From a virus, in IMG/VR virus record IMGVR_UViG_3300043540_000091, positions 62,001 to 126,000 of that record: DNA of 64,000 nucleotides; one strand, written 5' to 3'. Below are positions 1-64,000 of the stretch, in pieces. The position numbers and the translations under genes were made by a program. The notes below the pieces were generated by a model. That model was not told the origin of the DNA and ran no database searches. It was given only the letters and a program-made list of their open reading frames with translations. The first letter of the stretch is position 1, and each line of letters begins with the position of its first letter.

Positions 1-1373
1 ATGACGTTCTTGCGGGGTTGGTAACCGGCAAGAGTCCGGAAGCAGAAGTGAGCTTCCGGAACGCTGAGATCCGAGATAGCCAGCTTCATGCGGCTGTACG
101 GAGCCAGTTCGTGGAATCCCCAGCAATCCTTCTGGATGAGGTATCCAGTCACGAAGGCCGGAGCCTTGTTGCCGAGGTCAGTGAACACAACCGAGGCAGC
201 GCCGTTCGCAGCCATGCGACCGATGTACTTGGCGTTGGTAGCCGAGATACCGCGATACACGTTGTAGTGAGTAGCACCGGCCACGCCAGCGATCGTCAAG
301 GAGACGTGCTGACCGGAGGTCACAGCCACGCCAGCCGAAGCGACTGCCACGCCTTCCGAGCGTTCGTTCTCAGCCGTCACCAGGTACACATAGGTACCGG
401 CGGGGATCAAGGCACCAGTGCCGGACGCTGCGCCAGTGGCGGAAGCGGGAGCGGCGGGAGCGCCGATGATCGGGCGGAGAGGAGCGGTCTTACCAGAGAG
501 GAAGCGGCTGTCTTCGATGCCGACAGTGCCGTTCGATACCCATTGGCGGCGGAGGTCCGCGCCGGAGGCATCTTGAGCCGAACCTGCCAACACGATGCGC
601 TGGATGCTGTTAGCACCAGAACCGAGGGCGAAGGCTTTGTTGTAACCCGACAAGATCGTCGGATCAACGAACAAGGTCTCAGCCTTACCCATGTTCATGC
701 GGCTACGGAGAGCGGCATCTTCGATGATGGGCTGGTCAAGGGCACCGTTCTTCGACAGAACAACCGACTGATTGCTGCCGTACGAAGCGAACATGAGGTC
801 CTGAGTCGACACCAAGATGTCCGACATACGGACTTGAGCGTCAACGCCGAGGATGTTCGGCAACTCGGGCATGGTCGCGGGGTTACCGTCGAACACACCG
901 TTGTTCGAGAAGTCGGCCTTACCTTTGAAGGAGTCGAACTCGATGTCCGCGCTCAACTTGATCGCGGCGTTATCGGCCTCACGATCTTCAGCCTTTTTGC
1001 CGTCGATGGTCTCAACCATGTTGGCGGCCACAGTCACGCGTTCAACGCAGCTGTAGAAGCACATGGGGACCGTCGCACGGATATAGTCGCCGACGTTCAG
1101 ATCGCCAACCGCGCCTTCGCGCTGAGCCGATCCGCCGAAGCGTCCATAAGACAGCTGACGGTTGAACTGAACCAGGAGGGACTTCGCCTTCTTGACGCCA
1201 AACAGCTTCTGCAGCTTGATGTGGCTGTCGTCGAAGGTGACGTTCTGCATCACCGGCTCGAGGTTCTCGATCTGCAATGCAGATCCTTGGACCAACTGCG
1301 AGGGAGCTACGTTGTAGTTGCCAGCCTCGAGTGTTTTCACCAGACTCTCAAGAGTCTTGACGAGATCGTTCAT
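1..1373 (-). CDS. Major capsid protein, HK97-fold type (C terminus cut by window edge)
   Basis: The open frame starts with ATG at 1373 and runs without a stop to base 1, giving 457 complete codons. The N terminus (MNDLVKTLE...) is a helical arm. It is followed by a capsid-like core with SYGRFGG, a segment MSDILVSTQDLMFASYGS, and a C-terminal part with GYLIQKDCWGFHELAPYSR. Residues about 320-400 (GTYVYLVTAENERSEG to VVFTDLG) look like an inserted Ig/FN3-type beta domain. The gene follows a scaffold-like gene by one base, in an operon with portal, protease and terminase, as expected for a capsid protein. The family is inferred from order and overall character; no similarity search was possible. 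A long frame on the opposite strand is its shadow. Probably only a few residues are missing. Confidence 0.82.
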   Translation of the reverse strand, partial: MNDLVKTLESLVKTLEAGNYNVAPSQLVQGSALQIENLEPVMQNVTFDDSHIKLQKLFGVKKAKSLLVQFNRQLSYGRFGGSAQREGAVGDLNVGDYIRATVPMCFYSCVERVTVAANMVETIDGKKAEDREADNAAIKLSADIEFDSFKGKADFSNNGVFDGNPATMPELPNILGVDAQVRMSDILVSTQDLMFASYGSNQSVVLSKNGALDQPIIEDAALRSRMNMGKAETLFVDPTILSGYNKAFALGSGANSIQRIVLAGSAQDASGADLRRQWVSNGTVGIEDSRFLSGKTAPLRPIIGAPAAPASATGAASGTGALIPAGTYVYLVTAENERSEGVAVASAGVAVTSGQHVSLTIAGVAGATHYNVYRGISATNAKYIGRMAANGAASVVFTDLGNKAPAFVTGYLIQKDCWGFHELAPYSRMKLAISDLSVPEAHFCFRTLAGYQPRKNV

Positions 1374-1374
1374 T

Positions 1375-2223
1375 TTACTTTCCCCCTTTGGAGTGTATTA
1401 GCTTCTCGATATCACCGTGTCCTTCACCAGTGATGAAGAACTTATTTACCAGTTCACGTTCGCTCTTTTCGAGCTTGGTCATCGGGATCTTGCGAAGAGC
1501 ATCCTTAGCCTGTTGCGCAGTCATCGCCTTAACTTCACCGCCATTGCTGGCCGGAGCGTCAAGCTCAGATTTCTGGATCACCTGGATGTCAGTGATCGAC
1601 TTGCGCGAGGGCTTCGTCAAGACCTCGAAGGCCTTCACGATCTGCTCGTTGGCTTGCACCAGCTCACCAACTTGCTTCTTCAACGCTTCAATCTCAACGT
1701 CCTTTTCGGACTTGCCCATCTCAGCCGGAGCTGCGGCGGGTTCTGCAGCGGGTTCTGCGGCAGGAGCCGGAGCTGCGTCAGCAGCGCCTTCATCCTGTGC
1801 ATACGATGCTTGCAGGGCCTGACGGAGGATCGAGTAATGACGCTCGAGTTCTTCCGGAGGCATGCTTGAATAGATCTGCGACAGTTCTTCATCAGAAAGA
1901 GGAGCATCTTCTGCGCCAGCTTCCTGTTCAAGAGCCTGATCGCCTTCTGCGGCAGGAGCAGCATCGGCAGCGGGAGCGGCAGGAGCAGCATCGGCAGCGG
2001 GAGCGGCATCAGCGGCAGGAGCAGCGTCAGCGGCAGGCGCGGCGTCAGCTGCAGGTGCAGCTTCAGCGGGAGGTGCGTCCTGAGCAGGTGCAGCGTCGGC
2101 ATCCTTATCCTTGCCTTCTTCGTCCTTCTTCAAGGGCGCAGATTTAGCAAGAACGTCCGCCTTGGCGAGAGCTTCGTCTACCGAGGCGAGTAGGTTGTCG
2201 ACGTCCTGATCAGTCCAGTTCAT
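1375..2223 (-). CDS. Putative scaffolding / prohead core protein
   Basis: A 282-residue acidic protein. An N-terminal helical segment is followed at about residues 40-100 by repeated AAPAAD units, then a charged helical region and a coiled-coil-like stretch (MGKSEKDVEIEALKKQVGEL) at about 170-200. The C terminus is basic and helical. It lies immediately upstream of the capsid gene (stop to ATG one base apart), and its low-complexity, extended-helical make-up suits an internal scaffold that a prohead protease would digest. Scaffolds diverge quickly, so the assignment rests on position and composition. A tail-assembly or decoration role is less likely. A perfect tandem duplication inside the Ala/Pro region suggests recent length change. 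Confidence 0.55.
   Translation of the reverse strand: MNWTDQDVDNLLASVDEALAKADVLAKSAPLKKDEEGKDKDADAAPAQDAPPAEAAPAADAAPAADAAPAADAAPAADAAPAAPAADAAPAAEGDQALEQEAGAEDAPLSDEELSQIYSSMPPEELERHYSILRQALQASYAQDEGAADAAPAPAAEPAAEPAAAPAEMGKSEKDVEIEALKKQVGELVQANEQIVKAFEVLTKPSRKSITDIQVIQKSELDAPASNGGEVKAMTAQQAKDALRKIPMTKLEKSERELVNKFFITGEGHGDIEKLIHSKGGK
1951..2004. repeat. Two perfect tandem copies of a 27-bp unit
   Basis: Bases 1951-1977 and 1978-2004 are identical 27-mers coding nine residues of the Ala/Pro/Asp-rich stretch of the scaffold-like gene. More diverged copies continue on both sides. The repeat keeps the reading frame, as expected for slippage-driven length variation. Confidence 0.8.
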
Positions 2224-2252
2224 GTTCCACCCTTCCTTTCACCAGAGTCCGA

Positions 2253-2702
2253 TTACTGGCTCTGAGTGAGAGGATTGATTTCGTTGCTGCGGATCGTAGC
2301 AACGGTGTTCGGAGCAGCGGCGTAAGCAACATCGTGACCAGCAGCCGAAGCAGGCAAGTTTGCCTTGACGTCCGACTTGATGATCATCTTCATGCCCAAC
2401 TTGCTCATCGCAGCGGCCATGCGAGCTTTCAACTCAGCCGAAGCATCGGTCGTTTGGTCGCTGTCTTGCAGCAACTGAGCGATGTGAGGGCTGTATGAAG
2501 CCTGGGCAAGGCCCAAACCATCGACACGACCGGCGTTGCCGTCAGTCACGATCTTAGCCGAAGCGATCTCGGTGCTCGAAACAATGAGAAGCATCGGGAA
2601 GCCGTTGGCGTCCTGTGCATCCGAGATAGTAGCACTCGGAAGCTGGAGCTGAAGTCGTTGCTTCAGTTCTATCATAGTGGCCTGAGCCTTGAATACAGAC
2701 AT
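2253..2702 (-). CDS. Unknown protein of the head operon
   Basis: 149 residues starting at ATG 2702 behind a strong ribosome site (AGGAGG, seven bases away). The sequence is a mix of beta-like and helical segments (ELKQRLQLQLPSATISDAQD, MLLIVSSTEIASAKIV) with no recognised motif, no signal peptide and no membrane span. It is the first gene after a 175-base AT-rich gap that has promoter-like boxes and a leader hairpin, and is followed by the scaffold-like gene 29 bases later. A small virion or assembly role is likely from its place only. Confidence 0.6.
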   Translation of the reverse strand: MSVFKAQATMIELKQRLQLQLPSATISDAQDANGFPMLLIVSSTEIASAKIVTDGNAGRVDGLGLAQASYSPHIAQLLQDSDQTTDASAELKARMAAAMSKLGMKMIIKSDVKANLPASAAGHDVAYAAAPNTVATIRSNEINPLTQSQ

Positions 2703-2742
2703 TGCATGTCCTCCTAGTAGGTTTGTTCACACGCACAAATGC

Positions 2743-2763
2743 AACTTATCCATTAGGTAAGTT
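2743..2763 (-). other. Leader hairpin upstream of the head-operon gene at 2702
   Basis: The arms AACTTA(T)CC and GGTAAGTT pair with one bulged base around an ATTA loop. The hairpin lies about 40 bases upstream of the start codon, inside the presumed leader RNA. No T-run follows on either strand, so it does not look like an intrinsic terminator. It could stabilise the mRNA or bind a protein. Confidence 0.4.
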
Positions 2764-2833
2764 GGACCTGGACTTAGTTGACCAAATTGATTAACTTATT
2801 GAATTGGTTAAGGAAAAGATTTTTAAGAAACCT

Positions 2834-2861
2834 ATGTTAAAACAGGCCTTTATGACATCAA
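2834..2861 (-). promoter_or_regulatory. Candidate promoter for the scaffold/capsid genes
   Basis: Read leftward: TTGATG (2861-2856), a 16-base spacer, then TAACAT (2839-2834), in a locally AT-rich 175-base gap (2703-2877). The 16-base spacer matches other promoters in this window, but there is no TG extension here and each hexamer matches consensus at four of six positions. Confidence 0.38.
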
Positions 2862-2877
2862 CTGTGATTTTCTTTAA

Positions 2878-3333
2878 TTAAAACGAGTACTTAGTGTACT
2901 TTAGGCATACGCCCTTGGATGCGACAGGCGCATTACCAAAGACTATATGAGAGGAGGCACCGTTCGACTTCTCGATCGAAGCTTCCACGGCCTTGAGACC
3001 GCGCTTCTTGGCCCATGACATGGCCGCATCCTTGACCTTGCGATCGACGGAACCGCCGAAGTCCATGCGGATCAGACCATTGTCATATACTGAGGTCATC
3101 ACTTCGTTCTTCTTAAGCTCGCGGACGGCGCGGAAGTGATTTATGGCCTTGTGGACTGTGTCCTTGACCTGCTGTTGCTGCGCGACTACCGGCGTATGGC
3201 GGCCAAACTGCTTCAACCACTTGTAAAAACGATATCGCAACTTCGGAGGAAGCATCTTTTCCAGCTTGGAGAACGCGATGTCATGCGTCAGCTCGGCGGA
3301 AAGGGTATCTACGTCTATCTTGCTCATACTCAT
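2878..3333 (-). CDS. Unknown basic protein
   Basis: 151 residues, lysine-rich, with helical segments at the N terminus (KLEKMLPPKLRYRFYKWLKQ) and a C-terminal mixed domain (DNGLIRMDFGGSVDRKVKDA, SHIVFGNAPVASKGVCLKY). It starts at 3333 and overlaps the stop of the giant upstream gene by four bases (ATGA-type coupling), so it is made together with that protein. It is the last gene before a probable promoter gap. No family recognised. Confidence 0.6.
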   Translation of the reverse strand: MSMSKIDVDTLSAELTHDIAFSKLEKMLPPKLRYRFYKWLKQFGRHTPVVAQQQQVKDTVHKAINHFRAVRELKKNEVMTSVYDNGLIRMDFGGSVDRKVKDAAMSWAKKRGLKAVEASIEKSNGASSHIVFGNAPVASKGVCLKYTKYSF

Positions 3334-6300
3334 CTTAGATTAGGTTTCTTCTTGCGCTTAGGACGTTGGTCCGGCGCGTTCAGTTTAAGAACCCAGCACT
3401 TCGTCGACAGCTTGCTTGCGTTGAGTTCGCCAAGCAGACTGCTCGAGTAACGAGGGTAGTCGGTATAGTCGCACTCCTCGAACCCATACTTGCGCGGACC
3501 TTCTTCGTAGATCTTACGGAAGCCCGACATCTTAGCCTTGGTATTCTTGTTGTCCCAGAACTCACGATTATAGTCCGAGTTGGACAAGTAACCTCTCAGC
3601 TCAGCTCCATGCATGTACAGATTCTTGATGCCATGCGCCTTGGCGTTCTCGATGACTGCCTGCATAGATGCGTCGGCCCAGTCGTCCAGGTGCCGCGCGA
3701 TCGTCTTCGAGTATTGCTTCATCTCATCCGCAGTGATGTGTTGTCCGTTGATGTGAGAACCCTCCGGCATCGACTCGATCAAGGCGTTCAGGTTTGACCG
3801 GAACTTCTGGGCAAAGTCAGACTGATATTCTTCAACAACCCAAGATCCCTTGTCCTGATCGGTATCGACGCGTGACCAGGATACGAGGTGAGGAGTCGTC
3901 GGATGGAGGCCGATCGAGTTCTCGGCGGCGTCCACTCCGTTGGCGTCCATGAGAAGGTGCTGATACAAGGCCCACAGCTTGGGGTCTTTCGACAGCTCGC
4001 GTTCCTTCTCCTCGGAGTTGTTGACTTGAACGACGAGGTTTGGCTTCTGATCTTCGCCGCGATGACGTTGAAGTGGAGACTTCCAGTCGGAGAACGTGAT
4101 GTGGTACTTGGACGCGTTGTCGTCGAGCTGACGAGCTGCTTCAACGAAGCGCTCCGGCATGACCGGCTTATTGTTCGCGGCCATGAAGACGTCCTTGACA
4201 GACTTAGGAAGGTTCTTCTCCTGCTGAGGATACTTTCGCTTGAACTCAACCCAAGACATACCTTCTGCCGGTATGAATCCCATCACTTCGCGCATCTTCT
4301 CGTAGTCACCGCTCTTGACGTTCAGAGTCTTGACTGCCAAAGAGCCATCCACGTTCGGAACATCCTTTGGAGTTACGACCGGCTGAGCCCTGAACAGCTT
4401 ACCACCGTGAGTGGGGTTCACGAAGGCTGGATTGAACGGAGCTTCGTGCGTTATGTACGCGCCGTACTCCTTCTCAGACTGGCTCATGACCTTGGCCAGC
4501 CGCGCTTCGCTGATGTTCGGATGCTTGAGAAGTTGAGACGACAGTCCCATGCCTATGGATTCGCTGAATCTCGCATGGTTTGCCTGAGCGTTGGTGGATA
4601 CTTGATCCGCTATGCGATCTACAGACGACTGAGGTACGCTCGGGTTTTCTAGCATCTTGTTCATCGCCGCTTCCATAGCTTCCGGATTGGTGACGAACAT
4701 GGCACAGACTCTGCCTGAGACCTCTTCGTTGATGTGAGGAGATCTGATCACCGGTTCGAGGCGATTAGCGATGTTTGAGCCTTCGTATGATCCAGAATCT
4801 TTGCTGATTGCGAACAGGTCGGTTCCCATGATCTTCTTGTGATCACGGACGTACATCTTCAACGTCTCTTCTCCGCCAGCTCCGTTGGTAACAGCTTCCT
4901 TGAAGAGACTCTGAGCGATGGAGTGATCCTTCGTTCCTACCATGATGTCCTGTACGTCGCCGCGAGTCATGTGTCGTGCCATGGACTTTATGGCAGTCTT
5001 CATGCTGTTCTGGTAGGCATCGCCCTGGACCTTGCCGTCGACATGCATCCGCACGTACATGTCCATGAGTTGCTTGCCGTAGGCAGCACGGTCGTCGCTG
5101 CTCATCTTGTTCATCCACTGCGAAGATTCGACCATGAAGGCTTGGTGCATCGAGCCTTCACCTGTCTTGGAATCTTCGATGCCGCGCAGATCGACGCTTG
5201 CAAGAGCTTCCTTAGGGATGGAGGATCTCTTCGAGAGAGCGAACATGGCGTCGGGACGAGACTGAAACATGGACTTCCAGTCCTGATCCTCGAGCTGTTC
5301 GGCCTTGGATACGATGTTGGTCAGGATACCAAAGGTCTCTTCTGGCGCGGTGAGTTTCTTGCCTGCCGCTTCGTCGAGAGAATGGAACTCCTTGAGCATG
5401 TCGAACGTCTTCATCGCTTGGTTTCTGCCAAGCTTGATGTTGGCCGAAGCTATGTTCTCGGCGATACCCTTTATAGCTTGATGATTGTACCTGACGCTAT
5501 CTCCGTATCCAAGCTTAGCTGTCTCATCTCTGAGAGATGCGGCTATCTTCTGGACACTTTCGTGTATCACGTCGACCATCTGGTCGATCTTCTCGAGCTT
5601 ACCTCCTACTCCAGACAGATCAGACGTAAACGTCGAGTTGGCCACGACGTTCGAGAAGATCTTGAGCTTGTTCAAGATAGCTTCACGGTGCTCCATTCCT
5701 AAGTGAGGAGCGCCAGGTGCAGCAAGGTTCGGATCTTTGAGCAGATCTTGGACGGAGTTCAGCCGAGAATGGGCCACGTCTACGAGATTGCCTTCCAAGG
5801 CGTTATACACGCTCTCGGCGACGTCTCGGAACTCGGCGTCAGTCAGTGATCTTCCAAGCTTAACCGAGTCTTCCATCTGAACGTACTTGTTCTTGTTCAG
5901 AGTGATCATCAGTTGAGCGTTTCCTTCAGGCAACGGAGTAGTCATGGCCCTTGAGACCAAGATAGAAGCGTTGTTGCCGGTTAGCTTCGACGCGTTCTTT
6001 GCCAACATCTCAAGCTTAACGCCGGACTGAGCCATCTCCATGAACCTGGGATTGTTGACGATGGACGACATGTTCAGTGGATTGAACTGATTGTATGCAG
6101 CCCTATCATTCGGGAGAGAGGCTAGCAGATCGATCGACCTTTCCTCGTCCGTATGAGACTGCGCCACGGCCATCTTGTACAAGAGACTGTTCGCGTGAAG
6201 AGCTACCGCTGGGTTAAGGGCGGCCTTCTTGGTGTAATTCACCACGAAGTCGTTCTTGACCTTATCTTCTTCAGACGAAGTCGTGGAAGCGTTGAACGTG

Positions 6301-9300
6301 TGTGACAGGGAGCTGATGAACTTGACCGTATCTTCGTTATGCTTGCGCGTCTTGCCCTCAGCTCGCTCTTGAGCAAGCTTTGCCTCGAAGGTCTTGGCCA
6401 TCTCGACGACGGTCTTTGGCTCTGTAGAGTTGCTGAACTGAGTGGAGATGCCAGCGATCTCGGAAGATGACAGTTTGCCAGGAGACTTCACTGCACGAGC
6501 GATGAACTCCATGCCCTTGTCTGAGAGATTACCTTCCTGAGCCATCGTGACAAGGGTATTGAAGTCCTTGGAATCCATAACCTGACGCTCGAACGCGCTC
6601 TTGGTCTTCTCTCCTACCAGGTCCTTGCGGCTGAGAGCGTTGATCGCTCTGTACATAGACTCATTCTTGACCTGATCTGACGGGTAACTTCTCGAGGACA
6701 GATGATCTAGGACGTCCTTCGAGATCCTGTCCATGTCCTTGTCGGTAAGCTCTTTCACGTTTGACGGACTCGTGAATGCATTTCTGATGATGTTCGACAG
6801 GTCGTCGGGAGACTTATCGATAGACAAGTCCATCAGCTTGCGCAAGCGACTAGAATACTCGCTGAACGCGTTGTCTGACATGGAAGTAGAACGACCGCCA
6901 GTGTGGGCTTCTGGGTTTAGCAGGTACTGGTTGAGACTTCGAGAGATGTCGCTCACGTCATCAGGACTAAGGTCCGGCTTCGACAACCATCCGTCGAGGG
7001 CGGTTCTCTTGACGGCGTTGTTGGGTATGGCCAACACGTCTGCCAAGCTTCCAGTCTGAGCTATCTCTGATACCTTCTCGGGAGAGATCAGGTCCTTCTG
7101 CAGCGCGAGCTTGCGCAGCTGCGCTCCGGACTCACCAGGCATGTCAGCCAAGAAGTCCATGTTGACGCCGCCGGTGTGTTTCAAGGTCTGGAAGGCATCG
7201 CTTCCTATGCCGTAGTAGTTCTTGGTATTGTTCAGTAACTTGGCCCAGTTCCCAGCTACCTGATTGTCATCGTCGTTGGGTATGGTCGCCATACGATTGG
7301 CGATCTCATTCATTATACCCTGCGCTCGTTCCTTGCTGGCTTGGCCATTGTGAAGACTTTGACTCTGGCTTCTTACTCTCTGGCCGAACATCTTTGACGC
7401 GAGATCGTTTCTTCCAGTGGCGAGGGCGTGATCTATCATACCCTCGCGAGTTAGGATACTCTTGGAGACCGAATTCATGATATCTTCATCTGACAAGTGT
7501 CCCTGCATCTCTGCCGGAGTTCCGATCAGTTGCTTGGCAAGATTCAGATGAGATACGTCCAAAGAGTTCAGACGATGAACGGCGGCGTTCTGAGCCCGTG
7601 ACTCTCCCTCGTGATTGAATCCACCAAGGACAGCGTTGCCGAAGAGATCCGGTCGATGTTCTGATACGTTCTTGATGTTCTCAGCAAGAACCTCGTCGCG
7701 ATGTTCTGCAGGCAGCATCTTGAGTGCGCGGTCCCATATCTCGGCAGGTGCCTTCGTGTGAATGATGGACTTCGCGGCTTCTTGAGAGCCCGAGTTCAGG
7801 ATCTCTGAGTACCGTGCCTTCTGGTCTGCTTCAGGAAGTTGGTCGTAACGCTTCAGCTCATCGCCCTCCCCGATGGCATCCATCAGGTCCTTGTTCTTGG
7901 CGATATCATGGAAGGTATCGAGAGACAGGTTCTTGGATCTGAAGATGGGCGCGATCACATGCGCAGGCTCAAGATCTTTCGGCCTTCCGTGTCTGTCATA
8001 GATCTTGGGAGGCTTTGCTGCGTATTCTTTGGCCTTAAGATATGCGCTATCTAGGAACGAAGGATCGGCTTTCTTGAGATCGATGTGACTGGACAGATTC
8101 TGCATCATGGCTGGGTTGGACAAGACAGCTTCTTGCGCATTCTTGTCGCCAGATTGGGCAAGCTCAGCTACCGCTCGAATCAACCGGCTGTCATCGTCAT
8201 TGTGTTGCTCATGAAGAACATTGTACGGAGAAGCGTAGAACTCCTTGTTCTTGCCGATCTTCTTCTTGAAGGCCGTTGAGATGTCCTTGGCATGCTTTTC
8301 ACGTATCTCTGGAGACACACGCGAGTCCATTGCCATACTGAGCTTGCTGTGAAGTACTGTTTCTGGACGTTCCTTAGTCTTCTTGGCGATGTCTTCGAGA
8401 TCAGCGCCAGCATACTTCTGGTGCGCGGCCTTGAAGATCTCGTCCTGCTGTTCCTTCGGCATCTTGTCGAAGTGACTCTTGAAGTCATCGTCGTGATATA
8501 CTTCAGAGATCGACGTCTTGCCAGAAGAGAGCCTTTCTCGGACCTGCTGATCGGCAACTAGAGGATGCAGGCGAGCCGCGTCCTGGACAGTACGAGCCTT
8601 GCGTTTAAGAGCTTCCTGCACGACCGACATGTCTGCCTTGTCATGATTAAGCGCTTGCACGGCCACGTCTTGGTTCTTATGATTTACAATCTCCTTGAGC
8701 ACGTCCGGCGGTACCTGCTTGGCGGACAAGATGTTTCTTGCCGCGTCGGTACTCTTGTCGGAACCGTTCCATGACGCGCGAACATCAGACTCATCGGCAA
8801 GCTCATGGTGAATGGCATCTTGAGAACCCTTCTGGATGAGTGCCTTTACCTGTTCCTTGGTTATCGACGGGTTCCTTAGAAGATTCGAGATCTTTGACTT
8901 GTTATCATAGTCGTTCGGCTTTTTTACACGACGAATGAACGCGTCGATTGATTCCTTAGGAAGGTTCGGATGCTGAAGAGCTTCGCGTCTAGCGTCCTTG
9001 TTGGTAGCATACTTAGCAAGCAGAGCCGGATCGACGTTGTTGTGCTCGAGGATATCTCCGATCGCGTCGTGGCGGGAGTAGTCATGTTCCTTGGGAGTGG
9101 ATTCAAGCAACTGGTGGATCTTGTTGAGGTGTGCGCGTGACAGGTCCTCTCGCGCCCGTACCAGCCTACCAAGATGCGATGCGTTATCCGGAGTCGGTGA
9201 GTACTCGTCGACTCCATGGTACTTATTGGCATGGATCGAGTCAATGGTCCTGTCGAGAGTCTCCGGCGTGTGGCGCTTCGAGTTTATGAGGCCCTCGAGT

Positions 9301-9842
9301 CCGTACTCCCCGATGCCTTCCTGAGCTTCGGGATTCTGAGATCCTTCCTTCCAGTGCTGCATGTAATAGTCTGGAGGCAGCTGTTCGTAGGTGTGCGGGA
9401 TAGCTCCGGCCTTGAACGCCTTGTCAGACATGGTACGAAGCTCATCTTCGTTCATGATTCCAGAGTTCGCAAGATCTTCATGAGAAGAAGAGTTCGGATG
9501 GTCGGGATGGAAGGTCCGTGATAGATAGTCCTTCTTGATGTGAAGCGGAGTGTTCGGATGCTTCATCAAGTTGTCTGCCCATTCATAGCTGTACGGCTCT
9601 GCCTCGCCCGACTCATCGAGCGTATGGCTGTCCATCATGTGGTTGTACAACTTCTCGATGCTGGCAGATGACAAGTTCGGATGCTGCGTAAGCTCATCCA
9701 TGAGAGGCTCGTTCTCGAACTTCTCAGCGTCGGGCAAGGAGATGTACTTCTCGACATGAGAATGCAGAGTGTCAGCTGGCGTATCAGGTGCCAGATGCGG
9801 AGTGTCGACTGTATCTTCTACTTCATCATCATGGTCCGACAT
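3330..9842 (-). CDS. Giant 2170-residue helical-repeat protein, probably virion-associated or injected
   Basis: The first half holds many degenerate helical repeats that begin with HPN or NPx: HPNLSSASIEKLYNHM, HPNTPLHIKKDYLS, HPNLPKESIDAFI, NPSITKEQVKALI, HPNISEARLAKVM. They resemble leucine-rich-repeat-variant or HEAT-like solenoids. Near residue 2000 a distinct domain contains GSWVVEEYQSDFAQKF, recalling the E-x-QSD motif of large phage polyvalent or injected proteins (recalled, not checked). Its end has TYPR-like aromatic segments. No signal peptide or membrane span was seen. It lies between head genes and is co-translated with both neighbours, so an internal virion protein is the best guess. 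A tape measure is less likely because of the globular C terminus. Confidence 0.6.
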   Translation of the reverse strand: MSDHDDEVEDTVDTPHLAPDTPADTLHSHVEKYISLPDAEKFENEPLMDELTQHPNLSSASIEKLYNHMMDSHTLDESGEAEPYSYEWADNLMKHPNTPLHIKKDYLSRTFHPDHPNSSSHEDLANSGIMNEDELRTMSDKAFKAGAIPHTYEQLPPDYYMQHWKEGSQNPEAQEGIGEYGLEGLINSKRHTPETLDRTIDSIHANKYHGVDEYSPTPDNASHLGRLVRAREDLSRAHLNKIHQLLESTPKEHDYSRHDAIGDILEHNNVDPALLAKYATNKDARREALQHPNLPKESIDAFIRRVKKPNDYDNKSKISNLLRNPSITKEQVKALIQKGSQDAIHHELADESDVRASWNGSDKSTDAARNILSAKQVPPDVLKEIVNHKNQDVAVQALNHDKADMSVVQEALKRKARTVQDAARLHPLVADQQVRERLSSGKTSISEVYHDDDFKSHFDKMPKEQQDEIFKAAHQKYAGADLEDIAKKTKERPETVLHSKLSMAMDSRVSPEIREKHAKDISTAFKKKIGKNKEFYASPYNVLHEQHNDDDSRLIRAVAELAQSGDKNAQEAVLSNPAMMQNLSSHIDLKKADPSFLDSAYLKAKEYAAKPPKIYDRHGRPKDLEPAHVIAPIFRSKNLSLDTFHDIAKNKDLMDAIGEGDELKRYDQLPEADQKARYSEILNSGSQEAAKSIIHTKAPAEIWDRALKMLPAEHRDEVLAENIKNVSEHRPDLFGNAVLGGFNHEGESRAQNAAVHRLNSLDVSHLNLAKQLIGTPAEMQGHLSDEDIMNSVSKSILTREGMIDHALATGRNDLASKMFGQRVRSQSQSLHNGQASKERAQGIMNEIANRMATIPNDDDNQVAGNWAKLLNNTKNYYGIGSDAFQTLKHTGGVNMDFLADMPGESGAQLRKLALQKDLISPEKVSEIAQTGSLADVLAIPNNAVKRTALDGWLSKPDLSPDDVSDISRSLNQYLLNPEAHTGGRSTSMSDNAFSEYSSRLRKLMDLSIDKSPDDLSNIIRNAFTSPSNVKELTDKDMDRISKDVLDHLSSRSYPSDQVKNESMYRAINALSRKDLVGEKTKSAFERQVMDSKDFNTLVTMAQEGNLSDKGMEFIARAVKSPGKLSSSEIAGISTQFSNSTEPKTVVEMAKTFEAKLAQERAEGKTRKHNEDTVKFISSLSHTFNASTTSSEEDKVKNDFVVNYTKKAALNPAVALHANSLLYKMAVAQSHTDEERSIDLLASLPNDRAAYNQFNPLNMSSIVNNPRFMEMAQSGVKLEMLAKNASKLTGNNASILVSRAMTTPLPEGNAQLMITLNKNKYVQMEDSVKLGRSLTDAEFRDVAESVYNALEGNLVDVAHSRLNSVQDLLKDPNLAAPGAPHLGMEHREAILNKLKIFSNVVANSTFTSDLSGVGGKLEKIDQMVDVIHESVQKIAASLRDETAKLGYGDSVRYNHQAIKGIAENIASANIKLGRNQAMKTFDMLKEFHSLDEAAGKKLTAPEETFGILTNIVSKAEQLEDQDWKSMFQSRPDAMFALSKRSSIPKEALASVDLRGIEDSKTGEGSMHQAFMVESSQWMNKMSSDDRAAYGKQLMDMYVRMHVDGKVQGDAYQNSMKTAIKSMARHMTRGDVQDIMVGTKDHSIAQSLFKEAVTNGAGGEETLKMYVRDHKKIMGTDLFAISKDSGSYEGSNIANRLEPVIRSPHINEEVSGRVCAMFVTNPEAMEAAMNKMLENPSVPQSSVDRIADQVSTNAQANHARFSESIGMGLSSQLLKHPNISEARLAKVMSQSEKEYGAYITHEAPFNPAFVNPTHGGKLFRAQPVVTPKDVPNVDGSLAVKTLNVKSGDYEKMREVMGFIPAEGMSWVEFKRKYPQQEKNLPKSVKDVFMAANNKPVMPERFVEAARQLDDNASKYHITFSDWKSPLQRHRGEDQKPNLVVQVNNSEEKERELSKDPKLWALYQHLLMDANGVDAAENSIGLHPTTPHLVSWSRVDTDQDKGSWVVEEYQSDFAQKFRSNLNALIESMPEGSHINGQHITADEMKQYSKTIARHLDDWADASMQAVIENAKAHGIKNLYMHGAELRGYLSNSDYNREFWDNKNTKAKMSGFRKIYEEGPRKYGFEECDYTDYPRYSSSLLGELNASKLSTKCWVLKLNAPDQRPKRKKKPNLR

Positions 9843-10450
9843 TACTCATCTCCGTACTTCAGCCAGTACATCATCTTGCGAGTCCATTCCTTATCCTCGG
9901 CCTGATGAAGACGGGCATTCTCGATATCTTGGTCATACTTCTTGCTCGCCAGCTTCTGGTTACGCTCTCGCTCGGCCTGCTGCTTGTTGATCATGTCAAG
10001 AACACCTGAACTTAGACTGACGTTAACTGGTTTGGCCGGTGCTTGCTCTGCAAGAGGCGGCGTTGACACGATCGGGAGAGCTTCCTGGATGTCAGTCTTC
10101 CGTGCGACCTTGATGTCACCGCGCTTGATCGCTGCGAACAGCGCGTCCTTGGTCTCTTGATCGATCAGATCGCCGTTCAGCATGCAGGTATGGCCATCAG
10201 AGGTGATCTCAACCACGTCGCCATTGTCCATGACGTAGCGCAACAGGTTGACAGTTGCCTTCTTCGGCTGCTCGATGGTCAGGTGAGATGACTTCTGGAC
10301 GACCTGGATCATGCGCTGATAGCTATTCTGGAATAAGTCTGGGAGTTTGCCGTTGGTGTTATCGACGACGAAGTCCAGAACGCGACCATCCGTGCGGATC
10401 TCGGCCAACGGAACGTCAGAATAATCAGATTTTATGACAAAGATCTTCAT
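9842..10450 (-). CDS. Unknown protein between protease-kinase and giant protein
   Basis: 202 residues. The N terminus is a beta-rich domain (MKIFVIKSDYSDVPLAEIRTDG, VVEITSDGHTCMLNGDLID), the middle a Pro/Val linker (STPPLAEQAPAKPVNVSL) and the C terminus a charged helix rich in Lys, Glu and Arg. The stop overlaps the giant gene's ATG (TAATG) and its own start overlaps the protease-kinase stop, indicating translational coupling. No motif recognised; perhaps an assembly partner of the giant protein. Confidence 0.58.
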   Translation of the reverse strand: MKIFVIKSDYSDVPLAEIRTDGRVLDFVVDNTNGKLPDLFQNSYQRMIQVVQKSSHLTIEQPKKATVNLLRYVMDNGDVVEITSDGHTCMLNGDLIDQETKDALFAAIKRGDIKVARKTDIQEALPIVSTPPLAEQAPAKPVNVSLSSGVLDMINKQQAERERNQKLASKKYDQDIENARLHQAEDKEWTRKMMYWLKYGDE

Positions 10451-12183
10451 ACTGCAGCCTTCTTCTTCTGTTCAGCATGCTCCGCATCGCGAGCTGCTCC
10501 AAAGGTTGGGCGGACTGCATTGTTCACGATGCTGCGCATGTGATCGATCGGCATGTCAGGCCTATCGGCGACCTTCTGGTACATCATGAGTCGGCCAACC
10601 GCGTGCTTTATGGTAATTGGATGATGCCCTTGATCCATCATCCTGCCAGCGAGTTTCTTCGGATCAATCCCCTTGATCCACTTGACTGCTTCCGGATGTA
10701 CCGGCTGACTGTCGCGCAGGTACCACGGCTTCATAGCTGGATCATAGTCGAACGAAGCGTCGTTGTCAATGTTTACCAGGTGTCCTTTAGGATGAATCAA
10801 CGTGTTACCGGAGTTCCGATCAGTGTCAGCGCCGAGGATACTGTCCATGATGGCCATTTTATGAACCGAACCGTCCTTGTTGGCGTTCTTCAAGACCGAG
10901 GCGATCTTCTCATCGGTCATGGTGTACGGAGTCTTAGCTCCGTCTATGATCTCCATGGCTTGATGATGCCGCTGAGATGCCTTATCGCCGTCTATTTCCT
11001 TAACTCCAGCAACAGGATGCTTGAAGTAGTTCGTGACAGGGACGTGCTTGCCCATGCCGAAGACGTCGTTGGCCAGCTCATAGTAGTGGGTTGAGTTTTC
11101 TGCGGCCTTGCTATGGTCAGGATGTTTTACCAGTACGTTCTGTCCGGCGTCGTTGCGATGCTTGGTGATGAGATTCGCGTAGTTCTCATGCCCTGGCGTA
11201 AAATCGGTGCCGCCGTGCTTACGCTTGGGATCAAAGTACAGCCCTTCCATCAGCTTCTTCTGTGCTTCTGACTGATTCTTGTTCGGACTGTGCGAAGCTC
11301 CGACGCGGATAAGCTTGATGGACGGCTTCGACTTCTTGAGCGCAAGCTCCTCGGCAAGATCCGTGAAGTGGTGGATGTAATCATCCGACACTTCCGGAAG
11401 AGCTGCCTTAAGAACTTCCTTCAACGGGCGCTTACGGTCCCAGTCGCGAACGATCGCCTTGACTCGGTTACGCTGGAATCCGGTGATATGTTCCTTGGTG
11501 AGCGCTGCGCCGCCGGTCAGCTGACCTGGCGCGACATTGCCCATACCGGCAGTGAGTGCCTTGTTCAGATCCTCGAGGGCCTTGTGCAGGTCCAGGACCG
11601 GATCATGAGGCATGAACGATTCATCCAGTACCGGCGATTCGAATTTCATAAGGTCTGCTATGTCCGAAGATATCTTCCGTATCGACTTTGCGACACTCTT
11701 CGTCTTAGGGTCATCATAAAGACCGGCAATGGCCATCTTGTTGCAGCTGCGGAGAGTGATGGCAACGCGACGGCCAACCGATTCCTTAAGAATATAGTCT
11801 TCACGTTCTAGAGTAGCTCCTTCTATGCTGAAGCCGACCAAAAGCCGCTCATCCTTTGCCGCGTAATAGCGGATCATAGCGGCGACGGCTACCGCACCTG
11901 GATGCTCTTGATCCTCAAACAACTCGCCTATGATATACACGAATGGTTTTTTCGAAAAGTCCCAGTAAGCTCTTTGTCGATCGTTCTCGCAATCTTTCTT
12001 TTCCATTATCTTCTTGGCATAGATAACAGCGCCGACGATATCTTCAGCTTTATTTGAATGCTCGAAGTTCAGAACGCCTTTACCATCTATAAGATCCGAG
12101 ATGTCGTGGTTCTCTACTATTAATAACTCACCGCTTGAGTCGATATGCTCGGATGTTGCTATGCCGTCTATCTTAAGATTCAC
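10447..12183 (-). CDS. Prohead protease fused to a PI3/4-kinase-like domain
   Basis: 578 residues from GTG 12183, chosen because GGGAG sits eight bases upstream and GTGA overlaps the preceding stop; a GTG at 12198 would add five residues. Residues 1-160 look like a T4 gp21/herpes-type prohead protease, with a His in VLNFEHS (about 42) and a Ser in VGFSIEG (about 119). Residues about 300-578 carry kinase-like elements: a Lys in NVLVKHP (about 353), acidic residues in a helix (YYELA), the catalytic loop ADTDRNSGN (about 453-460) and metal-binding VNIDNDASF (about 471-478). Such loops are typical of PI3/4-kinase and related protein-kinase-like folds. The protease half would mature the head; the kinase substrate is unknown. 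Confidence 0.72.
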   Translation of the reverse strand: MNLKIDGIATSEHIDSSGELLIVENHDISDLIDGKGVLNFEHSNKAEDIVGAVIYAKKIMEKKDCENDRQRAYWDFSKKPFVYIIGELFEDQEHPGAVAVAAMIRYYAAKDERLLVGFSIEGATLEREDYILKESVGRRVAITLRSCNKMAIAGLYDDPKTKSVAKSIRKISSDIADLMKFESPVLDESFMPHDPVLDLHKALEDLNKALTAGMGNVAPGQLTGGAALTKEHITGFQRNRVKAIVRDWDRKRPLKEVLKAALPEVSDDYIHHFTDLAEELALKKSKPSIKLIRVGASHSPNKNQSEAQKKLMEGLYFDPKRKHGGTDFTPGHENYANLITKHRNDAGQNVLVKHPDHSKAAENSTHYYELANDVFGMGKHVPVTNYFKHPVAGVKEIDGDKASQRHHQAMEIIDGAKTPYTMTDEKIASVLKNANKDGSVHKMAIMDSILGADTDRNSGNTLIHPKGHLVNIDNDASFDYDPAMKPWYLRDSQPVHPEAVKWIKGIDPKKLAGRMMDQGHHPITIKHAVGRLMMYQKVADRPDMPIDHMRSIVNNAVRPTFGAARDAEHAEQKKKAAV

Positions 12184-12968
12184 GACGCGTACTCCCACTT
12201 ATATCCCTTATATGAAGAGTACTTACCCGCAAGGCACCGATACACTGAACTCTTTATGAAACCAGCGGCTTCAGCGGCCTTGGCGGTGCTGAAGAAGAGC
12301 GCGGGGCCGCCTTCCAGACTGACAGCCTTAAGTTTGGACCCACGGGAGAACTTCGGAGATAAACGTGTTGATCTAGACTTAAGATGTAATAATTTAAGTC
12401 CTGTAGGAGTTCTCGTTAAGGAAGGCTGAGGATATTCTGTTTCCGGCGCAAACTTCCACCGACTACCTGCATGAGACCATTCCTTACCATTGCAGCACTT
12501 GGAGATCGATACCCGACAATATCCATCGGCCTGAGCCATCCCCATGTTTGGGTAACAGACTTCGATACCTGTCACGAGGTCCAGCCTGACTACTCGACGC
12601 GCGTTTGGTTGTCGGCATCTGAAGCCTGTGTTGGACTGCTTTATCTTGAGTTTAATGTCTTCAGACAAAGTCTTGTACTTTGATCCGCCTGATTCAAGGT
12701 TGTATCCATTCGGCACTATAGACTTATGCTGAGCGATATGGAACCTCTCTAGGTCATCAAGAGCTTCTGGAAATGGAGCTGACGCCAGAATTGCCACCTC
12801 AAAGTTATCCTTGCCATACTTCTGGATGGCCTTATGAAGCAAGAACTTCCTAGTCTGACTCGCGTAGCAGTGTTCGGCCCATCGGCGTTCAATACCTTGA
12901 GAAGTTTGGCCGACGTACTTCTTGCCGTTGACCTTGTTTGTTATTAGATAAACGATGCCGCAGTTCAT
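12180..12968 (-). CDS. GIY-YIG homing endonuclease with NUMOD-type C-terminal repeat
   Basis: 262 residues. The N terminus has the GIY-YIG core: GIVYLITNKVNGKKYVGQT, a conserved Arg in GIERRWAEH, and a Glu-containing helix (DDLERFHIAQHKS). The centre and C terminus look like nuclease-associated DNA-binding modules (FFSTAKAAEAAGFIKSSVYR, YKGYKWEYAS). Free-standing enzymes of this type cut intron-less or endonuclease-less alleles and spread by repair. It sits between MuF and the prohead protease, its stop overlaps the next start (GTGA), and it carries the ribosome site for that gene, a neat insertion. It is somewhat richer in A+T than its neighbours, consistent with recent arrival. Confidence 0.88.
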   Translation of the reverse strand: MNCGIVYLITNKVNGKKYVGQTSQGIERRWAEHCYASQTRKFLLHKAIQKYGKDNFEVAILASAPFPEALDDLERFHIAQHKSIVPNGYNLESGGSKYKTLSEDIKLKIKQSNTGFRCRQPNARRVVRLDLVTGIEVCYPNMGMAQADGYCRVSISKCCNGKEWSHAGSRWKFAPETEYPQPSLTRTPTGLKLLHLKSRSTRLSPKFSRGSKLKAVSLEGGPALFFSTAKAAEAAGFIKSSVYRCLAGKYSSYKGYKWEYAS

Positions 12969-12978
12969 ATCTCACAGA

Positions 12979-13887
12979 TTAGGGTTCGTGTTTGCAACCA
13001 AGGGTACAAGTGTTACCGCTACTCTTTGAGAGTACATGCTCCTTCTCGTGCTCGATGTTGATCTCTAAGTATTCGTCATAACTGATGAAATTTGGCATCG
13101 GCGTGTCGGCGGAGGTCGGCTCTTCAGACTTGCGAACGCTCCAGTAGTCCTCATAGTAGTCATAGCCGATCGCCTTGAAGACGATCGTGCCGGACTTATC
13201 GTACCCGAAGTTCGGAGGAACGAAGGCCATGATGTGTCGGCAGTGAGGATGAAGAGGCGACTGGTGCGGCGTCTTGCCGTCCCATTCCTTAGGTTTGAAG
13301 TACCCTTCTCGGACCTGCGACAACCGATATGGTTTGGGGACCTGCAGATTGGACCGGTCATGGTACATGGACTTGCAGTACTTGCAGATCTTATGGTCGG
13401 CGATGCCGAGAAACACGACGGTCGGATCTTTCACCTTGATGTCAGACGCCAACCTCGTGATACCCTCGCGAGAGGCGTAGGCTTGAACGATGTGAGCCTC
13501 GTTCGCCACTAACATGTCAACGTATTCTCCGGCCTTGTCGAAGTGATTTCTGATATACCGGATCGCTTCCGATGGAGTCTTTGCCTTGGCTACGTCGGCC
13601 AAGATATGATTCTTCACCTTCAGCTGCTGGGAGTCGAGGTAGTCGGACGTGATCTCGGCGAGATTCTTGATGTTCGAGACGTTTGGCTTTGCGTCGGGAC
13701 CGTATAGCATCTTCAAGGTGTACATGTAGATGCCTTCGATCGTGTGAAGAGGATCGGTCCGCTTCACGACCTCGAAGTAGATCTTCGGCCCTTTGAAGAG
13801 CTTGCCGAGAAGACCTGCCTTGGTACTCTCGAAGAGAGACTCGATGCGGCTGATGATTAAGCGGCGCTGGGCGTCGGTGAGCTTCAC
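12979..13887 (-). CDS. MuF-like minor head protein
   Basis: 302 residues from GTG 13887 (GGGAG five bases upstream). The middle to C-terminal part has the MuF signature: VVFLGIADHKICKYCKSMYH followed by SPLHPHCRHIMAFVP, with the paired cysteines and the HP-C-RH motif that bind metal in this family. These proteins sit near the portal and help head morphogenesis or enter the cell with DNA. It directly follows the portal gene, the usual order. The C-terminal 50 residues end in a Cys/His cluster (GNTCTLGCKHEP) of unknown role. Confidence 0.82.
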   Translation of the reverse strand: MKLTDAQRRLIISRIESLFESTKAGLLGKLFKGPKIYFEVVKRTDPLHTIEGIYMYTLKMLYGPDAKPNVSNIKNLAEITSDYLDSQQLKVKNHILADVAKAKTPSEAIRYIRNHFDKAGEYVDMLVANEAHIVQAYASREGITRLASDIKVKDPTVVFLGIADHKICKYCKSMYHDRSNLQVPKPYRLSQVREGYFKPKEWDGKTPHQSPLHPHCRHIMAFVPPNFGYDKSGTIVFKAIGYDYYEDYWSVRKSEEPTSADTPMPNFISYDEYLEINIEHEKEHVLSKSSGNTCTLGCKHEP

Positions 13888-16065
13888 CTACTCTCCCTTC
13901 TTGTCGTCCTTGATCACCTTGGACATGTCGGCGACGGCCTTCTTCGCTTCCTTGCGCCAGCGCTCCATGTGAGCGTCGACAAGGTCGTTGTGTCTGCGAA
14001 GCAACTTTCTCGAGATCGAGTTGTGATTGTTCTTGATGGCCTTCTCCAAGACGACATAGTTTGCGGCAGCCCACTGAATGTTCTTGGTTGAGATCTCCTT
14101 GATCTGATCAAGAGGCTTCTCTGCCTTGGACGTCTGTTCCGGCGGTGGATTGGAGTCTCCCGAATCTTGGTTAGAATCACCGGAGTCACCCGAATCTGGG
14201 TTACCCTCGTCTTCTCCTCCCTCTTCGGGACCTCCCGCTGAGGTTTGCATGGCCTGCTGCTGTACCATCATCTCCTGCTGCATGGCGATCTGAGCCTTCT
14301 GAAGCACGATCTGTTGTTGCTGGAACCAGAACGGATCACGGATGTACTGATAGCGAGGATCTTGTGCTGCGCCCTTCTGCTTGAAGAGATTCTCTAGGAT
14401 CACGCCGACCGGCACGTACTTATCAAGGACGGCCTGCATCTGCGGGTTCAGAGGGAAGTCGCCGCCAAGCTCGGCGGGGACCGGATTCTTCTCCACCTGC
14501 TTCATGACCTCGTTGTAGGTCATATGGACGGCCATGTCCTGCTGGAGTCGAGTGTTCTCCTTCTCGGGAGAGTCCTTCTCGAGACCTGTCATAACGATCT
14601 GGTGAGTCTTTGCAAGCTCGGAGTCGACGAACGGGAGGATGTGACTGTTGAGGAAATCCTGGATGTCCTGCAGCAACGGGCGCAAACCCACGTCGCGAGC
14701 AGCTGTGAGCTTCCATTCGTTGTCAGACTCGGAGAGGGCCTGAGTGTTCGTGCCGCGAGCAAGGTGCGCGTAGCCAGGAAGCTCTTCAGGAGACATCTGG
14801 AATGACGACAGGATCACACGAGCGTTGTTGTCCATGAGGTACTGGAACTCGGCGTCGCGGCCAGAATTATCGATCGGCTGCCATGAGAGTTCATCGTCAG
14901 TTCCGACGCCGAACACCGGCATGCGCCATGCGTTCTGGACAGAGTTGATGGACTGGTGGAACTGCAAGCGGATGCGCTGTACTGCCGCCTCATCGACGGA
15001 GTCAGACTTGAAGATTAACATTCCCTTTGCTGCGCGACCGTGCTGGAAGTACAGCTTGTTGTGCACCGTGATGTTGATATGAGTCGTGATGGCGTTCAAG
15101 GCCTGATCGATTGGAGTTAGCGGATAGCCAGAGAACTCGACGTTGGTAGTCGGGTACAGATTGTAGACCACCATCTCATCTTCTGTGAAGGCCTGAGATG
15201 GTTTACCTTCGATCACCTGAACGTAGCGGTATTCATCTTTCTTGTACTTCTCGATGTCGATCTTCTTGTTCTTCAGCTCAGACAATAGGCGGATGGCTTC
15301 AGTCCGAAGCGACTGGTCTTGCTCCTTCTTGGGCATGACCTTGTACATGGTACCAGCGTCGGATGCACGCCACGCGTACAGCTCGCTCTTACCGGTCTTG
15401 ATGTTGCGTTTCCAAACTCGTTCACATGCGAAGCGTCCGTACGCTAAGCCATCGCGAGTGATCAGCTTCAGGAACTGACTGAGGTTCACCTGGTTCAACT
15501 CATCGTCGAGAGCGCCATGGCCACAGCGCCACAGTATCTTCTTGGCACCGTCGATACGCTCTTGGATTTGCTTTGCTTCTTCCTCTGAGCGCTTGCGGTT
15601 CTTGTCCATTTCCTGGAACTCGAAACCCATGGAGAATCGATCGGTGCGAGGACGACCGAACGAGCCGATCATGTTAGAGCGTGCTTGTAAGATCTGGTTG
15701 ACAAGCTCGTCGCCGCCAGGACCTGTGATGCGTTTCAAGATATGGTCAGGAGTAAGGTTGGATTTTAGTCGATAGAAGCCCATCCCCGTCGCATAGTTTG
15801 CGCGTGGATCGACCTCGAACGCCATCCGGTCTACGCCGTCAGGCTGAGAAGCTATACGTTCGTTCTGTTGCCGGATGGACTTTAGGATGAGGCCAAGTAC
15901 AGAGTTACCTTCCGCCTTCTCGAACGGTTCGCCCTTGTCGGCTGCGGCATTCTGCGCCTCCCGATCTGCCTCTTCCTTCTTCAAGAGGTTATACGAGTTC
16001 ATGTCCAGCGCAACTATCTGCTGGACATGCTTAGCCGGTTTTGGACCGCTCTTATCTTTGGCCAC
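13888..16065 (-). CDS. Portal protein
   Basis: 725 residues from GTG 16065 behind GGTGGAG. It shows the general build of SPP1/HK97-like portals: an alpha/beta clip and wing region (GFEFQEMDKNRKRSEEEAKQ, FLKLITRDGLAYGRFACERV, EDEMVVYNLYPTTN), a long central region with HINITVHNKLYFQHGRAAKG, then MSPEELPGYAHLARGTNTQ, typical of portal C-terminal domains. After residue about 600 come Gln/Met-rich and Gly/Asp/Ser-rich linkers and a helical tail. It lies between a terminase-side gene and MuF. The portal ring is the DNA entry channel and the terminase docking site. Confidence 0.87.
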   Translation of the reverse strand: MAKDKSGPKPAKHVQQIVALDMNSYNLLKKEEADREAQNAAADKGEPFEKAEGNSVLGLILKSIRQQNERIASQPDGVDRMAFEVDPRANYATGMGFYRLKSNLTPDHILKRITGPGGDELVNQILQARSNMIGSFGRPRTDRFSMGFEFQEMDKNRKRSEEEAKQIQERIDGAKKILWRCGHGALDDELNQVNLSQFLKLITRDGLAYGRFACERVWKRNIKTGKSELYAWRASDAGTMYKVMPKKEQDQSLRTEAIRLLSELKNKKIDIEKYKKDEYRYVQVIEGKPSQAFTEDEMVVYNLYPTTNVEFSGYPLTPIDQALNAITTHINITVHNKLYFQHGRAAKGMLIFKSDSVDEAAVQRIRLQFHQSINSVQNAWRMPVFGVGTDDELSWQPIDNSGRDAEFQYLMDNNARVILSSFQMSPEELPGYAHLARGTNTQALSESDNEWKLTAARDVGLRPLLQDIQDFLNSHILPFVDSELAKTHQIVMTGLEKDSPEKENTRLQQDMAVHMTYNEVMKQVEKNPVPAELGGDFPLNPQMQAVLDKYVPVGVILENLFKQKGAAQDPRYQYIRDPFWFQQQQIVLQKAQIAMQQEMMVQQQAMQTSAGGPEEGGEDEGNPDSGDSGDSNQDSGDSNPPPEQTSKAEKPLDQIKEISTKNIQWAAANYVVLEKAIKNNHNSISRKLLRRHNDLVDAHMERWRKEAKKAVADMSKVIKDDKKGE

Positions 16066-16069
16066 TCAG

Positions 16070-17044
16070 TTACTCCACCGTGAAGAACTTGATCGTGCAA
16101 CTGTTCACTGACAGGTTCTTTACCTGGCAGGCATACGCGTCTCCCCATTTCTGGTGCACGCCACGCAGCATTGGGTTACCAGCCTCGATGGGCTGGAGGA
16201 CGTTCAGATCGTCTGTCTGACCGTTGAACCGAATCGAACACACCTGATCCACCTCACAGTAGATCATACGCTTAACTCCGGTGTAGAACACGATCGAGCC
16301 AGGAACATACATAAGGCCGGTCTCTTCCGGAATAGCGGCGGTAGACACGAAGTCGATCGCGGTCGGAGTCGAGTTCAGGACCGTGTAGGTCCGCTGGGAA
16401 ACCTGGCTGAAGGTACCGTTGATCTGGAACTGCATTCCAGGCCGGATTGTATCGTCCGCGAAGAACTGTACGTCGGAGCCTACCGACGCAACGGTTTCAG
16501 CAACGGCCTCGAAGGGTTCGCCAACCTGACGAACGCACGAGACCTTGGTACCATTGACTCCAATAACCTTCCAGATACCTGAATTTATTGGATTAAACTG
16601 AAAAGGTCCAGTGTCATACGTGTTGTCGCCATTGATCTTCATGATGTCGCCGACGACGATGGGAAGCGTTGCGCCGGTGAAGTCAAAGACGGCCACAGAC
16701 TGGTTGTTCACGGTCACGGTGCACTGGCCGAGACCGGCGGCTGCGCGTGGCGTACGGAAGGCATATGGTCCGGAGGCAACTTCGAGGCGATAGACGCTGT
16801 CCTGGGCGCTGACTTGGGTAATCTGGACCATGGAAGATATGAGAAGACCGGTGGACACCGTGTTCTGGACGATGGTGAATACTTCTCCAGGCGCGAGAGT
16901 CTTCGAGTCGCCTGACGGGTTCTTACAAGCAATGGCTTCAAGCCTGCGACGGTGATCAAACGCCCGTTCGTGCGGATTGTCCGTCACTGAGGGATCTGAA
17001 TAACACAGTAGCTGGTTGATAAGATTGAGGATATGGTCATTCAT
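16070..17044 (-). CDS. Probable structural protein, beta-rich, unknown
   Basis: 324 residues with mostly beta-like segments, for example VSTGLLISSMVQITQVSAQ, QCTVTVNNQSVAVFDFTG and SVNSCTIKFFTVE. Strings of Gly, Thr and Val and few charged helices suggest a virion surface or connector protein. No catalytic motif, no signal peptide and no membrane segment were seen. It is located between large terminase and portal, four bases from the portal start. A head-decoration, adaptor or neck role is possible; none is demonstrated. Confidence 0.58.
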   Translation of the reverse strand: MNDHILNLINQLLCYSDPSVTDNPHERAFDHRRRLEAIACKNPSGDSKTLAPGEVFTIVQNTVSTGLLISSMVQITQVSAQDSVYRLEVASGPYAFRTPRAAAGLGQCTVTVNNQSVAVFDFTGATLPIVVGDIMKINGDNTYDTGPFQFNPINSGIWKVIGVNGTKVSCVRQVGEPFEAVAETVASVGSDVQFFADDTIRPGMQFQINGTFSQVSQRTYTVLNSTPTAIDFVSTAAIPEETGLMYVPGSIVFYTGVKRMIYCEVDQVCSIRFNGQTDDLNVLQPIEAGNPMLRGVHQKWGDAYACQVKNLSVNSCTIKFFTVE

Positions 17045-17077
17045 CGTCTACCGCCTATACTCCAAGTACTTGAAAGA

Positions 17078-18961
17078 TTAGGTATCTTCATCGTCAGCTC
17101 CGAAGTCCCAGATCACGTTTCCGTCCGCAGACTTGCCCTGCGGGGCACCCTTGTCCGCCGTGGCTAAATTTCGCACCTTCTGAGTCATCCAGTCCTCGAA
17201 TCTGTTGTCCTTGCCGAACTCCGACATCTTAGGCATGGTATCCTGACTCGGGGATACCGCGCTACCCTTCGGACGGAACAGGTTCTGGGCCTGATAACGT
17301 ACGGTGTCCGCGATATCTGCGTATTCCCCGTCATCTGGATCTTTGGTTATGTTTCCTAGGGTATCCAGCTTGAAGCAATGCTCGGCGAACATCTTGATGA
17401 ACAGCTCGGTGCGCTCATGTTTGATCACCTTCAGCGACCTCTGGCCGCCAGCATTGATGATCTGACCGCGAACGGCCTCGATGCCGCCGCGAACGTCCTT
17501 GACGAAGTCTTGGCATGGCATTCGGCGCTTCTTGAACTCCTTGATGAACATGGGCTCAGATGTATCCGCGAACCACTTTACGACTCGGTACATGTCGCGG
17601 ACGGATATCGCGAGGTCGATCATCTGCTGGAACTCAAGTCCTGGAACCGAGTATGCGTCGATCAACCACCACTCGTTCTGGATCTTCGCGCTGACGGATA
17701 TGGCGAAGGCGTGCGTCGTACCCCAGTCGACACCGGCGTAGAACTTGATATCGCGCTGCAACATGAGAGTGACGAGATCGTTCAGCGTAGCGTAACCTGG
17801 CATCTTCTCGCCGGTATAATGCTCCCACGCCTGGGCCAGAGAGTAGGTGTTGGCGGTACCGTCGTCCTTGTCAAGGAAACGTGGATACACCATCCCTTGC
17901 GAAGATGGTTTCCAGCACATCAGCTGTGCTTCTGCCAGATCAGGATCGTCGTTCGAGAAGAACTGAGAGATCGTGAAGTCGATCGGCTTCCAGAGTCCGC
18001 CCTTGTCGTTCTCCGACCGGTGAGCGAGCCGTCCGCGACAGACCGGTAGCAAGGGACACTTCGCGCATCCTCCCATGGCCTCGATCTCGTCATATGCGTC
18101 CTTCTCTCGATCGGCCAAGGATTCAAACTGGTCCTTGGTTATCGTCTTGAGCGGGAGGTTCTTGGCGACGTACACGGTCTCCTTAGGAAGATCAGGTCGA
18201 TGACGCTCAGGCTGGCACTTCTCCGTGATGTCTATGATGTTCCATCGGAAGATCCTATATCCATACTTACGCGCCTTGTCCATCTCTTTCGAGAACAGGC
18301 CGCCTGGGAACTTCATCGTAGAAGTCTTGATGGTTACTGGATGCTGACCGTTGAACACTCCAGGGATGAATCGAGCTTCCTTGTACGCGCGTTGCTGTTC
18401 CTTGGAGCGAATCGTGTCGATCTCGTCGATCGTGAAGATATTCGTATGAGCGCTGTTCGCTCCAGTGATGGTACACACGATGATCTTCATGTACGCGGTT
18501 CGTTCCGTTGGCAAACCTTCGTCAAACTTCAGCGAGATTTCCTTGGCGTTCTGGGCGTCGAGAGTGATCTTGTGGTAATCGAGGTACGGCTTGATCTTCT
18601 GGATGAAGCTCTCGATGTATGTCTGCGCAGCCGTAGCCTGTGGCACGATCGCGGCCATGTGAGCGATGGAAGCTCCGAACTGCGCCATCATGATGATTGC
18701 GAAGACAGCTTCCGACAAAGTCTTGTAAGATTCACGAGAAGAGATGACTATCGTATCGGGCGATAGATTGGCCTGGTTCGCCTCGTACATTTTGTATGTC
18801 TCGTAGATCCAATGTATCGGACTGGAGTTACTGTCCGGATCTACCCACGAGTCTGGGAACTCGAGGTCGAGGAAGTTATGAATCCACTGCTTCACATGCT
18901 CAGGCGTAGTGAATCGAACAAGGAACGTCTTTGCTAAGTTCTCGTCGATCTTAACGGCCAT
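17078..18961 (-). CDS. terL: Terminase large subunit (packaging ATPase/nuclease)
   Basis: 627 residues. The ATPase has a Walker A-like loop (VISSRESYKT, about 72-81) and Walker B NIFTIDEID (about 174-182). The nuclease half begins at YAGVDWGTT (Asp about 412), with a further acidic site in WFADTSEP (about 463-470). Between them, CAKCPLLPVC (about 299-308) is a cysteine cluster that might bind zinc or an iron-sulfur cluster, unusual for the family. The enzyme translocates DNA into proheads through the portal and cuts concatemers. Small terminase lies upstream in the same operon with one small gene between; the ATG at 18961 overlaps that gene by 11 bases. Confidence 0.9.
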   Translation of the reverse strand: MAVKIDENLAKTFLVRFTTPEHVKQWIHNFLDLEFPDSWVDPDSNSSPIHWIYETYKMYEANQANLSPDTIVISSRESYKTLSEAVFAIIMMAQFGASIAHMAAIVPQATAAQTYIESFIQKIKPYLDYHKITLDAQNAKEISLKFDEGLPTERTAYMKIIVCTITGANSAHTNIFTIDEIDTIRSKEQQRAYKEARFIPGVFNGQHPVTIKTSTMKFPGGLFSKEMDKARKYGYRIFRWNIIDITEKCQPERHRPDLPKETVYVAKNLPLKTITKDQFESLADREKDAYDEIEAMGGCAKCPLLPVCRGRLAHRSENDKGGLWKPIDFTISQFFSNDDPDLAEAQLMCWKPSSQGMVYPRFLDKDDGTANTYSLAQAWEHYTGEKMPGYATLNDLVTLMLQRDIKFYAGVDWGTTHAFAISVSAKIQNEWWLIDAYSVPGLEFQQMIDLAISVRDMYRVVKWFADTSEPMFIKEFKKRRMPCQDFVKDVRGGIEAVRGQIINAGGQRSLKVIKHERTELFIKMFAEHCFKLDTLGNITKDPDDGEYADIADTVRYQAQNLFRPKGSAVSPSQDTMPKMSEFGKDNRFEDWMTQKVRNLATADKGAPQGKSADGNVIWDFGADDEDT

Positions 18962-19361
18962 GAAGCGGCGTCCTCATAAGGCCTGCGGACTCGAGATCCG
19001 CATCCGTCAGGGACGCAAGCTGAACATCGTTCTTGGTGAGGAGAAGTATGGCCTTATCCTTGCCATGACCTCTCAAGTAGTCCCTGATATGGTTGAAAGT
19101 ATCGTACCGAAGCATGCGCTCATCCGCGACCTTGATCCACACGATGTCGCCGAGGCGATTGAAGTCCACCAGCTCGAGCTGGCTGCGGACGTCCAGTGAT
19201 GTATTCCGGTCCAGCCGAGCGACATCGGCGCGAAGCTTGGCGATCTCGAGGGCGGCGTCCTTCAACGTGATGCGATACACGTTGTTGAGGCCCATGATCG
19301 AGCACAGTTTGTCGTGCAGCCACAGTTTGATCTGAAAGATGGTGACCTTAAGACTTTGCAT
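18951..19361 (-). CDS. Unknown small protein between terminase subunits
   Basis: 136 residues from ATG 19361, with GGTGAG upstream. An N-terminal helix is followed by charged helical and coiled segments (LKDAALEIAKLRADVARLDR), then an alpha/beta C-terminal part (GDIVWIKVADERMLRYDTF, ILLLTKNDVQLASLTDADLE). The last 40 residues resemble the end of the small protein at 54084-54422. It overlaps small terminase at its start and large terminase at its end, so all three are translationally coupled. A packaging accessory role is possible from context only. Confidence 0.6.
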   Translation of the reverse strand: MQSLKVTIFQIKLWLHDKLCSIMGLNNVYRITLKDAALEIAKLRADVARLDRNTSLDVRSQLELVDFNRLGDIVWIKVADERMLRYDTFNHIRDYLRGHGKDKAILLLTKNDVQLASLTDADLESAGLMRTPLHGR

Positions 19362-19998
19362 CACTCACCGCTTTCTTCTTCTTGGCGTCTGACATGATCT
19401 TGAGTACCGCAGCCGCGTCTTCAGGAGACAGATCGCTCGTTCCCGTGTTCACGTTTACGTTGAAGTTCTGGGTATTCTCTGTCTTAGTCTTGATGACTCG
19501 ATCCTGTCCCGTGATCTTTAACAGGCCTTCCGTGACCTTGAGCAAACCTTGCAAGGATTCGATGTTTATGACGCCGTCGAGGTCCTTCTCGTCGCCCGAC
19601 TGGATGAACTTCTTGAGCTTGTCGCTATGCTTGCGCCGAGCGGCGGCCAGCATGTCGGTCATGAGTTCAGTCGTTTCCATCTGGGCCTTTAGGACCTTGG
19701 TCTTGATCTTGTCCTGAAGCTCGCTGCAGTAGTCGTCGCGCTTCTGAGTCCACTTGTACCTGACCTGGGCATCGAGGATACCTCCAAGAGGAAAAGCCTT
19801 GTTTATACGCTGGATCTCGCGAGCGTCAGATCCATTGAGAAATAGTTCAAACATCCGTGCGCTCGCATCCGGTGACAGCGGATGTCCACCTGCAGCTAAG
19901 TACTCAGTAAGAACTGTCAGATCCTCCGGTGAGAGGTCTGTATTGGCGTACGCTACGTACTCTTCTGGTCTATAAAGCTGCAAGGACTTCTCTGCCAT
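19348..19998 (-). CDS. terS: Probable terminase small subunit
   Basis: 216 residues from ATG 19998. An in-frame GTG at 20016 would lie across the promoter -10 box, so the ATG is preferred. The N-terminal region (ARMFELFLNGSDAREIQRIN, KWTQKRDDY) looks like a helix-turn-helix DNA-binding domain. A central helical region probably oligomerises, and the C terminus is basic. The gene precedes large terminase by one small gene. Small terminases recognise viral DNA and feed it to the motor. The start lies six bases after a TATTAT -10 box and has no ribosome site, so it is likely leaderless. Confidence 0.7.
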   Translation of the reverse strand: MAEKSLQLYRPEEYVAYANTDLSPEDLTVLTEYLAAGGHPLSPDASARMFELFLNGSDAREIQRINKAFPLGGILDAQVRYKWTQKRDDYCSELQDKIKTKVLKAQMETTELMTDMLAAARRKHSDKLKKFIQSGDEKDLDGVINIESLQGLLKVTEGLLKITGQDRVIKTKTENTQNFNVNVNTGTSDLSPEDAAAVLKIMSDAKKKKAVSDAKS

Positions 19999-20004
19999 GC
20001 CAGT

Positions 20005-20014
20005 ATAATACCAC
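20005..20014 (-). promoter_or_regulatory. Extended -10 promoter of the terminase genes
   Basis: Read leftward: GTGGTATTAT, that is TGG followed by TATTAT (20010-20005). The next six bases (ACTGGC) lead straight to ATG 19998, so transcription should begin at or within a base of the start codon. No good -35 box is seen, which suits an extended -10 promoter. Confidence 0.6.
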
Positions 20015-20016
20015 AC

Positions 20017-20346
20017 TTAGTGGGTAGCGCTATCGAAGACTCTCTTCTTGTTGACCTTGACTACGACTCTGGTCTCGTCCCATAGGATGGTCCTTACCCA
20101 TACGAGGATATTCTTGAACAGTTCCTTCTCGAACTTGGTTTCCTTGTACTTCGGAGACTCGCACTCGAGGGTGACGGCCTTGTTCTCCGGATCAACCTTG
20201 GCTACAACCCTGGCTATCTGCTTGCTTAGCCTGGGCCAGCTGATCAGCTGAAGCTTCTGGGCCTCATGGATGCCGCCGGTACGGACGGTCATCGCCTTCA
20301 GGTGCATGAGCTGTTCCATGACGTTCGTTTCATTGACGCCGCTCAT
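20017..20346 (-). CDS. Unknown small basic protein
   Basis: 109 residues from ATG 20346, chosen because it overlaps the upstream stop (ATGA); a start nine codons earlier exists but lies inside the nuclease gene. The sequence is helical then beta-like, with many Lys and Val (QIARVVAKVDPENKAVTLE, VWVRTILWDETRVVVKVNKK). No motif. It is coupled to the SbcD-like nuclease, so it might act with it in DNA metabolism, but this is only positional. Confidence 0.55.
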   Translation of the reverse strand: MSGVNETNVMEQLMHLKAMTVRTGGIHEAQKLQLISWPRLSKQIARVVAKVDPENKAVTLECESPKYKETKFEKELFKNILVWVRTILWDETRVVVKVNKKRVFDSATH

Positions 20347-21416
20347 ATGTTGCCGTTCCTCAAGGTCGGGCACATGTCGTACACCTTCTTGAGAACTTCC
20401 TCTTGTATATCCTTCGGGACCTGATTGATCTCGAAGAACTCGCTCGAGAACTTGATGAACGATGCTGGCACGCCTTCCGACTCTTTCACCGACACTTTTA
20501 CCGATTCATCGGTATAGGTGGAGCTTGCCTTGATGCCTCCTGGCAGCTGGCGCTCCGTCTTCTTGACGAAGTCCTTCGTTCCTGTGATGTGAACGTAAAC
20601 TCGGTTGGCCTTGATCTTCTTGACGACCTCTTCAACCTTGGCGATCTGCTCGGCGGCGCTTGGACCTTCCTCGATCGACAACTTCGTGAACGGAGACCAG
20701 ACTTCCCACGGAGTCTCCTGGAAGTAGATCTCGCCGGTGCTCAAGGTCATCACATGGATACCCTTCACGGTACCAACATCTGACTTGTTGAGATGTCGTG
20801 GTGTTCCGAAGTAGTAGATGTTGTCACCAAGACGCTGGCAGAGATGAATATGACCAGAGAAGAACTGCAGGTCCTTCGGGTAGCGATCGATCTTGAAACC
20901 GTGCGGCGCGTAGTATCCTGACTCAAACTGCGCTCCGTCAAACTCAGCGTGGCAGAAGATCTTCCGTGCGCCCTTGTTGTAGAGTTCCATCACCTTTGAG
21001 TAGAACTTCTCCTCGTTCCGGATGAATCCAATGATTCCGACCGTGTCCGTGAGCATTGAACCTTCAGCTCCTGTAACGACAGTGTAGTCGCCGTGGACGT
21101 CCAAGGCGTTGGCGGTCTCCTGCTGGTTCATGTCATGATTGCCGACGATCGACTCAGACGGATAACCAAGGTTGACAAGGATGTACTTGTACGCCCAGGT
21201 CCAGAACTGTTCGATCAATACTTCCTTCACGCCGAACTTGTCGTACAGATCTCCCATGAAGATCGGTACGGCCTTCTTGCCGGTTGTGGCGGAGATATGA
21301 AGAACGCCTGCGACGAGCCACTTGATGAACGCAGTAGCCTCGGCTATGTTGCCCTCGTCTACGTGCATGTCACCTACCGGAACCAGGATCTCTGGCTTGA
21401 ATGGTCTCTCGATCAC
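20343..21416 (-). CDS. sbcD: Mre11/SbcD-like nuclease subunit (T4 gp47 type)
   Basis: 357 residues from GTG 21416. The calcineurin-like phosphoesterase motifs are in order: PVGDMHVD (D16, H18), FMGDLYD (D56), VGNHDM (N93, H94), CHAEF (H156) and SGHIHL (H189, H191). A C-terminal capping region follows. With Rad50/SbcC it forms the ATP-dependent complex that resects DNA ends for recombination-dependent replication. The matching SbcC gene is on the other strand at 29529-31226, an unusual split. It is coupled at both ends to its neighbours. The single-subunit metallophosphoesterase alternative is less likely because SbcC is present. Confidence 0.83.
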   Translation of the reverse strand: MIERPFKPEILVPVGDMHVDEGNIAEATAFIKWLVAGVLHISATTGKKAVPIFMGDLYDKFGVKEVLIEQFWTWAYKYILVNLGYPSESIVGNHDMNQQETANALDVHGDYTVVTGAEGSMLTDTVGIIGFIRNEEKFYSKVMELYNKGARKIFCHAEFDGAQFESGYYAPHGFKIDRYPKDLQFFSGHIHLCQRLGDNIYYFGTPRHLNKSDVGTVKGIHVMTLSTGEIYFQETPWEVWSPFTKLSIEEGPSAAEQIAKVEEVVKKIKANRVYVHITGTKDFVKKTERQLPGGIKASSTYTDESVKVSVKESEGVPASFIKFSSEFFEINQVPKDIQEEVLKKVYDMCPTLRNGNI

Positions 21417-21700
21417 TCGGCCTTCCTGTATCCAAAAACATACGCTTCAGGGCACAGAACGAACATGACGTCGCCGTAGCGGTACAGGCTGAGCTTCTGG
21501 AATGCGGCCTCTCCCTTGAGGAGTGCCTTGTCGCCAGCCTTCAGTTGAACTCCATCAAGAATGTAGTCCATCATTAGCTCGGCCTCGATGACCTCGACGC
21601 GAGCGACTGCCCGAGCGATACCTCCGGTAAGCTCGACGTCGACCTTCTTTGCTTCAAACGGTTTTAGGGCGAGTTCGCCCTTCTTCGTTCCCGTGACCAT
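21413..21700 (-). CDS. Unknown small protein
   Basis: 95 residues from ATG 21700 behind GGAGG; a TTG one codon upstream is rejected. The sequence is beta-rich (KKVDVELTGGIARAVARVEV, LYRYGDVMFVLCPEAYVFGY) with no motif. It overlaps the sigma-factor stop by one base and the SbcD start by four. A possible TATCAT box about 20 bases upstream (CGGTATCATAACGGAGG) resembles the GroEL-gene promoter but lacks the TG extension, so it is not called. Confidence 0.6.
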   Translation of the reverse strand: MVTGTKKGELALKPFEAKKVDVELTGGIARAVARVEVIEAELMMDYILDGVQLKAGDKALLKGEAAFQKLSLYRYGDVMFVLCPEAYVFGYRKAE

Positions 21701-22722
21701 CAATCCTCCGTTATGATACCGTACATCTCGCCATGCTTCATGACGAGGACCTTCTTCTCAATCAGTTTAAGCCGCTCCAGCTGAACTGTCAACTTGGTGC
21801 GCAGCTCCTTGTTCTCGACCTTGTCGATCTCACTGTCAGGATCTCCTACGGTCTCGGACATCGGCCTGGAACCTTCTGAACTATAGTCTAGGCTCGCTAC
21901 GCTCGTGGTCGCGGCCTCAAGCTCAGCGATGTAGGACGCCGTGACTCCATTGAAGCTCTCGTTCACGAACTTCACCAGCTCTTCCTCAGTGATGTTCTCA
22001 TTGTTCTTTCGAGCCATCCGGACTCGGTACAAAATCCTGCGATCCTTCGGCGACAGCTTGATCAAGGTCGAGCTGTAATCTTCCGACATGTTCAGTCCCA
22101 TGCGCCCGATAGCCGTAGACCGGAATACGGTCTTGTATGGAGGTACGAAGTTATCGATCGCCTCGAGAAGTCCCTTTCCGGAATCTTGGATAAGGTCCAT
22201 GTACTCTACGTGGTTATGAGGCACGTTCGACCAGAAGCGCTTGGCCCAGTGAATCGCCAACGGAAGATTGTTCTCGCAGAGAAGTTGCCGATGCTGAAGG
22301 ATGGCTTCGTAGGTCTTCTGAAGACGCGCACGCGATCTGCCGTTGTAGTGGTTGACGCCGTTCTTGTCCTTATCCAGTACCCACTTGGCAAACAGATAGT
22401 TGATCCGGAAACGATGAAGCTTGCGCGGATTGCCCTCCTTGAGGATGGGGAACATTCGGTCGGAGAACGTATCTTGGCGTTCCCTGAAGTACGGCCTGAC
22501 GGACAGCTTGTTCTTCTTGTTGTTGAGGATGAAATTCATGAACTTCTTGTAAGAAACGTGACCAGACTGGCTTGCGAGCAGGATTCTCTTGAACTCATTC
22601 TCGAGTCTGAAAAGCTCGTTGAGGAGCTGGCGCTGCGACTTGCCGTTAACCTCTTCGTTCTCGCGGAGCATATCGTCCATCTCGCTGACGAACTTGCGGA
22701 AAAGATTAACTCCTTCGCTCAT
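21700..22722 (-). CDS. Sigma-70-family RNA polymerase sigma factor
   Basis: 340 residues. Residues about 150-215 look like sigma region 2: NNLPLAIHWAKRFWSN, HVEYMDLIQDSGKGLLEAID, VFRSTAIGRMGLNMSE, matching the N..LA..A, DLIQ.G..GL and FST pattern. A linker with SLDYSSEGSRPMSETVGDPD resembles the region 3-to-4 joint. The end (RLKLIEKKVLVMKHGEMYGI) is the start of a region 4 that stops early. Phage sigma factors redirect host polymerase to a class of phage genes, often late ones. It lies in the leftward operon with packaging and head genes and may feed back on them. Confidence in the family is good; target promoters are unknown. Confidence 0.75.
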   Translation of the reverse strand: MSEGVNLFRKFVSEMDDMLRENEEVNGKSQRQLLNELFRLENEFKRILLASQSGHVSYKKFMNFILNNKKNKLSVRPYFRERQDTFSDRMFPILKEGNPRKLHRFRINYLFAKWVLDKDKNGVNHYNGRSRARLQKTYEAILQHRQLLCENNLPLAIHWAKRFWSNVPHNHVEYMDLIQDSGKGLLEAIDNFVPPYKTVFRSTAIGRMGLNMSEDYSSTLIKLSPKDRRILYRVRMARKNNENITEEELVKFVNESFNGVTASYIAELEAATTSVASLDYSSEGSRPMSETVGDPDSEIDKVENKELRTKLTVQLERLKLIEKKVLVMKHGEMYGIITED

Positions 22723-24215
22723 ATACGATGCTCCACGACGTCTCCCATCGAGTTATAGATCACGACGCGTTCGTTCGCGTGGCGTTCCATCATCTTGGAA
22801 CCGACGACTCTGAAGTCAGCGACGAAGAGATCCTTCTTGGCGTCAGTGATCCGTGTTCCTCGACCTATCCCCTGCTTGACCTTGGTCTCCGATGTCCCTC
22901 CCTGGAGATATACCAGAGATCCTGTTGGTTTAGTGTCGACGCCGGTGCTGATGGCACTCGTTCCGATCAGAAGCTTGGTCTCGCCACGGTTGAACCTGTC
23001 GACCATCGCATCGACGTCCGGCTTCCATTGCTCGCGCGGGAAGTTATCCTTGAGGTTGACTCCGTCGACGACCTCTCTGTCTGGGATGCCACCATGAGCA
23101 AACTCGTACGGTATGGTCAGATATGGCTTAAGGGCTAGGAACTGATTGAACTCCTCGAGCAGGATGATCGTTTGACGGTTCGATATGGTGACGGACTTCT
23201 GCGCGAACTCAGCCGCGAGCTTGTTGACATGTGGATTCAGGTGAAGCTGATTACGAACCTCGGTCTTGCCATCACGCGAGCCGGTAGGACCAAAGGCTGG
23301 TACCTCGAACATATGGAAGTACGGTCGTGCCAGGAAGCCCTGGTCGACGAGTTTCTTGAACTCCTTGCGATACACGACCGGTCCCGTGATGCCCTTGAGA
23401 AGCATGTCGGTCCCATCGTTTCGCATCTGCGTCGCGGACACGAAGAACCTGGCCGGAACATCTCTCAGAAGACCTAGCGCGACGCGCTCCATCGTGTCAG
23501 CCGGTGTGGTATGAGACTCGTCCCATACGAACTGCTGAGTCTTCACGAAGAAGTCCCACTCCTCCGTGTTCGGCTCGATGTTGGTGAGTGCCTGACCGGT
23601 GCAGACAGTGAACAGCTTGCCGAGGTCGTGGCGGCCTGCGCCGTACTTCCCGACGTACCGACCTCCGAACAGGTGAACCATCTCCTTGTGAAGCTGGTTC
23701 GTGATGGTCTTGCTCGGAGTGATCACCGTGGTCGGAACCGGATTGCGCTTGCAGATCTCCTCGATGATCCGACTCTTGCCGGAACCTGTCGGAAGCTCGA
23801 CCGCCGCCGGTCCGTACTTGGCATTGTCGAAGAGGGCGTCTACCGACTCTTCCTGGTAATACCGCGCCTTGAAGTCTGGGACGTGAGCCCACGGCAGCGA
23901 GAAGCTTGCCTGTGGTATATTGAGACTTTGGTCTAGGTCCCAGCCGAAGGTTAGCTTGAAGTCGCGCCAGAGGCCAGCGTACGTGTACGGTGTCCCAGAT
24001 TGATCCAGCATCATGAGGGTACGCTTCTGTCTCAGTTTGAGTTCCTCGATCTTGGCCGCGTGGCCGTCAGGATCTCGGCGCTTCCACTGGTAGTTCATTC
24101 GAGTCTTCTGGAGCTGATACTTGACGTCGTTGTCGACGTACTCGAGGAAGGTACGGACCTTGGTCGAGTCTTCTGGAAGTCGTATTACGGATGGCGCGGC
24201 GAATGATATGCCCAT
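22719..24215 (-). CDS. SF2 DNA helicase (UvsW/UvrB-like DEAD-box type)
   Basis: 498 residues from ATG 24215. The frame stays open a further 110 codons upstream but would cross the divergent promoters and another gene. Helicase motifs are in order: ARYYQEESVDAL (Q-like), VELPTGSGKSRI (motif I), FVWDESHTT (II), FVSATQMR (III), LLIGTSAISTGVD (V) and QGIGRGTRI (VI). It would remodel branched DNA, replication forks or R-loops. The first gene of the leftward operon, it is followed by sigma factor with an ATGA overlap. The start is six bases after a TATCAT box, with no ribosome site, so it is probably leaderless. Confidence 0.87.
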   Translation of the reverse strand: MGISFAAPSVIRLPEDSTKVRTFLEYVDNDVKYQLQKTRMNYQWKRRDPDGHAAKIEELKLRQKRTLMMLDQSGTPYTYAGLWRDFKLTFGWDLDQSLNIPQASFSLPWAHVPDFKARYYQEESVDALFDNAKYGPAAVELPTGSGKSRIIEEICKRNPVPTTVITPSKTITNQLHKEMVHLFGGRYVGKYGAGRHDLGKLFTVCTGQALTNIEPNTEEWDFFVKTQQFVWDESHTTPADTMERVALGLLRDVPARFFVSATQMRNDGTDMLLKGITGPVVYRKEFKKLVDQGFLARPYFHMFEVPAFGPTGSRDGKTEVRNQLHLNPHVNKLAAEFAQKSVTISNRQTIILLEEFNQFLALKPYLTIPYEFAHGGIPDREVVDGVNLKDNFPREQWKPDVDAMVDRFNRGETKLLIGTSAISTGVDTKPTGSLVYLQGGTSETKVKQGIGRGTRITDAKKDLFVADFRVVGSKMMERHANERVVIYNSMGDVVEHRI

Positions 24216-24221
24216 GCTCGG

Positions 24222-24231
24222 ATGATACCAC
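24222..24231 (-). promoter_or_regulatory. Leftward extended -10 promoter (helicase/sigma operon)
   Basis: Read leftward: CGTGGTATCAT with TATCAT at 24227-24222, then six bases to ATG 24215. It lies back to back with the rightward promoter at 24239-24266, so the gap between 24215 and 24288 is a divergent control region. Confidence 0.6.
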
Positions 24232-24238
24232 GATATGT

Positions 24239-24266
24239 TTGATTTACGAAAGAGTCGTGGTATAGT
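24239..24266 (+). promoter_or_regulatory. Rightward promoter of the replication initiator-like gene
   Basis: TTGATT (24239-24244), a 16-base spacer ending in CGTGG, then TATAGT (24261-24266), with an extended TGG. A leader of about 15 bases with AGAGGTG precedes the GTG start at 24288. Confidence 0.65.
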
Positions 24267-24287
24267 TGATCTCATCAGAGGTGTCCT

Positions 24288-24701
24288 GTGAAGAAGAAAC
24301 CCAAGATATCCGAAACATTCCTTGGTTCGGTCGAAGATGCCATGGCCTACGGCGTCTACGAAGCCATCATGCTCTACCACATCCGCTGGTGGATGAAGAC
24401 CAACAAGGAGAACGGCGTAAACATCTTCCCAGACAAGAACGGCGTCCTTCGGTACTGGACCTACAACACCAGGAAGGCCATGATGAAGTGGTTTCCGTAC
24501 TGGAGCGAGTCCCAGATCCGCCGAATCCATGAGTCCTTGGTCCAACAGGGCGTGATCCTGGTCGGACGCTTCAACAAGAACCCGTTCGACACGACCAACT
24601 GGTACACCCTAAACGACGATTCGAGCAGAGTTCAGGCAGGCACCTCCGTCTCCAACGACAACGACAACGACAAGTTCACCGACGTGGAGGAACTGGAGTG
24701 A
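24288..24701 (+). CDS. Winged-helix replication initiation-like protein
   Basis: 137 residues from GTG 24288. The central part (YWTYNTRKAMMKWFPYWSES, QIRRIHESLVQQGVILVG, FNKNPFDTTNWYTLND) matches the winged-helix pattern seen in phage replisome-organiser and DnaD-like N-terminal domains (known from family memory). The C terminus is an acidic Asn/Asp tail. It sits directly upstream of an iteron array, the first unit of which spans its stop codon, and before the DnaB-type helicase. It may bind the iterons and load helicase. The full protein lacks a separate helicase-loader domain. Confidence 0.68.
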   Translation: MKKKPKISETFLGSVEDAMAYGVYEAIMLYHIRWWMKTNKENGVNIFPDKNGVLRYWTYNTRKAMMKWFPYWSESQIRRIHESLVQQGVILVGRFNKNPFDTTNWYTLNDDSSRVQAGTSVSNDNDNDKFTDVEELE

Positions 24702-24820
24702 CGAATCTATCCTTCCGGACTGACGAAATCGTACATCGCGTTGACCGTCACGTCGACTGCCGAAATCGTACATCATTGACTGACGAAATCGTCCCTCAAT
24801 GTTTGCCGAAATCGTACTTC
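24699..24820 (+). repeat. Iteron-like direct repeats (four clear units, one degenerate)
   Basis: The 17-base unit TG(A/C)CGAAATCGTACATC occurs at 24721-24737, 24758-24774, 24781-24797 (GTCCCTC ending) and 24804-24820 (GTACTTC ending), alternating TGAC and TGCC. A degenerate unit begins at 24699 and overlaps the stop of the winged-helix gene. Start-to-start spacings are 22, 37, 23 and 23 bases, close to whole helical turns. Such repeats are typical initiator-binding sites. Confidence 0.85.
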
Positions 24821-24893
24821 CTTCTATATACACATATATACCAGGTATTAAAACAGGTATTCACGAAAGGCATCTTTTCGGGAGGGGAAACAC
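24702..24893. other. Candidate replication origin
   Basis: The 192-base intergenic region contains the iteron array and then an AT-rich tract at 24821-24865 (ATATACACATATATACC, then TATTAAAACAGGTATTC), a plausible unwinding element. It is flanked by the winged-helix initiator-like gene and the replicative helicase gene. This order is a common origin layout. A strong GGGAGGGG ribosome site at its end serves the helicase. Confidence 0.6.
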
Positions 24894-26207
24894 TTGGCTG
24901 AAAATCGTGATGATAGACTCCCTCGAGAAGCCCAGCTTGCCGTGATCGGTCACTGCATGCGTAGTCCAGACTTCTACCTTCGAGTGTCTCCCACTCTCCC
25001 CGCGAACTACTTCGTCGACCTGATCGCTCGAAACATCTACGCGTACGTTGGGCAGCTCTACGAGAACAACGCCCGCGCCATCTCTGGGCTTGAACTCAGG
25101 ACCTACGTCAAGCAGTACCAGTCAGATCCACAGTCCTTCGAGCGTTATTCCAAGTACATCGCCGAGGCCGAGATGTACTCGGCTGACTTCACTACTGGCC
25201 GACTCATGGGCCTGCTCCAGAGGCAGCGTGCTCACTACGAGTACCAGTCCGGCATGATCGATCTCTCCAAGAAGGTGGGCGCTGGCAAGAAGGAAGAGGC
25301 GATGGAGGTCATCAAGAAGTTGGCCGAACTCGACAAGTCTTCGCTCATGAGCCAGCCTTCATCGGAAGAGAACCTCTTGGCGCTGGACGAGGAAGAGCGT
25401 AAGTGGGAAGAATCGCTCAAGAATCGCGTTCCTCTCATCTCTCCAAAGGTCAACGGCAAGTTCATGCTCATGCCTGGTATCACCCTCATCGGCGGCGTGA
25501 CCAAGTCCGGTAAGTCGACCATCCTTGCCAATCTCGTACCGGCGATCCTGAACCACTTCCAGGACAAGAAGATCTTCATCATCTCGAACGAGGATGACAT
25601 GAACCGGATCAGTTCGCGCATCGCGTGCTGCGTGCTGGGCGTTCCGATCCGCAAGTTCATGAACGATCCTTCGAGCCTTCCGCCGGAGACGGTCGCGCAG
25701 GTGAAGCAGCTCAAGAGATCCGTCGCGTCGCGCATCGTCGTGGCGTCCATGCCGCACTACGACACCTCGAACATGGAGACTGTTCAGGGCCTGCTGGAAG
25801 AAGTAAAGGCTGACGCAAAGGCTGGTAAGTACTCGGCAATCCTGCTTGACTACTATCAGATCGTCGCGAACTCGAAGAAGTTCCAGAACGTGGAGTATGT
25901 CGGCATCGCGAAGAAGTTTGGAGGCTGGCTCAAGGGCTGGGCCGCCGACATCCCGATCCCCATGATCCTGTTCGCGCAGCTTAAGCCGACCGCCGACCGC
26001 GAGGATATGCCGTTCTCTCAGCGAGTCCAGGGCGATACACACATAGCGAACCACGTTCACGCTGGTCTTGAGATCGTACGTGAGACGGACGATCGCGGCG
26101 ACATCACCAAGATCGTGTGCCAGCTCTCGCGTCACGGCGACAACCTGGGCACTGTCGGGACCTTCCGGTACAACGGCGGCCAGTTGATGTACCAGGACAA
26201 GCCTTAA
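24894..26207 (+). CDS. dnaB: Replicative DNA helicase, DnaB type
   Basis: 437 residues from TTG 24894, six bases after GGGAGGGG. The N-terminal helical domain (PREAQLAVIGHCMRSPDFYL) matches DnaB N-domains. The RecA-like motor has Walker A GGVTKSGKST (about 201-210), Walker B AILLDYYQIV (about 315-324) and a late Arg in CQLSRHGDN (about 409). The protein is near the usual size. It unwinds the fork ahead of the C-family polymerase encoded here and would work with the primase at 43950-44924. It follows the candidate origin directly. Confidence 0.9.
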   Translation: MAENRDDRLPREAQLAVIGHCMRSPDFYLRVSPTLPANYFVDLIARNIYAYVGQLYENNARAISGLELRTYVKQYQSDPQSFERYSKYIAEAEMYSADFTTGRLMGLLQRQRAHYEYQSGMIDLSKKVGAGKKEEAMEVIKKLAELDKSSLMSQPSSEENLLALDEEERKWEESLKNRVPLISPKVNGKFMLMPGITLIGGVTKSGKSTILANLVPAILNHFQDKKIFIISNEDDMNRISSRIACCVLGVPIRKFMNDPSSLPPETVAQVKQLKRSVASRIVVASMPHYDTSNMETVQGLLEEVKADAKAGKYSAILLDYYQIVANSKKFQNVEYVGIAKKFGGWLKGWAADIPIPMILFAQLKPTADREDMPFSQRVQGDTHIANHVHAGLEIVRETDDRGDITKIVCQLSRHGDNLGTVGTFRYNGGQLMYQDKP

Positions 26208-26209
26208 TC

Positions 26210-26219
26210 GTGGTATCAT
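26210..26219 (+). promoter_or_regulatory. Extended -10 promoter of the chaperonin gene
   Basis: CGTGGTATCAT ends at 26219 (TATCAT 26214-26219). The upstream CTTAATCGTGG closely resembles the one at 40290. A short leader with ACGGAGG leads to ATG 26237. No convincing -35 box. Confidence 0.55.
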
Positions 26220-26236
26220 AGTTACGGAGGACACTT

Positions 26237-28018
26237 ATGTCACTTTTCCACGTCAACAAGCCAAAGTCTGCACCGAAGGTCATGATCCCGTCGAGCGAAC
26301 GACTCACCAACGAGGTGGTCGACACCCTCAGCATGATGGCTTCGATGGCCGGACAGACCTTAGGTCCAGGTGGACGTCAGGTCCTGATCGAGCGTCAAGA
26401 GATAAACATGAAGCCGATCGTCACCAAGGACGGCGTTACGGTGATCAAGAACCTTGGATTCGACGATCCCGTCCGCCAGCTGATCCTCGAGGCTGCACGC
26501 GACGCGGCGATCCGTACCGCTAACGAGGCCGGAGATGGCACTACGACGGCCACGGTGCTGTCCAGCGCGATATGCCGGTCAACCATCGAGGTAGTCAAGA
26601 ATAACCCAAGGATGAGCCCACAGCGCATCGTACGCGAGATGCAGCGCATGGTCCCAGACATCATCCGCAAGATCGAGTCGTACCGCATCGACGTGACCGG
26701 CGAGAACTATACCAACGTCCTGACCAGAGTTGCGACACTGTCCGCCAACGGCGACGCTGAGCTGGCCGCCAAGATCATCGAAGGTAACGACATGGTCGGC
26801 GAAGAAGGTGACATGACCATCGTCGAGATGTCAGGACCTTCCAAGTACGTGCTCGAGCGCATCAGCGGCTACACCATCGAGCGCGGATACGAGGAGTCCT
26901 GCCGGACCTTCTCCAACGGCTTCATCAACGACAAGACTGGGACCATGGTCGTGCTGGAACGTCCCGTATTCCTGCTGTACGACGGCTTCGTGAACGACTT
27001 CATGCAGATCTACGACGCGCTTCAGAACCTGTACAAGGCCATGAAGGATGAGAAGCGCACGGAGATGAACGTGGTCATCGTCGCTCACGGCTTCTCGGAT
27101 CAGGCTCTAGGTGATCTTCACACCAACTGGAACCACTCTGCCTCGACTCTCAAGGCGTTCCCGATGATGACGCCCGAGAAGGCCATCCTGAACTGGCGCT
27201 CAACCTTCCTGTACGATCTTCAGGCCTATACTGGCACTCCCGTGTTCAATCCGGTTGACCGCCCTTTGGCCGACATGAACGCAACTGGGGTACTGGCCAT
27301 CAGTCGAGTCAAGCGATTCGAGTGCAGCCGGTTCAAGGCCATGGTATTCGCAGACGAGGACGAGACTTCGATCTCGATCCGCGTCGAAGAACTGAAGGAA
27401 CACCGCAAGAATCCAGAGTCAGACTACGAACTGAACGACCTCAACGTCCGCATCGGTAAGTTGACCAGCGGCATCGTCCGCCTCAACATCTACGGTCCTT
27501 CGGCTGGTGAGACTCGCGAGAAGCGCGACCGTGCCGAAGACGCTTGGATGGCGATCAAGGGCGCGATCAAGCACGGCGCGGTCCCTGGCGGAGGATTCGT
27601 CCTCGTCAAGCTGGCTGCGTTCCTTCAGGTCACAGCCAATGAGATGAAGCGTGGAGCAAGACAGTACGCCGTCCAGATCCTGGGAGAGGCATTGCTCGAG
27701 CCGGTTCGTCTCCTGTACCGCAACTACGGGTACAACAACGAAGAGATCGAGAGACATATCATCGACATGCTGGCAAACGAAGAGCAGACCTTCGACATCT
27801 CTGAAGAACTGTTCGTACCCAAAGCAGATCTGCTTGACAGCCTGCCTGCGGTAGCCGAAGCTATAAGAAACAGCGTGTCCATCTCGGCACTTCTCGGTAC
27901 GATCGGCGGCATCGTCGCCTTCCGGCGCGACAGTCAGACGGACAAGGAAGAAGAGAGACTGGTTCGCCAATTCGAGACCGCCATCGGCGAGAGAGGATCG
28001 TTGAATGCAGGCCAGTAG
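26237..28018 (+). CDS. GroEL-type chaperonin
   Basis: 593 residues, full-length and slightly longer than the bacterial 548. Conserved nucleotide elements are present: TLGPGGRQVLI (about 41-51), TKDGVTVIKN (about 63-72), EAGDGTTTATVL (about 97-108), DAWMAIKGAIKHGAVPGGGF (about 435-454, with the ATPase Asp). The apical region keeps ERGYEESCRTFSNGF but then diverges with an insertion (AHGFSDQALGDLHTNW). No Gly-Gly-Met tail. No GroES-like gene was found here. Phage chaperonins are known in a few large phages and may fold virion proteins. It has its own promoter. Confidence 0.88.
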   Translation: MSLFHVNKPKSAPKVMIPSSERLTNEVVDTLSMMASMAGQTLGPGGRQVLIERQEINMKPIVTKDGVTVIKNLGFDDPVRQLILEAARDAAIRTANEAGDGTTTATVLSSAICRSTIEVVKNNPRMSPQRIVREMQRMVPDIIRKIESYRIDVTGENYTNVLTRVATLSANGDAELAAKIIEGNDMVGEEGDMTIVEMSGPSKYVLERISGYTIERGYEESCRTFSNGFINDKTGTMVVLERPVFLLYDGFVNDFMQIYDALQNLYKAMKDEKRTEMNVVIVAHGFSDQALGDLHTNWNHSASTLKAFPMMTPEKAILNWRSTFLYDLQAYTGTPVFNPVDRPLADMNATGVLAISRVKRFECSRFKAMVFADEDETSISIRVEELKEHRKNPESDYELNDLNVRIGKLTSGIVRLNIYGPSAGETREKRDRAEDAWMAIKGAIKHGAVPGGGFVLVKLAAFLQVTANEMKRGARQYAVQILGEALLEPVRLLYRNYGYNNEEIERHIIDMLANEEQTFDISEELFVPKADLLDSLPAVAEAIRNSVSISALLGTIGGIVAFRRDSQTDKEEERLVRQFETAIGERGSLNAGQ

Positions 28019-28268
28019 AGTTCTCCTAGCTCTATCCATGATCGTCAACATGTATCTGTCGTACTCACTGTACCGCGCGAATGAAACGAACGAGTTGATG
28101 TTCAGCGGACTTACGATGATAGCTAAGGCCGCGAAGACTGGCAAGGCAGAGGCATTCAAGTCCGGATGCATGTCGGCGGTCGTGAGCGCACTGCATCTTG
28201 ACACGGAAGATCCGCTCTATGAGCAATGGTGCTCGATGATGGGCGCTAAGTACTCAGTAGCGAAGTAG
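28005..28268 (+). CDS. Small membrane-anchored protein
   Basis: 87 residues with a hydrophobic N terminus (QASRVLLALSMIVNMYLSYS), either an uncleaved signal anchor or one membrane span. The rest is soluble and contains two cysteines (KSGCMSAVV, QWCSMMG), possibly disulfide-linked outside the cytoplasm. It overlaps the chaperonin end by 14 bases. A holin or periplasmic effector is possible; the evidence is thin. Confidence 0.55.
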   Translation: MQASRVLLALSMIVNMYLSYSLYRANETNELMFSGLTMIAKAAKTGKAEAFKSGCMSAVVSALHLDTEDPLYEQWCSMMGAKYSVAK

Positions 28269-28269
28269 T

Positions 28270-28548
28270 ATGGCATGGTTCACGTACCGGTGTCCGGAAC
28301 ACGGAGAGTTCAAGATGTCGCTCCAGAAGAGGGAGCAGACACAGGCATGTCCGACGTGCGGATCTCGGTCAGTACCAATGTTAAAAACCAGCGGAAGCGT
28401 GTCCATCGTCGAACGGCTGGACAACGGTATCATGGGCCGTGCAGTGGAACGTCTACACAACATCGAAGAGATCATGAACGATCGCGCGGACAAGCATTCA
28501 AAAGAGTTCGAGCAACGGAACGGCGGAGCAGGTGAAGACAATGATTGA
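28270..28548 (+). CDS. Zinc-ribbon protein, FmdB-like N terminus
   Basis: 92 residues. Residues 1-40 contain FTYRCPEHGEFKM and TQACPTCGSRSVPMLKTSG, a CP-H...CPxC zinc-ribbon layout like the short FmdB family. The remainder is an acidic charged helix. It probably binds DNA, RNA or a protein partner. Its end overlaps the start of the aminotransferase gene. Confidence 0.66.
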   Translation: MAWFTYRCPEHGEFKMSLQKREQTQACPTCGSRSVPMLKTSGSVSIVERLDNGIMGRAVERLHNIEEIMNDRADKHSKEFEQRNGGAGEDND

Positions 28549-29539
28549 CGTCAGCTTCGGCATCCCTGGCTACATGCAAGAATACTGGGAACGCCACGAC
28601 CATGACGACTTCACTCATATCGGCTTGTCCAGCGGCATGCGGTACAACTTCGCCAAGACCAACCCGTACCTCGAGTCCTCTATCCTGCAGCTTCACGACG
28701 ATGTCGGAAACGCTGAGGTTGAAGGATACAGAGTCGTCATCGGTAACGGAGCTTCTCAGATCGTGTCTGCGGTAGCGTACGCAGCCCAGAAGATCAACCT
28801 GAATGAGATCCTTCTCGAAGCGCCGTACTGGGGTAGACTCCAGTTCCTGCTGAACTCCGGAGTACACTCGGCTGGCTTCATGGGACCGGCAGTCAAATCT
28901 CATAAAGCGCTAATCACCTCTCCGTGGTTCAAGTTCGCGGTCAGCCCGAACAATCCGGATGGTCGACTTCAAGAGCCGGAAGGTTCACTGCCGCACTTCC
29001 TGAGCGTGGTCGACATGTGCTACTACTGGCCTCAGTACGTTGACAAGGTGGAGAAGAAGGCTCACGACGTGATGATCTTCGGACTATCGAAGGCTACCGG
29101 CCATGCCGGTACTCGGCTTGGATGGGCTCTCGTAAAGGATCAGAACTTCGCGAGCTTGATGCGTGAATATATCGAAGAATCTACCTGCGGAGTGTCGAAC
29201 GACGCGCAGGAACGCGCCAGGACAATACTGTGGCACTCCCATCGCACGAATCATGCTCCGTTTCAGTTTGCAAAGACTGAACTCGCCGAGCGTTGGGAAG
29301 CGTTCGCTCAGGCTGCCAAGCAGTCGGGTAAGGTCAATGTACTCAACGCGAACGGAATGTTCGCCTGGTGCGAGTATACCGGCGGCGGGGAGTCGGCTGC
29401 AGACGAGATGCTGAAGGTGTACGGACTTAAGGTCATGCCTGGAACCTACTTCGGATCGTCACCTTCCAAGTTCAGGGTAAATCTTGGCTGTGACAAGGAA
29501 ATCTTTAACAAGATGCTTGGAGCACTCCGTGGAAGCTAG
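28541..29539 (+). CDS. PLP-dependent aminotransferase, alliinase-like family
   Basis: 332 residues from ATG 28541 (AGGTG five bases upstream; a GTG three codons earlier is possible). Fold-type I elements are in order: a cofactor-site VVIGNGASQIVSAVAY, SPNNPDGRLQEPEG, DMCYYWPQY, FGLSKATGHAGTRLGWALV (PLP lysine about 184), and SKFRVNLGC with the carboxylate-binding Arg (about 312). SKATGHAG plus SPNNPDG match the alliinase and tryptophan-aminotransferase-related group. The reaction would be transamination or C-S lyase chemistry. It lies among recombination genes and starts in an overlap. A metabolic enzyme of this type is rare in phages; the substrate is unknown. Confidence 0.75.
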   Translation: MIDVSFGIPGYMQEYWERHDHDDFTHIGLSSGMRYNFAKTNPYLESSILQLHDDVGNAEVEGYRVVIGNGASQIVSAVAYAAQKINLNEILLEAPYWGRLQFLLNSGVHSAGFMGPAVKSHKALITSPWFKFAVSPNNPDGRLQEPEGSLPHFLSVVDMCYYWPQYVDKVEKKAHDVMIFGLSKATGHAGTRLGWALVKDQNFASLMREYIEESTCGVSNDAQERARTILWHSHRTNHAPFQFAKTELAERWEAFAQAAKQSGKVNVLNANGMFAWCEYTGGGESAADEMLKVYGLKVMPGTYFGSSPSKFRVNLGCDKEIFNKMLGALRGS

Positions 29540-31226
29540 GCTGCTGTGGCTGGAGGTCGAGGGGTTCAGGTCGTTCAAGCGAAAGGTTCGCTTCAACTTT
29601 CCCGACGGCGATGCCGTCATACTTATCAATGGCCGCTGGGTTAACTCTTCGACCAGATCTGGCTCGGGAAAGACGAGCATCATAGAGGCGATTGCCTACC
29701 TATTAGACCTTACGGATGCGTCCCAGGCTTCGCTTAAGAACTGGGACTCCAAGAAGATGATCGTCCGTGGCGGCTTCCGTATCGGCACGTCAACGGTTCA
29801 AGTGACGAGAGATCCGAAACTGTCTCTCATCATAGACAACGAGCCGTACAACAGCCTTACCAAGGGCGCGAGCGCCAAGTTGGAGGAACTGCTTGGCGGG
29901 AACGCCGAGATCCTCAAATCCATCACGTATCGCAAGCAGCGCAAACCAGGCAAGATAATCAACGCGACCGACTCCAAGATCAAGGAGTTCTTGACCGAAC
30001 CTCTGAAGCTCGGTCCGGTTGAGGCTGCCGCAGAGCAGCTTACTCAGCAGGTCACCAAGCTCACTCAAGAGATCGAGCTTCTCAAGCGCGACGAGGCTAC
30101 CTTATCCGGATTTGTCGCTTCCGGCGGAGTATCCGAAGAGGAGGCTTCCAGGGCAAGGACGGCATACGATCAGGCCAAGGCGCAGTACGAGGCGATTGCT
30201 TCTCAAGCGAACGTGTCGCAGCAGCTGATGGCCGACTCGCAACGCCTATCAGAAGAGATCCGCGCGGTGAACAGCCTGATATCCCAGGTCAATCTTAAGA
30301 AGGCCGAGAACCAGCGCATCAAGATCAGTGTGGTCGACCTCAACGCAGAGATCGAAACCCTGAAGAGAAGTTCCTGTCCTACCTGCCGACGCGAGTGGGA
30401 CCAGGCGCAGGACCTTCTGAACCAGAAGAACGCTCAGGTAGACCAGCTGATCTTCCAGCTTCGATCCAACATCGAGTACATCGGTAACTCCGAGCCGATG
30501 ATTGCCAACTTACCGAATCTGCAGGCAATGCTACAGGACGTTCAACGGAAGATCGGAGAGATGTCAGCTCCGATGAGCATGGCGCAGCAGACTCTATCAG
30601 CCGCCACGTCCGCCCTGAACTCCCTCCAGTACAGACAGAGGACGTTCCTTGAGCAGTCGGGCAAGCTGGAACAGGTAAGGTCTAAGATCGTCACGAGCCA
30701 AAGAGAGCTTCTCATCGCGGAGACGTCGTCCAAACTGATTGGTCGCAGCGGATTCCTAGGGTCTATCTTTGACGAGATCCTGGCGGACATCGAGGTAAGA
30801 ACCAATGACATGCTGCAGCACTTCCCTAACGCTGAACAGTTCACGGTCCAGGTAAGCTCAACCAAGCTAGTCAAGACTAAAGGGACCACTAAGAAGGAGA
30901 TCTCCGTAACAATCTCCAGGGCAGGAACCGACGTTGGCTACGATGACCTGTCCGGCGGCCAGCAGTCGGCCATAGAACTTTGCACCGATCTCGCGTACGC
31001 CGAAGCGGTTCGCGCACGCTCCGGATGCGCTCCTCGCTGGACTTGTCTGGATGAGGTGATGGACGGTCTGGGCTCCTCAGAGAAGGCCGCCGTCGTTGAG
31101 ATGATCCGCAAGAGGATCAAAGGTCTTGTACTCATGATCGAACATGCTACCGAGATAAAGGAGTCGTTCGATCAGACCATAAATATCGAGTACGACGGAA
31201 GAGAGTCGTATGTCGCAAGCCTCTAG
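29529..31226 (+). CDS. sbcC: Rad50/SbcC-like ATPase subunit (T4 gp46 type)
   Basis: 565 residues from GTG 29529, with GGAG six bases upstream; longer in-frame extensions overlap the aminotransferase. Features in order: N-terminal strand LEVEGFRSFKRKVRF, Walker A STRSGSGKTS (about 40-49), coiled coil, zinc hook CPTCRREW (C283, C286), second coiled coil, ABC signature DDLSGGQQSA (about 472), Walker B WTCLDEVMDGL (about 503-513). It is a short member. Partner SbcD is at 20343-21416. Its job is end processing for recombination and repair. Confidence 0.88.
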   Translation: MEARLLWLEVEGFRSFKRKVRFNFPDGDAVILINGRWVNSSTRSGSGKTSIIEAIAYLLDLTDASQASLKNWDSKKMIVRGGFRIGTSTVQVTRDPKLSLIIDNEPYNSLTKGASAKLEELLGGNAEILKSITYRKQRKPGKIINATDSKIKEFLTEPLKLGPVEAAAEQLTQQVTKLTQEIELLKRDEATLSGFVASGGVSEEEASRARTAYDQAKAQYEAIASQANVSQQLMADSQRLSEEIRAVNSLISQVNLKKAENQRIKISVVDLNAEIETLKRSSCPTCRREWDQAQDLLNQKNAQVDQLIFQLRSNIEYIGNSEPMIANLPNLQAMLQDVQRKIGEMSAPMSMAQQTLSAATSALNSLQYRQRTFLEQSGKLEQVRSKIVTSQRELLIAETSSKLIGRSGFLGSIFDEILADIEVRTNDMLQHFPNAEQFTVQVSSTKLVKTKGTTKKEISVTISRAGTDVGYDDLSGGQQSAIELCTDLAYAEAVRARSGCAPRWTCLDEVMDGLGSSEKAAVVEMIRKRIKGLVLMIEHATEIKESFDQTINIEYDGRESYVASL

Positions 31227-31647
31227 CTTCGAGTTCAAGGAGTTTATCCCCAAGGAGCTGTACAGGCGGTACTTCGACGTCGCTGCCAAAGGTGGGAAGC
31301 TGTTCGTCTGCGTAATACAAGATGAGGCCCAGGTCAATACGATCTACCTTGAACGTCCACGCGAATCGGACGGACCGAACGTGGAGGGTATAGCTCGGGT
31401 GTTCTTTGACGTCGGGCATGTGAAGCGATACTGCTCGCAGATAGCCATGGTCGAGAACTTACATCCGGATACGGTTAAGCGATGGGAAGTTCAATTCGAC
31501 GAGCTTATCGAGTACATCCTCACCTTTGACGAGCGCCGTCGCGCGGCAGGGCGTAAAAGTATCGCCGCCATCGCGTCTGCGTTCTACGGAGAAAAGTTTG
31601 TACAAATCGACACGGTATGGACATCAAACAAAGAAGTTATGGTATAG
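31210..31647 (+). CDS. Unknown protein downstream of SbcC-like ATPase
   Basis: 145 residues. Mixed alpha/beta (KELYRRYFDVAAKGGKLFVC, VNTIYLERPRESDG) then helical C terminus with RRRAAGRKSIAAIASAF, which could be a helix-turn-helix. It overlaps the ATPase gene by 17 bases. A DNA-binding role is possible from the basic C terminus; not proven. No family recognised. Confidence 0.58.
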   Translation: MSQASSFEFKEFIPKELYRRYFDVAAKGGKLFVCVIQDEAQVNTIYLERPRESDGPNVEGIARVFFDVGHVKRYCSQIAMVENLHPDTVKRWEVQFDELIEYILTFDERRRAAGRKSIAAIASAFYGEKFVQIDTVWTSNKEVMV

Positions 31648-31648
31648 T
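31640..31648 (+). promoter_or_regulatory. Extended -10 promoter
   Basis: TGGTATAGT (31640-31648) lies just before and after the stop of the preceding gene. A leader with CAGGAGG reaches ATG 31666. No convincing -35 box. Confidence 0.5.
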
Positions 31649-31665
31649 CCAAGCAGGAGGTATCC

Positions 31666-31974
31666 ATGAGCAAACAGTCCGCTAAAGGCGCGAAGAGCGC
31701 TGAGTCAGTCGAAAAGGCCGAGAAAGTTCCGGCAGAGATCCAGAAGTTGACAGAACTTCGAACTAATTATGAGAATAATCTCAACCAGACGCAACAACAG
31801 ATTGCACAGTTGAGTCAGACTCTCAACATGCTCAATGCCAAAGTCGAGCAGTTGAAAGGAGCGATCTTCAGCTTGCAAGAGTTGGAGCAACAACTTACCG
31901 GTAAACCGGACGCTGCCGCAGAAGCTCCCAAGGCTGAAGAAACCAAGGAAGTTGCCGATGGCTCGCAAGGCTAG
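31666..31974 (+). CDS. Small coiled-coil protein
   Basis: 102 residues. The core (LTELRTNYENNLNQTQQQIA, LNAKVEQLKGAIFSLQELEQ) is a heptad-like coiled coil; the N terminus is Lys/Ala/Ser-rich and the C terminus acidic. It begins at ATG 31666 with a GGAGG site seven bases away. Probably a structural adaptor or regulator in the replication region. No family recognised. Confidence 0.6.
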   Translation: MSKQSAKGAKSAESVEKAEKVPAEIQKLTELRTNYENNLNQTQQQIAQLSQTLNMLNAKVEQLKGAIFSLQELEQQLTGKPDAAAEAPKAEETKEVADGSQG

Positions 31975-32254
31975 ACGCGGACCGAAGTCACTCTTTGACA
32001 AGATCAAAGAGATCGATGCCGAGTTCCCAGAAGGTCTGATCACGGCCACAGACGAGATGCTCAACCAGCGTCTTGCTGCGCTTGCCAAAGAACAGACCGC
32101 GATCGAAGAAGAGCGTGCTGCGGATACCGACCTCAAGTCGCTTCAAGAACAAGCGAAGCACGCTGCTTCCGGATACAACGAACGCACTCAGGCCGTAAAG
32201 CTGAAGCGCCGTTATGTGTACGGAATCCTAAAGGAGCGCGGTAAGGCACCGTGA
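31958..32254 (+). CDS. Unknown small helical protein
   Basis: 98 residues from ATG 31958 behind AAGGAAG; a TTG two codons upstream is less well placed. Basic N terminus (ARKARRGPKSLFDKIKEIDA) followed by charged helices. It overlaps the previous gene by 17 bases and the RuvC-like gene by four (GTGA). No family recognised; perhaps a nucleic-acid binding helper. Confidence 0.55.
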   Translation: MARKARRGPKSLFDKIKEIDAEFPEGLITATDEMLNQRLAALAKEQTAIEEERAADTDLKSLQEQAKHAASGYNERTQAVKLKRRYVYGILKERGKAP

Positions 32255-32886
32255 AGACCTTAGGCCTGGATATCAGCTCAACTAAGACTGGGTACGCCGT
32301 CGTAACTGACGGCGTTCTCACGTTACACGGCCTGATCCCTGGCATCAAGCCTGATCGCCCAGGACAGCCGGAAGACTTTACCTTCATAGAACGCGCTCAG
32401 CATATGGCCAACGAGATCTTCAAGGTCATAACTGCTACGTGGCCTGACATGATCTTCATCGAGCAGACGAACCTTGGCAACTCGCGCACGGACCAGAAGC
32501 TTCTAGAGTTTGTCCATTTCGCTGTCCTATCAAAGATCATCGAGCTGAAGCGTCAGGGCAGCACCAGATACGTTGACACATCCCAATGGCGCTCAGTCCT
32601 TCAGATCAAGCTCAACAAAGACCAAAGGCTCAACAACAAGCTCGTCAAGCTTGGCAAGAAGAGAGGAAAGGTTACCTTCAAACACCTCTCTGTGGAATGG
32701 GCCAACTCGACCTATGGCTTACAACTCCTTAAGAAGGATCATGACGTCGCCGACGCTATCGCCCTCGCGACCTATGGCCAGAAGAAGGCCTCCGAACCTA
32801 CCACTGCGGCTCACGACGTAGATAAGATCTTGCGTGATAGCGAACTTGTGGTATCATCAGGACATGAACAAGACGCCAAACAATAA
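32251..32886 (+). CDS. RuvC-like Holliday junction resolvase
   Basis: 211 residues from GTG 32251. RNase H-like fold motifs: TLGLDISSTKTGYAVV (Asp 7), DMIFIEQTNLGN (Glu 71), and C-terminal KKDHDVADAIALATYG with paired acidic residues. These match the RuvC catalytic set. It would cut branched recombination intermediates before packaging, together with SbcCD, UvsX and the helicase. A promoter for the next gene lies within its 3' end. Confidence 0.78.
   Translation: MKTLGLDISSTKTGYAVVTDGVLTLHGLIPGIKPDRPGQPEDFTFIERAQHMANEIFKVITATWPDMIFIEQTNLGNSRTDQKLLEFVHFAVLSKIIELKRQGSTRYVDTSQWRSVLQIKLNKDQRLNNKLVKLGKKRGKVTFKHLSVEWANSTYGLQLLKKDHDVADAIALATYGQKKASEPTTAAHDVDKILRDSELVVSSGHEQDAKQ
32830..32857 (+). 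promoter_or_regulatory. Promoter inside the resolvase gene, driving a leaderless start
   Basis: TTGCGT (32830-32835), 16-base spacer ending in TGTGG, TATCAT (32852-32857). Six bases later is ATG 32864. The order TGG-TATCAT matches the other boxes of the window. Confidence 0.65.
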
Positions 32887-33706
32887 CTTCCTTGAAGAAG
32901 AGATCGAGTACGAGGAAGTTCCAGAATCAGAGATCTCTCCCGAGGATGAAGTCCTCGAGGAAATCGAAGAAGAGATCGAAGTTGCCGACAGAGTAGCTCG
33001 CGAGACGATGAAGGCTCTCACCGAAGCTGAATCTCGCATCGAGCAGGCCAATCTGTACAAGGCCGTCCTCAACACGAGTCTGTTCGCCAAGGGTTCAGCC
33101 CGTCCGGAGATCATCAAGAGAGTCGAGAAGGAGTTCAAGGCGTTCGTCATGTATCGCTTGGAAGTTCTGCTCGGCATCAAAGCCGAAGGCGGTGTCTCAG
33201 GCACGTCGCAGCAGTCTGCGGTCGCAGTCAACATGCCGTTCTCTCAGTCTGAAGTCGCCGCTCTCAAGGACATCGCTCGCAAGCTGGTAGCTAAGCAAGC
33301 TCCACCGCCAGCTGTGCAGCAGGCAGCCGTTCCTGTAGTAACTCCCGTCGCAGCTCAGGAACAGGTTCCGGTCGGTCAGGTCGGCGAAGAACAGGAAGAG
33401 GCATACGAAGAGCCTCAACGTCCCGTCCGCATGGTCAAGAGAGTTGTAAAGCGCACCGTCAACGGGCAGCAACAAGCTCCTGCCAAGAAGCCTCGTCGCC
33501 CACGTTCCAACAACGTCAGTGAAGTTACCGGCCAAGATCTCTCTCAGGCGAGAAGCGAAGCTCGTCCACCGGTACCAATGCCTTCTGCATCGATGATGAA
33601 CGCCATGAACGCTGATCTTGCTGAAAAGAACGCCCGTGGCGGCGTTGCTGCCACGCAAGGCGCTCTGACTGGGCATCTTAAAACCTTAATTAACGGAAAC
33701 GGATAG
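32864..33706 (+). CDS. Unknown acidic protein with Pro/Gln-rich tail
   Basis: 280 residues from ATG 32864; a GTG ten codons upstream would put the promoter inside the gene. The first 60 residues are strongly acidic (EEEIEYEEVPESEISPEDEV). A helical domain follows (NLYKAVLNTSLFAKGSARPE, VEKEFKAFVMYRLEVLLG), then a disordered, Pro/Gln/Val-rich and finally basic tail (KRVVKRTVNGQQQAPAKKPR). It could bind nucleic acid or the host polymerase. The start is probably leaderless; no SD site is placed for it. Confidence 0.6.
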   Translation: MNKTPNNNFLEEEIEYEEVPESEISPEDEVLEEIEEEIEVADRVARETMKALTEAESRIEQANLYKAVLNTSLFAKGSARPEIIKRVEKEFKAFVMYRLEVLLGIKAEGGVSGTSQQSAVAVNMPFSQSEVAALKDIARKLVAKQAPPPAVQQAAVPVVTPVAAQEQVPVGQVGEEQEEAYEEPQRPVRMVKRVVKRTVNGQQQAPAKKPRRPRSNNVSEVTGQDLSQARSEARPPVPMPSASMMNAMNADLAEKNARGGVAATQGALTGHLKTLINGNG

Positions 33707-33714
33707 GAGAATAA

Positions 33715-34401
33715 ATGAACGCACTGAACAAGATCGCAGAGATGGAAGCAAAGCTGGCCGCCCTCGAGAAGATCGCCATGGGCATGCCGAAGATGGTTCA
33801 AGACTTCCAACGTCTTTCCGACGACGTGAAGCAGATCACGAAGGCCTGCGAGAACCTGATCACGGTCATCAACAAGCGGACCGGAGATCTTGCTCAGGTG
33901 GACAACATCATAATCACCCGACAGATGGCGCTCGAGCAGTCGCTCGCGTCGCTCTCAAAAACCGCCGCTGCGATGGTAGCAGAGTTGTCCGAGACTAAAG
34001 TCCTGAATCAAGAAGCTGTCATGCTGAGAATGAGAAAGTCCGACGAAGAGCTTGACAAGCAACGCGTCGAGAAGATGATCGAGCAGAAGGTCCTCAAGGA
34101 AGCTGAAACTATCACGAACGACTCGTTTATCGTGGTATCTCAAGAGTTTACATACGCCGATGGGAAGGTTGACGTGGTAGCGGAGTTCCGTTCATACGAC
34201 ATGACCAACCCAGAACTCGACGAGGACACCAAGAAAAACTACGTCGGCAAGCGTAAAAATGATACCGTCGAACTTAATCTTGAAGACGGTGTTTTAAGAA
34301 CCACCGTCCTTCAGGTCTACGACTATGTCCAGGTCTACGCCGAATCAAATGGCGAAGATCAAGCGAAGGATGAGTCGCAACCTCAGGCAAACCAACAATA
34401 G
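33715..34401 (+). CDS. Unknown protein with N-terminal coiled coil
   Basis: 228 residues. An N-terminal coiled-coil region (MNALNKIAEMEAKLAALEKI, KACENLITVINKRTGDLAQV) precedes a helical stretch and a beta-rich C-terminal part (NDSFIVVSQEFTYADGKVDV, VLQVYDYVQVYAESNG). A GGAG site is seven bases before ATG 33715. No family recognised. It is co-oriented with the surrounding replication genes. Confidence 0.6.
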   Translation: MNALNKIAEMEAKLAALEKIAMGMPKMVQDFQRLSDDVKQITKACENLITVINKRTGDLAQVDNIIITRQMALEQSLASLSKTAAAMVAELSETKVLNQEAVMLRMRKSDEELDKQRVEKMIEQKVLKEAETITNDSFIVVSQEFTYADGKVDVVAEFRSYDMTNPELDEDTKKNYVGKRKNDTVELNLEDGVLRTTVLQVYDYVQVYAESNGEDQAKDESQPQANQQ

Positions 34402-34410
34402 GTGTTAAAG

Positions 34411-35706
34411 ATGCCCAAGGATAAGAAGCCGAAGTCTGAGGAGAAAACCTCCAGGCTTACCGGTCAGGCCCTTCTAAACGCCATTGCCGCAGACATCAAG
34501 AATACCGCAGAGCAGCTCGACACTGAGCCTGCAATGCTCACCTGGGCTCAGTATCGCGCCAACGGTGGGTACTTCGGGTACCAGAAGATGTACTCTGCTG
34601 GCGGCGGATATAACGCCATCAAGAAGCTCTTCTTCGAGAAGGACATGCCCAAGGACCGCGCGTCCGTAGGTGAGGTCCGCGAGCTGCGTAAGCAGTATCT
34701 CGCCACTGAACGTCGTCTCGAGAGCCGAGAGATGTTCCTCGAGAGGCTCGAGACCATGCTCGAGAACCTCAAGCCGCTCAAGATCACTCCATACAGACCG
34801 AAGGACTCGTACAAGCCCGTAAAGCGTGTGGTGAACCTCCTTCTGTCGGATCTACACTTCGGATCTGACATCGAGACGCGTGAAACTGGCATTGGATGGG
34901 GTAAGACGGAAGAAGCTCGCTGCTTCGCGCACATCGTCAAGAACGTGTGCAGCTACAAGCGTCACTATCGCCCTGAGACCAAGCTGTGCGTATCGATTGC
35001 TGGCGACGTGATCGAGAATGAGCTGCACGACAAGTCATCCGCCGCACCTCTGCACGAGCAGGTCTGCCGCGCGATCCATCTATTGACACAAGGCATTGCT
35101 CGGTTCTCTGAGAACTTCCCTGAGGTCGAGGTATACTACTCGGTCGGTAACCATGGCCGCGACATGTCGATCCACCACGGTCGCGCAACTTCTCAGAAGT
35201 GGAACGCTATCGAGACGACTATCTACTACGCTGTCAAGAAGGCCTGCGGTCACATGAAGAACGTGAAGTTCACGCAGCCTCTTACTCCTTGGGTAACGTA
35301 CGATGCCCTCGGCCATAAGGTATACGTCACTCACGGAGACACCAACCTCAACGTGGGTAACCCTGGTAACACCATCTCGATCCGCCAACTAGAGACTCAG
35401 ATCAATCGTCTGAACTCCTCTTTAAAGGACGACGAGAAGTATGCGGTGTTTGCAGTCGGCCACGTACATCTGGCACTGAGCACTCAACTGCCGAACGGAG
35501 CGCACCTGTTCATGAACGGACCTCTGGTCCCGCCGAACTCGTTCGCACAGACGTTCAGTATCATGCGATCCCCTCAGAACCAGGTCATGTGGGAGACCAC
35601 AGAAGCGTTTGCCGTAGGAGATCAGCGGTTTATTAACGCCGCCGGTGCCGAAACCAACACTTCTCTCGACAAGATCATCCAGCCGTTCACTGAAATTGAC
35701 GTATAA
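34411..35706 (+). CDS. Calcineurin-like metallophosphoesterase
   Basis: 431 residues from ATG 34411 (AGGTG six bases upstream). Metal-binding motifs in order: LLLSDLHFGS (about residue 145), SIAGDVIEN, YSVGNHGRD, VTHGDTN and AVGHVHLA. The GNH site has Gly rather than the usual Asp after His. The N-terminal 130 residues are charged and helical and may bind DNA or protein. It is distinct from the SbcD-like gene. Substrates could be nucleotides, RNA ends or phosphoproteins; none can be chosen. A helix-rich N terminus precedes the catalytic core. Confidence 0.72.
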   Translation: MPKDKKPKSEEKTSRLTGQALLNAIAADIKNTAEQLDTEPAMLTWAQYRANGGYFGYQKMYSAGGGYNAIKKLFFEKDMPKDRASVGEVRELRKQYLATERRLESREMFLERLETMLENLKPLKITPYRPKDSYKPVKRVVNLLLSDLHFGSDIETRETGIGWGKTEEARCFAHIVKNVCSYKRHYRPETKLCVSIAGDVIENELHDKSSAAPLHEQVCRAIHLLTQGIARFSENFPEVEVYYSVGNHGRDMSIHHGRATSQKWNAIETTIYYAVKKACGHMKNVKFTQPLTPWVTYDALGHKVYVTHGDTNLNVGNPGNTISIRQLETQINRLNSSLKDDEKYAVFAVGHVHLALSTQLPNGAHLFMNGPLVPPNSFAQTFSIMRSPQNQVMWETTEAFAVGDQRFINAAGAETNTSLDKIIQPFTEIDV

Positions 35707-35713
35707 TACGTCA
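35697..35713 (+). promoter_or_regulatory. Promoter -10 box embedded in a 17-base palindrome
   Basis: TGACGTATAATACGTCA is a perfect inverted repeat (8+1+8). Its centre supplies TATAAT at 35702-35707, and it spans the 3' end of the phosphoesterase gene. A GTG start with AGAGGAGC follows at 35724. The symmetry suggests a repressor or activator site over the promoter. Confidence 0.6.
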
Positions 35714-35723
35714 GAGGAGCTTC

Positions 35724-36041
35724 GTGAGCAGGTCTCACGGCGACAGAGGCGACCAGGCTAACAAGCTTCGGGCGCTGAAGAAGCAGGTCGAATCCCTTAA
35801 GCGGGAGAACTCAGGACTCCAGAAGGAGTTGCGCAAGGCGAACCAACGCGTCGCTGAGCTACTGAACTTCGCGCTTGAGGAAGAACCTGACGCTCCTTTT
35901 AAGAAGGGAGAGGGCTTAACCTGCACTAATCCAAGCTGTAGCAAGGGTGTCTACGCAGAACATCGGTATCCGGTGCGCGGAGGCGAGAAGGTCTACCTGG
36001 TGTGTAACCTGTGCAAGGATCGTAAGCCCGTTAAGGGATGA
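35724..36041 (+). CDS. Coiled-coil and zinc-finger small protein
   Basis: 105 residues from GTG 35724. The N-terminal half is a coiled coil (LRALKKQVESLKRENSGLQK). The C-terminal half has LTCTNPSCSKGVYAEHRYP and LVCNLCKDRKP, a four-cysteine zinc ribbon. It may bind nucleic acid or a polymerase. The promoter palindrome lies upstream; the next gene overlaps by four bases. Confidence 0.62.
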   Translation: MSRSHGDRGDQANKLRALKKQVESLKRENSGLQKELRKANQRVAELLNFALEEEPDAPFKKGEGLTCTNPSCSKGVYAEHRYPVRGGEKVYLVCNLCKDRKPVKG

Positions 36042-36412
36042 TCTGGACAAGTAACGATAACCCAGCGTATCTTCGCGCGGTCTATGAGATCGAAACCACC
36101 AGGGCCGACATCGCTCGGATGGAACTCGAGCTTATGAGATTGAATGAGAACCGTGCCTCCGTGTATGCTCAGATCGAGCTGATCGAGTCGAACCTTGACT
36201 ACATCCACAAGTACGCAAAGGTTGTAGGCCTGAGGGAGTATTCAAACCTGAAGGCCATACTGAAGCACGAGACCTCCGCGTTCGTATACGCTAAGAATCA
36301 GATCCTTCACGTCGAGAAGGTCCTCGAGTCCTTCAAGGACGGGCTGACTAGACTTCAATCTAGGTTACCATCCTTCCAGACTAAGGTCTTGGAGTTCAAG
36401 CGAGATGAATAA
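36038..36412 (+). CDS. Unknown helical protein
   Basis: 124 residues, mostly helical and coiled-coil-like (ETTRADIARMELELMRLNEN, QILHVEKVLESFKDGLTRL). ATGA overlap with the gene before and an eight-base overlap with the gene after. No motif, signal or membrane segment. Possibly a subunit of a protein complex in the replication region. Confidence 0.55.
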   Translation: MIWTSNDNPAYLRAVYEIETTRADIARMELELMRLNENRASVYAQIELIESNLDYIHKYAKVVGLREYSNLKAILKHETSAFVYAKNQILHVEKVLESFKDGLTRLQSRLPSFQTKVLEFKRDE

Positions 36413-36623
36413 GCAGGATCTCTCGACCAAGGTCTTGCGCGAGCGGGACTTCATAAACTCCCCGAAGCATGACAACTCCCTCAGGAAGTTCGTAGACGAG
36501 CATCCTGACGGCGCGAAGGACTCGGTCATCTGCAAGGCCCTCTGCATGACTCAGAAAGAACTTGAAGAAACGTATCAATGTGCTATCCTCAAGCTTAAAG
36601 AAGGCTTGAACACGGATGAATGA
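36405..36623 (+). CDS. Small protein with helix-turn-helix-like segment
   Basis: 72 residues. The part SVICKALCMTQKELEETYQCA resembles an HTH or sigma-region-4-like turn but is too short to assign. It overlaps the polymerase gene start by eight bases, so its translation is coupled to the polymerase. It could be a regulator or a polymerase partner. Confidence 0.52.
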   Translation: MNKQDLSTKVLRERDFINSPKHDNSLRKFVDEHPDGAKDSVICKALCMTQKELEETYQCAILKLKEGLNTDE

Positions 36624-39600
36624 TAGACGTTTCAAACAACTGATCAACCCGCACTCACACTCTGACCATAGCCTTGACGGTGCTGCGACTGTAAAGCAGA
36701 TCGTCAAACGCAATGCTGAGCTTGGTGCTACCCACGTAGCGTTGACCGAGCACGGCAGCATGAACAGTGCGATGGACCTGTACACCAAGGCCAAGGACGC
36801 CGGTCTCAAGCCAATCATCGGCATGGAAGCTTACATGGTCAACCCATTCCACGATGAGTACGTCGAGCTGTACCGCGCGGCGTTCAAGGCCGGTAAATGG
36901 AAGCCGCGCAACATCAAGGAAGACAACTACGAGGCCATAGAGCGAGCGATCCAACGTACGGCCATGAATCAATACCTGCACGTCACCATCCACTTCAAGG
37001 ATGCGTGGGCATATCGGTACTTCTGTGGCTTGTCCGAAGCGATGTATTCTCGCGCCGTCAAGAAGTATGACGAGCTGAAGCCCATGATCACTCTCGACGA
37101 GCTTCGAGGTGCTAGGGGCCATATCACGATAGGTTCCTCGTGTATGAAGGGACCTATCCAGAACTTCATGCTGCCGTCCCGTGACGGAATGATTCAGCCG
37201 AACCAAGCGCATGCCGAATGGATGTACCAGCAGCTCCGCGAGATTGCTGGACCGGACGGCTTCTTCGTCGAGGTATTCCCTCACACCGTCACGCATGATT
37301 GGCAGAAGGCTGAGAAGGATGATACCGGCACCATCGTGAAGCCTGGTTACTTCAAGCCTCATGAGTGTACCTGTCACGCTCCCGAAGGAGATCTCCAGAA
37401 GCCTCTCAACAAATACGCGATCGACCTTGCCAAGAAGTACGGCGACAAAATCATTATATCGCTTGACAGTCATTTCGCGACGGAGGACCAGAAGGTCATC
37501 CAGGACGCAAAGCTTGGCAATGGCGAAGAGAGCTGGCGCTTCCATAACTCGTACCACATCATGTCCACGGATGAGGCTGCAGCCATCCTGAAGGGTACCT
37601 TGGGAGTGTCCGACCGCGACATCGAGGAGTGGGTTGACAACTCGTACGCCTTCGCGTCGAACTTCAACGATTTCAAGCTGGAGACATCCAAGGACCGCTG
37701 GGTTCTGGCCGGTGACGGCGAACGATTCCTGGGACATCTAAAGTCCACGATAGACAAGTGGGGACGGATGGACTGGAACGACCAGGAGATGGTCGCTCAG
37801 CTCAAGCGTGAGATCCAGATATTGGCGTTCAACGGTAAGCTGAACCTACTCTCGTATGTCGAGACTATCGAGGATATCTCCAACTTCTGTCGAGAGAACG
37901 ACGTCCTCATGAACGTGCGGGGATCAGCTGGCGGATCACTGTTGATGTACGTCATCGGAGTGTCTGGTATCAACCCGCTACCACACAAGTTGTCCTTCGG
38001 ACGTTTTCTTACGGAAGGCCGCATCAAGGCGAACACCCTCCCAGACGTCGACATGGACGTCTCGGATCAGGAGAAGGTGATCGAGTATCTGAAGTCCAAG
38101 TACGGCAAGAACGTGTGCCGACTCTCAACGGATCTTCTTCTGCGGGTTAAATCGTCCATCAAGGATGCTGAACGGTCCATCTTTGGCCGCGTCCGCCCTG
38201 AAACCGAGCACTTATGCAGTAGGGCTATTCCATCCACTCCTCAAGGCAAGGACGATTACGAGTTCGTATTCGGCAAGGAAGGAACGACCGGCGAAGGTTT
38301 ATACAACACCAACATGCAGCTGCGCAGGTACGCCGACGAGAACCCTCAGGTCTGGTCGGTCGTGACGGAGATGCTGGGAATCCAGCGTAACAAGTCAACC
38401 CATGCGTGCGGATTCATCATCGCGGATCGTCCCATCACGGACTACATGCCGATCATCAAGGTGAACGACGAGTGGGTAACTGGCTTCAGTCCTAAGACGG
38501 CTGAGGCTGCTGGTCTGGTCAAGTTTGATCTTCTCGGGTTGAACACCCTTCGAGACATCAGGCTCGCGGTCAAGTCCATCAAGGAACGCACGGGGATGGT
38601 CATCGATCCATTCCATCTGCCCTTCTGCGCGAAGTCGGCCATGAACTTCCAGCTCGGTAAGACCGAAGGAGTCTTCCAGTTTGACACTCCAACGGTCAGA
38701 CCTCTTCAGACTCAGATCTTCAAGGCCGATCAGATGCGAACGGTCGTCGATATCTGCGAAGCAAACGCCGGTATCACGTCGCTCGGTCGTCCAGGTACAC
38801 TAGACGCGCCATCGGGAGATGGAAGAACTCTGGCCGAAGTGTACGTGGCCTGCGCGAACGGCGAACCTGTGAAGTATGTTCACCCTGATCTCGAACCGAT
38901 CCTCAAGAACACGTTCGGTATTCAGCTCTATCAGGAGCAGACGATCCAGATCTTCAAGGATATCGGAGGCATGGACGACACGGAAGCCGACGAGGTTCGT
39001 CGCGGTATCGGTAAGAAGATCGAGAAGGTTCTCATGGCGGCAACCGCCAAGCTTAAGGACGGCGCTCTCAAGCGCGGCTGGACGGAAGATCAAGTCAACT
39101 TGCTCATCGAACAGATTAAGGCTTCGGCTAACTATTCGTTCAACAAGTCGCACGCCGTGTCATATGCCTATGTCGCGTATGCATGCATGTGGCTCAAGAC
39201 GAACTATCCGCTCGACTGGTGGAAGGCGATCCTGTCTAACTCGACCAAGGACGAGATGGCCACGAAGTTCTGGCGGCACGTCAAAGATTTCACGACGCTT
39301 CCCGACATCAACATGTCAAAGGATGACTACGAGATCTCCGGTGACCGCATCATAGCTCCGTTTTCGATCCTTACTGGTGTGGGGGAGAAGTCTTACCAGG
39401 ACCTCATGAAGCATAAGCCGTATGAATCCCTGGAGTACTTCGTTCGATCTCACTTTCCTACCAAGGAAGAGGAGGACGAGAAGAAGCGCAAGGCCAAGAT
39501 GCGCAAGCAGGCCAAGGCGACTGGATCTAACATGCTGGAAGAAGATCGCGCCGATCGGAAGTCTGCGGTGAACGCAGGTATTGCTCGGAAGCTGATCGCA

Positions 39601-40293
39601 GCCGGTGTACTAGACTCCCTGTTCGAGCCTGGAATGATCATCGAAGAGAAGCTGATGAAGTTCGAGGAAGTTCGTGGCAGAGTTCGCGGCAAGAAGCCGG
39701 AGGTTGTCCCTGATGAGTTCGAGCGTATCTCAAATCTCGGTAAATACCTGCTGCGCAAGCAGCTGATCCAGATCTATTCAGAAGATCTGCGACCGATCAT
39801 GCTGCCGGTGCGAGGCTGTCGCGAGCTTCCGATCAGGTTCCAAGGTGCAAAGGGCTGGTTTACCCAGGACGGGTTCCCGATACTTGATGGAAACATGCTT
39901 GAATACTTCAAGACCAAGCATGAGGCTAAGATCGGGGTAGCGAACATCGTTCGGCAATTTGACATGCTTCTCGCTGATGGGGTTGACAACTGGCACCAAC
40001 CTGCTATAGTAGGAGACATCGAACGTCGCTTCTACGTGTTGGCATACGTCATCTCGGAGAAGTCGTTCCCGTACAAGAACAAGACCAAGTATGCGAATAG
40101 AATGGTCCTTGACGTGAACGGGGTCTTCACGGAAGAGATGCTCTGGCCAGGTAGGGACCAGTCAGAAGCGGAGATGGGATTCAAGGGAGCGCCGGTGCTG
40201 GCATCCTTCTACATCTCAACGCGCGGAGTGCAGCTTGGAAGCATTCACCCGCTGCTCGCCGAAGGGGATCTTGAGAAGTATGACATGGCTTAA
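36616..40293 (+). CDS. dnaE: C-family DNA polymerase (DnaE-like alpha subunit)
   Basis: 1225 residues, typical for the family. An N-terminal PHP domain starts INPHSHSDHSLDG (H13, H15, D17, H18) and continues with HVALTEHGSMN. The palm holds RGSAGGSLLMYVIGVSG (about 434) and LPDVDMDVSDQEKVIEYLK (about 475, catalytic Asp pair). Later elements include THACGFIIADRPI, GLVKFDLLGLNTL and FNKSHAVSYAYVAYACMWLK, matching fingers and tandem HhH-like regions. The C terminus carries a beta-like domain. It copies the phage genome with the DnaB-type helicase. The two-base gap to the upstream gene suggests coupling. Confidence 0.9.
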   Translation: MNDRRFKQLINPHSHSDHSLDGAATVKQIVKRNAELGATHVALTEHGSMNSAMDLYTKAKDAGLKPIIGMEAYMVNPFHDEYVELYRAAFKAGKWKPRNIKEDNYEAIERAIQRTAMNQYLHVTIHFKDAWAYRYFCGLSEAMYSRAVKKYDELKPMITLDELRGARGHITIGSSCMKGPIQNFMLPSRDGMIQPNQAHAEWMYQQLREIAGPDGFFVEVFPHTVTHDWQKAEKDDTGTIVKPGYFKPHECTCHAPEGDLQKPLNKYAIDLAKKYGDKIIISLDSHFATEDQKVIQDAKLGNGEESWRFHNSYHIMSTDEAAAILKGTLGVSDRDIEEWVDNSYAFASNFNDFKLETSKDRWVLAGDGERFLGHLKSTIDKWGRMDWNDQEMVAQLKREIQILAFNGKLNLLSYVETIEDISNFCRENDVLMNVRGSAGGSLLMYVIGVSGINPLPHKLSFGRFLTEGRIKANTLPDVDMDVSDQEKVIEYLKSKYGKNVCRLSTDLLLRVKSSIKDAERSIFGRVRPETEHLCSRAIPSTPQGKDDYEFVFGKEGTTGEGLYNTNMQLRRYADENPQVWSVVTEMLGIQRNKSTHACGFIIADRPITDYMPIIKVNDEWVTGFSPKTAEAAGLVKFDLLGLNTLRDIRLAVKSIKERTGMVIDPFHLPFCAKSAMNFQLGKTEGVFQFDTPTVRPLQTQIFKADQMRTVVDICEANAGITSLGRPGTLDAPSGDGRTLAEVYVACANGEPVKYVHPDLEPILKNTFGIQLYQEQTIQIFKDIGGMDDTEADEVRRGIGKKIEKVLMAATAKLKDGALKRGWTEDQVNLLIEQIKASANYSFNKSHAVSYAYVAYACMWLKTNYPLDWWKAILSNSTKDEMATKFWRHVKDFTTLPDINMSKDDYEISGDRIIAPFSILTGVGEKSYQDLMKHKPYESLEYFVRSHFPTKEEEDEKKRKAKMRKQAKATGSNMLEEDRADRKSAVNAGIARKLIAAGVLDSLFEPGMIIEEKLMKFEEVRGRVRGKKPEVVPDEFERISNLGKYLLRKQLIQIYSEDLRPIMLPVRGCRELPIRFQGAKGWFTQDGFPILDGNMLEYFKTKHEAKIGVANIVRQFDMLLADGVDNWHQPAIVGDIERRFYVLAYVISEKSFPYKNKTKYANRMVLDVNGVFTEEMLWPGRDQSEAEMGFKGAPVLASFYISTRGVQLGSIHPLLAEGDLEKYDMA

Positions 40294-40296
40294 TTG

Positions 40297-40305
40297 TGGT
40301 ATAAT
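40297..40305 (+). promoter_or_regulatory. Extended -10 promoter
   Basis: TGTGGTATAAT (TATAAT 40300-40305) is the best match to consensus of the whole series. It overlaps the stop of the polymerase gene region. A leader with GGAGG precedes ATG 40321. No convincing -35 box. Confidence 0.65.
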
Positions 40306-40320
40306 CCCAGTGGAGGTAGT

Positions 40321-41085
40321 ATGAACAAGTTAAAAGAACTGTACACTAAGATCCTTGACGTGATCGCTGACACCGAGATCGATGCAAGTGCGACTGATCC
40401 GCGCGTTCGCGCAGGAGTCGAGGCTAAGGTCCGTAACGCCAAGCAAGACCTTGAGCGAGTCAAGCGGGAATACAAGGATGCCCTGATCGGCCATGTGGTC
40501 GTCATCGGAGTGAACGGTTCGTCTGCTACTGAGTTCGCAGCATCAGCAGAGAAGGCTGGCGCAATCGCCGTTGACTTCAACTTCATCGTCGACAAGACGG
40601 CAGAAAACCTATCGAAACGCGCCATCGGCAGCGAGTTCACCTCGGAAGCTCTGTTCAAGCTGATCGACGAACTGTCAAAGGTTCGACTGGAATACGATAT
40701 GATCCAACTTCCCACTCCGCGCGTCGACGCATACGCCGATGGCATCTACAACGCTCCGCTGCGTGAGGCCATCGCCAAGCTGTTCTCAAAGAATTACGGA
40801 TCAAGCCTTCAGTCGGCAGTTACTCGCCGCCTGATCGGAGATAAGGGACTTGACGCCAAGTTCACCGGCAAGAAGTTGCCCGTGATCGTCTACAACCTGG
40901 ATCAGGATATGGACGTTCGTTTCATCCCCGCGCCCGTGACCATCATTACCTCGAACGGTAAGGTTACGGACAACGGCGTAAAGAAGAAGCTCGCCGAAGT
41001 CAAGGCGATGCTCAGTGATAAGCAAGAAGAGACCAACGATTCCCAAACCAATGGCCAAAGTGCCCAAACAGAGGAGGAGTTATGA
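40321..41085 (+). CDS. Unknown protein of the replication region
   Basis: 254 residues from ATG 40321 behind GGAGG; a TTG nine codons upstream lies over the promoter. Helical N terminus with KELYTKILDVIADTEIDASA and an alpha/beta central part (HVVVIGVNGSSATEFAASAE, IAVDFNFIVDKTAENLSK). An Asn/Gln/Glu tail ends at the ATGA overlap with the SSB gene. A single-stranded-DNA or replisome accessory role is possible by context only. Confidence 0.6.
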   Translation: MNKLKELYTKILDVIADTEIDASATDPRVRAGVEAKVRNAKQDLERVKREYKDALIGHVVVIGVNGSSATEFAASAEKAGAIAVDFNFIVDKTAENLSKRAIGSEFTSEALFKLIDELSKVRLEYDMIQLPTPRVDAYADGIYNAPLREAIAKLFSKNYGSSLQSAVTRRLIGDKGLDAKFTGKKLPVIVYNLDQDMDVRFIPAPVTIITSNGKVTDNGVKKKLAEVKAMLSDKQEETNDSQTNGQSAQTEEEL

Positions 41086-42299
41086 ATCAAGAGGTCGAGT
41101 TAGGCAAGGCAGTATATGGCCGGTCCGGTGGTGGTAGCCACGGCTGGTTCCATATCGAAGACAACAAGGACAACGTGTATCGTGTCCTTCCGCCAATGAA
41201 GAGTCTCGCACGCGAGGGCAAGTACGCCAAGTACTACTCGACGCATCGCGGATTCCGTGGCACTGACAATAAACAGAAGCCATTCCTGTGCGTCGAGGAA
41301 GGTAAGTGGGACAATAAGACCAAGACGAAGGCCATCACGATCCACTGTCCGGTGTGCGACTGGGTTCAAGCTGTTGAAGCTCAGATCGCAAACTACAAGG
41401 CGCAAGGCGCGACCGACGAGCAGATCCGTGAGTATCGCAACAAGTACGTGTTCCCGTTCCAGGCAGAGCGCAAGTACTACCTGAACGTCGTGAACATGGA
41501 AGGTAAGATCGGCGTACTGCCCATCGGCTCAAATATGTTCAAGTCCTTGGAAGCTCTGGCTATGGAACAGCAGAAGACTCGCCGCGACATAACCGGCATG
41601 GAAGGCTTCTTCATCAACTTCAAGAAGCAGACCAAGTTCAAAGGTGATCGCGATGCGATCCATACCGCTTCGCTCTATATGGCACCTCAGCCTGACATGA
41701 GCTATCGTCCGATCGTTCATGTGATCGACAACGCGTTCGCTCAACGTCTGGGACCTGAAGCAGCAGACCTTGGTCAGCTCTTCAAGACTCTCGAGATCGA
41801 GCAACTCTCGCAGCTCGTCGCTCTCGATGGCGAAGCACGCGCCAAGTATGTGGACAGCCTGTTCCCCAAAGAACAGGTCGCTCCGATTGTGTCCGCTCCT
41901 GTATCCGCTCCTGTATCCGCTCCCGTCTCTGCTCCGGCACCTGCTGGCGCAATCCCTGGAATGCAGTTCAACCCAGGCTCGCTGCCTCCTCCGGCGCAGC
42001 AGTTCGGACAACCTGCTCCGGCAGCTCCAGCCGCTCCTGTGGCACAAGCTCCGGCAGCTCCGATGTCCTTCACTCCTCCGGCGAATGCGATGCCTGCTCC
42101 TGCCATGCCAGGGCCTGCCATGCCAGGGCCTGCTCCTGCTCCGGCACAGGTGACCTTCACTCCTCCTGCTAACGTGGCCGCTCCTGCTAACGCCGGATTC
42201 TCAGGCTTCAATCAGCAGCCTGCAGGTGGAAGTCAGCAGCCGATCAGTCAGTTGGATGACGCACAGTTCGCCAACATGGTTCGTCCGCTGAAAGGATAG
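41082..42299 (+). CDS. ssb: Single-stranded DNA-binding protein, gp32-like
   Basis: 405 residues. The core resembles T4 gp32-type SSBs: GSHGWFHIEDNKDNVYRVLP, KYYSTHRGF, KPFLCVEEGKWD, TIHCPVCDWVQAVEAQ (zinc ligands) and RKYYLNVVNMEGKIGVLPIG. The last 130 residues are a Pro/Ala-rich linker, with a VSAP unit repeated four times, ending with an acidic DAQFANMVRPLKG tip. It protects ssDNA and recruits partners through its tail. It precedes the UvsX-like gene, the normal partnership in recombination-dependent replication. Confidence 0.75.
   Translation: MNQEVELGKAVYGRSGGGSHGWFHIEDNKDNVYRVLPPMKSLAREGKYAKYYSTHRGFRGTDNKQKPFLCVEEGKWDNKTKTKAITIHCPVCDWVQAVEAQIANYKAQGATDEQIREYRNKYVFPFQAERKYYLNVVNMEGKIGVLPIGSNMFKSLEALAMEQQKTRRDITGMEGFFINFKKQTKFKGDRDAIHTASLYMAPQPDMSYRPIVHVIDNAFAQRLGPEAADLGQLFKTLEIEQLSQLVALDGEARAKYVDSLFPKEQVAPIVSAPVSAPVSAPVSAPAPAGAIPGMQFNPGSLPPPAQQFGQPAPAAPAAPVAQAPAAPMSFTPPANAMPAPAMPGPAMPGPAPAPAQVTFTPPANVAAPANAGFSGFNQQPAGGSQQPISQLDDAQFANMVRPLKG
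41889..41936 (+). repeat. Four in-frame 12-bp repeats (VSAP codons) in the SSB tail
   Basis: Four consecutive 12-base units beginning GTNTC(C/T)GCTCC code VSAP four times in the SSB linker. Two nearby GCCATGCCAGGGCCT units (15 bases) code AMPGP. Such low-complexity repeats alter linker length by slippage. Confidence 0.75.
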
Positions 42300-42301
42300 T
42301 C

Positions 42302-42871
42302 ATGAACACGCCTGAGGCGAGTATGCTGGCGGTACCGAGAGGTACCCCAGGCAAAACTCCTCTCGAGCTGGACATGAGAACGATCTACGAAGCTGAACGT
42401 CGGCTTCCGGAAATCGCTCTCGTGTCTAATGCTACCAAGATGGAGCTTGCAGCTCTGTACAACAATGCGGCGAACGAGGTAGGTAAGTACCTCGGCTGGA
42501 TCGAGTACGAGCTTCTCAAGGCTAAGAAGGTTCACACGGCCAACCGATCAAACGTGATCATGGGCGTGGCTATCGAAGAGGCTAAGAGATTAAAAGAACT
42601 TGGAATCAAGATGAACGAGGATATCCGCGAGGCGCTCATCTCAAAGGATGAAGCATGCTCTCAGTCGCAGGACATCGTCGATTCCCTACTCTCGGTCAAG
42701 GTATGGCTGGAAGAGAAGAAGTGGTCGTTCATCAGGTCCTTCAATAGTATCAGCGAGCAGGCGCAGGGCAAGAGTGCTCAGCCTACTCCTAACTTCGTTG
42801 GAACCATTGGTCAAACCTATAACCTGCCTCAGGCCAACTTCATGGGCCGAGACGAAAGGAAGAAGGAATAA
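42302..42871 (+). CDS. Unknown protein between SSB and RecA-like genes
   Basis: 189 residues, helical (MELAALYNNAANEVGKYLGW, SQSQDIVDSLLSVKVWLEEK), with a disordered NFVGTIGQTYNLPQANFMGR tail. An AAAGGATAG site lies just before the ATG. The stop overlaps the recombinase ATG (TAATG). A recombination-mediator role (as UvsY in T4) is plausible from its place and size alone; no sequence signature of UvsY could be recognised. Confidence 0.55.
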   Translation: MNTPEASMLAVPRGTPGKTPLELDMRTIYEAERRLPEIALVSNATKMELAALYNNAANEVGKYLGWIEYELLKAKKVHTANRSNVIMGVAIEEAKRLKELGIKMNEDIREALISKDEACSQSQDIVDSLLSVKVWLEEKKWSFIRSFNSISEQAQGKSAQPTPNFVGTIGQTYNLPQANFMGRDERKKE

Positions 42872-43953
42872 TGGGCAAACACCTATCAAAACTTCGCGCT
42901 CTGGAAGGGGCTGTCAGTACCTCTACCGGCGACGAAGCAGTTCTAAACTGTCTGCGTACACCAAGTCCCTCGGTTAACTGGGCCATGGCTCAGCCTGGAT
43001 TCGGACTGCCGTATGGCTGCGGCATGGTTCTGTACGGACCTCCCAAGGGCGGTAAGTCGGTCTTCATCAACGGCATCATCGGTCAGATGCACAAGGACGA
43101 TCCTGACTTCATCGCGATCAAGTTCGACACTGAGCTTCGTTCTCAGTTCACCGTCACGCAGGCTGCCTTGAAGAAGTTTGGTATCGATCCAGACCGCTTC
43201 ATCGTGTACGACACCAACGTACCGAAGGACATCTTCGATCGCATCGAGCGCGATATAGCCGCCGCCTGCCAAGATGGCGAGAAGATCAAGCTCATCATCA
43301 TCGACTCCATGTCCGGAATCTCTGGTCGCCGGTCTCTGAACGCTGACTCTGTCGATACTCAACAGATCGGAGATCAGGCCGCTACTATCAAGGACGGTCT
43401 GCAACGTATCATGCCGACCATCCGTAAGTATGGCATCGCACTGATCTGCACCGCGCACATCCGCGCGGAGATGGACATGGCAGAGCAGATGCGTGGCAAG
43501 AAGGTCAAGATGAACGCTGCCTGGGCTGCCAAGCACACGTTCGAGTACTTCTGCTACATCGAGCCGAACCAGTCTAAGACCGGAAAGGTCACGCTGGCTG
43601 GCGAGACGTTCACCGATCCTGAACTGGTTGACTTCATGGACCGAGACATGAAGACCGGCCACAAGGTTCGCCTGCGCGTGGAGGACAGTTCGTTCCCGTA
43701 CGGAGGTCGCACCGCAGAGTTCACTCTGGACTTCGACAAAGGCATTGTGAATCAGTACGAGGAGATCTATACCCTTGCCAAGAACTATGGCCTGATCACG
43801 ACCAGCGGAGCTTGGTACCATGCAGAAGGCGAGAAGTTCAACGGTCTCATCAAGTGCCTTGAGGCTATCCGAGACAACCAAGAGCTTCAGACGTCGTTGC
43901 TGACCAAGGTCAAGCAGATCGACTTCAAGCGCATCAAGGGGATCGTAGACTGA
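42871..43953 (+). CDS. uvsX: RecA/UvsX-family recombinase
   Basis: 360 residues. Walker A VLYGPPKGGKSVF (about 54-65), Walker B region KIKLIIIDSMSGISGR, and the RecA-like helix IALICTAHIRAEMDMAEQM. The C-terminal part (DKGIVNQYEEIYTLAKNYGL, SGAWYHAEGEKFNGLIKCLE) matches the DNA-binding C-terminal domain of RecA/UvsX proteins. It catalyses strand exchange for replication restart and repair together with SSB. The next gene begins inside its stop codon by a CTGA overlap. Confidence 0.85.
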   Translation: MGKHLSKLRALEGAVSTSTGDEAVLNCLRTPSPSVNWAMAQPGFGLPYGCGMVLYGPPKGGKSVFINGIIGQMHKDDPDFIAIKFDTELRSQFTVTQAALKKFGIDPDRFIVYDTNVPKDIFDRIERDIAAACQDGEKIKLIIIDSMSGISGRRSLNADSVDTQQIGDQAATIKDGLQRIMPTIRKYGIALICTAHIRAEMDMAEQMRGKKVKMNAAWAAKHTFEYFCYIEPNQSKTGKVTLAGETFTDPELVDFMDRDMKTGHKVRLRVEDSSFPYGGRTAEFTLDFDKGIVNQYEEIYTLAKNYGLITTSGAWYHAEGEKFNGLIKCLEAIRDNQELQTSLLTKVKQIDFKRIKGIVD

Positions 43954-44924
43954 GAGAGCGGATCATAGAGCTTATCCAAGAGTCCGGACACGGGTTCGTT
44001 GAGAAGCGAAACACCATCCGGACTACCTGTCCTTTATGCGGCAGGGAGGATAAGTTCTCCATTCTTAAGCACAACGGCTCGTGCGTATGTTATCGAGGAT
44101 CTTGCGATTTTGGTCGCAGATGGTTCGACGACTGGGTATCGCTCACGTTCAACATCCCGCTGCGCGTGGCGCGAGAGAAGATCAAGAACGAGGCCATCGA
44201 TCCGGACAAGATCGCTCAGGAGAAGATCGACTTCACTCCGCGCGATATGGATGACGTGGAAGACTCGCTCGATGAGATTCAGTTCCCCGTGTTCCACATG
44301 ACTCCGATCACGTCGGAGCAGGCCAAACCTGGAGCAGCCTACCTGGAAGGTCGCGGCATCCCGCTCGAAGTGGCCGCGCGATATGATATCGCCTACTCTT
44401 CTCTTGAGCGCAGGGTTTACTTCCCTGTCAAGATGGGAGGTAGATACTACGGATATCAAGGACGAGCGATAGACAAGGTTGAAGAATCGATGCGCCTGCG
44501 CAGCAATGACGGATTCCGCAGGGACGTCCTTGTTATGTTTGCAGACAACCTGGAAGATTCGGACTTTGCAATCATAGCCGAAGGTCCGGTCGACGCGATC
44601 AAGTTCGACAAGGTCGGCGGGAACATATCGACCATGGGCAAGGTCGTTACCGACAAGCAGCTGGAAGCGATATACTCGTACGGCGTCAAAGAACTTTACC
44701 TGGCGCTCGACGACGACGCGGCTGCAGAGATGAACGAGATTGCGGCCAAGACTCACCTCAAGGTGTACCGCGTCCTCGTGCCGGACTCATGTCGAGCACG
44801 GTGCGAAGTGGCTGGTCGAAAGGCCGACTTCGGAGAATGCACCTTTGAAGAAGCTGAGCAGGCATTCAAGGAAGCAGTGCCTATGGACTCCAATACGATA
44901 CTGATGTATATACCCAAGGAGTAA
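43950..44924 (+). CDS. dnaG: DnaG-like DNA primase, CTG start
   Basis: 324 residues. The zinc-binding domain needs an upstream start: in frame from CTG 43950 it reads TTCPLCGREDKFSILKHNG and CVCYRGSCDFG (C27, C30, C47, C52). No ATG, GTG or TTG exists in that frame before GTG 44166, which would remove the zinc domain. CTG 43950 is preceded by AAGGGG eight bases away and overlaps the RecA stop (CTGA). TOPRIM motifs follow: FAIIAEGPVDAIKF (Glu about 211) and LYLALDDDAAAEM (about 252-262). It makes primers for lagging-strand synthesis with the DnaB-type helicase. Confidence 0.82.
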   Translation: MRERIIELIQESGHGFVEKRNTIRTTCPLCGREDKFSILKHNGSCVCYRGSCDFGRRWFDDWVSLTFNIPLRVAREKIKNEAIDPDKIAQEKIDFTPRDMDDVEDSLDEIQFPVFHMTPITSEQAKPGAAYLEGRGIPLEVAARYDIAYSSLERRVYFPVKMGGRYYGYQGRAIDKVEESMRLRSNDGFRRDVLVMFADNLEDSDFAIIAEGPVDAIKFDKVGGNISTMGKVVTDKQLEAIYSYGVKELYLALDDDAAAEMNEIAAKTHLKVYRVLVPDSCRARCEVAGRKADFGECTFEEAEQAFKEAVPMDSNTILMYIPKE

Positions 44925-44925
44925 G

Positions 44926-45633
44926 ATGAGCAAACGCAATAACGTCATCGAAAACTTTGAGGCATGCTACCTGCACGAGAACTGCGCACGTCGCGCGTTC
45001 GCGAACGAAGAAGCGATCAAGCGACTGACAAGCAGTCCTGACTTCGAGCGCTGCGTTAAGTACATCGCAAACATCTCATTCAACAGGAACAAGGTAGCCC
45101 TTCTCAGGCACGGATTCGATCACGAGGACATGATCAACGTAGCTCGCATTCTGGCCATGCAGTTCATCAACAACGAGTTCAAGGGAGAAACCAAGAAGGA
45201 CACGTACAACGTCCTGATGCGCTTCATCAGCCAGAAGATGGAGACATTCATGCTGTTCTTCAACCGTAAGTTCAGGATAAACGAGAGGTACTCCGACGTT
45301 GGAATTGATGATGTGACCGACATAGAAGCCTACATGGGTACTCCTGAGGTTAACGATCAGTGCGACGACGACAGCAAGGTCATGCACAAGATAGCCCTCC
45401 TTCGCGCAGAGGTCAACAAGTTCAAGACTCAGGTCATGAGACTCAGACTCAGCAGCGACATCGGCGCTCACGCGGATCGTCTCGCTGAGATCGCCACATC
45501 AAAGTCGGTGGAGTACGCCGTTCGACGCAAGGCTCGCAGGGTATGCAAGCAGAATGGCATTGACTATATTGGCTGGGCCAAGGTTCACATCAAAGAGCGT
45601 AACCTGAACGAGTCAGATCTTGCTCTTGAGTAA
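44926..45633 (+). CDS. Unknown helical protein, weakly sigma-region-2-like
   Basis: 235 residues behind AAGGAG. The segment SPDFERCVKYIANISFNRNK, LLRHGFDHEDMINVARILAM, MRFISQKMETFMLFFNRK has a spacing reminiscent of sigma region 2 (D.EDM, F...K). The likeness is weak, and a -35-binding region 4 is not seen. Its C terminus is basic and helical (YAVRRKARRVCKQNGIDYIG). It follows the primase by one base. A transcription or replication regulator is possible. Confidence 0.5.
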   Translation: MSKRNNVIENFEACYLHENCARRAFANEEAIKRLTSSPDFERCVKYIANISFNRNKVALLRHGFDHEDMINVARILAMQFINNEFKGETKKDTYNVLMRFISQKMETFMLFFNRKFRINERYSDVGIDDVTDIEAYMGTPEVNDQCDDDSKVMHKIALLRAEVNKFKTQVMRLRLSSDIGAHADRLAEIATSKSVEYAVRRKARRVCKQNGIDYIGWAKVHIKERNLNESDLALE

Positions 45634-45647
45634 ATCTGTGTTATTAT
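45620..45647 (+). promoter_or_regulatory. Promoter upstream of 45664
   Basis: TTGCTC (45620-45625), 16-base spacer ending in TGTGT, TATTAT (45642-45647), overlapping the end of the preceding gene. A leader with GAGGTGG precedes ATG 45664. Confidence 0.6.
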
Positions 45648-45663
45648 GTTATAGAGGTGGAAT

Positions 45664-46179
45664 ATGGACGTGAATCAGATAGCTAAGCAAGTTGGCGCAG
45701 TGGCAATCGCCCTTCTCATCGGAGCTGGCTTTGGAAGGTACAGCCTCCCCGCAAAGGTGGTAACCAAGACAGAAACGGTTACAGTCGAGAAGGAGGTAAT
45801 CAAGAATACTGAGAAGACCATCAAGGACACCAACAAGGATCGTGAACTGATCATCATCGAGACCATCAAGCCTGACGGCACGAAAGTCGTTGAGAAGCAT
45901 TACGTGAATCGAGATCAGATCAAGGAAGATACTACGAAGGTAAACGTCACGACCGATATCAAGAAGACCGACGAGAAGACGTCGACGGTAGTGTCGAACG
46001 GCAAGAACGACTGGAACCTATCCGCCCTTGTTACCACGAGCCACACGGAAGATGACATGTTGAAGGGTAATGTTAGCTACGGAGTTCACGTACAGCGCCG
46101 CATCCTAGGACCGATGAGTATCGGCGCCTTCGGACTCACCAACAAGACCTACGGTATCAGCCTTGGAGTCAGCTTCTGA
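45664..46179 (+). CDS. Membrane-anchored protein with beta-rich C terminus
   Basis: 171 residues. Residues about 8-26 are a single transmembrane or signal-anchor helix (KQVGAVAIALLIGAGFG). A long charged region follows (KTETVTVEKEVIKNTEKTIK), then a beta-rich end finishing in Phe (SIGAFGLTNKTYGISLGVSF). The terminal aromatic and alternating pattern resembles outer-membrane beta signals, but the anchor argues for a periplasmic protein. A spanin-like or envelope role could be considered; the evidence is only topological. Its stop overlaps the CTG start of the protease. Confidence 0.55.
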   Translation: MDVNQIAKQVGAVAIALLIGAGFGRYSLPAKVVTKTETVTVEKEVIKNTEKTIKDTNKDRELIIIETIKPDGTKVVEKHYVNRDQIKEDTTKVNVTTDIKKTDEKTSTVVSNGKNDWNLSALVTTSHTEDDMLKGNVSYGVHVQRRILGPMSIGAFGLTNKTYGISLGVSF

Positions 46180-47030
46180 GCCTTGTTAAACGAATCCTCT
46201 ACTTCAAGATCAAGCTTGCCTTGGTAGCCGCAACGGTTTCCCTGGCAGCTACTACGTGCGCGATCAGCGTGCCGCGCACCTACAAGGCGTACATGCGCCA
46301 TAAGGTCGGCAGCCGAGTCGTTGCAGTGACGGTGACGGAGTTCTCAAAGGACAGGGACAACACCGGCGGCGGAACCGGATTCTTAGTCAAAGCACCAAGC
46401 GGTAAGACCTTCATCGTCACCAATCGTCACGTCTGCGATGATTCCAAAGACGGATCGATGTGGGTAACGGTAGACGGGATGACGCAGGATCGTAAGCTGA
46501 AGATCCTCAAGAAGTCGGATCAGGCAGACCTGTGCCTCATGGAACCTATTCCTGGCATCGAAGGTCTCGACATCGGTGATACCCCAGCAGTTGGCGACGA
46601 CGTCATCTATATAGGACACCCTAGACTTCAGGCTAGGACTTATGTTTCAGGCGAGCTGGTCGGTACCAAGATCGAAACTGTGATTCGCGGACAGGTCGGG
46701 AAGGAGATCTCAGAGGCCGAATGCAAGGCGTCCAAGGACTCCTACATCGCTGATACTTATGAGATCTACCTCATCCTTCGCAGGCTCGCGCGGGATGTTA
46801 CGCCGACACAATCTATCGAGAGCCTCTTCAAGACTTCCAACAAGGTTACGGTGTGTTACGAACGTGGGCAGGCCTACGTGACCACTCTCGATGTTTACGG
46901 TGGTGCTTCCGGAAGTCCTATGGTAAACGTATATGGAGAAGTCGTTGGCGTGATCTATGCTGGCGAACAGGGCCAGTGGGGTTACGCCGTAATCTTGGCT
47001 GAACTCAAACAGTTACTGAAAGGAAGGTAA
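46176..47030 (+). CDS. Exported trypsin-like serine protease, CTG start
   Basis: 284 residues from CTG 46176, preceded by GGAG seven bases away and overlapping the upstream stop (CTGA). The N terminus is a signal or anchor: MSLVKRILYFKIKLALVAAT then VSLAATTCAIS. A TTG start at 46221 would remove its basic part and has no ribosome site. Catalytic motifs: FIVTNRHVC (His about 85), QADLCLMEP (Asp about 118), VYGGASGSPMVN (Ser about 245). This is the chymotrypsin-fold triad. It would act in the periplasm or outside the cell. Substrate unknown. Confidence 0.8.
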   Translation: MSLVKRILYFKIKLALVAATVSLAATTCAISVPRTYKAYMRHKVGSRVVAVTVTEFSKDRDNTGGGTGFLVKAPSGKTFIVTNRHVCDDSKDGSMWVTVDGMTQDRKLKILKKSDQADLCLMEPIPGIEGLDIGDTPAVGDDVIYIGHPRLQARTYVSGELVGTKIETVIRGQVGKEISEAECKASKDSYIADTYEIYLILRRLARDVTPTQSIESLFKTSNKVTVCYERGQAYVTTLDVYGGASGSPMVNVYGEVVGVIYAGEQGQWGYAVILAELKQLLKGR

Positions 47031-47031
47031 C

Positions 47032-47742
47032 ATGAAGATCGTAGCAGTCAATGGCTGGACGCATTCTGGCAAAGACACCTTGGCGAACATCCTCGTCGAA
47101 GAATATGGATTCAAACGGATCGGGTTCGCAGATCCTTTGAAGGATACTGTAGCCGAACAGTTCGGCTTCGATCGCGCATCTCTCGATGACCAGAACCAGA
47201 AGAACCTTCCGTTGCTCAACCTTCCGGTCAGCCTGCGCGATGGTTTCACCAAGAACCTCGGCACGTTCATGGTTCGTGAGTTCCGTACGAAGGACGGTAA
47301 GATCTGCAAGACTGGAATCTTCCATGAGATCGACGGAGTCACCGACTTCTATGGCGTTCACGACGACGGTACGATGCAGAAGCTGTACTGGACTCGTCGC
47401 GCATTGTGTATCTTGGAAGGTTCTTCCAAGCGTACTGTTGATCCAGACTACTGGGTTAAGAAGGCTATCGAGCTGGCTCGCAAGAGTGGCATGGAGCGTG
47501 TCGTGATCAGTGACCTTCGGTATCAGAATGAGACCGCAGGCGTGAAGATGTCCCTAGAAGAGGGAGATACTCTTCTTACGGTTCGCGTAAATCGCTTCGA
47601 TGAACACCCTACTAACTCGACAGATCCGTCGGAGCGCGACATGGACACGGCCAAGTTCGACGTTGTGATCGAAAACAAGGGCACATACGAAGAGTACATC
47701 CATAAGGCCCATTCCTTTGCTGCAGATGTGGTGAAGTCATGA
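47032..47742 (+). CDS. Deoxynucleoside monophosphate kinase (T4 gp1-like)
   Basis: 236 residues. P-loop VNGWTHSGKDT (about 6-16) and the long insert and lid pattern of phage dNMP kinases (FADPLKDTVAEQFGF, RRALCILEGSSKRTVDPDYW, MERVVISDLRYQNE). It would phosphorylate dNMPs for DNA synthesis. Two bases after the protease gene; its stop overlaps the next gene (ATGA). Confidence 0.8.
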   Translation: MKIVAVNGWTHSGKDTLANILVEEYGFKRIGFADPLKDTVAEQFGFDRASLDDQNQKNLPLLNLPVSLRDGFTKNLGTFMVREFRTKDGKICKTGIFHEIDGVTDFYGVHDDGTMQKLYWTRRALCILEGSSKRTVDPDYWVKKAIELARKSGMERVVISDLRYQNETAGVKMSLEEGDTLLTVRVNRFDEHPTNSTDPSERDMDTAKFDVVIENKGTYEEYIHKAHSFAADVVKS

Positions 47743-47951
47743 AGCTCAAGACGGTCATCAAGCGACATCCGCGCCTGAGCAACGCCGTCGAGTTCGACGT
47801 GATGAAGGACAACTTCTCGATCGAGTCAGGTTCGGTCGTCAAGGCTACCCTGACAGAGGCATTCGAGGAGGCGAAGCGCCGCGTCGTGGCGATCTTCCCT
47901 CAGATAACGATGGAGGAGTTAGGTGAGCTTCAGCTACCAGATGGTAACTAA
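47739..47951 (+). CDS. Unknown small protein
   Basis: 70 residues, beginning with a basic segment (MKLKTVIKRHPRLSNAVEFD) and ending helical and acidic. ATGA overlap with the kinase gene. No family recognised. Confidence 0.52.
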   Translation: MKLKTVIKRHPRLSNAVEFDVMKDNFSIESGSVVKATLTEAFEEAKRRVVAIFPQITMEELGELQLPDGN

Positions 47952-48144
47952 GGAGATCAACGAGATCTTCGAGCATACCACTCTCGCTAAGACGGCAGCC
48001 TACGAAGCTGGGCTTCATTCAGGAGCTGGCAATGAGCAACTCTGTGAAGCCAAGATCGCAGATCTCAAGGCTAGGATGAAGGAGATCCAGAGAATGATGA
48101 CTCAGCTCGATCACAAGATCGAGTACATCAAGAATCAGTCCTGA
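47923..48144 (+). CDS. Unknown small helical protein
   Basis: 73 residues from GTG 47923 behind GGAGG. Mostly helical (EINEIFEHTTLAKTAAYEAG, ADLKARMKEIQRMMTQLDHK), ending in a coiled-coil-like segment. It overlaps the previous gene by 29 bases and the convergent gene 48135-48386 by ten. No family recognised. Confidence 0.52.
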   Translation: MSFSYQMVTKEINEIFEHTTLAKTAAYEAGLHSGAGNEQLCEAKIADLKARMKEIQRMMTQLDHKIEYIKNQS

Positions 48145-48386
48145 TGCCGATAGGCGACGTCCTCGATGTCGCACTTCCTGCAGAATCGTCTGTGCCTGTT
48201 GAACATGAGAATCGGCCTATTCCAGCTGTGACTGTACTTGGATCTGATCTCATCAAGCTCGTGAACATACAGCTTGAAGGCAAACCCTTCGTTCAGGTCC
48301 AAGAGATTCTTCGATTGAAGCTCTCGGATTCGTTTGATCAGTATAGCTGCTCGGCCTTCGGGCTCGTCCGCGTCATACCACAGCAT
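48135..48386 (-). CDS. Unknown small protein downstream of endolysin
   Basis: 83 residues, charged and helical, with CRKCDIEDVAYRH near the end. It begins directly after the endolysin stop, so it is in the same leftward unit. A small lysis helper is possible by context; there is no membrane segment. Confidence 0.5.
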   Translation of the reverse strand: MLWYDADEPEGRAAILIKRIRELQSKNLLDLNEGFAFKLYVHELDEIRSKYSHSWNRPILMFNRHRRFCRKCDIEDVAYRHQD

Positions 48387-48827
48387 CTACGGAAGGAACC
48401 AACGCTTGCCGGAGGCCGGAGGTTCGTTCTGGAAGTGAACCCAGTTGGTGTTACCTTCCTCGCACCATAGTCCGGCCTGCTCGAGCAACGACTCGTTGAC
48501 CTTAAGCCACGCGGTTATCTTCAGTCCTGGATCTGAGATATCTGCTGCGCGACCGTACAAGTGCCTGGACTTCATGGGCACCTTTGATTGGTCAAACACA
48601 CCGTTCTCGAATGGCTTCTGATGCTTGGTCGCCTTGTCCTTGTAGATCCGAAGGTGATCGTCAATCGTTCTGAGTCCTGATGTAACGGTCCAGTTTGAGA
48701 CAGGGTTCCCAGGTTGTTGCATCAGCCAGTTGATGCGCGGCAGGAGGTCCATCAGCATGTCCTGAACCTTCAGATCCTGGTCTGCAAACTCATATCGATG
48801 ATTTAGAAGGTCTTCCATCGTAACCAT
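48387..48827 (-). CDS. M15-type peptidoglycan peptidase (endolysin)
   Basis: 146 residues from ATG 48827 (a second ATG at 48818 and a GTG at 48836 are possible). The metal-binding motif SRHLYGRAADISDP (H89, D96) and NTNWVHFQNEPP (H131) match the M15 L,D/DD-carboxypeptidase fold of phage lysins; SGLRTIDDHLRIY is the usual upstream helix. No signal peptide, so a holin or similar export route is implied. It is the first of a two-gene leftward island inside rightward genes. A -10 TATCAT box (48833-48828) abuts the start, so the true start may be 48818 on a short leader. Confidence 0.82.
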   Translation of the reverse strand: MVTMEDLLNHRYEFADQDLKVQDMLMDLLPRINWLMQQPGNPVSNWTVTSGLRTIDDHLRIYKDKATKHQKPFENGVFDQSKVPMKSRHLYGRAADISDPGLKITAWLKVNESLLEQAGLWCEEGNTNWVHFQNEPPASGKRWFLP

Positions 48828-48836
48828 ATGATACAC
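48828..48836 (-). promoter_or_regulatory. Leftward -10 box of the endolysin unit
   Basis: Read leftward: GTGTATCAT (TATCAT 48833-48828). It is back to back with the rightward promoter at 48854-48881. A -35-like box is not clear. Confidence 0.42.
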
Positions 48837-48853
48837 TTCACCTCACTTTTACC

Positions 48854-48881
48854 TTGAAGATTAGGCTATGCGTGGTATGAT
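48854..48881 (+). promoter_or_regulatory. Rightward promoter with leaderless start
   Basis: TTGAAG (48854-48859), 16-base spacer ending in CGTGG, TATGAT (48876-48881). Only five bases separate it from ATG 48887, so the transcript starts close to the start codon. Confidence 0.62.
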
Positions 48882-48886
48882 ATGCT

Positions 48887-49156
48887 ATGGGAAAGAAGCT
48901 GAAAAGAATGGGCGACATCATGTTTCTTGTCGAGAAGTTCGTCAGCAAGGCTGCAGGCGAACACGACCTCCAGCGCCATGAGATACTGGCCCTGGTTGAC
49001 AGGCATATAATGTTCCATTATCCTAATGCAAACGAGGAGTTCAATGATGGTACACGACCGTTCGTGTACTTTGGACACCAGGACGGAGTTGAAGATGCTC
49101 TCGAGATTGCTCGCGCTGTGGATCGCCATCGCCGGAAGCGTCGCCGGAGCCGCTGA
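48887..49156 (+). CDS. Unknown small protein with basic C terminus
   Basis: 89 residues from ATG 48887. Helical N terminus (GKKLKRMGDIMFLVEKFVSK) and a strongly basic end (DRHRRKRRRSR). The last 62 bases overlap the signal-peptide gene that starts at 49095. Probably leaderless. No family recognised. Confidence 0.55.
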   Translation: MGKKLKRMGDIMFLVEKFVSKAAGEHDLQRHEILALVDRHIMFHYPNANEEFNDGTRPFVYFGHQDGVEDALEIARAVDRHRRKRRRSR

Positions 49157-49376
49157 CTTCTGTCAAGCTCCCGACGAGATCGGCATATTCCGCGCCGACG
49201 ATCCAGTCCTGGATCGTGTGGATGTTACGTGGGGTACCGAGACATTTCGCAGATACTTCAAGGGCCGCGTCTTGGACGGAAACGAGAATGGCCGGAAGAT
49301 GCACGAATGGGTATTGAGCATAATGGAGGCTAGATGCAGATCTACGACATCGTCACGTATCCAGACGACAGACTAA
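49095..49376 (+). CDS. Small exported protein
   Basis: 93 residues from ATG 49095, with GGAG six bases upstream. A clear signal peptide (MLSRLLALWIAIAGSVAGA then ADFCQAPDE) predicts periplasmic location. The mature part is charged and has Cys residues. It overlaps the gene before by 62 bases and the deformylase start by 43. Function unknown; it may act with the endolysin or other envelope proteins. Confidence 0.6.
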   Translation: MLSRLLALWIAIAGSVAGAADFCQAPDEIGIFRADDPVLDRVDVTWGTETFRRYFKGRVLDGNENGRKMHEWVLSIMEARCRSTTSSRIQTTD

Positions 49377-49810
49377 ATACTCCGTGCGACAAGGTCACTC
49401 AGTTTGGAACGAATGAACTTCGCGAGATCGTTCAGCGCATGCACGCGACCATCAAGCACAAGAAGAGCCTTGGTTTCGGCCTTGCGGCGAACCAGGTTAG
49501 CATCATGCTTCAGATCATCGTCATCAATACGATGTCAAACAACAAGAAGGCTCAAGGGTACCTTGGCGCTCTCATAAATCCAGAGATCATAGAATACACC
49601 GGCGGTATCGAGATGGGTAACGAAGGATGTCTGTCATTTCCGAAGGACCGCTACGACGTTGCTCGGTCCACGAAGGTTAAGGTAAGGTTCCACGACATCG
49701 ATGGCAACGAGATCATTCGCAACTTCTCTGGTCTCAACGCCGTGGTCGTACAGCATGAAGTGGATCATATCAACGGTCTTACAATGGCCGACAGAGCGAA
49801 TGGACTTTAA
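49334..49810 (+). CDS. def: Peptide deformylase
   Basis: 158 residues with all three family motifs: GFGLAANQ (47-54), NEGCLSFP (96-103, metal Cys 99) and QHEVDHINGL (His 141, Glu 142, His 145). It removes the formyl group from new proteins. Length is normal. Downstream, after an HNH gene, lies methionine aminopeptidase, the next enzyme in the pathway. Its stop overlaps the HNH start (TAATG). Confidence 0.93.
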   Translation: MQIYDIVTYPDDRLNTPCDKVTQFGTNELREIVQRMHATIKHKKSLGFGLAANQVSIMLQIIVINTMSNNKKAQGYLGALINPEIIEYTGGIEMGNEGCLSFPKDRYDVARSTKVKVRFHDIDGNEIIRNFSGLNAVVVQHEVDHINGLTMADRANGL

Positions 49811-50319
49811 TGGGAACAGCGCTTGATCTAACAGGTAAGAAGTTCGGAAACTTTACGGCAATCGAGCGCTCTAATTCTAGAATCGTTTGCGGTGAAGTTC
49901 TATGGCTATTCCAGTGCGACTGCGGCAATAAAACTGAACATGTTGGGAATCGAGTTAAAAGAGGAGATATAGTTTCCTGTGGATGCTCGCGTCGCGGGAT
50001 TCATGAAGATACCGGCAGAAGGCTTCAAATGGAATCATATAAGCGTGGAGCTAAAGTCCGTGGATTTAAGTTCGATCTTACCGCCGATGAGTTCAATCGG
50101 ATTACATCTGGAAATTGCGAGTATTGTGATGCAGCTCCATCGATACGGACTAGACATGGATATTCTTGCTTGTTCAACGGTATAGACCGTAAAGATCATA
50201 CGCTCGGTTGTTCTATGAACAACTGCGTTCCGTGCTGCATCAAGTGCAATCGAATGAAAGGAACCCTTTCGACCCAAGAGTTCTTAACTCAAATTAAACT
50301 TATTTCGGAGAATCTGTGA
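49810..50319 (+). CDS. HNH homing endonuclease
   Basis: 169 residues. The N-terminal half has zinc-ribbon cysteines (CDCGNKTEHVGNR, VSCGCSRRG). The C-terminal half has the HNH family segment FNGIDRKDHTLGCSMNNC, VPCCIKCNRMKG. The DNA is clearly more A+T-rich than its neighbours. It sits exactly between deformylase and aminopeptidase, with start and stop overlaps, so it looks like an invading mobile gene. Its end contains GGAG for the next gene. Confidence 0.82.
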   Translation: MGTALDLTGKKFGNFTAIERSNSRIVCGEVLWLFQCDCGNKTEHVGNRVKRGDIVSCGCSRRGIHEDTGRRLQMESYKRGAKVRGFKFDLTADEFNRITSGNCEYCDAAPSIRTRHGYSCLFNGIDRKDHTLGCSMNNCVPCCIKCNRMKGTLSTQEFLTQIKLISENL

Positions 50320-51125
50320 AGGACCACGCACTGATCCAAGGCATGCGCAAGGCAGGTAAGCTCGCAGCACTCGTGCTCGAACAGGTCTGCGCTGCGGCCA
50401 AGGAGGGCGTCACGACGAACGAACTCGACAAGCTGGCGCACGACATCACCATCGCCAATGGCGGCACGAACGCTTGCCTCGGCTACAAGGGTTATCCGAA
50501 GTCGATCTGCACATCCGTGAACGAGATGCTCTGCCATGGCGTTCCTAACGATGAGCCTCTCAAGAACGGCGACATCGTCAACATCGACGTGACCGTCAAG
50601 GTCGGTCCGTACCACGGCGACACTTCTCGAACCGTGGCCATAGGAGAGGTCTCTACCGACGCGTACGCTTTGATCTGCGCCGCGCGCGAGGCGATGATGG
50701 CCGGTATCGCGGCGGTAAGGCCGAACGGTTTCACCGGCGACATCGGCAACGCCATCTCTACGTTCATCAAGGGTAACTATCCCCAGTTCACGGTATGTCG
50801 CGACATCGGCGGCCACGGTATCGGACGAGTCTTCCACGACAAGCCGTTCATACCTGGATTCGGAGACCCTCGCACGGGTGAGAAGCTGAAGCTGTGGTCG
50901 TGCATCACGGTAGAGCCGATAGTCCTATGGAACGTGCCGAAGTACGGTTCTCGTCCGATCGCTCCGCACAAGGATCATAAGGAATGTAAGGTCCAGGAGA
51001 TCGTTGGGACCGGCGGCCTTGCGGCACAGTTCGAGCATACGGTACTCATAACGGTGGACGGTCCGGAGATCCTGACGGAGATACCAATCTTACCCATAAG
51101 GCAGGGATTGCTTGAGCGTTACTAG
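50316..51125 (+). CDS. map: Methionine aminopeptidase, type I
   Basis: 269 residues from GTG 50316. The five metal ligands are in place: NIDVTV (D91), GDTSRT (D102), GGHGIGR (H167), ITVEP (E200), AQFEHTV (E240), with CHGVP (H74) for substrate. It removes the initiator Met after the deformylase has acted. Very close to the bacterial size. Both enzymes are known in few phages as a pair. It ends in an overlap with a TTG-start gene. Confidence 0.93.
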   Translation: MKDHALIQGMRKAGKLAALVLEQVCAAAKEGVTTNELDKLAHDITIANGGTNACLGYKGYPKSICTSVNEMLCHGVPNDEPLKNGDIVNIDVTVKVGPYHGDTSRTVAIGEVSTDAYALICAAREAMMAGIAAVRPNGFTGDIGNAISTFIKGNYPQFTVCRDIGGHGIGRVFHDKPFIPGFGDPRTGEKLKLWSCITVEPIVLWNVPKYGSRPIAPHKDHKECKVQEIVGTGGLAAQFEHTVLITVDGPEILTEIPILPIRQGLLERY

Positions 51126-51660
51126 AATCACGAATCTTCTGAACCAGATACTCCAAGGTCCGCTCGGAGGATGCGAGCTGCGCGTTCATGAAGACGATCA
51201 GATGGCAGACTACTGGTACTTCGTCATCGTTCGCAAGGGCCTACAGTACCCTGGATTGTTCTTGAACCTGAATGGACAGATTTCGAGTCAGTTCTTGTTA
51301 GATCCAACCTTGAAGTCTTTGGACGTACAGGCGCTGTTCACGTTCGATAACAGGGCCGGTAGCGCCGACGTGACCTGCCACTTCGTAGGACATGGCAAGT
51401 TACACCTCCCTGGCATAGCGAACAGTTCAGGAATGAAATACGGCTTGGTAGATCTCGAGTTGTCGGTCGCTCAGTACCTCAAGACGCACCTGCCGACCGG
51501 AGCATACCCTATCGTCACGAAGTATGAGATCATGAAATCCAGATGTGACTGCGGAGGCCGCAAGGCTGGCTACCGCGACGATGAGCTTCACGGACATGCT
51601 CAGTGGTGCGATCTTGTAAAGAACCCGTCCGCTGGAATGATGCACGGCAATGGCGACTAA
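51112..51660 (+). CDS. Unknown protein with C-terminal Cys/His cluster
   Basis: 182 residues from TTG 51112, with AGGGA upstream, overlapping the aminopeptidase end by 14 bases. A beta-rich core (DYWYFVIVRKGLQYPGLFLN, GQISSQFLLDP) and a C-terminal part SRCDCGGRKAGY, HAQWCDL that may bind zinc. No family recognised. Confidence 0.58.
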   Translation: MSVTRITNLLNQILQGPLGGCELRVHEDDQMADYWYFVIVRKGLQYPGLFLNLNGQISSQFLLDPTLKSLDVQALFTFDNRAGSADVTCHFVGHGKLHLPGIANSSGMKYGLVDLELSVAQYLKTHLPTGAYPIVTKYEIMKSRCDCGGRKAGYRDDELHGHAQWCDLVKNPSAGMMHGNGD

Positions 51661-52153
51661 GCGTAAGCGCAGGCACTTTAGAATCAGAGGCGAGAAGACT
51701 TACTTCTCCGACGTCGACGAAACCCTCATCCTCATAGATGAGATTCCGGACGGCGTCGATCCGTCTACCCTGGTCAAGATCCGCATGAACAAGAATAAGC
51801 CCGACGCCTGGTGCTGGGGTATGCGACACGAGCGACATATCGAGCTTCTCAGACAGATGGCCGCTCGTGGCTTCGCCATCGTAGTGTGGTCATCTGGAGG
51901 AGAGGCGTGGGCCGATTACATCGTTGACGTACTTGGACTGGATGGTCTGGTCGATGCGACGTGTGGGAAACCTGACTGGTATGCCGACGACAAGACTCCT
52001 GACAACTTCATGAAGGGCCGGATCTATCTCAATCCGTTCAATCCATCCAAGGATCATAGAGGCTGGGTAGTCGATGCCATAAGCGCACATGAAGATCCCA
52101 ATGATCTCTGTGACGTTGACAAGAATCTACCTAAAACGACCAAGTCAGAGTAA
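51650..52153 (+). CDS. HAD-like phosphatase
   Basis: 167 residues. HAD motif I TYFSDVDETLIL (DxDxT), motif II-like IVVWSSGGEAW, and DATCGKPDWYADDKTPDN with acidic motif IV. The fold points to a small HAD hydrolase, like 5' nucleotidases or polynucleotide 3' phosphatases. Its start overlaps the previous gene by 11 bases and its end overlaps the convergent gene at 52131 by 23 bases. Confidence 0.72.
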   Translation: MATKRKRRHFRIRGEKTYFSDVDETLILIDEIPDGVDPSTLVKIRMNKNKPDAWCWGMRHERHIELLRQMAARGFAIVVWSSGGEAWADYIVDVLGLDGLVDATCGKPDWYADDKTPDNFMKGRIYLNPFNPSKDHRGWVVDAISAHEDPNDLCDVDKNLPKTTKSE

Positions 52154-52406
52154 GCTGCTTCTGCATGATGACCTTTATCACGATCGCGGTCGCAGATCCG
52201 TACTTCTCGATCTCTTTCGGCACGTACTTCTTCTCGAGATCCCTCAGGCGCTTGTCGACCTCAGGCTTCAGCCCTGACTGGATGTAAGCTCCGTCGAGAG
52301 ATGTTCGCGCGGCATCCATGTACCTGTCGTGGGACTTCTGGTCGTTGGACGTAGCTCCGTTGATGGCAAGCCCGAACGCCAGAAAGAATCCTGCTACTTG
52401 GCCCAT
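52131..52406 (-). CDS. Small membrane-anchored or exported protein downstream of subtilase
   Basis: 91 residues. N terminus MGQVAGFFLAFGLAINGATS is a signal or membrane anchor; the rest is charged and helical. The ATG is inside the end of the subtilase gene (13-base overlap), so the two are co-translated. It may be a partner or chaperone of the protease, or a lysis factor. Confidence 0.5.
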   Translation of the reverse strand: MGQVAGFFLAFGLAINGATSNDQKSHDRYMDAARTSLDGAYIQSGLKPEVDKRLRDLEKKYVPKEIEKYGSATAIVIKVIMQKQLTLTWSF

Positions 52407-53215
52407 CCGCCAGCCTTCTTGACGAGTAACCTTCCGTAGTGGCTCTTCCTCATGATGTACAGGTGGTTGGCGAGCTTCCCAGTCATGGTCGCGGCGGCCT
52501 GTGAAGTTCCAGTCATATATCCGTAGAGTCCGCCAGGAAGAGTTGACAGGACGTCGTTACCGATCTCCTTGTACAGAAGGACCTTGGACTCATCGCTGCT
52601 GGTGTTCGACGATGGAAGCGTCTTCTCTCCATCGGCGTACGTCGCGGTCACTGCCACGATTCGAGAGTCGCACATGGCAGGCCAGTACTTGTGAGTGATG
52701 ACGTCGGACCTTTCGTTGCCAGCTGCCGCGACCACTATGATACCCTTGTCAAGAGCTTCCTTGAGAACCGCGCACTCCTCGTCGCTTCTGGCGATACCGC
52801 CGCCGGAGTAGTTGATGATGTCGACGTTCAGCTCGACGGCCTTCTTGAATGACTTGATCGTGTTCTTGAGGTTGTCCGCGTCGAGGCCCTTCGAGTTGTA
52901 GTACTTCATGATATACAGGCACGTCGGAGCCGTTCCAGCGAATTTCGTGACTATTCCGGCGATGTGAGTCCCGTGACCATGCTCGTCGCTCACGTCTAGG
53001 TTGTCGACTTCCTTACCGTCGACGACCTTCTTGGTTACGAAGTTCCAAGATCCGCATACCTTCGGTGTAAGCTTAAGCTGCTCCCAATTTGACTTCATGT
53101 CAATGCCGGTGTCAACGATTGCGATCTTGACCATATCTGGATCTTCGACCGGTTTCGGTTCGTCCGCTGCGAACGCGTGAGCGCCTATGAGCAGTGAAAG
53201 GATGATCTTCTTCAT
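52394..53215 (-). CDS. Exported subtilisin-like serine protease (S8)
   Basis: 273 residues from ATG 53215; longer in-frame extensions lack a signal peptide. MKKIILSLLIGAHAFA is a signal peptide. Catalytic residues: KIAIVDTGID (D35), EHGHGTHIAG (H81), AAAGNE (N167), MTGTSQAAA (S238). No prodomain is seen. Four cysteines (54, 99, 148, 182) could make disulfides. It would act outside the cytoplasm. Phage-encoded subtilases are rare. The start is six bases after a GACAAT box that has a TTGACT box 17 bases further up, so it is probably leaderless. Confidence 0.85.
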   Translation of the reverse strand: MKKIILSLLIGAHAFAADEPKPVEDPDMVKIAIVDTGIDMKSNWEQLKLTPKVCGSWNFVTKKVVDGKEVDNLDVSDEHGHGTHIAGIVTKFAGTAPTCLYIMKYYNSKGLDADNLKNTIKSFKKAVELNVDIINYSGGGIARSDEECAVLKEALDKGIIVVAAAGNERSDVITHKYWPAMCDSRIVAVTATYADGEKTLPSSNTSSDESKVLLYKEIGNDVLSTLPGGLYGYMTGTSQAAATMTGKLANHLYIMRKSHYGRLLVKKAGGWAK

Positions 53216-53221
53216 GTATAT

Positions 53222-53250
53222 ATTGTCCACCATAAACAGAATGAAGTCAA
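53222..53250 (-). promoter_or_regulatory. Leftward promoter of the subtilase
   Basis: Read leftward: TTGACT (53250-53245), 17-base spacer, GACAAT (53227-53222), then six bases to ATG 53215. The -35 box shares the palindrome GTCAACTTGAC (53246-53256) with the rightward promoter. Confidence 0.5.
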
Positions 53251-53251
53251 C

Positions 53252-53280
53252 TTGACACTCGACCAAGGTAGTGCTAAGAT
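53252..53280 (+). promoter_or_regulatory. Rightward promoter, strong -35
   Basis: TTGACA (53252-53257), 17-base spacer, TAAGAT (53275-53280), then a leader with GGAGG and ATG 53298. The -35 is a perfect consensus hexamer. It and the leftward promoter overlap at a palindrome, so one regulator could control both. Confidence 0.65.
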
Positions 53281-53297
53281 CTCAGCTGGAGGTATCT

Positions 53298-53621
53298 ATG
53301 ATCGACAATAAGACTTTTGACACTGCAGGCCGTCTCCGCTCATGCCAACTCTTCATCCGAAACGACCATCTACCGAGCCGCCACTTCGAGATCGTGATTA
53401 AGGAGATGAGATCGTCTCAAGGTGGTGCGGATGCCGTCGTGGTGGATCAACTCAAGACAAATAAGCCTCAGGAAGTACACGCGTTCCTTGGCAAATATGG
53501 GGTTCCGAGCGCTGAGATCAAATTGGCTGCAAACGAGATGGAGAAGAACGATCACAACGCCGCCTCGTTCGGATTCTTCGGCAGCTTCATCTACTCGTTC
53601 GACGATGGGATCATGCAATGA
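53298..53621 (+). CDS. Unknown small protein
   Basis: 107 residues from ATG 53298, GGAGG five bases upstream; a start at 53271 would place the promoter in the gene. Mixed alpha/beta (CQLFIRNDHLPSRHFEIVIK, HAFLGKYGVPSAEIKLAAN). Overlaps the next gene by four bases. No family recognised. Confidence 0.58.
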   Translation: MIDNKTFDTAGRLRSCQLFIRNDHLPSRHFEIVIKEMRSSQGGADAVVVDQLKTNKPQEVHAFLGKYGVPSAEIKLAANEMEKNDHNAASFGFFGSFIYSFDDGIMQ

Positions 53622-53842
53622 TCTCCGACAAGCGACCGACGATATCACCGTTCGAGAGGTTCGTCCTGACGTTCATGCCGTCTTACTTCGCGACGGACTA
53701 CAACTCTGGAATAACCGTCCACTACAAGAAGCTCTTCGGGAAGATGTACATCCTCTCCGAGATCACCGATAGTCCAGATCCGCTTGACGAAGATCCCGAG
53801 AAGGTGTATACACAAGATAAACCGTCCCAGGAGGGAACATGA
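53618..53842 (+). CDS. Unknown small protein
   Basis: 74 residues (SPFERFVLTFMPSYFATDYN, ITVHYKKLFGKMYILSEITD), with an acidic tail. ATGA overlaps at both ends show coupling with its neighbours. No motif recognised. Confidence 0.55.
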   Translation: MISDKRPTISPFERFVLTFMPSYFATDYNSGITVHYKKLFGKMYILSEITDSPDPLDEDPEKVYTQDKPSQEGT

Positions 53843-54087
53843 ACGAATCAAACGTACTGACATCGCAGGAACAGCGCGTTGCTGAGTTGGCAGGCAAAGG
53901 TCTGTCGAACCGTCAGATCGGCGCTGAGTTAAACATCACCGAGAAGACCGTCAAGTTTCACTTGACCAACGTCTACAGGAAGCTCGGCGTGACTCGCTAC
54001 CAGCTGATCGGTAATCCCAACGTCACGGCGGCAGCAGTCCTCGCCTCCGAGACGCAGGTAGAGAATTCTCAGTCGAACTCCTTATGA
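53839..54087 (+). CDS. LuxR-type helix-turn-helix regulator
   Basis: 82 residues. Residues about 6-58 form a GerE/LuxR C-terminal domain: LTSQEQRVAELAGKGLSNRQ, IGAELNITEKTVKFHLTNVY, RKLGVTRYQL. There is no receiver or ligand-binding domain, so it is a stand-alone DNA-binding protein, as seen in some phage regulators. It probably binds promoters of phage or host. ATGA overlap with neighbours. Confidence 0.82.
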   Translation: MNESNVLTSQEQRVAELAGKGLSNRQIGAELNITEKTVKFHLTNVYRKLGVTRYQLIGNPNVTAAAVLASETQVENSQSNSL

Positions 54088-54422
54088 CCGACGACTCGCT
54101 GAGCGATCTGGTAGCCAAGTTCTCCAAGAGAGCGGAAGATCTCGAGTGGCAGCTTAGACAGATCGCGGACCAGGTCTCTGAAGCTGAGAAGGCCGCCTAT
54201 GAGCGCGGCCTGATGGCGAACCTGGACGCGAGGACGGGCTCGCTCGAAGGTAAGACCATCGTCGTGAAGGTTCCGTCAGGTGATGTGGAAGATACCTGCA
54301 GAAGCCTCAGATACGTGCAGCGCAAGATGAACTGCAGGTTTATCGTTCTTGCCGATTACGTTGACATGAAGGAACTGAGCGACGTGGATCTTCGTGCTGT
54401 TGGACTGAAGAGGATCGACTAG
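54084..54422 (+). CDS. Unknown protein with C-terminal motif shared with 18951-19361
   Basis: 112 residues. N-terminal coiled coil (DLVAKFSKRAEDLEWQLRQI) and a C-terminal alpha/beta part (GKTIVVKVPSGDVEDTCRSL, FIVLADYVDMKELSDVDLRA, VGLKRI). The end (ELSDVDLRAVGLKRI) resembles SLTDADLESAGLMRT of the gene between the terminase subunits. Function unknown. ATGA overlap at the start. Confidence 0.58.
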   Translation: MTDDSLSDLVAKFSKRAEDLEWQLRQIADQVSEAEKAAYERGLMANLDARTGSLEGKTIVVKVPSGDVEDTCRSLRYVQRKMNCRFIVLADYVDMKELSDVDLRAVGLKRID

Positions 54423-54426
54423 TTTA

Positions 54427-54435
54427 TGGTATAGT
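54427..54435 (+). promoter_or_regulatory. Extended -10 promoter with leaderless start
   Basis: TGGTATAGT (TATAGT 54430-54435) is followed by seven bases and ATG 54443. It overlaps the end of the preceding gene by a few bases. No convincing -35 box. Confidence 0.58.
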
Positions 54436-54442
54436 AAGATCG

Positions 54443-55015
54443 ATGTCTGTGAAGGTGTCTGGACACGATCTTAAGACCATGGCCCTGTGTTGGCTGCGCT
54501 TCGAGCGGCAGTTCAATCTCATCTGCACCGAAGATCCGTTCAGGAACGCCGACGCGATCGGGACTGACACGTCGCAGCAGTGCAGGAAGATGATAGAGAT
54601 CGAGACCAAGATCTCCATCGCGGATCTTCGCGCCGACAATAACAAGCGCGTAAAACATGAGCGGATGGGCAAGCTTTACCGCAAGGAGCCCATCCTAGAC
54701 CTCTGGGAGAAGGAAACGGATCACACTCAGTTCCCGAGCCAGTTCTACTTTCTGCTCCCGCGCGAGCTGAAGGAGAAGGCGCTCGAGGTCATAGGAGAAA
54801 TGTATCCACACGCCGGACTCATGGTGGTCAACGAGAACCTCTTCAAGGCTGGGTTCTACAGCAGGGGCTCGATCGTCGTCATAAAGCGTGCACCTGTACT
54901 ACACAAGCTGCTGATATCGAAGGAGATCAAGAACTACTTCGCCAACCGACAGGCGAGCGAGATATGCAAACTGAGACTTGACGATCTCAAGGACAAGTGG
55001 GAGAATAAGAAATGA
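54443..55015 (+). CDS. Putative PD-(D/E)XK-type nuclease
   Basis: 190 residues. The N-terminal half LKTMALCWLRFERQFNLICT, NADAIGTDTSQQCRKMIEIE, TKISIADLRADNNKRVKHER resembles the nuclease pattern of MmcB-like and other D...ExK families (D in ADAIG, E-x-E-x-K in EIETK, then a charged helix). FPSQFYFLLPRELKEKALEV is the typical following strand-helix. The fold match is by eye. It starts after a promoter with no ribosome site; leaderless. Overlaps the next gene (ATGA). Confidence 0.5.
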   Translation: MSVKVSGHDLKTMALCWLRFERQFNLICTEDPFRNADAIGTDTSQQCRKMIEIETKISIADLRADNNKRVKHERMGKLYRKEPILDLWEKETDHTQFPSQFYFLLPRELKEKALEVIGEMYPHAGLMVVNENLFKAGFYSRGSIVVIKRAPVLHKLLISKEIKNYFANRQASEICKLRLDDLKDKWENKK

Positions 55016-55563
55016 TCTTGAAGTATACGTACTCGTATTCTGGTACCAAGGGCACGTTCCACGTCGGACTCAAGGAAGGCGTCGTTACTCATTCGCTCAG
55101 CGCACACGCCATGTCACAGATCGCCGCTCAGGAAGGTGGACTACTGAGCTGGCTTCGCCGTACGCTCATAAGTGAGCACCTCGGGCAGCAGCACTTCGAG
55201 CTTGTAAACGTGACTCCGGAGAAGATCAAGGAACGCGGCGTCATGTCTCCGGACGATGCCAAGGAACTGTACGATCTCGCGCGTTACGACGAGGAAGTCA
55301 ACAAGGCAGCATCGTTGGTAGCAGAAGCCATCAGGCAGGATTTCTTGGACAGTATCAAGAACTCCGTCGAGCCGATGACCGTGGCGTCGATGAAGAAGTA
55401 CGTCGAGAAGTACGTCGAGAAGTTCTTCAAGCCCGACTTCAACGTACAGGTGCAGGTAAACAAGGAAGATCCGTCGAAGATCGACGTGAGCTTCACGGTC
55501 CCTATCATATCTATCGAGTTTGAACTAGGAGGAATGGCGGATGGAAGTCAGAATCGGACCTAA
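55012..55563 (+). CDS. Unknown protein
   Basis: 183 residues: a beta-like N terminus (ILKYTYSYSGTKGTFHVGLK), a helical middle (SPDDAKELYDLARYDEEVNK) and a beta-rich C terminus (FNVQVQVNKEDPSKIDVSFT). A 12-base direct repeat (codes YVEK) occurs at 55398-55421. Coupled to neighbours by overlaps. No family recognised. Confidence 0.55.
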   Translation: MILKYTYSYSGTKGTFHVGLKEGVVTHSLSAHAMSQIAAQEGGLLSWLRRTLISEHLGQQHFELVNVTPEKIKERGVMSPDDAKELYDLARYDEEVNKAASLVAEAIRQDFLDSIKNSVEPMTVASMKKYVEKYVEKFFKPDFNVQVQVNKEDPSKIDVSFTVPIISIEFELGGMADGSQNRT

Positions 55564-55807
55564 GTCAGTTCGTTCGGATCTACCTGTTGGATACGTACCA
55601 AGCGGCGTGCTTGATCAGATCAAGTTGGCCGACTCAGGTCAGCTTGGCAAGCAGGTCTTAAACTTCGACGTGCGCCTGACCAAGCCAAGCTCTGACGGCG
55701 ACGCGCACTTCAAGCGTGTGTTCGTCATCAACGGTCACTGCCGCTTCAAGCTGTACACACTGATCGACGTTGTCCGGTACAAGCTCGTGCGGATGCTTGG
55801 CCTGTGA
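55541..55807 (+). CDS. Unknown small protein
   Basis: 88 residues, beta-rich (VGYVPSGVLDQIKLADSGQL, KRVFVINGHCRFKLYTLIDV). Overlaps the gene before by 23 bases and the next by four. Behind GGAGG-like GGAGGAATGG. No family recognised. Confidence 0.55.
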   Translation: MEVRIGPKSVRSDLPVGYVPSGVLDQIKLADSGQLGKQVLNFDVRLTKPSSDGDAHFKRVFVINGHCRFKLYTLIDVVRYKLVRMLGL

Positions 55808-55995
55808 GCGATCCACGCAGGGAAGCCTACCTCGAGAGTGAGATCCGGCGGCTTCAGGAAGCCAAGCTGACTGCGCTTAAGAACGTGCGCGTGACGACCG
55901 GTTCAGGGAAGGTCACCATTCTTGACCATTTCTTAGAGATGGATAAGAAGCAGGAGAAATTCGAGTCAGAACTCGAGACTCTGCTAGAGGGTTAG
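55804..55995 (+). CDS. Unknown small helical protein
   Basis: 63 residues from GTG 55804 in a GTGA overlap. Charged helices (REAYLESEIRRLQEAKLTAL). Its stop overlaps the convergent fibre relic by three bases. It is the last rightward gene before the fibre block. Confidence 0.52.
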   Translation: MSDPRREAYLESEIRRLQEAKLTALKNVRVTTGSGKVTILDHFLEMDKKQEKFESELETLLEG

Positions 55996-56487
55996 TTGAG
56001 GCTTACCCAAGTTGAGCCGTCGTACAACCTCAACTTGTTAGTACTAGTGTTATAATAGACACTTCCGGCGGTTGCCGTAGGGTCAGAAGTTCCAGTTGGA
56101 AGTCGTAGATACAGGGCGTCTAAAGTTATATGACCGCGAGTGCCTCCGATAGACGGAGATCCTACCGTAAGATTGATGTTGCCAGAATTTCTACTGTTAC
56201 TTCCAAGCCCGCCGTTTCCGGTCATGAGATTGATCGCGCCTGTGTCTCCAGAGAATGGTCCTGTATTGCCGGTTGATAGATTCAATGCTTTGCAGTAGTT
56301 CTCATCGCGATATCGCCTGATGGAACAGTCGCTTCGACGGCGTATGGGGTAGTCGACGACGTTATACCCAAGTTGCCTTGAGCCAGAGTTAGGTTGCCGT
56401 TACTTGCCAGACGCATCGACTCTGTTAAAGCCGGATCTTCGTCTCGTCTACCGCGTTCGCGCCAAGGAACTGTTTACTTAGATTCAC
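55992..56487 (-). pseudogene. Frameshifted tail-fibre relic
   Basis: Reading leftward from GTG 56487, the frame encodes NLSKQFLGANAVDETKIRL, matching the N-terminal NILKQFIGADQVDDTKILL of two downstream-type fibres. The frame then hits TAA, but one base shift gives LTESMRLASNGNLTLAQG and on to GDIAMRTTAKH, stop. A second shift restores an open frame KALNLSTGNTGPFSGDTG to the typical fibre end SVYYNTSTNKLRLYDGSTW. So two frameshifts split the gene. A sequencing error is possible but two are less likely. Confidence 0.72.
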
Positions 56488-56498
56488 TGCCTACCGCC

Positions 56499-58388
56499 TT
56501 AGTATTCGTACTGCACCACGACGATGTTCGAAGAAGTCAGAGCAGAAGGTCCGCCCGTAGCGATGTCGTTCAAGAACGTGATGCGGGTATTGCCGCCTGC
56601 GCCGCCGGTGTAGTTCACCGAGTAATCATCGCCAGCACCTTCGATCAGCATACCGTTACCGCCCTTGACCATGAACATGATCGAGTCGGTCTTGGCCACA
56701 TGCGCGAGATCGATGTACTGGTTCGTGATGTCGGTTGCCGACAATGCAATGCGCTCTTTAGCCCACGTTCCACCGGCATCACCGAAGGAGAGGTTGCCAG
56801 CACCGTCTGTCTTAAGCGCTTGACCAGCTGTTCCGTCAGCGGCAGGCAAGATGAACGAGACGTTAGATGGAATCGTGGCAGGAGCTACGATATCGATCCA
56901 TGTCTCATTATTGCCAGCCATGAAACGCAGAGGCATCGGCTGTAAACCATTCGCCGAGATGAGTCGGAACGCAGTGTAGGCTATAATGTCGACCATTCCA
57001 CCGATGACATTAACCTGACCATACAGCCCTGCGCCATCGTTACCGGCGATGAGGCTGATCGTACCTGCCTGCACTCCGGTAGTCGTATTGCCCGTAGTAA
57101 GAGTAATCGCGCCGGAAGCTGCAGCGCTCGCGACAGATCCAGTGGTCAGGTTGATGTCACCAGAAGAGTATGCTCCAGTGGCCTTAGTCGAGTTACCAGT
57201 GTTGATGAGTACAGGTCCGCTACCTTCGTAAGCTTGACCAGTCAAGATCTGTACTTGGCCGGACACTTCGCCGTCTTGAGCCTGATCTGCGTTGCCTGAT
57301 CCGATAGTCACAGCACCGGAGTTGCCGCCGCCGACTGCGGACCCAGAGTAGATCTGAATGATACCGGTGTTACCCGTTCCGGCATTGTCGCCGGAGTAGA
57401 TGTTGACCGCACCGGAGTTGCCTGAACCAGCGCCGACCGCGCCGGAGCCTAAGAATACGTAGCCAGAGTTGCCGCTCGCTGCGTCGTTCTGAATAAGACC
57501 AGAGCGAAGAGTAAGGTTACCGGTATCGCCGGTTGCGCTAGAAGGTGCGCCATCGCCAGACTTAATGGTGACTGTTCCAGAGCCGGTGTTATTGTTATTG
57601 CCTTGATCCGCTGAGCCGAACAATGCGGCTCCGCCAGTGGCCAAGTTAGAACCACCGCTCAAGAGGGTGAGAGTTCCACCGTTTGAGTTGATCGGCGTAC
57701 CAGCTTGGATGACAAGGTTCATCGTTGAAGAGGGCTGCGTCGTCCATCCGATGTAACGCGTGGCAGAACCTTCGTCGAAGACTAGATCTTGGTTGATCGA
57801 CGTAGCTGTTAAGTTAGACAGAGCCGTATTCGCTCCGGAATCGCCGCTGCTGGAGAGGTCAGCTACTACGCTGTCTGTCCCGATTACAGCTGCATCGCGG
57901 ATCTTCCAGATCTGGTCTGAGTTAGAGCCAGCGCTGTGATCGACGATGATCAAGGTACCTTCAGCGATGGTCGAGCCGGTAGTCCATCCAGCCGGACGAG
58001 TCAGCGCGGTACCTGAGGTATTGAAGGTCCAGAGACCGTTCTCGGTCTGCGTAGACTGACCTGCCAAGAATAACAGCTGACCTGCGGTCAGAGTAACCGA
58101 GTCGAATACGGCAGTGCCTGGGTTAGATACAGTCACATCAGTCGTAACGAGAGCCTTCGGAACGTACGAAGCTACGTCGCGCGCGTTAACGAACGCTTCT
58201 GTAGCCAGATTGCTACCAGAATATTGCGGAAGCGAAGCAAATTCGATAATGTCGGAAGCGTTGACACGAAGTAGGTTGACGTTACCTGAGTTGGCGGCGT
58301 TGCGCGCACGCAAGTACTGAGCGTTCTTCAGTAAAATCTTGGTATCGTCGACCTGATCTGCTCCAATAAACTGCTTTAAAATGTTCAT
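56499..58388 (-). CDS. Tail fibre protein A
   Basis: 629 residues from ATG 58388 behind GGGAG. The N-terminal about 190 residues (NILKQFIGADQVDDTKILLK, TEAFVNARDVASYVPKALV, GWTTGSTIAEGTLIIVDHSA) are nearly identical in plan to those of the next fibre gene, so they probably dock the fibre to the virion. A long beta-rich, Gly/Ser/Thr-rich region follows with repeated units (GNSGAVNIYSGD, GNTGIIQIYSGS, GGNSGAVTIGSGN), then the end (RITFLNDIATGGPSALTSS). These suit a trimeric beta fibre with receptor-binding tip. Its last part diverges from its paralog. Confidence 0.75.
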   Translation of the reverse strand: MNILKQFIGADQVDDTKILLKNAQYLRARNAANSGNVNLLRVNASDIIEFASLPQYSGSNLATEAFVNARDVASYVPKALVTTDVTVSNPGTAVFDSVTLTAGQLLFLAGQSTQTENGLWTFNTSGTALTRPAGWTTGSTIAEGTLIIVDHSAGSNSDQIWKIRDAAVIGTDSVVADLSSSGDSGANTALSNLTATSINQDLVFDEGSATRYIGWTTQPSSTMNLVIQAGTPINSNGGTLTLLSGGSNLATGGAALFGSADQGNNNNTGSGTVTIKSGDGAPSSATGDTGNLTLRSGLIQNDAASGNSGYVFLGSGAVGAGSGNSGAVNIYSGDNAGTGNTGIIQIYSGSAVGGGNSGAVTIGSGNADQAQDGEVSGQVQILTGQAYEGSGPVLINTGNSTKATGAYSSGDINLTTGSVASAAASGAITLTTGNTTTGVQAGTISLIAGNDGAGLYGQVNVIGGMVDIIAYTAFRLISANGLQPMPLRFMAGNNETWIDIVAPATIPSNVSFILPAADGTAGQALKTDGAGNLSFGDAGGTWAKERIALSATDITNQYIDLAHVAKTDSIMFMVKGGNGMLIEGAGDDYSVNYTGGAGGNTRITFLNDIATGGPSALTSSNIVVVQYEY

Positions 58389-58471
58389 CTTTATCTCCCT
58401 TTATTACGACATCTGATAGATTAGGATTATGTCCAGTACGTGATGCGGAAGCGGTTTACTGGTGTTAGACA
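58389..58471 (-). other. Recombination scar: duplicated C-terminal remnant and leader
   Basis: Just past the stop of the gene at 58472 and still in frame, the DNA reads CLTPVNRFRITYWT then stop, closely matching the NRFRIVYWT end of the gene at 61057. The next bases (GGACATAATCCTAATCTATC) repeat those at 61037-61072 upstream of the gene at 61021. The whole unit, C-terminal end plus leader plus fibre N terminus, is therefore present twice. Confidence 0.75.
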
Positions 58472-61021
58472 TTAGTTACCTACCCTCGCCCAACTAAAGT
58501 AGTTAAATACGTTGCTTGCCGACGTGGACGGCGTTGTTCCATCGTTACCTGCCTTGACAGTGATGGTGTCGCCAGCGTTGCAGGAGATAATATCAGACAC
58601 TAAGTTGGCTAATGGCTTGGAGACTGAGGAAGTAAAATAATTCTGTCCCTGCGAGACTGCCGATCCGTTCTTAAGAATCTGAACCGTAATCGATTGGTTT
58701 GCAGCCGTAGTTGCGGCGGTGTGATACAGACTGGCAGTGAACATGTACTTCCCGCTCACAGGAACGGTTAGCGTTCCCGCCGAGTAGGCGCCATGCGAAT
58801 CGAAATCCTTAGTCGTGTACGTGATAGCGGAAGGCGAGGCGCTAGTTCCTGGTGTGCTTGAACTTGCGTAATACCTTCCATTCACACTCTCAGTTGCTGC
58901 TATTACTGAAGGACCAGACGTTCTCTTTACGCTAAAAACTCCGTTAGCCATTGTAGTGTTGGCAATAGAATTAGTAGTGCGAGCCTGTACGTCAATCGTA
59001 TCTCCGGCATTTAGAAAATAAGCATCCACTCTAGCAACAATAGTTTGGGCGTTACCAGTTCCTATAGTATTACTAATTGCACTATTCCCAGTAACAATTA
59101 CTGAACCATTTCTACGAATATTTAAAACTCCCATTGATGTAAATGTTCCTGATGGAATCACAATAGATCCGCCAGAATATATATCGTAATAACCAGATAC
59201 AGGTACAGTGTACGTTGTAGTATCGTTAAAACCGCCATGAGTGTCAGTAACTTTTCCAATCCAATTTATTGTAGTGGGACTGTCGCTTGTAATAGTAGTT
59301 GCTGTTTCTTGAGCTAAAAATGCAATTACACGAGTATCTGTGTCATTCGAGGCCACGACTGGGTTAGTATAACAAATGTGATAGGCAATATTGGCGTTTA
59401 TGGGGCGGGTTTCGTTTGCGGAAGCCTGCGCAGTTCCCCCAGAAGCTGCCGCAGCTTGGCTAGTATTGGCGCCTATGTAACCGCCTACTGGGCTTCCTGC
59501 ATACACATAATCAGTAACGGCTTGCTGACCATTAGTAGATTTATTTATTCCGTGGTTATGTGTTTGGAATGCATGACCTTGTACGGAACCGGGATTGTCC
59601 CCAGCATTTCCCCCTGTGTTCATGGCCGTGCGAGAAGCAGCATCTGGGTCACGTCCGGTGCTATTATTTGTTCCCCTTAAGAAACGCCCACGAAAATCGG
59701 GAAGATTGAAGGTGGTGGAATTGTCGCCGTACCCGAATGTCACTCCGATAGCTGCAAAAAGTTCAGCATATTGTGTTCTGCTTACAGCGGCACCATTGCA
59801 ATATAAATATCCAGGGGGAGGGGTCAGAGACCCTGTAGCGATTATCTGACCTACAACTCCGAACTGAGCAACAAGTGTTGGTTGAGGGCCACAGAAGAAG
59901 TCGTCAAAATAAAGAGTGACAGCGCCAGAGGTAGAGTTGGCGTTGAATACAACGACTCTATATTGCGTGCTTGAGGAGTTGGTCTGGAAGGTAGCAACAG
60001 CAGTTCCTACGCCCGCACTTTGAGTCATGCTCCAGACGCCAGCAGGCATGATCCAGCCGGATGCTCCGCCAGTCGTCACGTCGTAAAGTGCAATGCCAAA
60101 CGAGTTTGAGCTTGTCCCTGACCAGTTCGCATTGGACGGGTTCGTTACGGCTTTATAGTTGAACTTGACCGTGAGAACCTTGGATTGGTCGGACGTGTCG
60201 ATGGTAAACGCAGGAGAGGCTAGGAAGTTACCGGCTGTAGTCGCGGCACTGGATGCGTAAGAATATGAGTAAGAACCAGAGAGTTGGCCAGAGCTAACGA
60301 CAGAACCGCTCAGGTTACCAGAAGCGCCAGATCCAAACGTAGGTGAACCAGACGGGAACGCAGAGGTAAGAGAGACGTTGCCGAGAACCCAATTGCCGAC
60401 CGTGTTACTCTCGAAGTCTCCACCGTTATCTGTACCGTTGATGATGCCGAGATAGTTCTTGGCGCCAGATCCACCACCGCCACTCGCAAGGTCAGATACG
60501 ACGTTGTCCGTGCCGATTACAGCTGCGTTGCGGATCTTCCAGATCTGATCTGAATGAGCGCCTGCGCTGTGATCGACGACGATGAGGGTACCTTCAGCAA
60601 CCGTCGCGCTGGTTGTCCATCCGGCAGGCCGAGTAAGGGCCGAACCTGAACCGTTGAATATCCATAGGCCGTTCTCGGTCTGCGTCGCTTGCCCGGTCAA
60701 GAACAAGAGTTGGCCAGACGTCAGCGTGACGCCGTCGAACACGGCAGTGCCTGGGTTGGAGATCGTGATGTTAGACGTCTCCAAGGCCTTCGGAACGTAC
60801 GAGGCTACTCCGCGAGCATTTACGAACGCTTCGGTCGCGAGATTCGATCCGGAGTGCTGAGGTAGCGATGCGAACTCGATGATGTCAGACGTGTTAACGC
60901 GAAGGAGATTGACGTTGCCGGAGTTCGCGGCATTGCGGCCATGTAAATATTGAGCATTACGAAGCAATATCTTCGTGTCATCGACCTGATCTGCTCCAAT
61001 AAACTGCTTTAAAATGTTCAT
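58472..61021 (-). CDS. Tail fibre protein B with collar and C1q-like domains
   Basis: 849 residues. The N-terminal about 190 residues are shared with fibre A. Residues about 390-560 hold a phage tail collar domain (GSLTPPPGYLYCNGAAVSR, FNLPDFRGRFLRGTNNSTG, GHAFQTHNHG, ASANETRPINANIAYHICY). The end has two C1q/TNF-like beta modules (GFNDTTTYTVPVSGYYDIYS; GAYSAGTLTVPVSGKYMFTA). The DNA for residues about 487-720 (58860-59560) is much more A+T-rich than its flanks, as if recently acquired. It is probably an adhesin that binds a host receptor. Confidence 0.75.
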   Translation of the reverse strand: MNILKQFIGADQVDDTKILLRNAQYLHGRNAANSGNVNLLRVNTSDIIEFASLPQHSGSNLATEAFVNARGVASYVPKALETSNITISNPGTAVFDGVTLTSGQLLFLTGQATQTENGLWIFNGSGSALTRPAGWTTSATVAEGTLIVVDHSAGAHSDQIWKIRNAAVIGTDNVVSDLASGGGGSGAKNYLGIINGTDNGGDFESNTVGNWVLGNVSLTSAFPSGSPTFGSGASGNLSGSVVSSGQLSGSYSYSYASSAATTAGNFLASPAFTIDTSDQSKVLTVKFNYKAVTNPSNANWSGTSSNSFGIALYDVTTGGASGWIMPAGVWSMTQSAGVGTAVATFQTNSSSTQYRVVVFNANSTSGAVTLYFDDFFCGPQPTLVAQFGVVGQIIATGSLTPPPGYLYCNGAAVSRTQYAELFAAIGVTFGYGDNSTTFNLPDFRGRFLRGTNNSTGRDPDAASRTAMNTGGNAGDNPGSVQGHAFQTHNHGINKSTNGQQAVTDYVYAGSPVGGYIGANTSQAAAASGGTAQASANETRPINANIAYHICYTNPVVASNDTDTRVIAFLAQETATTITSDSPTTINWIGKVTDTHGGFNDTTTYTVPVSGYYDIYSGGSIVIPSGTFTSMGVLNIRRNGSVIVTGNSAISNTIGTGNAQTIVARVDAYFLNAGDTIDVQARTTNSIANTTMANGVFSVKRTSGPSVIAATESVNGRYYASSSTPGTSASPSAITYTTKDFDSHGAYSAGTLTVPVSGKYMFTASLYHTAATTAANQSITVQILKNGSAVSQGQNYFTSSVSKPLANLVSDIISCNAGDTITVKAGNDGTTPSTSASNVFNYFSWARVGN

Positions 61022-61082
61022 GTCATTTCCTTAATACGATGCCTGATAGATTAGGATTATGTCCAGTAGACTATGCGGAAGC
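61022..61082 (-). repeat. Second copy of the fibre leader and upstream gene end
   Basis: The sequence GATAGATTAGGATTATGTCC occurs here and at 58418-58437 (plus-strand reading). It includes the stop codon and last codons of the upstream gene and the leader of the fibre gene. The start of the fibre gene has an AAGGAAAT ribosome site. Confidence 0.7.
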
Positions 61083-62676
61083 GATTGCCTGCGACTAGGG
61101 TACCAGCCAAAGGTCCTGCACTCCAGCTCAAAACTGCTCCGGATACAGTGTATTCGACCGAGTACTCCTGCGTACCGCCGCCGTCTAATATATCCAGCAT
61201 CGTTTTAGAGGGAGTCGCAGGTGTGGCACCTAAGATCAGCTGATTAGCACTCGCTTCGCCGGACGTCAAGGTGCGGTATTCTACGGTCGGAGCAGCTGAG
61301 CTAGCCGCAGCCCATCCGCCCTTACCAGTCGTCTGATCGACGAGCTGCCAGACGTACCCGTTAGACGCAGAGGCCAGCGATTGGTCCTGAATCTTGAGCG
61401 CTCTGGAGTTGACGATTACGTCGCCGCGATTGCCTATGTTCGCGTTACCGGTCGTGATGTTGATATTACCGGTTTGTTCGGTAGCGAAGTTGAAGTAGTT
61501 GCCGGTGAACAAGTTGAGGTCCGCAGACGGAATACCTCGACCGGTACCTACCCAGACTGCTCCAGCAGCGCCGCCGCCGTTGGCGTCTTGAGACTGCAAC
61601 CCGACCGGGATAGACAGTAAGTTATTGTCGGTTCCAACAAGCGCCAGCTGCGTACCGCCCTTGATACCGGCGGACCAGTATCCAAGAACGCCCTTGGTGT
61701 TACTCGAACCATCTACCGCCCACAAGAACTGGTTGTACAAGTTAGCCCATGGCTTGCTTCCAGATCCAAGTGATCTTACTAACGCGGTGTCGGCTACTAA
61801 GCTCTGATTGATCGATGTCGGGTTGGTTAAGTTCGACAAAGCACTGTTCGCGAAAGATCCACCTGGAGCTGTGCTGAAGTTCAAGTTCGAGTCTGGTACA
61901 GACCACGTTCTGGTTGTACCGGTGGTTATGCCGGACACCTCGAAAGAAAGCTTCTTGGTGATATCTCCGTCGTCATGAATCCTGAATACGGAATCCGAAA
62001 CGTCGGCTGCCGCAGCAGTCGTCCACGTTAGATTGCCTGACCCATCCGTAGTCAATACCTGATTCGCGCTACCGTCTGCTGCCGGAAGCGTCCAAATCAT
62101 ATCTGCGGAGATCGATGAGGGAGCTACAAACCCGACGCCATACGTATCGGTCGAGTTCAAGAACTTTAACTCTGTCGAGTTCAGAAGATCCATCGCCGGA
62201 GCGGTTACTATAACATGGCCGCGTGTACCGCCGGTAGTCGCGCCGATCTTCAGCCTCAAGTTGCCGGTATCGCCGGTCCCAGAATCTCCAGTCTGAACGA
62301 ATACATCGCCGGACGCATCCGATCCGGCAGTGTTCGCGCTCTCGAGAGCTATCGATCCCATGTATGCGCTAGACAGTTGATTCGCGTCAAGGATCGACGT
62401 TATATACGCTTGGCTCCACGATGTCGCGCTTGAGCCAAGGTTTATACCTATACCGGACGGAACTAAGTCAACCCCGATTGCAGTCGGACCAGTCAGGTTT
62501 GATAGAGTCTGATTCGCCCATATGCCGCCAAAGTCAGACCATGAAGATCCGTTGTAGTATCTAAGCGAGTTCGCGGTGGAGTTGTAGTATATCTCGCCGG
62601 GACGACCAGATACAGGGTCCGAAGGAAGCCCAGGCCACAACCGTAAGAATTCAAATGACCGCGAAGGATTGCTCAT
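61057..62676 (-). CDS. Tail fibre-type protein C
   Basis: 539 residues. Near the N terminus SDPVSGRPGEIYYNSTANSL, RYYNGSSWSDFGG is the familiar fibre/adhesin repeat unit. Later GNLRLKIGATTGGTRGHVIV and a series of Gly/Thr/Ser beta-rich segments. The C terminus VAGNRFRIVYWT is duplicated downstream. Short TIGDLTW-type repeats are seen. Probably a virion adhesin; no host specificity can be deduced. Confidence 0.65.
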   Translation of the reverse strand: MSNPSRSFEFLRLWPGLPSDPVSGRPGEIYYNSTANSLRYYNGSSWSDFGGIWANQTLSNLTGPTAIGVDLVPSGIGINLGSSATSWSQAYITSILDANQLSSAYMGSIALESANTAGSDASGDVFVQTGDSGTGDTGNLRLKIGATTGGTRGHVIVTAPAMDLLNSTELKFLNSTDTYGVGFVAPSSISADMIWTLPAADGSANQVLTTDGSGNLTWTTAAAADVSDSVFRIHDDGDITKKLSFEVSGITTGTTRTWSVPDSNLNFSTAPGGSFANSALSNLTNPTSINQSLVADTALVRSLGSGSKPWANLYNQFLWAVDGSSNTKGVLGYWSAGIKGGTQLALVGTDNNLLSIPVGLQSQDANGGGAAGAVWVGTGRGIPSADLNLFTGNYFNFATEQTGNINITTGNANIGNRGDVIVNSRALKIQDQSLASASNGYVWQLVDQTTGKGGWAAASSAAPTVEYRTLTSGEASANQLILGATPATPSKTMLDILDGGGTQEYSVEYTVSGAVLSWSAGPLAGTLVAGNRFRIVYWT

Positions 62677-62677
62677 G

Positions 62678-63289
62678 TTAGAACGCCCTTATAATATAAA
62701 GGATAGCCGTGTTGACTGGCCTGGATTCTTTGCCTTTTCTAAAAGTTCCATACGAAGGGTCGGTCAGCGCTGCTCGCCCGGTACAGTTTGACAGAATGCT
62801 TGCTCCAGACGTATTTACGATCACGTAGTTTCCCGCGTGCGTCTGATAACGAGCCGCTTGGACGTTCCCATAGATAACATGCCAATGTCCCTGAATCGAA
62901 TCCGTTTCGTAGCTACCGACCCCAGACGCAGATCCTCCCACGTTTTGGGCACCGCGAGGGCCGAAATCTCTGCTTGCTGCGCCGGTGCCCATATTGTCGA
63001 TCCCGCGCAGAAAGCCGCCTCGATAATCGGGAACATTGAACGCGGTACCTACAAGGCCAGAATTGGTCACGCCATCCTTCTGCTTCGTTCCGTTACCATG
63101 ACCTTGCCCGATTGCTGCATAGAGAGCTTGATACGCAGCTTGCGTATACGGAGATCCGTCGCATAGGAGCCAGCCTACGGGAAGTGTAGTTCCAGCCTGC
63201 GCTGTCCATGGCAATACGGTGCCGATCGGAAGGCCGTATGAAGTCTCCGCTCGACTGTTAACTGTTTGTGACCTGGCGTAGTTCGGCAT
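62678..63289 (-). CDS. Tail collar-domain protein 2
   Basis: 203 residues. A phage tail collar domain: LPIGTVLPWTAQAGTTLPVG, WLLCDGSPYTQAAYQALYAA, FNVPDYRGGFLRGIDNMG, GHWHVIYGNVQA. The end is SRPVNTAILYIIRAF. It differs from its neighbour by under half of residues by eye, so they are tandem paralogs. Such short proteins act as fibre tips or baseplate-attached spikes. Two bases separate it from the upstream gene. Confidence 0.75.
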   Translation of the reverse strand: MPNYARSQTVNSRAETSYGLPIGTVLPWTAQAGTTLPVGWLLCDGSPYTQAAYQALYAAIGQGHGNGTKQKDGVTNSGLVGTAFNVPDYRGGFLRGIDNMGTGAASRDFGPRGAQNVGGSASGVGSYETDSIQGHWHVIYGNVQAARYQTHAGNYVIVNTSGASILSNCTGRAALTDPSYGTFRKGKESRPVNTAILYIIRAF

Positions 63290-63290
63290 C

Positions 63291-63911
63291 TTAGTAAGCC
63301 CTTATGATGAACAGTACGGCGCTGTTCATAGGACGAGTCTCAGAAGAAACCTGCGGAGTCCCGTGTCCGCTAGTATCTGCAACGATATCTCTCCCAGTAT
63401 TACCAGAATTTGCCGGACCTACTCCACCAACGTGGTTGTAGTTGCCGTGAGCAGATCCGCTAAGCTCGATCGCTCCCCTGGCATCGTGCCAGTGTCCTTG
63501 GAATTGATCAACCTCTTTACTGCCAACTCCTGTTGCAGTTCCTGTACCGCCGTTATTAGCCGCAGTTCTCGTGCGTACGGTCAGGTCATCCGAACCTCTA
63601 GCGCCGGTACCCATATTATCAATGCCGCGAAGGAAGCGACCTCGATAATCAGGCACGTTGAACTTCGCGCCAGCCGGAAGCCCAGAAGCAGCGCCGTTTG
63701 CGGTGAAGGTGCCGTCCCCATGGAAAGTTCCGATGATTGCGTATAATCTTGGATATAAGGATGCCATGTACGGATATCCGTCGCATAGTATGAAGCCGTT
63801 TGGCAGCGATGCAGAAGAGTTTCCAGACCAAGCAAGAACCGTCCCGATCGGCACGATCGAAGTCGAGGATAAGCGGTTATTTAATGTCTGCGTTCCCCCG
63901 TAGTTTGGCAT
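63291..63911 (-). CDS. Tail collar-domain protein 3
   Basis: 206 residues with the same collar plan: VPIGTVLAWSGNSSASLPNG, FILCDGYPYMASLYPRLYAI, FNVPDYRGRFLRGIDNMGTG, QGHWHDARGAIEL, and end SSETRPMNSAVLFIIRAY. The middle and tips differ from the neighbour, which fits diversification of receptor binding. Its ATG overlaps the stop of the upstream gene (TGATG). Confidence 0.75.
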   Translation of the reverse strand: MPNYGGTQTLNNRLSSTSIVPIGTVLAWSGNSSASLPNGFILCDGYPYMASLYPRLYAIIGTFHGDGTFTANGAASGLPAGAKFNVPDYRGRFLRGIDNMGTGARGSDDLTVRTRTAANNGGTGTATGVGSKEVDQFQGHWHDARGAIELSGSAHGNYNHVGGVGPANSGNTGRDIVADTSGHGTPQVSSETRPMNSAVLFIIRAY

Positions 63912-64000
63912 CAGAACGCCCTCACATAATATAGCACCGCCGAGTTAACGGCGCGAGTTTCTGACGATACTCGCGGTGCGCCGCTGACACCATCACTTAA
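63911..64000 (-). CDS. Tail collar-domain protein 4 (N terminus cut by window edge)
   Basis: Only the last 29 codons are present, reading leftward: LSDGVSGAPRVSSETRAV then NSAVLYYVRAF, stop. The end is very close to those of the two neighbouring collar genes, so a third tandem paralog lies at the right edge. The start lies beyond base 64000. Confidence 0.7.
   Translation of the reverse strand, partial: LSDGVSGAPRVSSETRAVNSAVLYYVRAF

What the first reader, a model, noticed from the sequence alone, without database searches (positions are those of the whole stretch)
10447..12183. Prohead protease fused to a PI3/4-kinase-like domain
The N-terminal half has His and Ser of prohead proteases (FEHS, GFSIEG). 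The C-terminal half has a kinase-like catalytic loop TDRNSGN and metal site IDNDASF with a possible lysine. A kinase on a head-maturation protease would be packed in the prohead and could phosphorylate capsid proteins or be injected. I know of no described example, though this is from memory.
Basis: partly seen in the sequence, partly recalled or inferred. Interest (0 to 1): 0.78.

Follow-up and report, generated by a model that had tools for sequence, protein, structure and literature searches.

The report
Capsid protease carrying a cleavable kinase
In a large environmental phage, the enzyme that trims the virus shell is made as one protein with a lipid-kinase-like enzyme, joined by a copy of the shell protein's own N-terminal peptide (a probable cutting site), which suggests that the phage loads a kinase into its head and delivers it to the host.

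Summary
One minus-strand ORF (10447-12183, GTG start; longer reading to 12198) encodes a head-maturation protease joined to a PI3/4-kinase-like domain. The kinase scores above the Pfam cut-off (PF00454, 4e-8), folds as one (pLDDT 86; Foldseek: PI4K-II, PI3K) and keeps Lys358, Asp460, Asn465 and Asp478. The fusion is no artefact: Myxococcus phage Mx1, an isolate, has it unannotated in its 'putative prohead protease', and 14 further relatives have it. In other relatives the same protease ends instead in GGDEF or holds a GNAT. New here: a disordered linker between protease and kinase carries a near-copy of the N-terminal peptide of the same phage's major capsid protein (LNKALTAGMGNVAPGQLTGGAAL versus LVKTLEAGNYNVAPSQLVQGSAL). 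A profile of capsid peptides searched against 9,717 ORFs finds only capsid proteins and these proteases. Listeria phage P100 has the same pairing without a kinase, and in a related solved capsid the deposited chain begins right after this Lys. Best explanation: the protease cuts itself at the capsid-type site, frees a kinase too large to leave the prohead, and the kinase is ejected into the host. Packaging, cleavage and injection are inferred, not shown. New variant of known head-protein/effector fusions.

The parts
10447..12183 (-). Protease-kinase gene, GTG start at 12183 (578 aa); the mechanical ORF begins at GTG 12198 (583 aa)
   Evidence: 16 family members with the same fusion
11704..12177 (-). 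Head-maturation protease domain (aa 8-165); His47 at 12058-12060, Ser124 at 11827-11829, His99 also invariant
   Evidence: PHROG 1028; 31% identity to the Listeria phage P100 head maturation protease, hhalign prob 97; invariant H47, H99, S124
11491..11568 (-). Capsid-protein-like peptide in a disordered linker (aa 211-236); predicted self-cleavage after Lys213, between 11560 and 11559
   Evidence: Profile of capsid N-terminal peptides hits only capsid proteins and these proteases; linker pLDDT about 40; Lys213 conserved; PDB 9row chain starts after the equivalent Lys
11329..11481 (-). Conserved helical segment after the peptide (aa 240-290), present in relatives with and without kinase
   Evidence: Alignments A2, A5; helices in the model; similar C-terminal segments in kinase-less relatives
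10564..11265 (-). PI3/4-kinase-like domain (aa 312-545): Lys358 at 11125-11127, Asp460 at 10819-10821, Asn465 at 10804-10806, Asp478 at 10765-10767
   Evidence: PF00454, family HMM, model and Foldseek, PDB profile search
1..1373 (-). Major capsid protein gene, cut by the window edge; its N-terminal peptide at 1266-1343 resembles the protease peptide
   Evidence: homologous to the annotated Mx1 major capsid protein
1375..2223 (-). Scaffold-like acidic protein (282 aa) between protease and capsid genes
   Evidence: Position and composition only; counterpart at the same place in Mx1
12180..12968 (-). GIY-YIG homing endonuclease inserted just upstream; its stop overlaps the protease start
   Evidence: PF01541 1.2e-11; PHROG 314 1.4e-31
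12979..13887 (-). MuF/SPP1-gp7-like minor head protein
   Evidence: PHROG 4728 and 115, TIGR01641 (weak)
13888..16065 (-). Portal protein
   Evidence: PF04860 1.2e-11; PHROG 15361
17078..18961 (-). Terminase large subunit
   Evidence: PHROG 5653 8.6e-14

Best explanation
The gene makes a prohead protease whose C-terminal propeptide carries an enzyme as cargo. Steps: (1) the protease co-assembles inside the prohead, so each copy brings one kinase [inferred from established prohead biology]; (2) on maturation the protease cuts the capsid protein at its N-terminal K|(A/T/S)-x-x-(A/T)-G site and cuts itself at its own copy of that peptide, after Lys213 [site shown in sequence; cutting inferred]; (3) this frees a helical segment plus PI3/4-kinase-like domain of about 40 kDa, too large to leave the shell as small peptides do [inferred]; (4) the kinase is ejected with the DNA and phosphorylates a host molecule, protein more likely than lipid, early in infection [inferred]. 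The C-terminal cargo is exchangeable: kinase, GGDEF cyclase-like, others. Fusion and kinase fold: about 0.97 likely. Capsid-type self-cleavage site: about 0.75. Delivery as a host-directed effector: about 0.6.
For: Kinase. Protease: and gene order terminase-portal-MuF-protease-scaffold-capsid as in Mx1. Fusion in an isolated phage and metagenomic relatives. Cargo exchange: GGDEF above cut-off in six relatives, GNAT-like in one, separate downstream kinase gene in another. Capsid-like peptide confined to capsid protein and protease, seen independently by PHROGs (major head protein, 3 of 22 members), closer to the own-phage capsid peptide than to others, and also in P100, which lacks the kinase. 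Deposited chain 9row_B starts at S25 right after K24 of 5lii_P, inside the homologous peptide. Precedents: SPN3US gp245 removes its own 64-residue C-terminal propeptide at the motif it cuts in capsid proteins (PMC10052503); T4 packages gpAlt (about 40 copies) and gp21 trims it (PMC9958956). Kinase domains like this one lie in portal, head-morphogenesis and ADP-ribosyltransferase proteins of other phages.
Against: No virion proteomics, cleavage assay or kinase assay. 9row may start at S25 because of what was modelled, and its paper was not found. The peptide could be a docking element rather than a cut site. The kinase is not universal and one member (L018) lost the catalytic Asp. In one lineage (L040-L050) extra domains lie before the peptide, so such cargo would stay with the protease. 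No substrate is suggested by sequence.
Confidence: 0.6

Rival explanations
1. The kinase acts inside the prohead: it phosphorylates capsid, scaffold or packaged proteins to control maturation or DNA packaging, and is not a host effector.
For: It is fused to an assembly enzyme and would sit at the right place. The capsid-like peptide ties it to the shell.
Against: Close architectural relatives replace the kinase by GGDEF or lack it, and Listeria P100 has a bare protease, so kinase activity is not needed for assembly across the family. Similar kinases are fused to portal and head-morphogenesis proteins elsewhere.
Confidence: 0.17
2. The capsid-like peptide is a docking element, not a cut site: it mimics the capsid N-arm so that the uncut protease-kinase binds scaffold or shell.
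For: The peptide is conserved well beyond the presumed scissile Lys, through P224 and L233.
Against: A deposited capsid chain starts right after the Lys; the segment is predicted disordered; SPN3US protease cuts itself at the capsid motif.
Confidence: 0.2
3. The C-terminal domain is a degenerate or accidental passenger with no activity.
For: One relative (L018) has His for the catalytic Asp; several relatives lack the domain.
Against: Catalytic Asn and Asp478 invariant and Asp460 kept in 13 of 14 aligned members at 22-57% identity; a second PI3/4K gene in the same phage and in Mx1.
Confidence: 0.06

Closest known systems
Myxococcus phage Mx1 'putative prohead protease' WNM70322.1 (OR576727.2)
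   Same: Protease 41% identical, kinase domain 28% identical, same gene order, same capsid-like peptide
   Different: 1239 aa with an extra middle domain absent here; deposited only as prohead protease, kinase not annotated
Herelleviridae head maturation protease, Listeria phage P100 gp15
   Same: Homologous protease, same capsid-peptide copy and a short C-terminal tail after it
   Different: 264 aa, no kinase or other cargo
Polyvalent proteins and MuF/portal effector fusions (Iyer et al. 2017, PMC5512222)
   Same: Head-gene context, swappable enzymatic domains, peptidase-effector combinations
   Different: [quoted passage not shown] here the carrier is the N-terminal prohead protease and the kinase is PI3/4K-like
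Phage T4 gpAlt with gp21 protease
   Same: Enzyme loaded in the prohead and trimmed by the prohead protease (PMC9958956); injection of Alt as described in PMC5512222
   Different: Alt is a separate ADP-ribosyltransferase, not part of the protease
SPN3US prohead protease gp245
   Same: Self-removal of a C-terminal propeptide at the motif used in the capsid protein (PMC10052503)
   Different: 64-residue propeptide, motif A-x-E, no enzyme cargo

Membership tests
Phage head-maturation (prohead) protease | Profile similarity to known members | tested here: met
   PHROG 1028 in 14 of 22 family members, best 4.4e-9; P100 protease hhalign prob 97
Phage head-maturation (prohead) protease | Conserved catalytic His and Ser | tested here: met
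   H47, H99 and S124 invariant in 22 sequences; which residue completes the site is not settled
Phage head-maturation (prohead) protease | Location between portal/MuF and capsid genes | tested here: met
Phage head-maturation (prohead) protease | Protease fold | tested here: inconclusive
   Domain modelled with high pLDDT but the Foldseek list was filled by kinase hits; profile search of PDB sequences found no protease
Phage head-maturation (prohead) protease | Cleaves capsid protein and itself | not testable with these tools
   Only the shared peptide is shown
PI3/4-kinase-like superfamily | PF00454 above the curated cut-off | tested here: met
   33.9 versus 27.1 bits
PI3/4-kinase-like superfamily | Kinase fold | tested here: met
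   Foldseek prob 1.00 to PI4KII, E 7e-6, TM about 0.5
PI3/4-kinase-like superfamily | ATP-site Lys, catalytic DRxxxN, metal-binding IDx | tested here: met
   K358, D460, N465, D478; His of DRH is Asn here
PI3/4-kinase-like superfamily | Phosphorylates phosphoinositides | not testable with these tools
   No assay; a protein substrate is at least as likely in a bacterial host (inference)
Polyvalent proteins (Iyer et al. 2017) | Several enzymatic domains in one head-region protein | tested here: met
   Protease plus kinase here; protease plus GGDEF, GNAT-like or ParB-like domains in relatives; packaging itself untested
Polyvalent proteins (Iyer et al. 2017) | Their kinase class (Ser/Thr/Tyr type lacking the C-terminal subdomain) | tested here: not met
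   Domain is PI3/4K-like with a helical C-terminal part
Polyvalent proteins (Iyer et al. 2017) | Injection into the host | not testable with these tools
   No proteomics available

The most novel reading that the evidence does not exclude
The C-terminal propeptide of the prohead protease is a general cargo dock in this phage group: a copy of the capsid protein's own cleavage peptide lets the maturation protease load, cut loose and trap exchangeable enzymes (kinase, GGDEF, others) in fixed ratio to itself, a self-releasing protein delivery system distinct from MuF, portal and T4-type targeting peptides.
Probability: 0.5. Interest if true: 0.87.

Novelty: new variant of a known kind. Interest (0 to 1): 0.74.

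Why it matters
Fusions of phage head proteins to effectors are known for MuF and portal, but a maturation protease as carrier, with a copy of its own capsid cleavage peptide between carrier and cargo, was not found described. If true it explains how a large enzyme is loaded and released without a separate targeting system, gives a sequence rule (a capsid-peptide copy inside the protease, followed by extra domains) for finding further delivered enzymes, and is testable in a phage that can be grown (Mx1).

Tried and rejected
Single-sequence scans for relatives found none in IMG/VR; two- and six-sequence alignments were needed. A fusion or assembly artefact was rejected: independent contigs and one isolate share it. 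Chance motif matches were rejected by profile and fold evidence. The weak second hit of the protein in its own genome looked like noise but proved to be the capsid-protein peptide. Foldseek on the full-length model gave only kinase-like hits, so the protease fold was not placed. Defence-system models did not match this protein. The A511 capsid-processing paper and the 9row paper were not held or found. The idea that the cut follows Glu (as in T4 and SPN3US) was set aside: that position is E, T, S or A in the proteases, whereas Lys is near-invariant. That count rests on peptides aligned by eye in the script, and the own-versus-other identity there does not correct for phylogeny. The tree is a quick one on 179 columns: it needs 5 changes for the kinase label and starred branches force only 2.

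Full report
WHAT IS THERE. The finding lies on the minus strand. The ORF runs from GTG 12198 (583 aa) or, more likely, GTG 12183 (578 aa), which has a GGGAG about 8 nt upstream and overlaps the preceding stop, to the stop at 10447. The window is 62001-126000 of a 138,678-base IMG/VR record. The order in the window, reading the minus strand, is terminase, a 324-aa protein, portal, MuF-like protein, GIY-YIG homing endonuclease, protease-kinase, a 202-aa protein, a 2170-aa protein, a scaffold-like protein and the major capsid protein. Myxococcus phage Mx1 has the same order of head genes.

PROTEASE. The N-terminal domain alone matches PHROG 1028 (head maturation protease) weakly (9e-4). Across the family 14 of 22 members match it, best 4.4e-9, and a profile of the family aligns with the Listeria phage P100 protease at probability 97 and 31% identity. 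His47, His99 and Ser124 are invariant.

KINASE. Residues 444-528 match PF00454 above its cut-off. A family HMM covers residues 312-545. The model of the domain has pLDDT 85.9 and pTM 0.86. Its nearest solved structures are type II PI 4-kinases and PI 3-kinases including VPS34, with RIO kinases further down. A profile search of PDB sequences returned 64, the 60 shown all PI3K, PI4K, mTOR or Tel1. Lys358, Asn465 and Asp478 are invariant in 14 aligned members and Asp460 is kept in 13.

THE FUSION IS REAL AND SHARED. The Mx1 protein annotated 'putative prohead protease' is 1239 aa: its N-terminal part is 41% identical and its C-terminal part, 28% identical, is the same kinase. Scans with alignments brought 38 viral loci and two from genome assemblies. 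After removing duplicates, 16 proteins including the window's and Mx1's carry the kinase in one frame; in L032 it is the next gene, and in L034 it is cut by the contig end.

THE CARGO CHANGES. Six relatives end in a GGDEF domain instead (L012, L024, L031, L037, L038, L039). L042 holds a GNAT-like domain just below cut-off. One kinase-bearing member matches ParB-like families (PHROGs; L018 weakly in Pfam). Many long relatives also have a middle domain of about 300 aa that this protein lacks. On a quick tree of the protease the labels need 8 changes where 5 is the minimum; starred branches force at least 2 for the kinase. So exchange is likely but its number is not well fixed.

THE CAPSID PEPTIDE. 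The linker between protease and kinase contains LNKALTAGMGNVAPGQLTGGAAL. The N-terminus of this phage's capsid protein reads LVKTLEAGNYNVAPSQLVQGSAL. In Mx1 the pair is AKAMEAGNFNAAPSTLQGGSAL and RKAMEAGNFNAKPSTLVQGSAM. An HMM built only from capsid peptides, searched against 9,717 ORFs of all loci, hit capsid proteins and these proteases and nothing else at E below 0.5. PHROGs independently reports 'major head protein' for three protease members. In 24 genomes the protease peptide is more like its own capsid peptide (61%) than others (55%), with none of 20,000 random pairings as high, though shared ancestry is not removed. Listeria phage P100 shows the same pairing, MKSWTTGHGTTPDTQVNAGALRRESL in the protease and LKSFTTGYGITPDTQTDAGALRREFL in the capsid protein, with no kinase. 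So the peptide is probably older than the cargo.

WHY IT IS PROBABLY A CUT SITE. The deposited capsid chain 9row_B is identical to 5lii_P over the compared stretch but begins at Ser25, directly after Lys24, inside the homologous peptide. The equivalent Lys is present in 27 of 27 capsid and 26 of 27 protease peptides compared. The peptide is modelled as disordered. In SPN3US the prohead protease removes its own 64-residue C-terminal propeptide at the motif it cuts in capsid proteins (PMC10052503). HK97 capsid protein is also cut after a Lys (own knowledge, not checked here). None of this is direct evidence for this phage.

MECHANISM. Shown: domains, fusion, peptide pairing, cargo exchange. Inferred: prohead loading, self-cleavage after Lys213, trapping of the roughly 40-kDa fragment, ejection, and phosphorylation of a host molecule. 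T4 gives the precedent: gpAlt is in the core at about 40 copies, gp21 trims it and small peptides leave the shell (PMC9958956). In the viral structure library, kinase domains like this one occur in proteins annotated as portal, head morphogenesis and ADP-ribosyltransferase, which favours delivered cargo over a role limited to the protease. The same phage has a second PI3/4K gene downstream of its capsid gene, as does Mx1.

KNOWN OR NEW. Polyvalent proteins and MuF or portal effector fusions are described (PMC5512222); [quoted passage not shown] Literature searches for a prohead-protease/kinase fusion found none, within a library limited to open licences. A 584-aa 'PI3K/PI4K catalytic domain-containing protein' of an uncultured phage is the best viral structure match; its N-terminal half was not examined and may be the same architecture. 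I file this as a new variant of a known kind.

Noticed in passing
L005:7787-9625 minus (G000 51787-53625, left of the window): A second PI3/4-kinase-like gene (612 aa, PF00454 2.5e-7, motif NNLDRHQGN...IDHER) in the same phage, downstream of the capsid gene; Mx1 has a comparable second kinase (28851-30710).
   Followed up: partly
window 3330-9842 minus: A 2170-aa protein between protease and capsid genes with repeated 'HPN' units and a C-terminal EYQSDF-type stretch, no Pfam or PHROG match; looks like a large head-packaged or polyvalent protein.
   Followed up: no
L003:24404-28843 and L003:17173-17904 (Mx1): Mx1 'NUDIX hydrolase' of 1479 aa also carries ART-PolyVal and GNAT domains: a polyvalent protein near the capsid gene. 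Two genes after Mx1's protease is a stand-alone 'nucleotide cyclase' with a GGDEF motif.
   Followed up: partly
Long relatives, e.g. P0002 (Mx1 protease) aa 431-759: A conserved middle domain with VPGLAPKTGRYM...VPDTHFTRYLFGL resembles by eye an HhH-GPD DNA glycosylase; no Pfam match.
   Followed up: no
L010:3400-5169; L032:8995-13260; L038:8995-13881: Inteins in head genes: an apparent one in the MuF-like gene of L010 (by eye) and intein-splicing matches in the proteases of L032 and, weakly, L038.
   Followed up: no
window 12180-12968 minus: GIY-YIG homing endonuclease with a NUMOD-like tail inserted between the MuF-like and protease genes; Mx1 has four small reverse ORFs at the same spot.
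   Followed up: partly
L018:9001-10977: Kinase with His in place of the catalytic Asp (NSHRNHGN), seen on two contigs: a probable pseudokinase.
   Followed up: no

What the first reader, a model, noticed from the sequence alone, without database searches (positions are those of the whole stretch)
43950..46179. Two genes with CTG start codons in CTGA overlaps
The primase zinc domain is encoded only if translation starts upstream of GTG 44166, and no ATG, GTG or TTG exists in that frame. CTG 43950 has AAGGGG eight bases upstream. The exported protease shows the same: CTG 46176 has GGAG seven bases upstream, and a full signal peptide follows it. In both, CTG overlaps the upstream gene's TGA, as ATGA and GTGA do elsewhere here. 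Standard gene calls truncate both proteins, losing the zinc finger and the signal peptide.
Basis: partly seen in the sequence, partly recalled or inferred. Interest (0 to 1): 0.75.

Follow-up and report, generated by a model that had tools for sequence, protein, structure and literature searches.

The report
Two phage genes starting at CTG
In this uncultured phage two neighbouring genes, a DNA primase and a membrane-linked protease, almost certainly begin at the rare start codon CTG, which overlaps the stop codon of the gene before; such starts are known but rare, and standard gene finders would cut off the front of both proteins.

Summary
CTG 43950 and CTG 46176 each share a 4-base overlap (CTGA) with the stop of the upstream gene and have Shine-Dalgarno-like sequence at normal spacing. 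The next in-frame ATG/GTG/TTG (GTG 44166, TTG 46221) have none. These are the only two co-directional junctions in the window without a canonical start near the upstream stop. Primase: all 21 relatives examined keep the N-terminal zinc domain and start with ATG (one GTG) at the same place within a few residues; the region is under purifying selection and folds confidently as the primase zinc domain. CTG itself is seen only in this contig. Protease: CTGA occurs at the identical place in two other phages, with TTGA and GTGA in two more distant ones; in one of them (L082) no other start gives a membrane segment. 'Losing the signal peptide' is overstated for the window: TTG 46221 keeps most of the hydrophobic stretch but loses the basic N-region. 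SD plus CTGA alone is common by chance, so the case rests on homology. CTG starts are documented elsewhere (0.7% of Caulobacter genes). This is a well-supported new example of a known rarity, not a new mechanism. No expression data exist.

The parts
42871..43953 (+). RecA/UvsX-like recombinase gene; its TGA (43951-43953) overlaps the primase CTG
   Evidence: PHROG 97 UvsX-like E 1.5e-36, Pfam RecA E 3e-8
43936..43941 (+). Shine-Dalgarno-like AAGGGG, 8 nt before CTG 43950
   Evidence: sequence; duplex energy -6.2 kcal/mol, median of putative ATG starts -6.2
43950..43952 (+). inferred CTG start codon of the primase, in CTGA
   Evidence: only start-like codon where homologous N-termini begin
43950..44924 (+). 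DNA primase, DnaG-like, 324 aa from the CTG
   Evidence: PHROG 47 DNA primase E 1.1e-36; Foldseek best hit 2au3 E 3e-12
44028..44105 (+). zinc-binding motif CPxC...C...C (C27, C30, C47, C52 counted from CTG)
   Evidence: C27, C30, C47 invariant in 22 homologs; pLDDT 91-96 over residues 1-70
44166..44168 (+). GTG, first canonical start in the primase frame; judged not the start
   Evidence: no SD (+0.7 kcal/mol); would remove residues 1-72; not a conserved Met position in homologs
45664..46179 (+). small membrane-anchored gene of unknown (spanin-like?) function ending ...VSF-TGA; stop overlaps the protease CTG
   Evidence: C-terminal SF* conserved in nearest relatives, aromatic F/W in the others
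46165..46168 (+). GGAG, 7 nt before CTG 46176
   Evidence: sequence; GGAG also present in L082, L085, L001, L002, L077
46176..46178 (+). inferred CTG start codon of the protease, in CTGA
   Evidence: same CTGA at L082:9282 and L085:9263
46176..47030 (+). trypsin-like serine protease with N-terminal membrane segment, 284 aa from the CTG
   Evidence: Pfam Trypsin_2 E 4.7e-15; H85, D118, S245 invariant in relatives
46215..46265 (+). most hydrophobic 17-residue segment (residues 14-30) preceded by a basic N-region (net +4)
   Evidence: hydropathy scan
46221..46223 (+). TTG, first canonical start in the protease frame; judged not the start
   Evidence: no SD (+0.3 kcal/mol); would lose the basic N-region

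Best explanation
Both genes are read from the CTG that overlaps the stop codon of the gene before. The ribosome that has just finished the upstream protein, or a fresh 30S subunit brought by the internal Shine-Dalgarno sequence once the upstream ribosome has opened the message, places initiator fMet-tRNA on CUG and restarts one base back from the stop. Shown here: the sequence layout, position-homologous starts in relatives, conservation of CTGA for the protease in three phages, SD sequence, and selection on the primase N-terminus. Inferred: that CUG is really used, that fMet is the first residue, and that coupling to the upstream gene compensates for the weakness of CUG. The likely origin differs. 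In the primase about 18-20 bases that in L082/L085 hold the end of recA and the primase ATG-AGC are missing, so Leu codon 3 became the start and the TGA inside CTG-AGA became the recA stop. In the protease the start is tied to the conserved C-terminal Phe of the upstream gene: TTY-TGA can only give TTG or CTG, and this genome uses TTC for 89% of Phe.
For: Homologs: primase N-terminus and zinc cysteines in all 22 sequences, 21 relatives starting ATG/GTG at the same place. N/S ratio of the first 72 codons 0.28-0.29 against 0.23-0.27 in the body. Zinc domain predicted at pLDDT above 90 and matched to DnaG zinc + polymerase domains 2au3. Protease: CTGA at the same place in L082 and L085, TTGA in L002, GTGA in L077, TAATG in L001; L082's only canonical alternative removes the membrane segment (hydropathy 0.26 against 2.26). 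SD energies favour CTG over all alternatives, ATC/ATA included. Census: only these two junctions lack a canonical start. Phe TTC 473: TTT 57.
Against: No expression or proteomic data. CUG initiates at about 0.9% of AUG and makes up 0.024% of annotated bacterial starts (PMC11497404). The primase CTG is seen in one metagenomic contig; a single wrong base (A read as C) would hide an ATGA. SD + CTGA pattern is near chance level. In E. coli reinitiation is not the main mode of coupling (PMC7538156), so the coupling step is open.
Confidence: 0.8

Rival explanations
1. The genes start at the first canonical codons (GTG 44166, TTG 46221); the upstream parts are untranslated relics.
For: Standard start-codon rules; TTG 46221 keeps most of the hydrophobic stretch.
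Against: No SD at either; upstream parts conserved in every relative and under purifying selection as strong as the body; L082's canonical alternative has no membrane segment.
Confidence: 0.07
2. The start is another near-cognate codon just downstream (ATC 43962 or ATA 43965 in the primase, ATC 46194 in the protease).
For: ATT/ATA starts are known in bacteria (AUU and AUA in PMC13009471).
Against: SD pairing there is at background (-2.9, -3.0, -1.9 kcal/mol); CTG, not these codons, is what is shared by the three protease loci.
Confidence: 0.05
3. Primase only: sequencing or assembly error; the true base at 43950 is A and the start is an ordinary ATGA.
For: Single contig; relatives use ATG; the changed recA end (GAA-TGA) would be plausible.
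Against: The second, independent CTGA in the same region is confirmed by two other contigs, so the genome tolerates such starts; errors of this kind are rare in assembled contigs (general knowledge). Reads were not available.
Confidence: 0.08
4. Ribosomes slip -1 (or read on) at the end of the upstream gene and make fusion proteins, so no start is needed.
For: The downstream frame is -1 and overlaps the stop in both cases.
Against: No slippery run: Phe TTC to CTT and Asp GAC to AGA would lose pairing; relatives have separate genes with their own ATG.
Confidence: 0.02

Closest known systems
CTG (CUG) start codons found by ribosome profiling and LC-MS in Caulobacter crescentus (0.7% of mapped starts, PMC4117421)
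   Same: CTG used as an ordinary gene start in bacteria
   Different: there measured directly; here inferred in a phage from comparison, and tied to stop overlaps
CTG start annotated in Bacteroides phage phiB124-14 ORF10 (PMC3338817); phage annotation guide lists CTG among alternative starts (PMC8785237)
   Same: phage genes assigned CTG starts
   Different: no conservation across relatives was shown in the passages read; here the protease CTG is shared by three phages
Stop-start overlaps ATGA / TGATG with termination-reinitiation (PMC6728339, PMC10666635)
   Same: 4-base overlap with SD inside the upstream gene
   Different: first base is C, not A or G; coupling at CTGA was not found described in the passages read
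DnaG-type primase with N-terminal zinc domain (Aquifex DnaG 2au3; Myxococcus phage Mx1 primase)
   Same: zinc domain + TOPRIM order, fold match E 3e-12
   Different: phage form is short (324 aa), below the NCBIfam dnaG cut-off

Membership tests
CTG-initiated genes | no canonical start codon at the homologous start position | tested here: met
CTG-initiated genes | homologs start at the same place | tested here: met
CTG-initiated genes | CTG conserved in relatives | tested here: inconclusive
   protease: met in L082 and L085; primase: relatives use ATG/GTG, CTG only in the window
CTG-initiated genes | initiation observed at CTG (footprint, N-terminal peptide) | not testable with these tools
   needs infected cells; host unknown
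Termination-reinitiation gene pairs (-4 overlap) | NTGA overlap with SD inside the upstream gene | tested here: met
Termination-reinitiation gene pairs (-4 overlap) | downstream translation depends on upstream translation | not testable with these tools
   needs reporter constructs
DnaG-type primase | N-terminal zinc motif CPxC...C | tested here: met
   invariant C27, C30, C47 when read from CTG; absent when read from GTG 44166
DnaG-type primase | TOPRIM catalytic domain | tested here: met
   Pfam Toprim_2 E 8.5e-5 over cut-off; EGP..DxD conserved
DnaG equivalog TIGR01391 | score over curated cut-off 283.6 bits | tested here: not met
   36.3 bits: a phage relative, not DnaG proper
Trypsin-like serine protease (PF13365) | family score over cut-off and His/Asp/Ser triad | tested here: met
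   57 bits against 27.6; H85, D118, S245 invariant

The most novel reading that the evidence does not exclude
The overlapping-stop context itself makes CUG an efficient start: a ribosome that has terminated at UGA restarts on the shared CUG without the usual first-base check, so phages can keep essential genes behind CTGA, and an unnoticed class of CTGA-started genes is truncated in public phage annotation.
Probability: 0.25. Interest if true: 0.55.

Novelty: new member of a known kind. Interest (0 to 1): 0.35.

Why it matters
An enzyme expected to be essential (the primase) appears to depend on a start codon that works at about 1% of AUG in E. coli reporters. That makes it directly testable whether stop-start overlap relaxes start-codon choice. 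Practically, gene finders limited to ATG/GTG/TTG remove the primase zinc domain here and the membrane segment of the L082 protease.

Tried and rejected
SD + CTGA pattern scans of the whole record: close to control counts, so not usable as evidence. Initiation factor IF3 in the phage: none found; tRNA genes in the window, in case of an odd initiator: none. DNA-level search of phage records and protein search for the protease in phage records: nothing. A last viral-contig scan for close relatives of the primase junction was wasted: my pattern contained an error and did not match the window itself. GTDB genome scan for the primase found no relative, so the host is unknown. Survey of 713 junctions in the window and relatives: CTGA is over-represented among junctions without canonical start (4 of 39 against 12 of 674, p 0.009; 0.03 after removing one homologous case), but two of the four (L093) look like ordinary intergenic gaps, so this is weak support. 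A duplicate short primase made from GTG 44166, as in T7 gene 4, was considered: no SD there and no conserved internal start, so not favoured. Search for more CTG starts in 33 kb outside the window: none.

Full report
What was checked. The window is part of a 138,678-base virus record. A codon-usage gene model trained on the window flags exactly two of 67 coding frames as having clear coding signal (gain above 4) upstream of their first ATG/GTG/TTG, and they are these two. Of about 50 co-directional junctions all others have a canonical start between -60 and +33 of the upstream stop. In 33 kb of the same record outside the window (51 modelled genes) no further candidate appeared, so CTG use is 2 in about 118 modelled genes.

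Primase. Read from CTG the protein is 324 aa and matches PHROG 47 DNA primase from residue 5 (E 1.1e-36); read from GTG 44166 the match weakens (6.5e-28) and the zinc part is gone. In 21 relatives, 20 from environmental virus contigs plus Myxococcus phage Mx1, the start is ATG (one GTG) at the same place within a few residues, and CPxC...C is invariant. The nearest, L082 and L085 (58% identical), read MSLRDR..., where Leu3 aligns with the CTG. Synonymous sites are near saturation, but the N/S ratio of codons 1-72 (0.28-0.29) is close to that of the body (0.23-0.27). The structure model gives residues 1-70 pLDDT above 90, followed by a disordered linker at 82-104; the best PDB match is Aquifex primase zinc + polymerase domains, and the profile search aligns the zinc part with the same entry. 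GTG 44166 lies at codon 73, inside the last helix before the linker.

Protease. A trypsin-like protease (Pfam Trypsin_2 E 4.7e-15) with His85, Asp118 and Ser245 invariant in relatives. The upstream gene ends ...SF-TGA. In L082 and L085, whose proteases are only 37-38% identical to this one, the same TTC-TGA gives the same CTGA, again with GGAG before it; L002 has TTT-TGA and so TTGA; L077 has GTGA; L001 has TTC-TAATG. In L082 the only canonical codon is an ATG inside the hydrophobic segment, which leaves no membrane segment (17-residue hydropathy 0.26 against 2.26 from CTG). In the window TTG 46221 keeps the hydrophobic part but not the four net positive charges before it. Whether the segment is cleaved or an anchor is untested.

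Start signals. Pairing with the anti-SD is -6.2 and -5.9 kcal/mol at the two CTGs, as at ordinary ATG starts here (median -6.2), and about zero at GTG 44166, TTG 46221 and the L082/L085 alternatives. On the other hand GGAG or AAGG before CTGA occurs throughout the record at nearly control frequency, so SD plus overlap proves nothing by itself; the homology does.

How it arose (inference). In L082 and L085 the recA end and the primase start are separate (GAC-ACA-GCG-GAG-TGA-C-ATG-AGC-CTT and GAC-TCG-GAG-TAA-GA-ATG-AGC-CTT). The window has GA-CTG at this point, about 20 or 18 bases fewer. A deletion would have removed the old stop and the ATG, leaving Leu codon 3 as the only start-like codon, with its TGA as the new recA stop. 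For the protease the first base of the start is the last base of a conserved Phe codon, so only TTG or CTG is possible without changing the upstream protein; this genome uses TTC for 89% of Phe.

Known background. CUG is 0.024% of annotated bacterial starts and works at 0.86% of AUG (PMC11497404), but profiling plus proteomics found CTG at 0.7% of starts in Caulobacter (PMC4117421), and phage annotation guides list it (PMC8785237). One phage ORF with CTG is reported in phiB124-14 (PMC3338817). Overlaps ATGA/TGATG couple translation (PMC6728339), though how is disputed (PMC7538156). The finding is therefore a well-supported new example of a documented rarity. The unusual points are the conserved CTGA across three diverged phages and a replication enzyme behind such a start.

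Not settled. No expression evidence; host unknown; the primase CTG rests on one contig without reads; coupling is inferred.

Noticed in passing
window 49334-49810 and 50316-51125: Peptide deformylase (Pfam E 3e-45) and methionine aminopeptidase family M24 (E 1e-44) lie together; both are also in relative L001 (14146-14649, 14656-15432). A phage carrying both N-terminal processing enzymes is notable next to odd start codons.
   Followed up: partly
window 49810-50319: HNH-endonuclease-like ORF (by eye: CEYC...CIKCNRMKG) sits between deformylase and aminopeptidase, absent from that place in L001; looks like an inserted homing endonuclease.
   Followed up: no
L001 60-4502: DNA polymerase III alpha homolog is interrupted by what looks like an intein (C...VTHNC) with a zinc/HNH-type ORF inside; the window copy (36616-40293) is uninterrupted.
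   Followed up: no
L012:6885, L022:8931, L030:9958 and 10230, L035:5697, L093:11459: CTGATG junctions, where CTG (-4) is directly followed by ATG (-1), recur in relatives and may be stepping stones to CTG-only starts.
   Followed up: partly
L090:7993: Primase relative whose homology begins at a TTG, another weak start for the same gene.
   Followed up: no
window 52394-53266 (-): Subtilase-family protease (Pfam S8 E 1e-23); subtilase-like ORFs also occur near the primase in L001, L002 and L003 (by eye).
   Followed up: no
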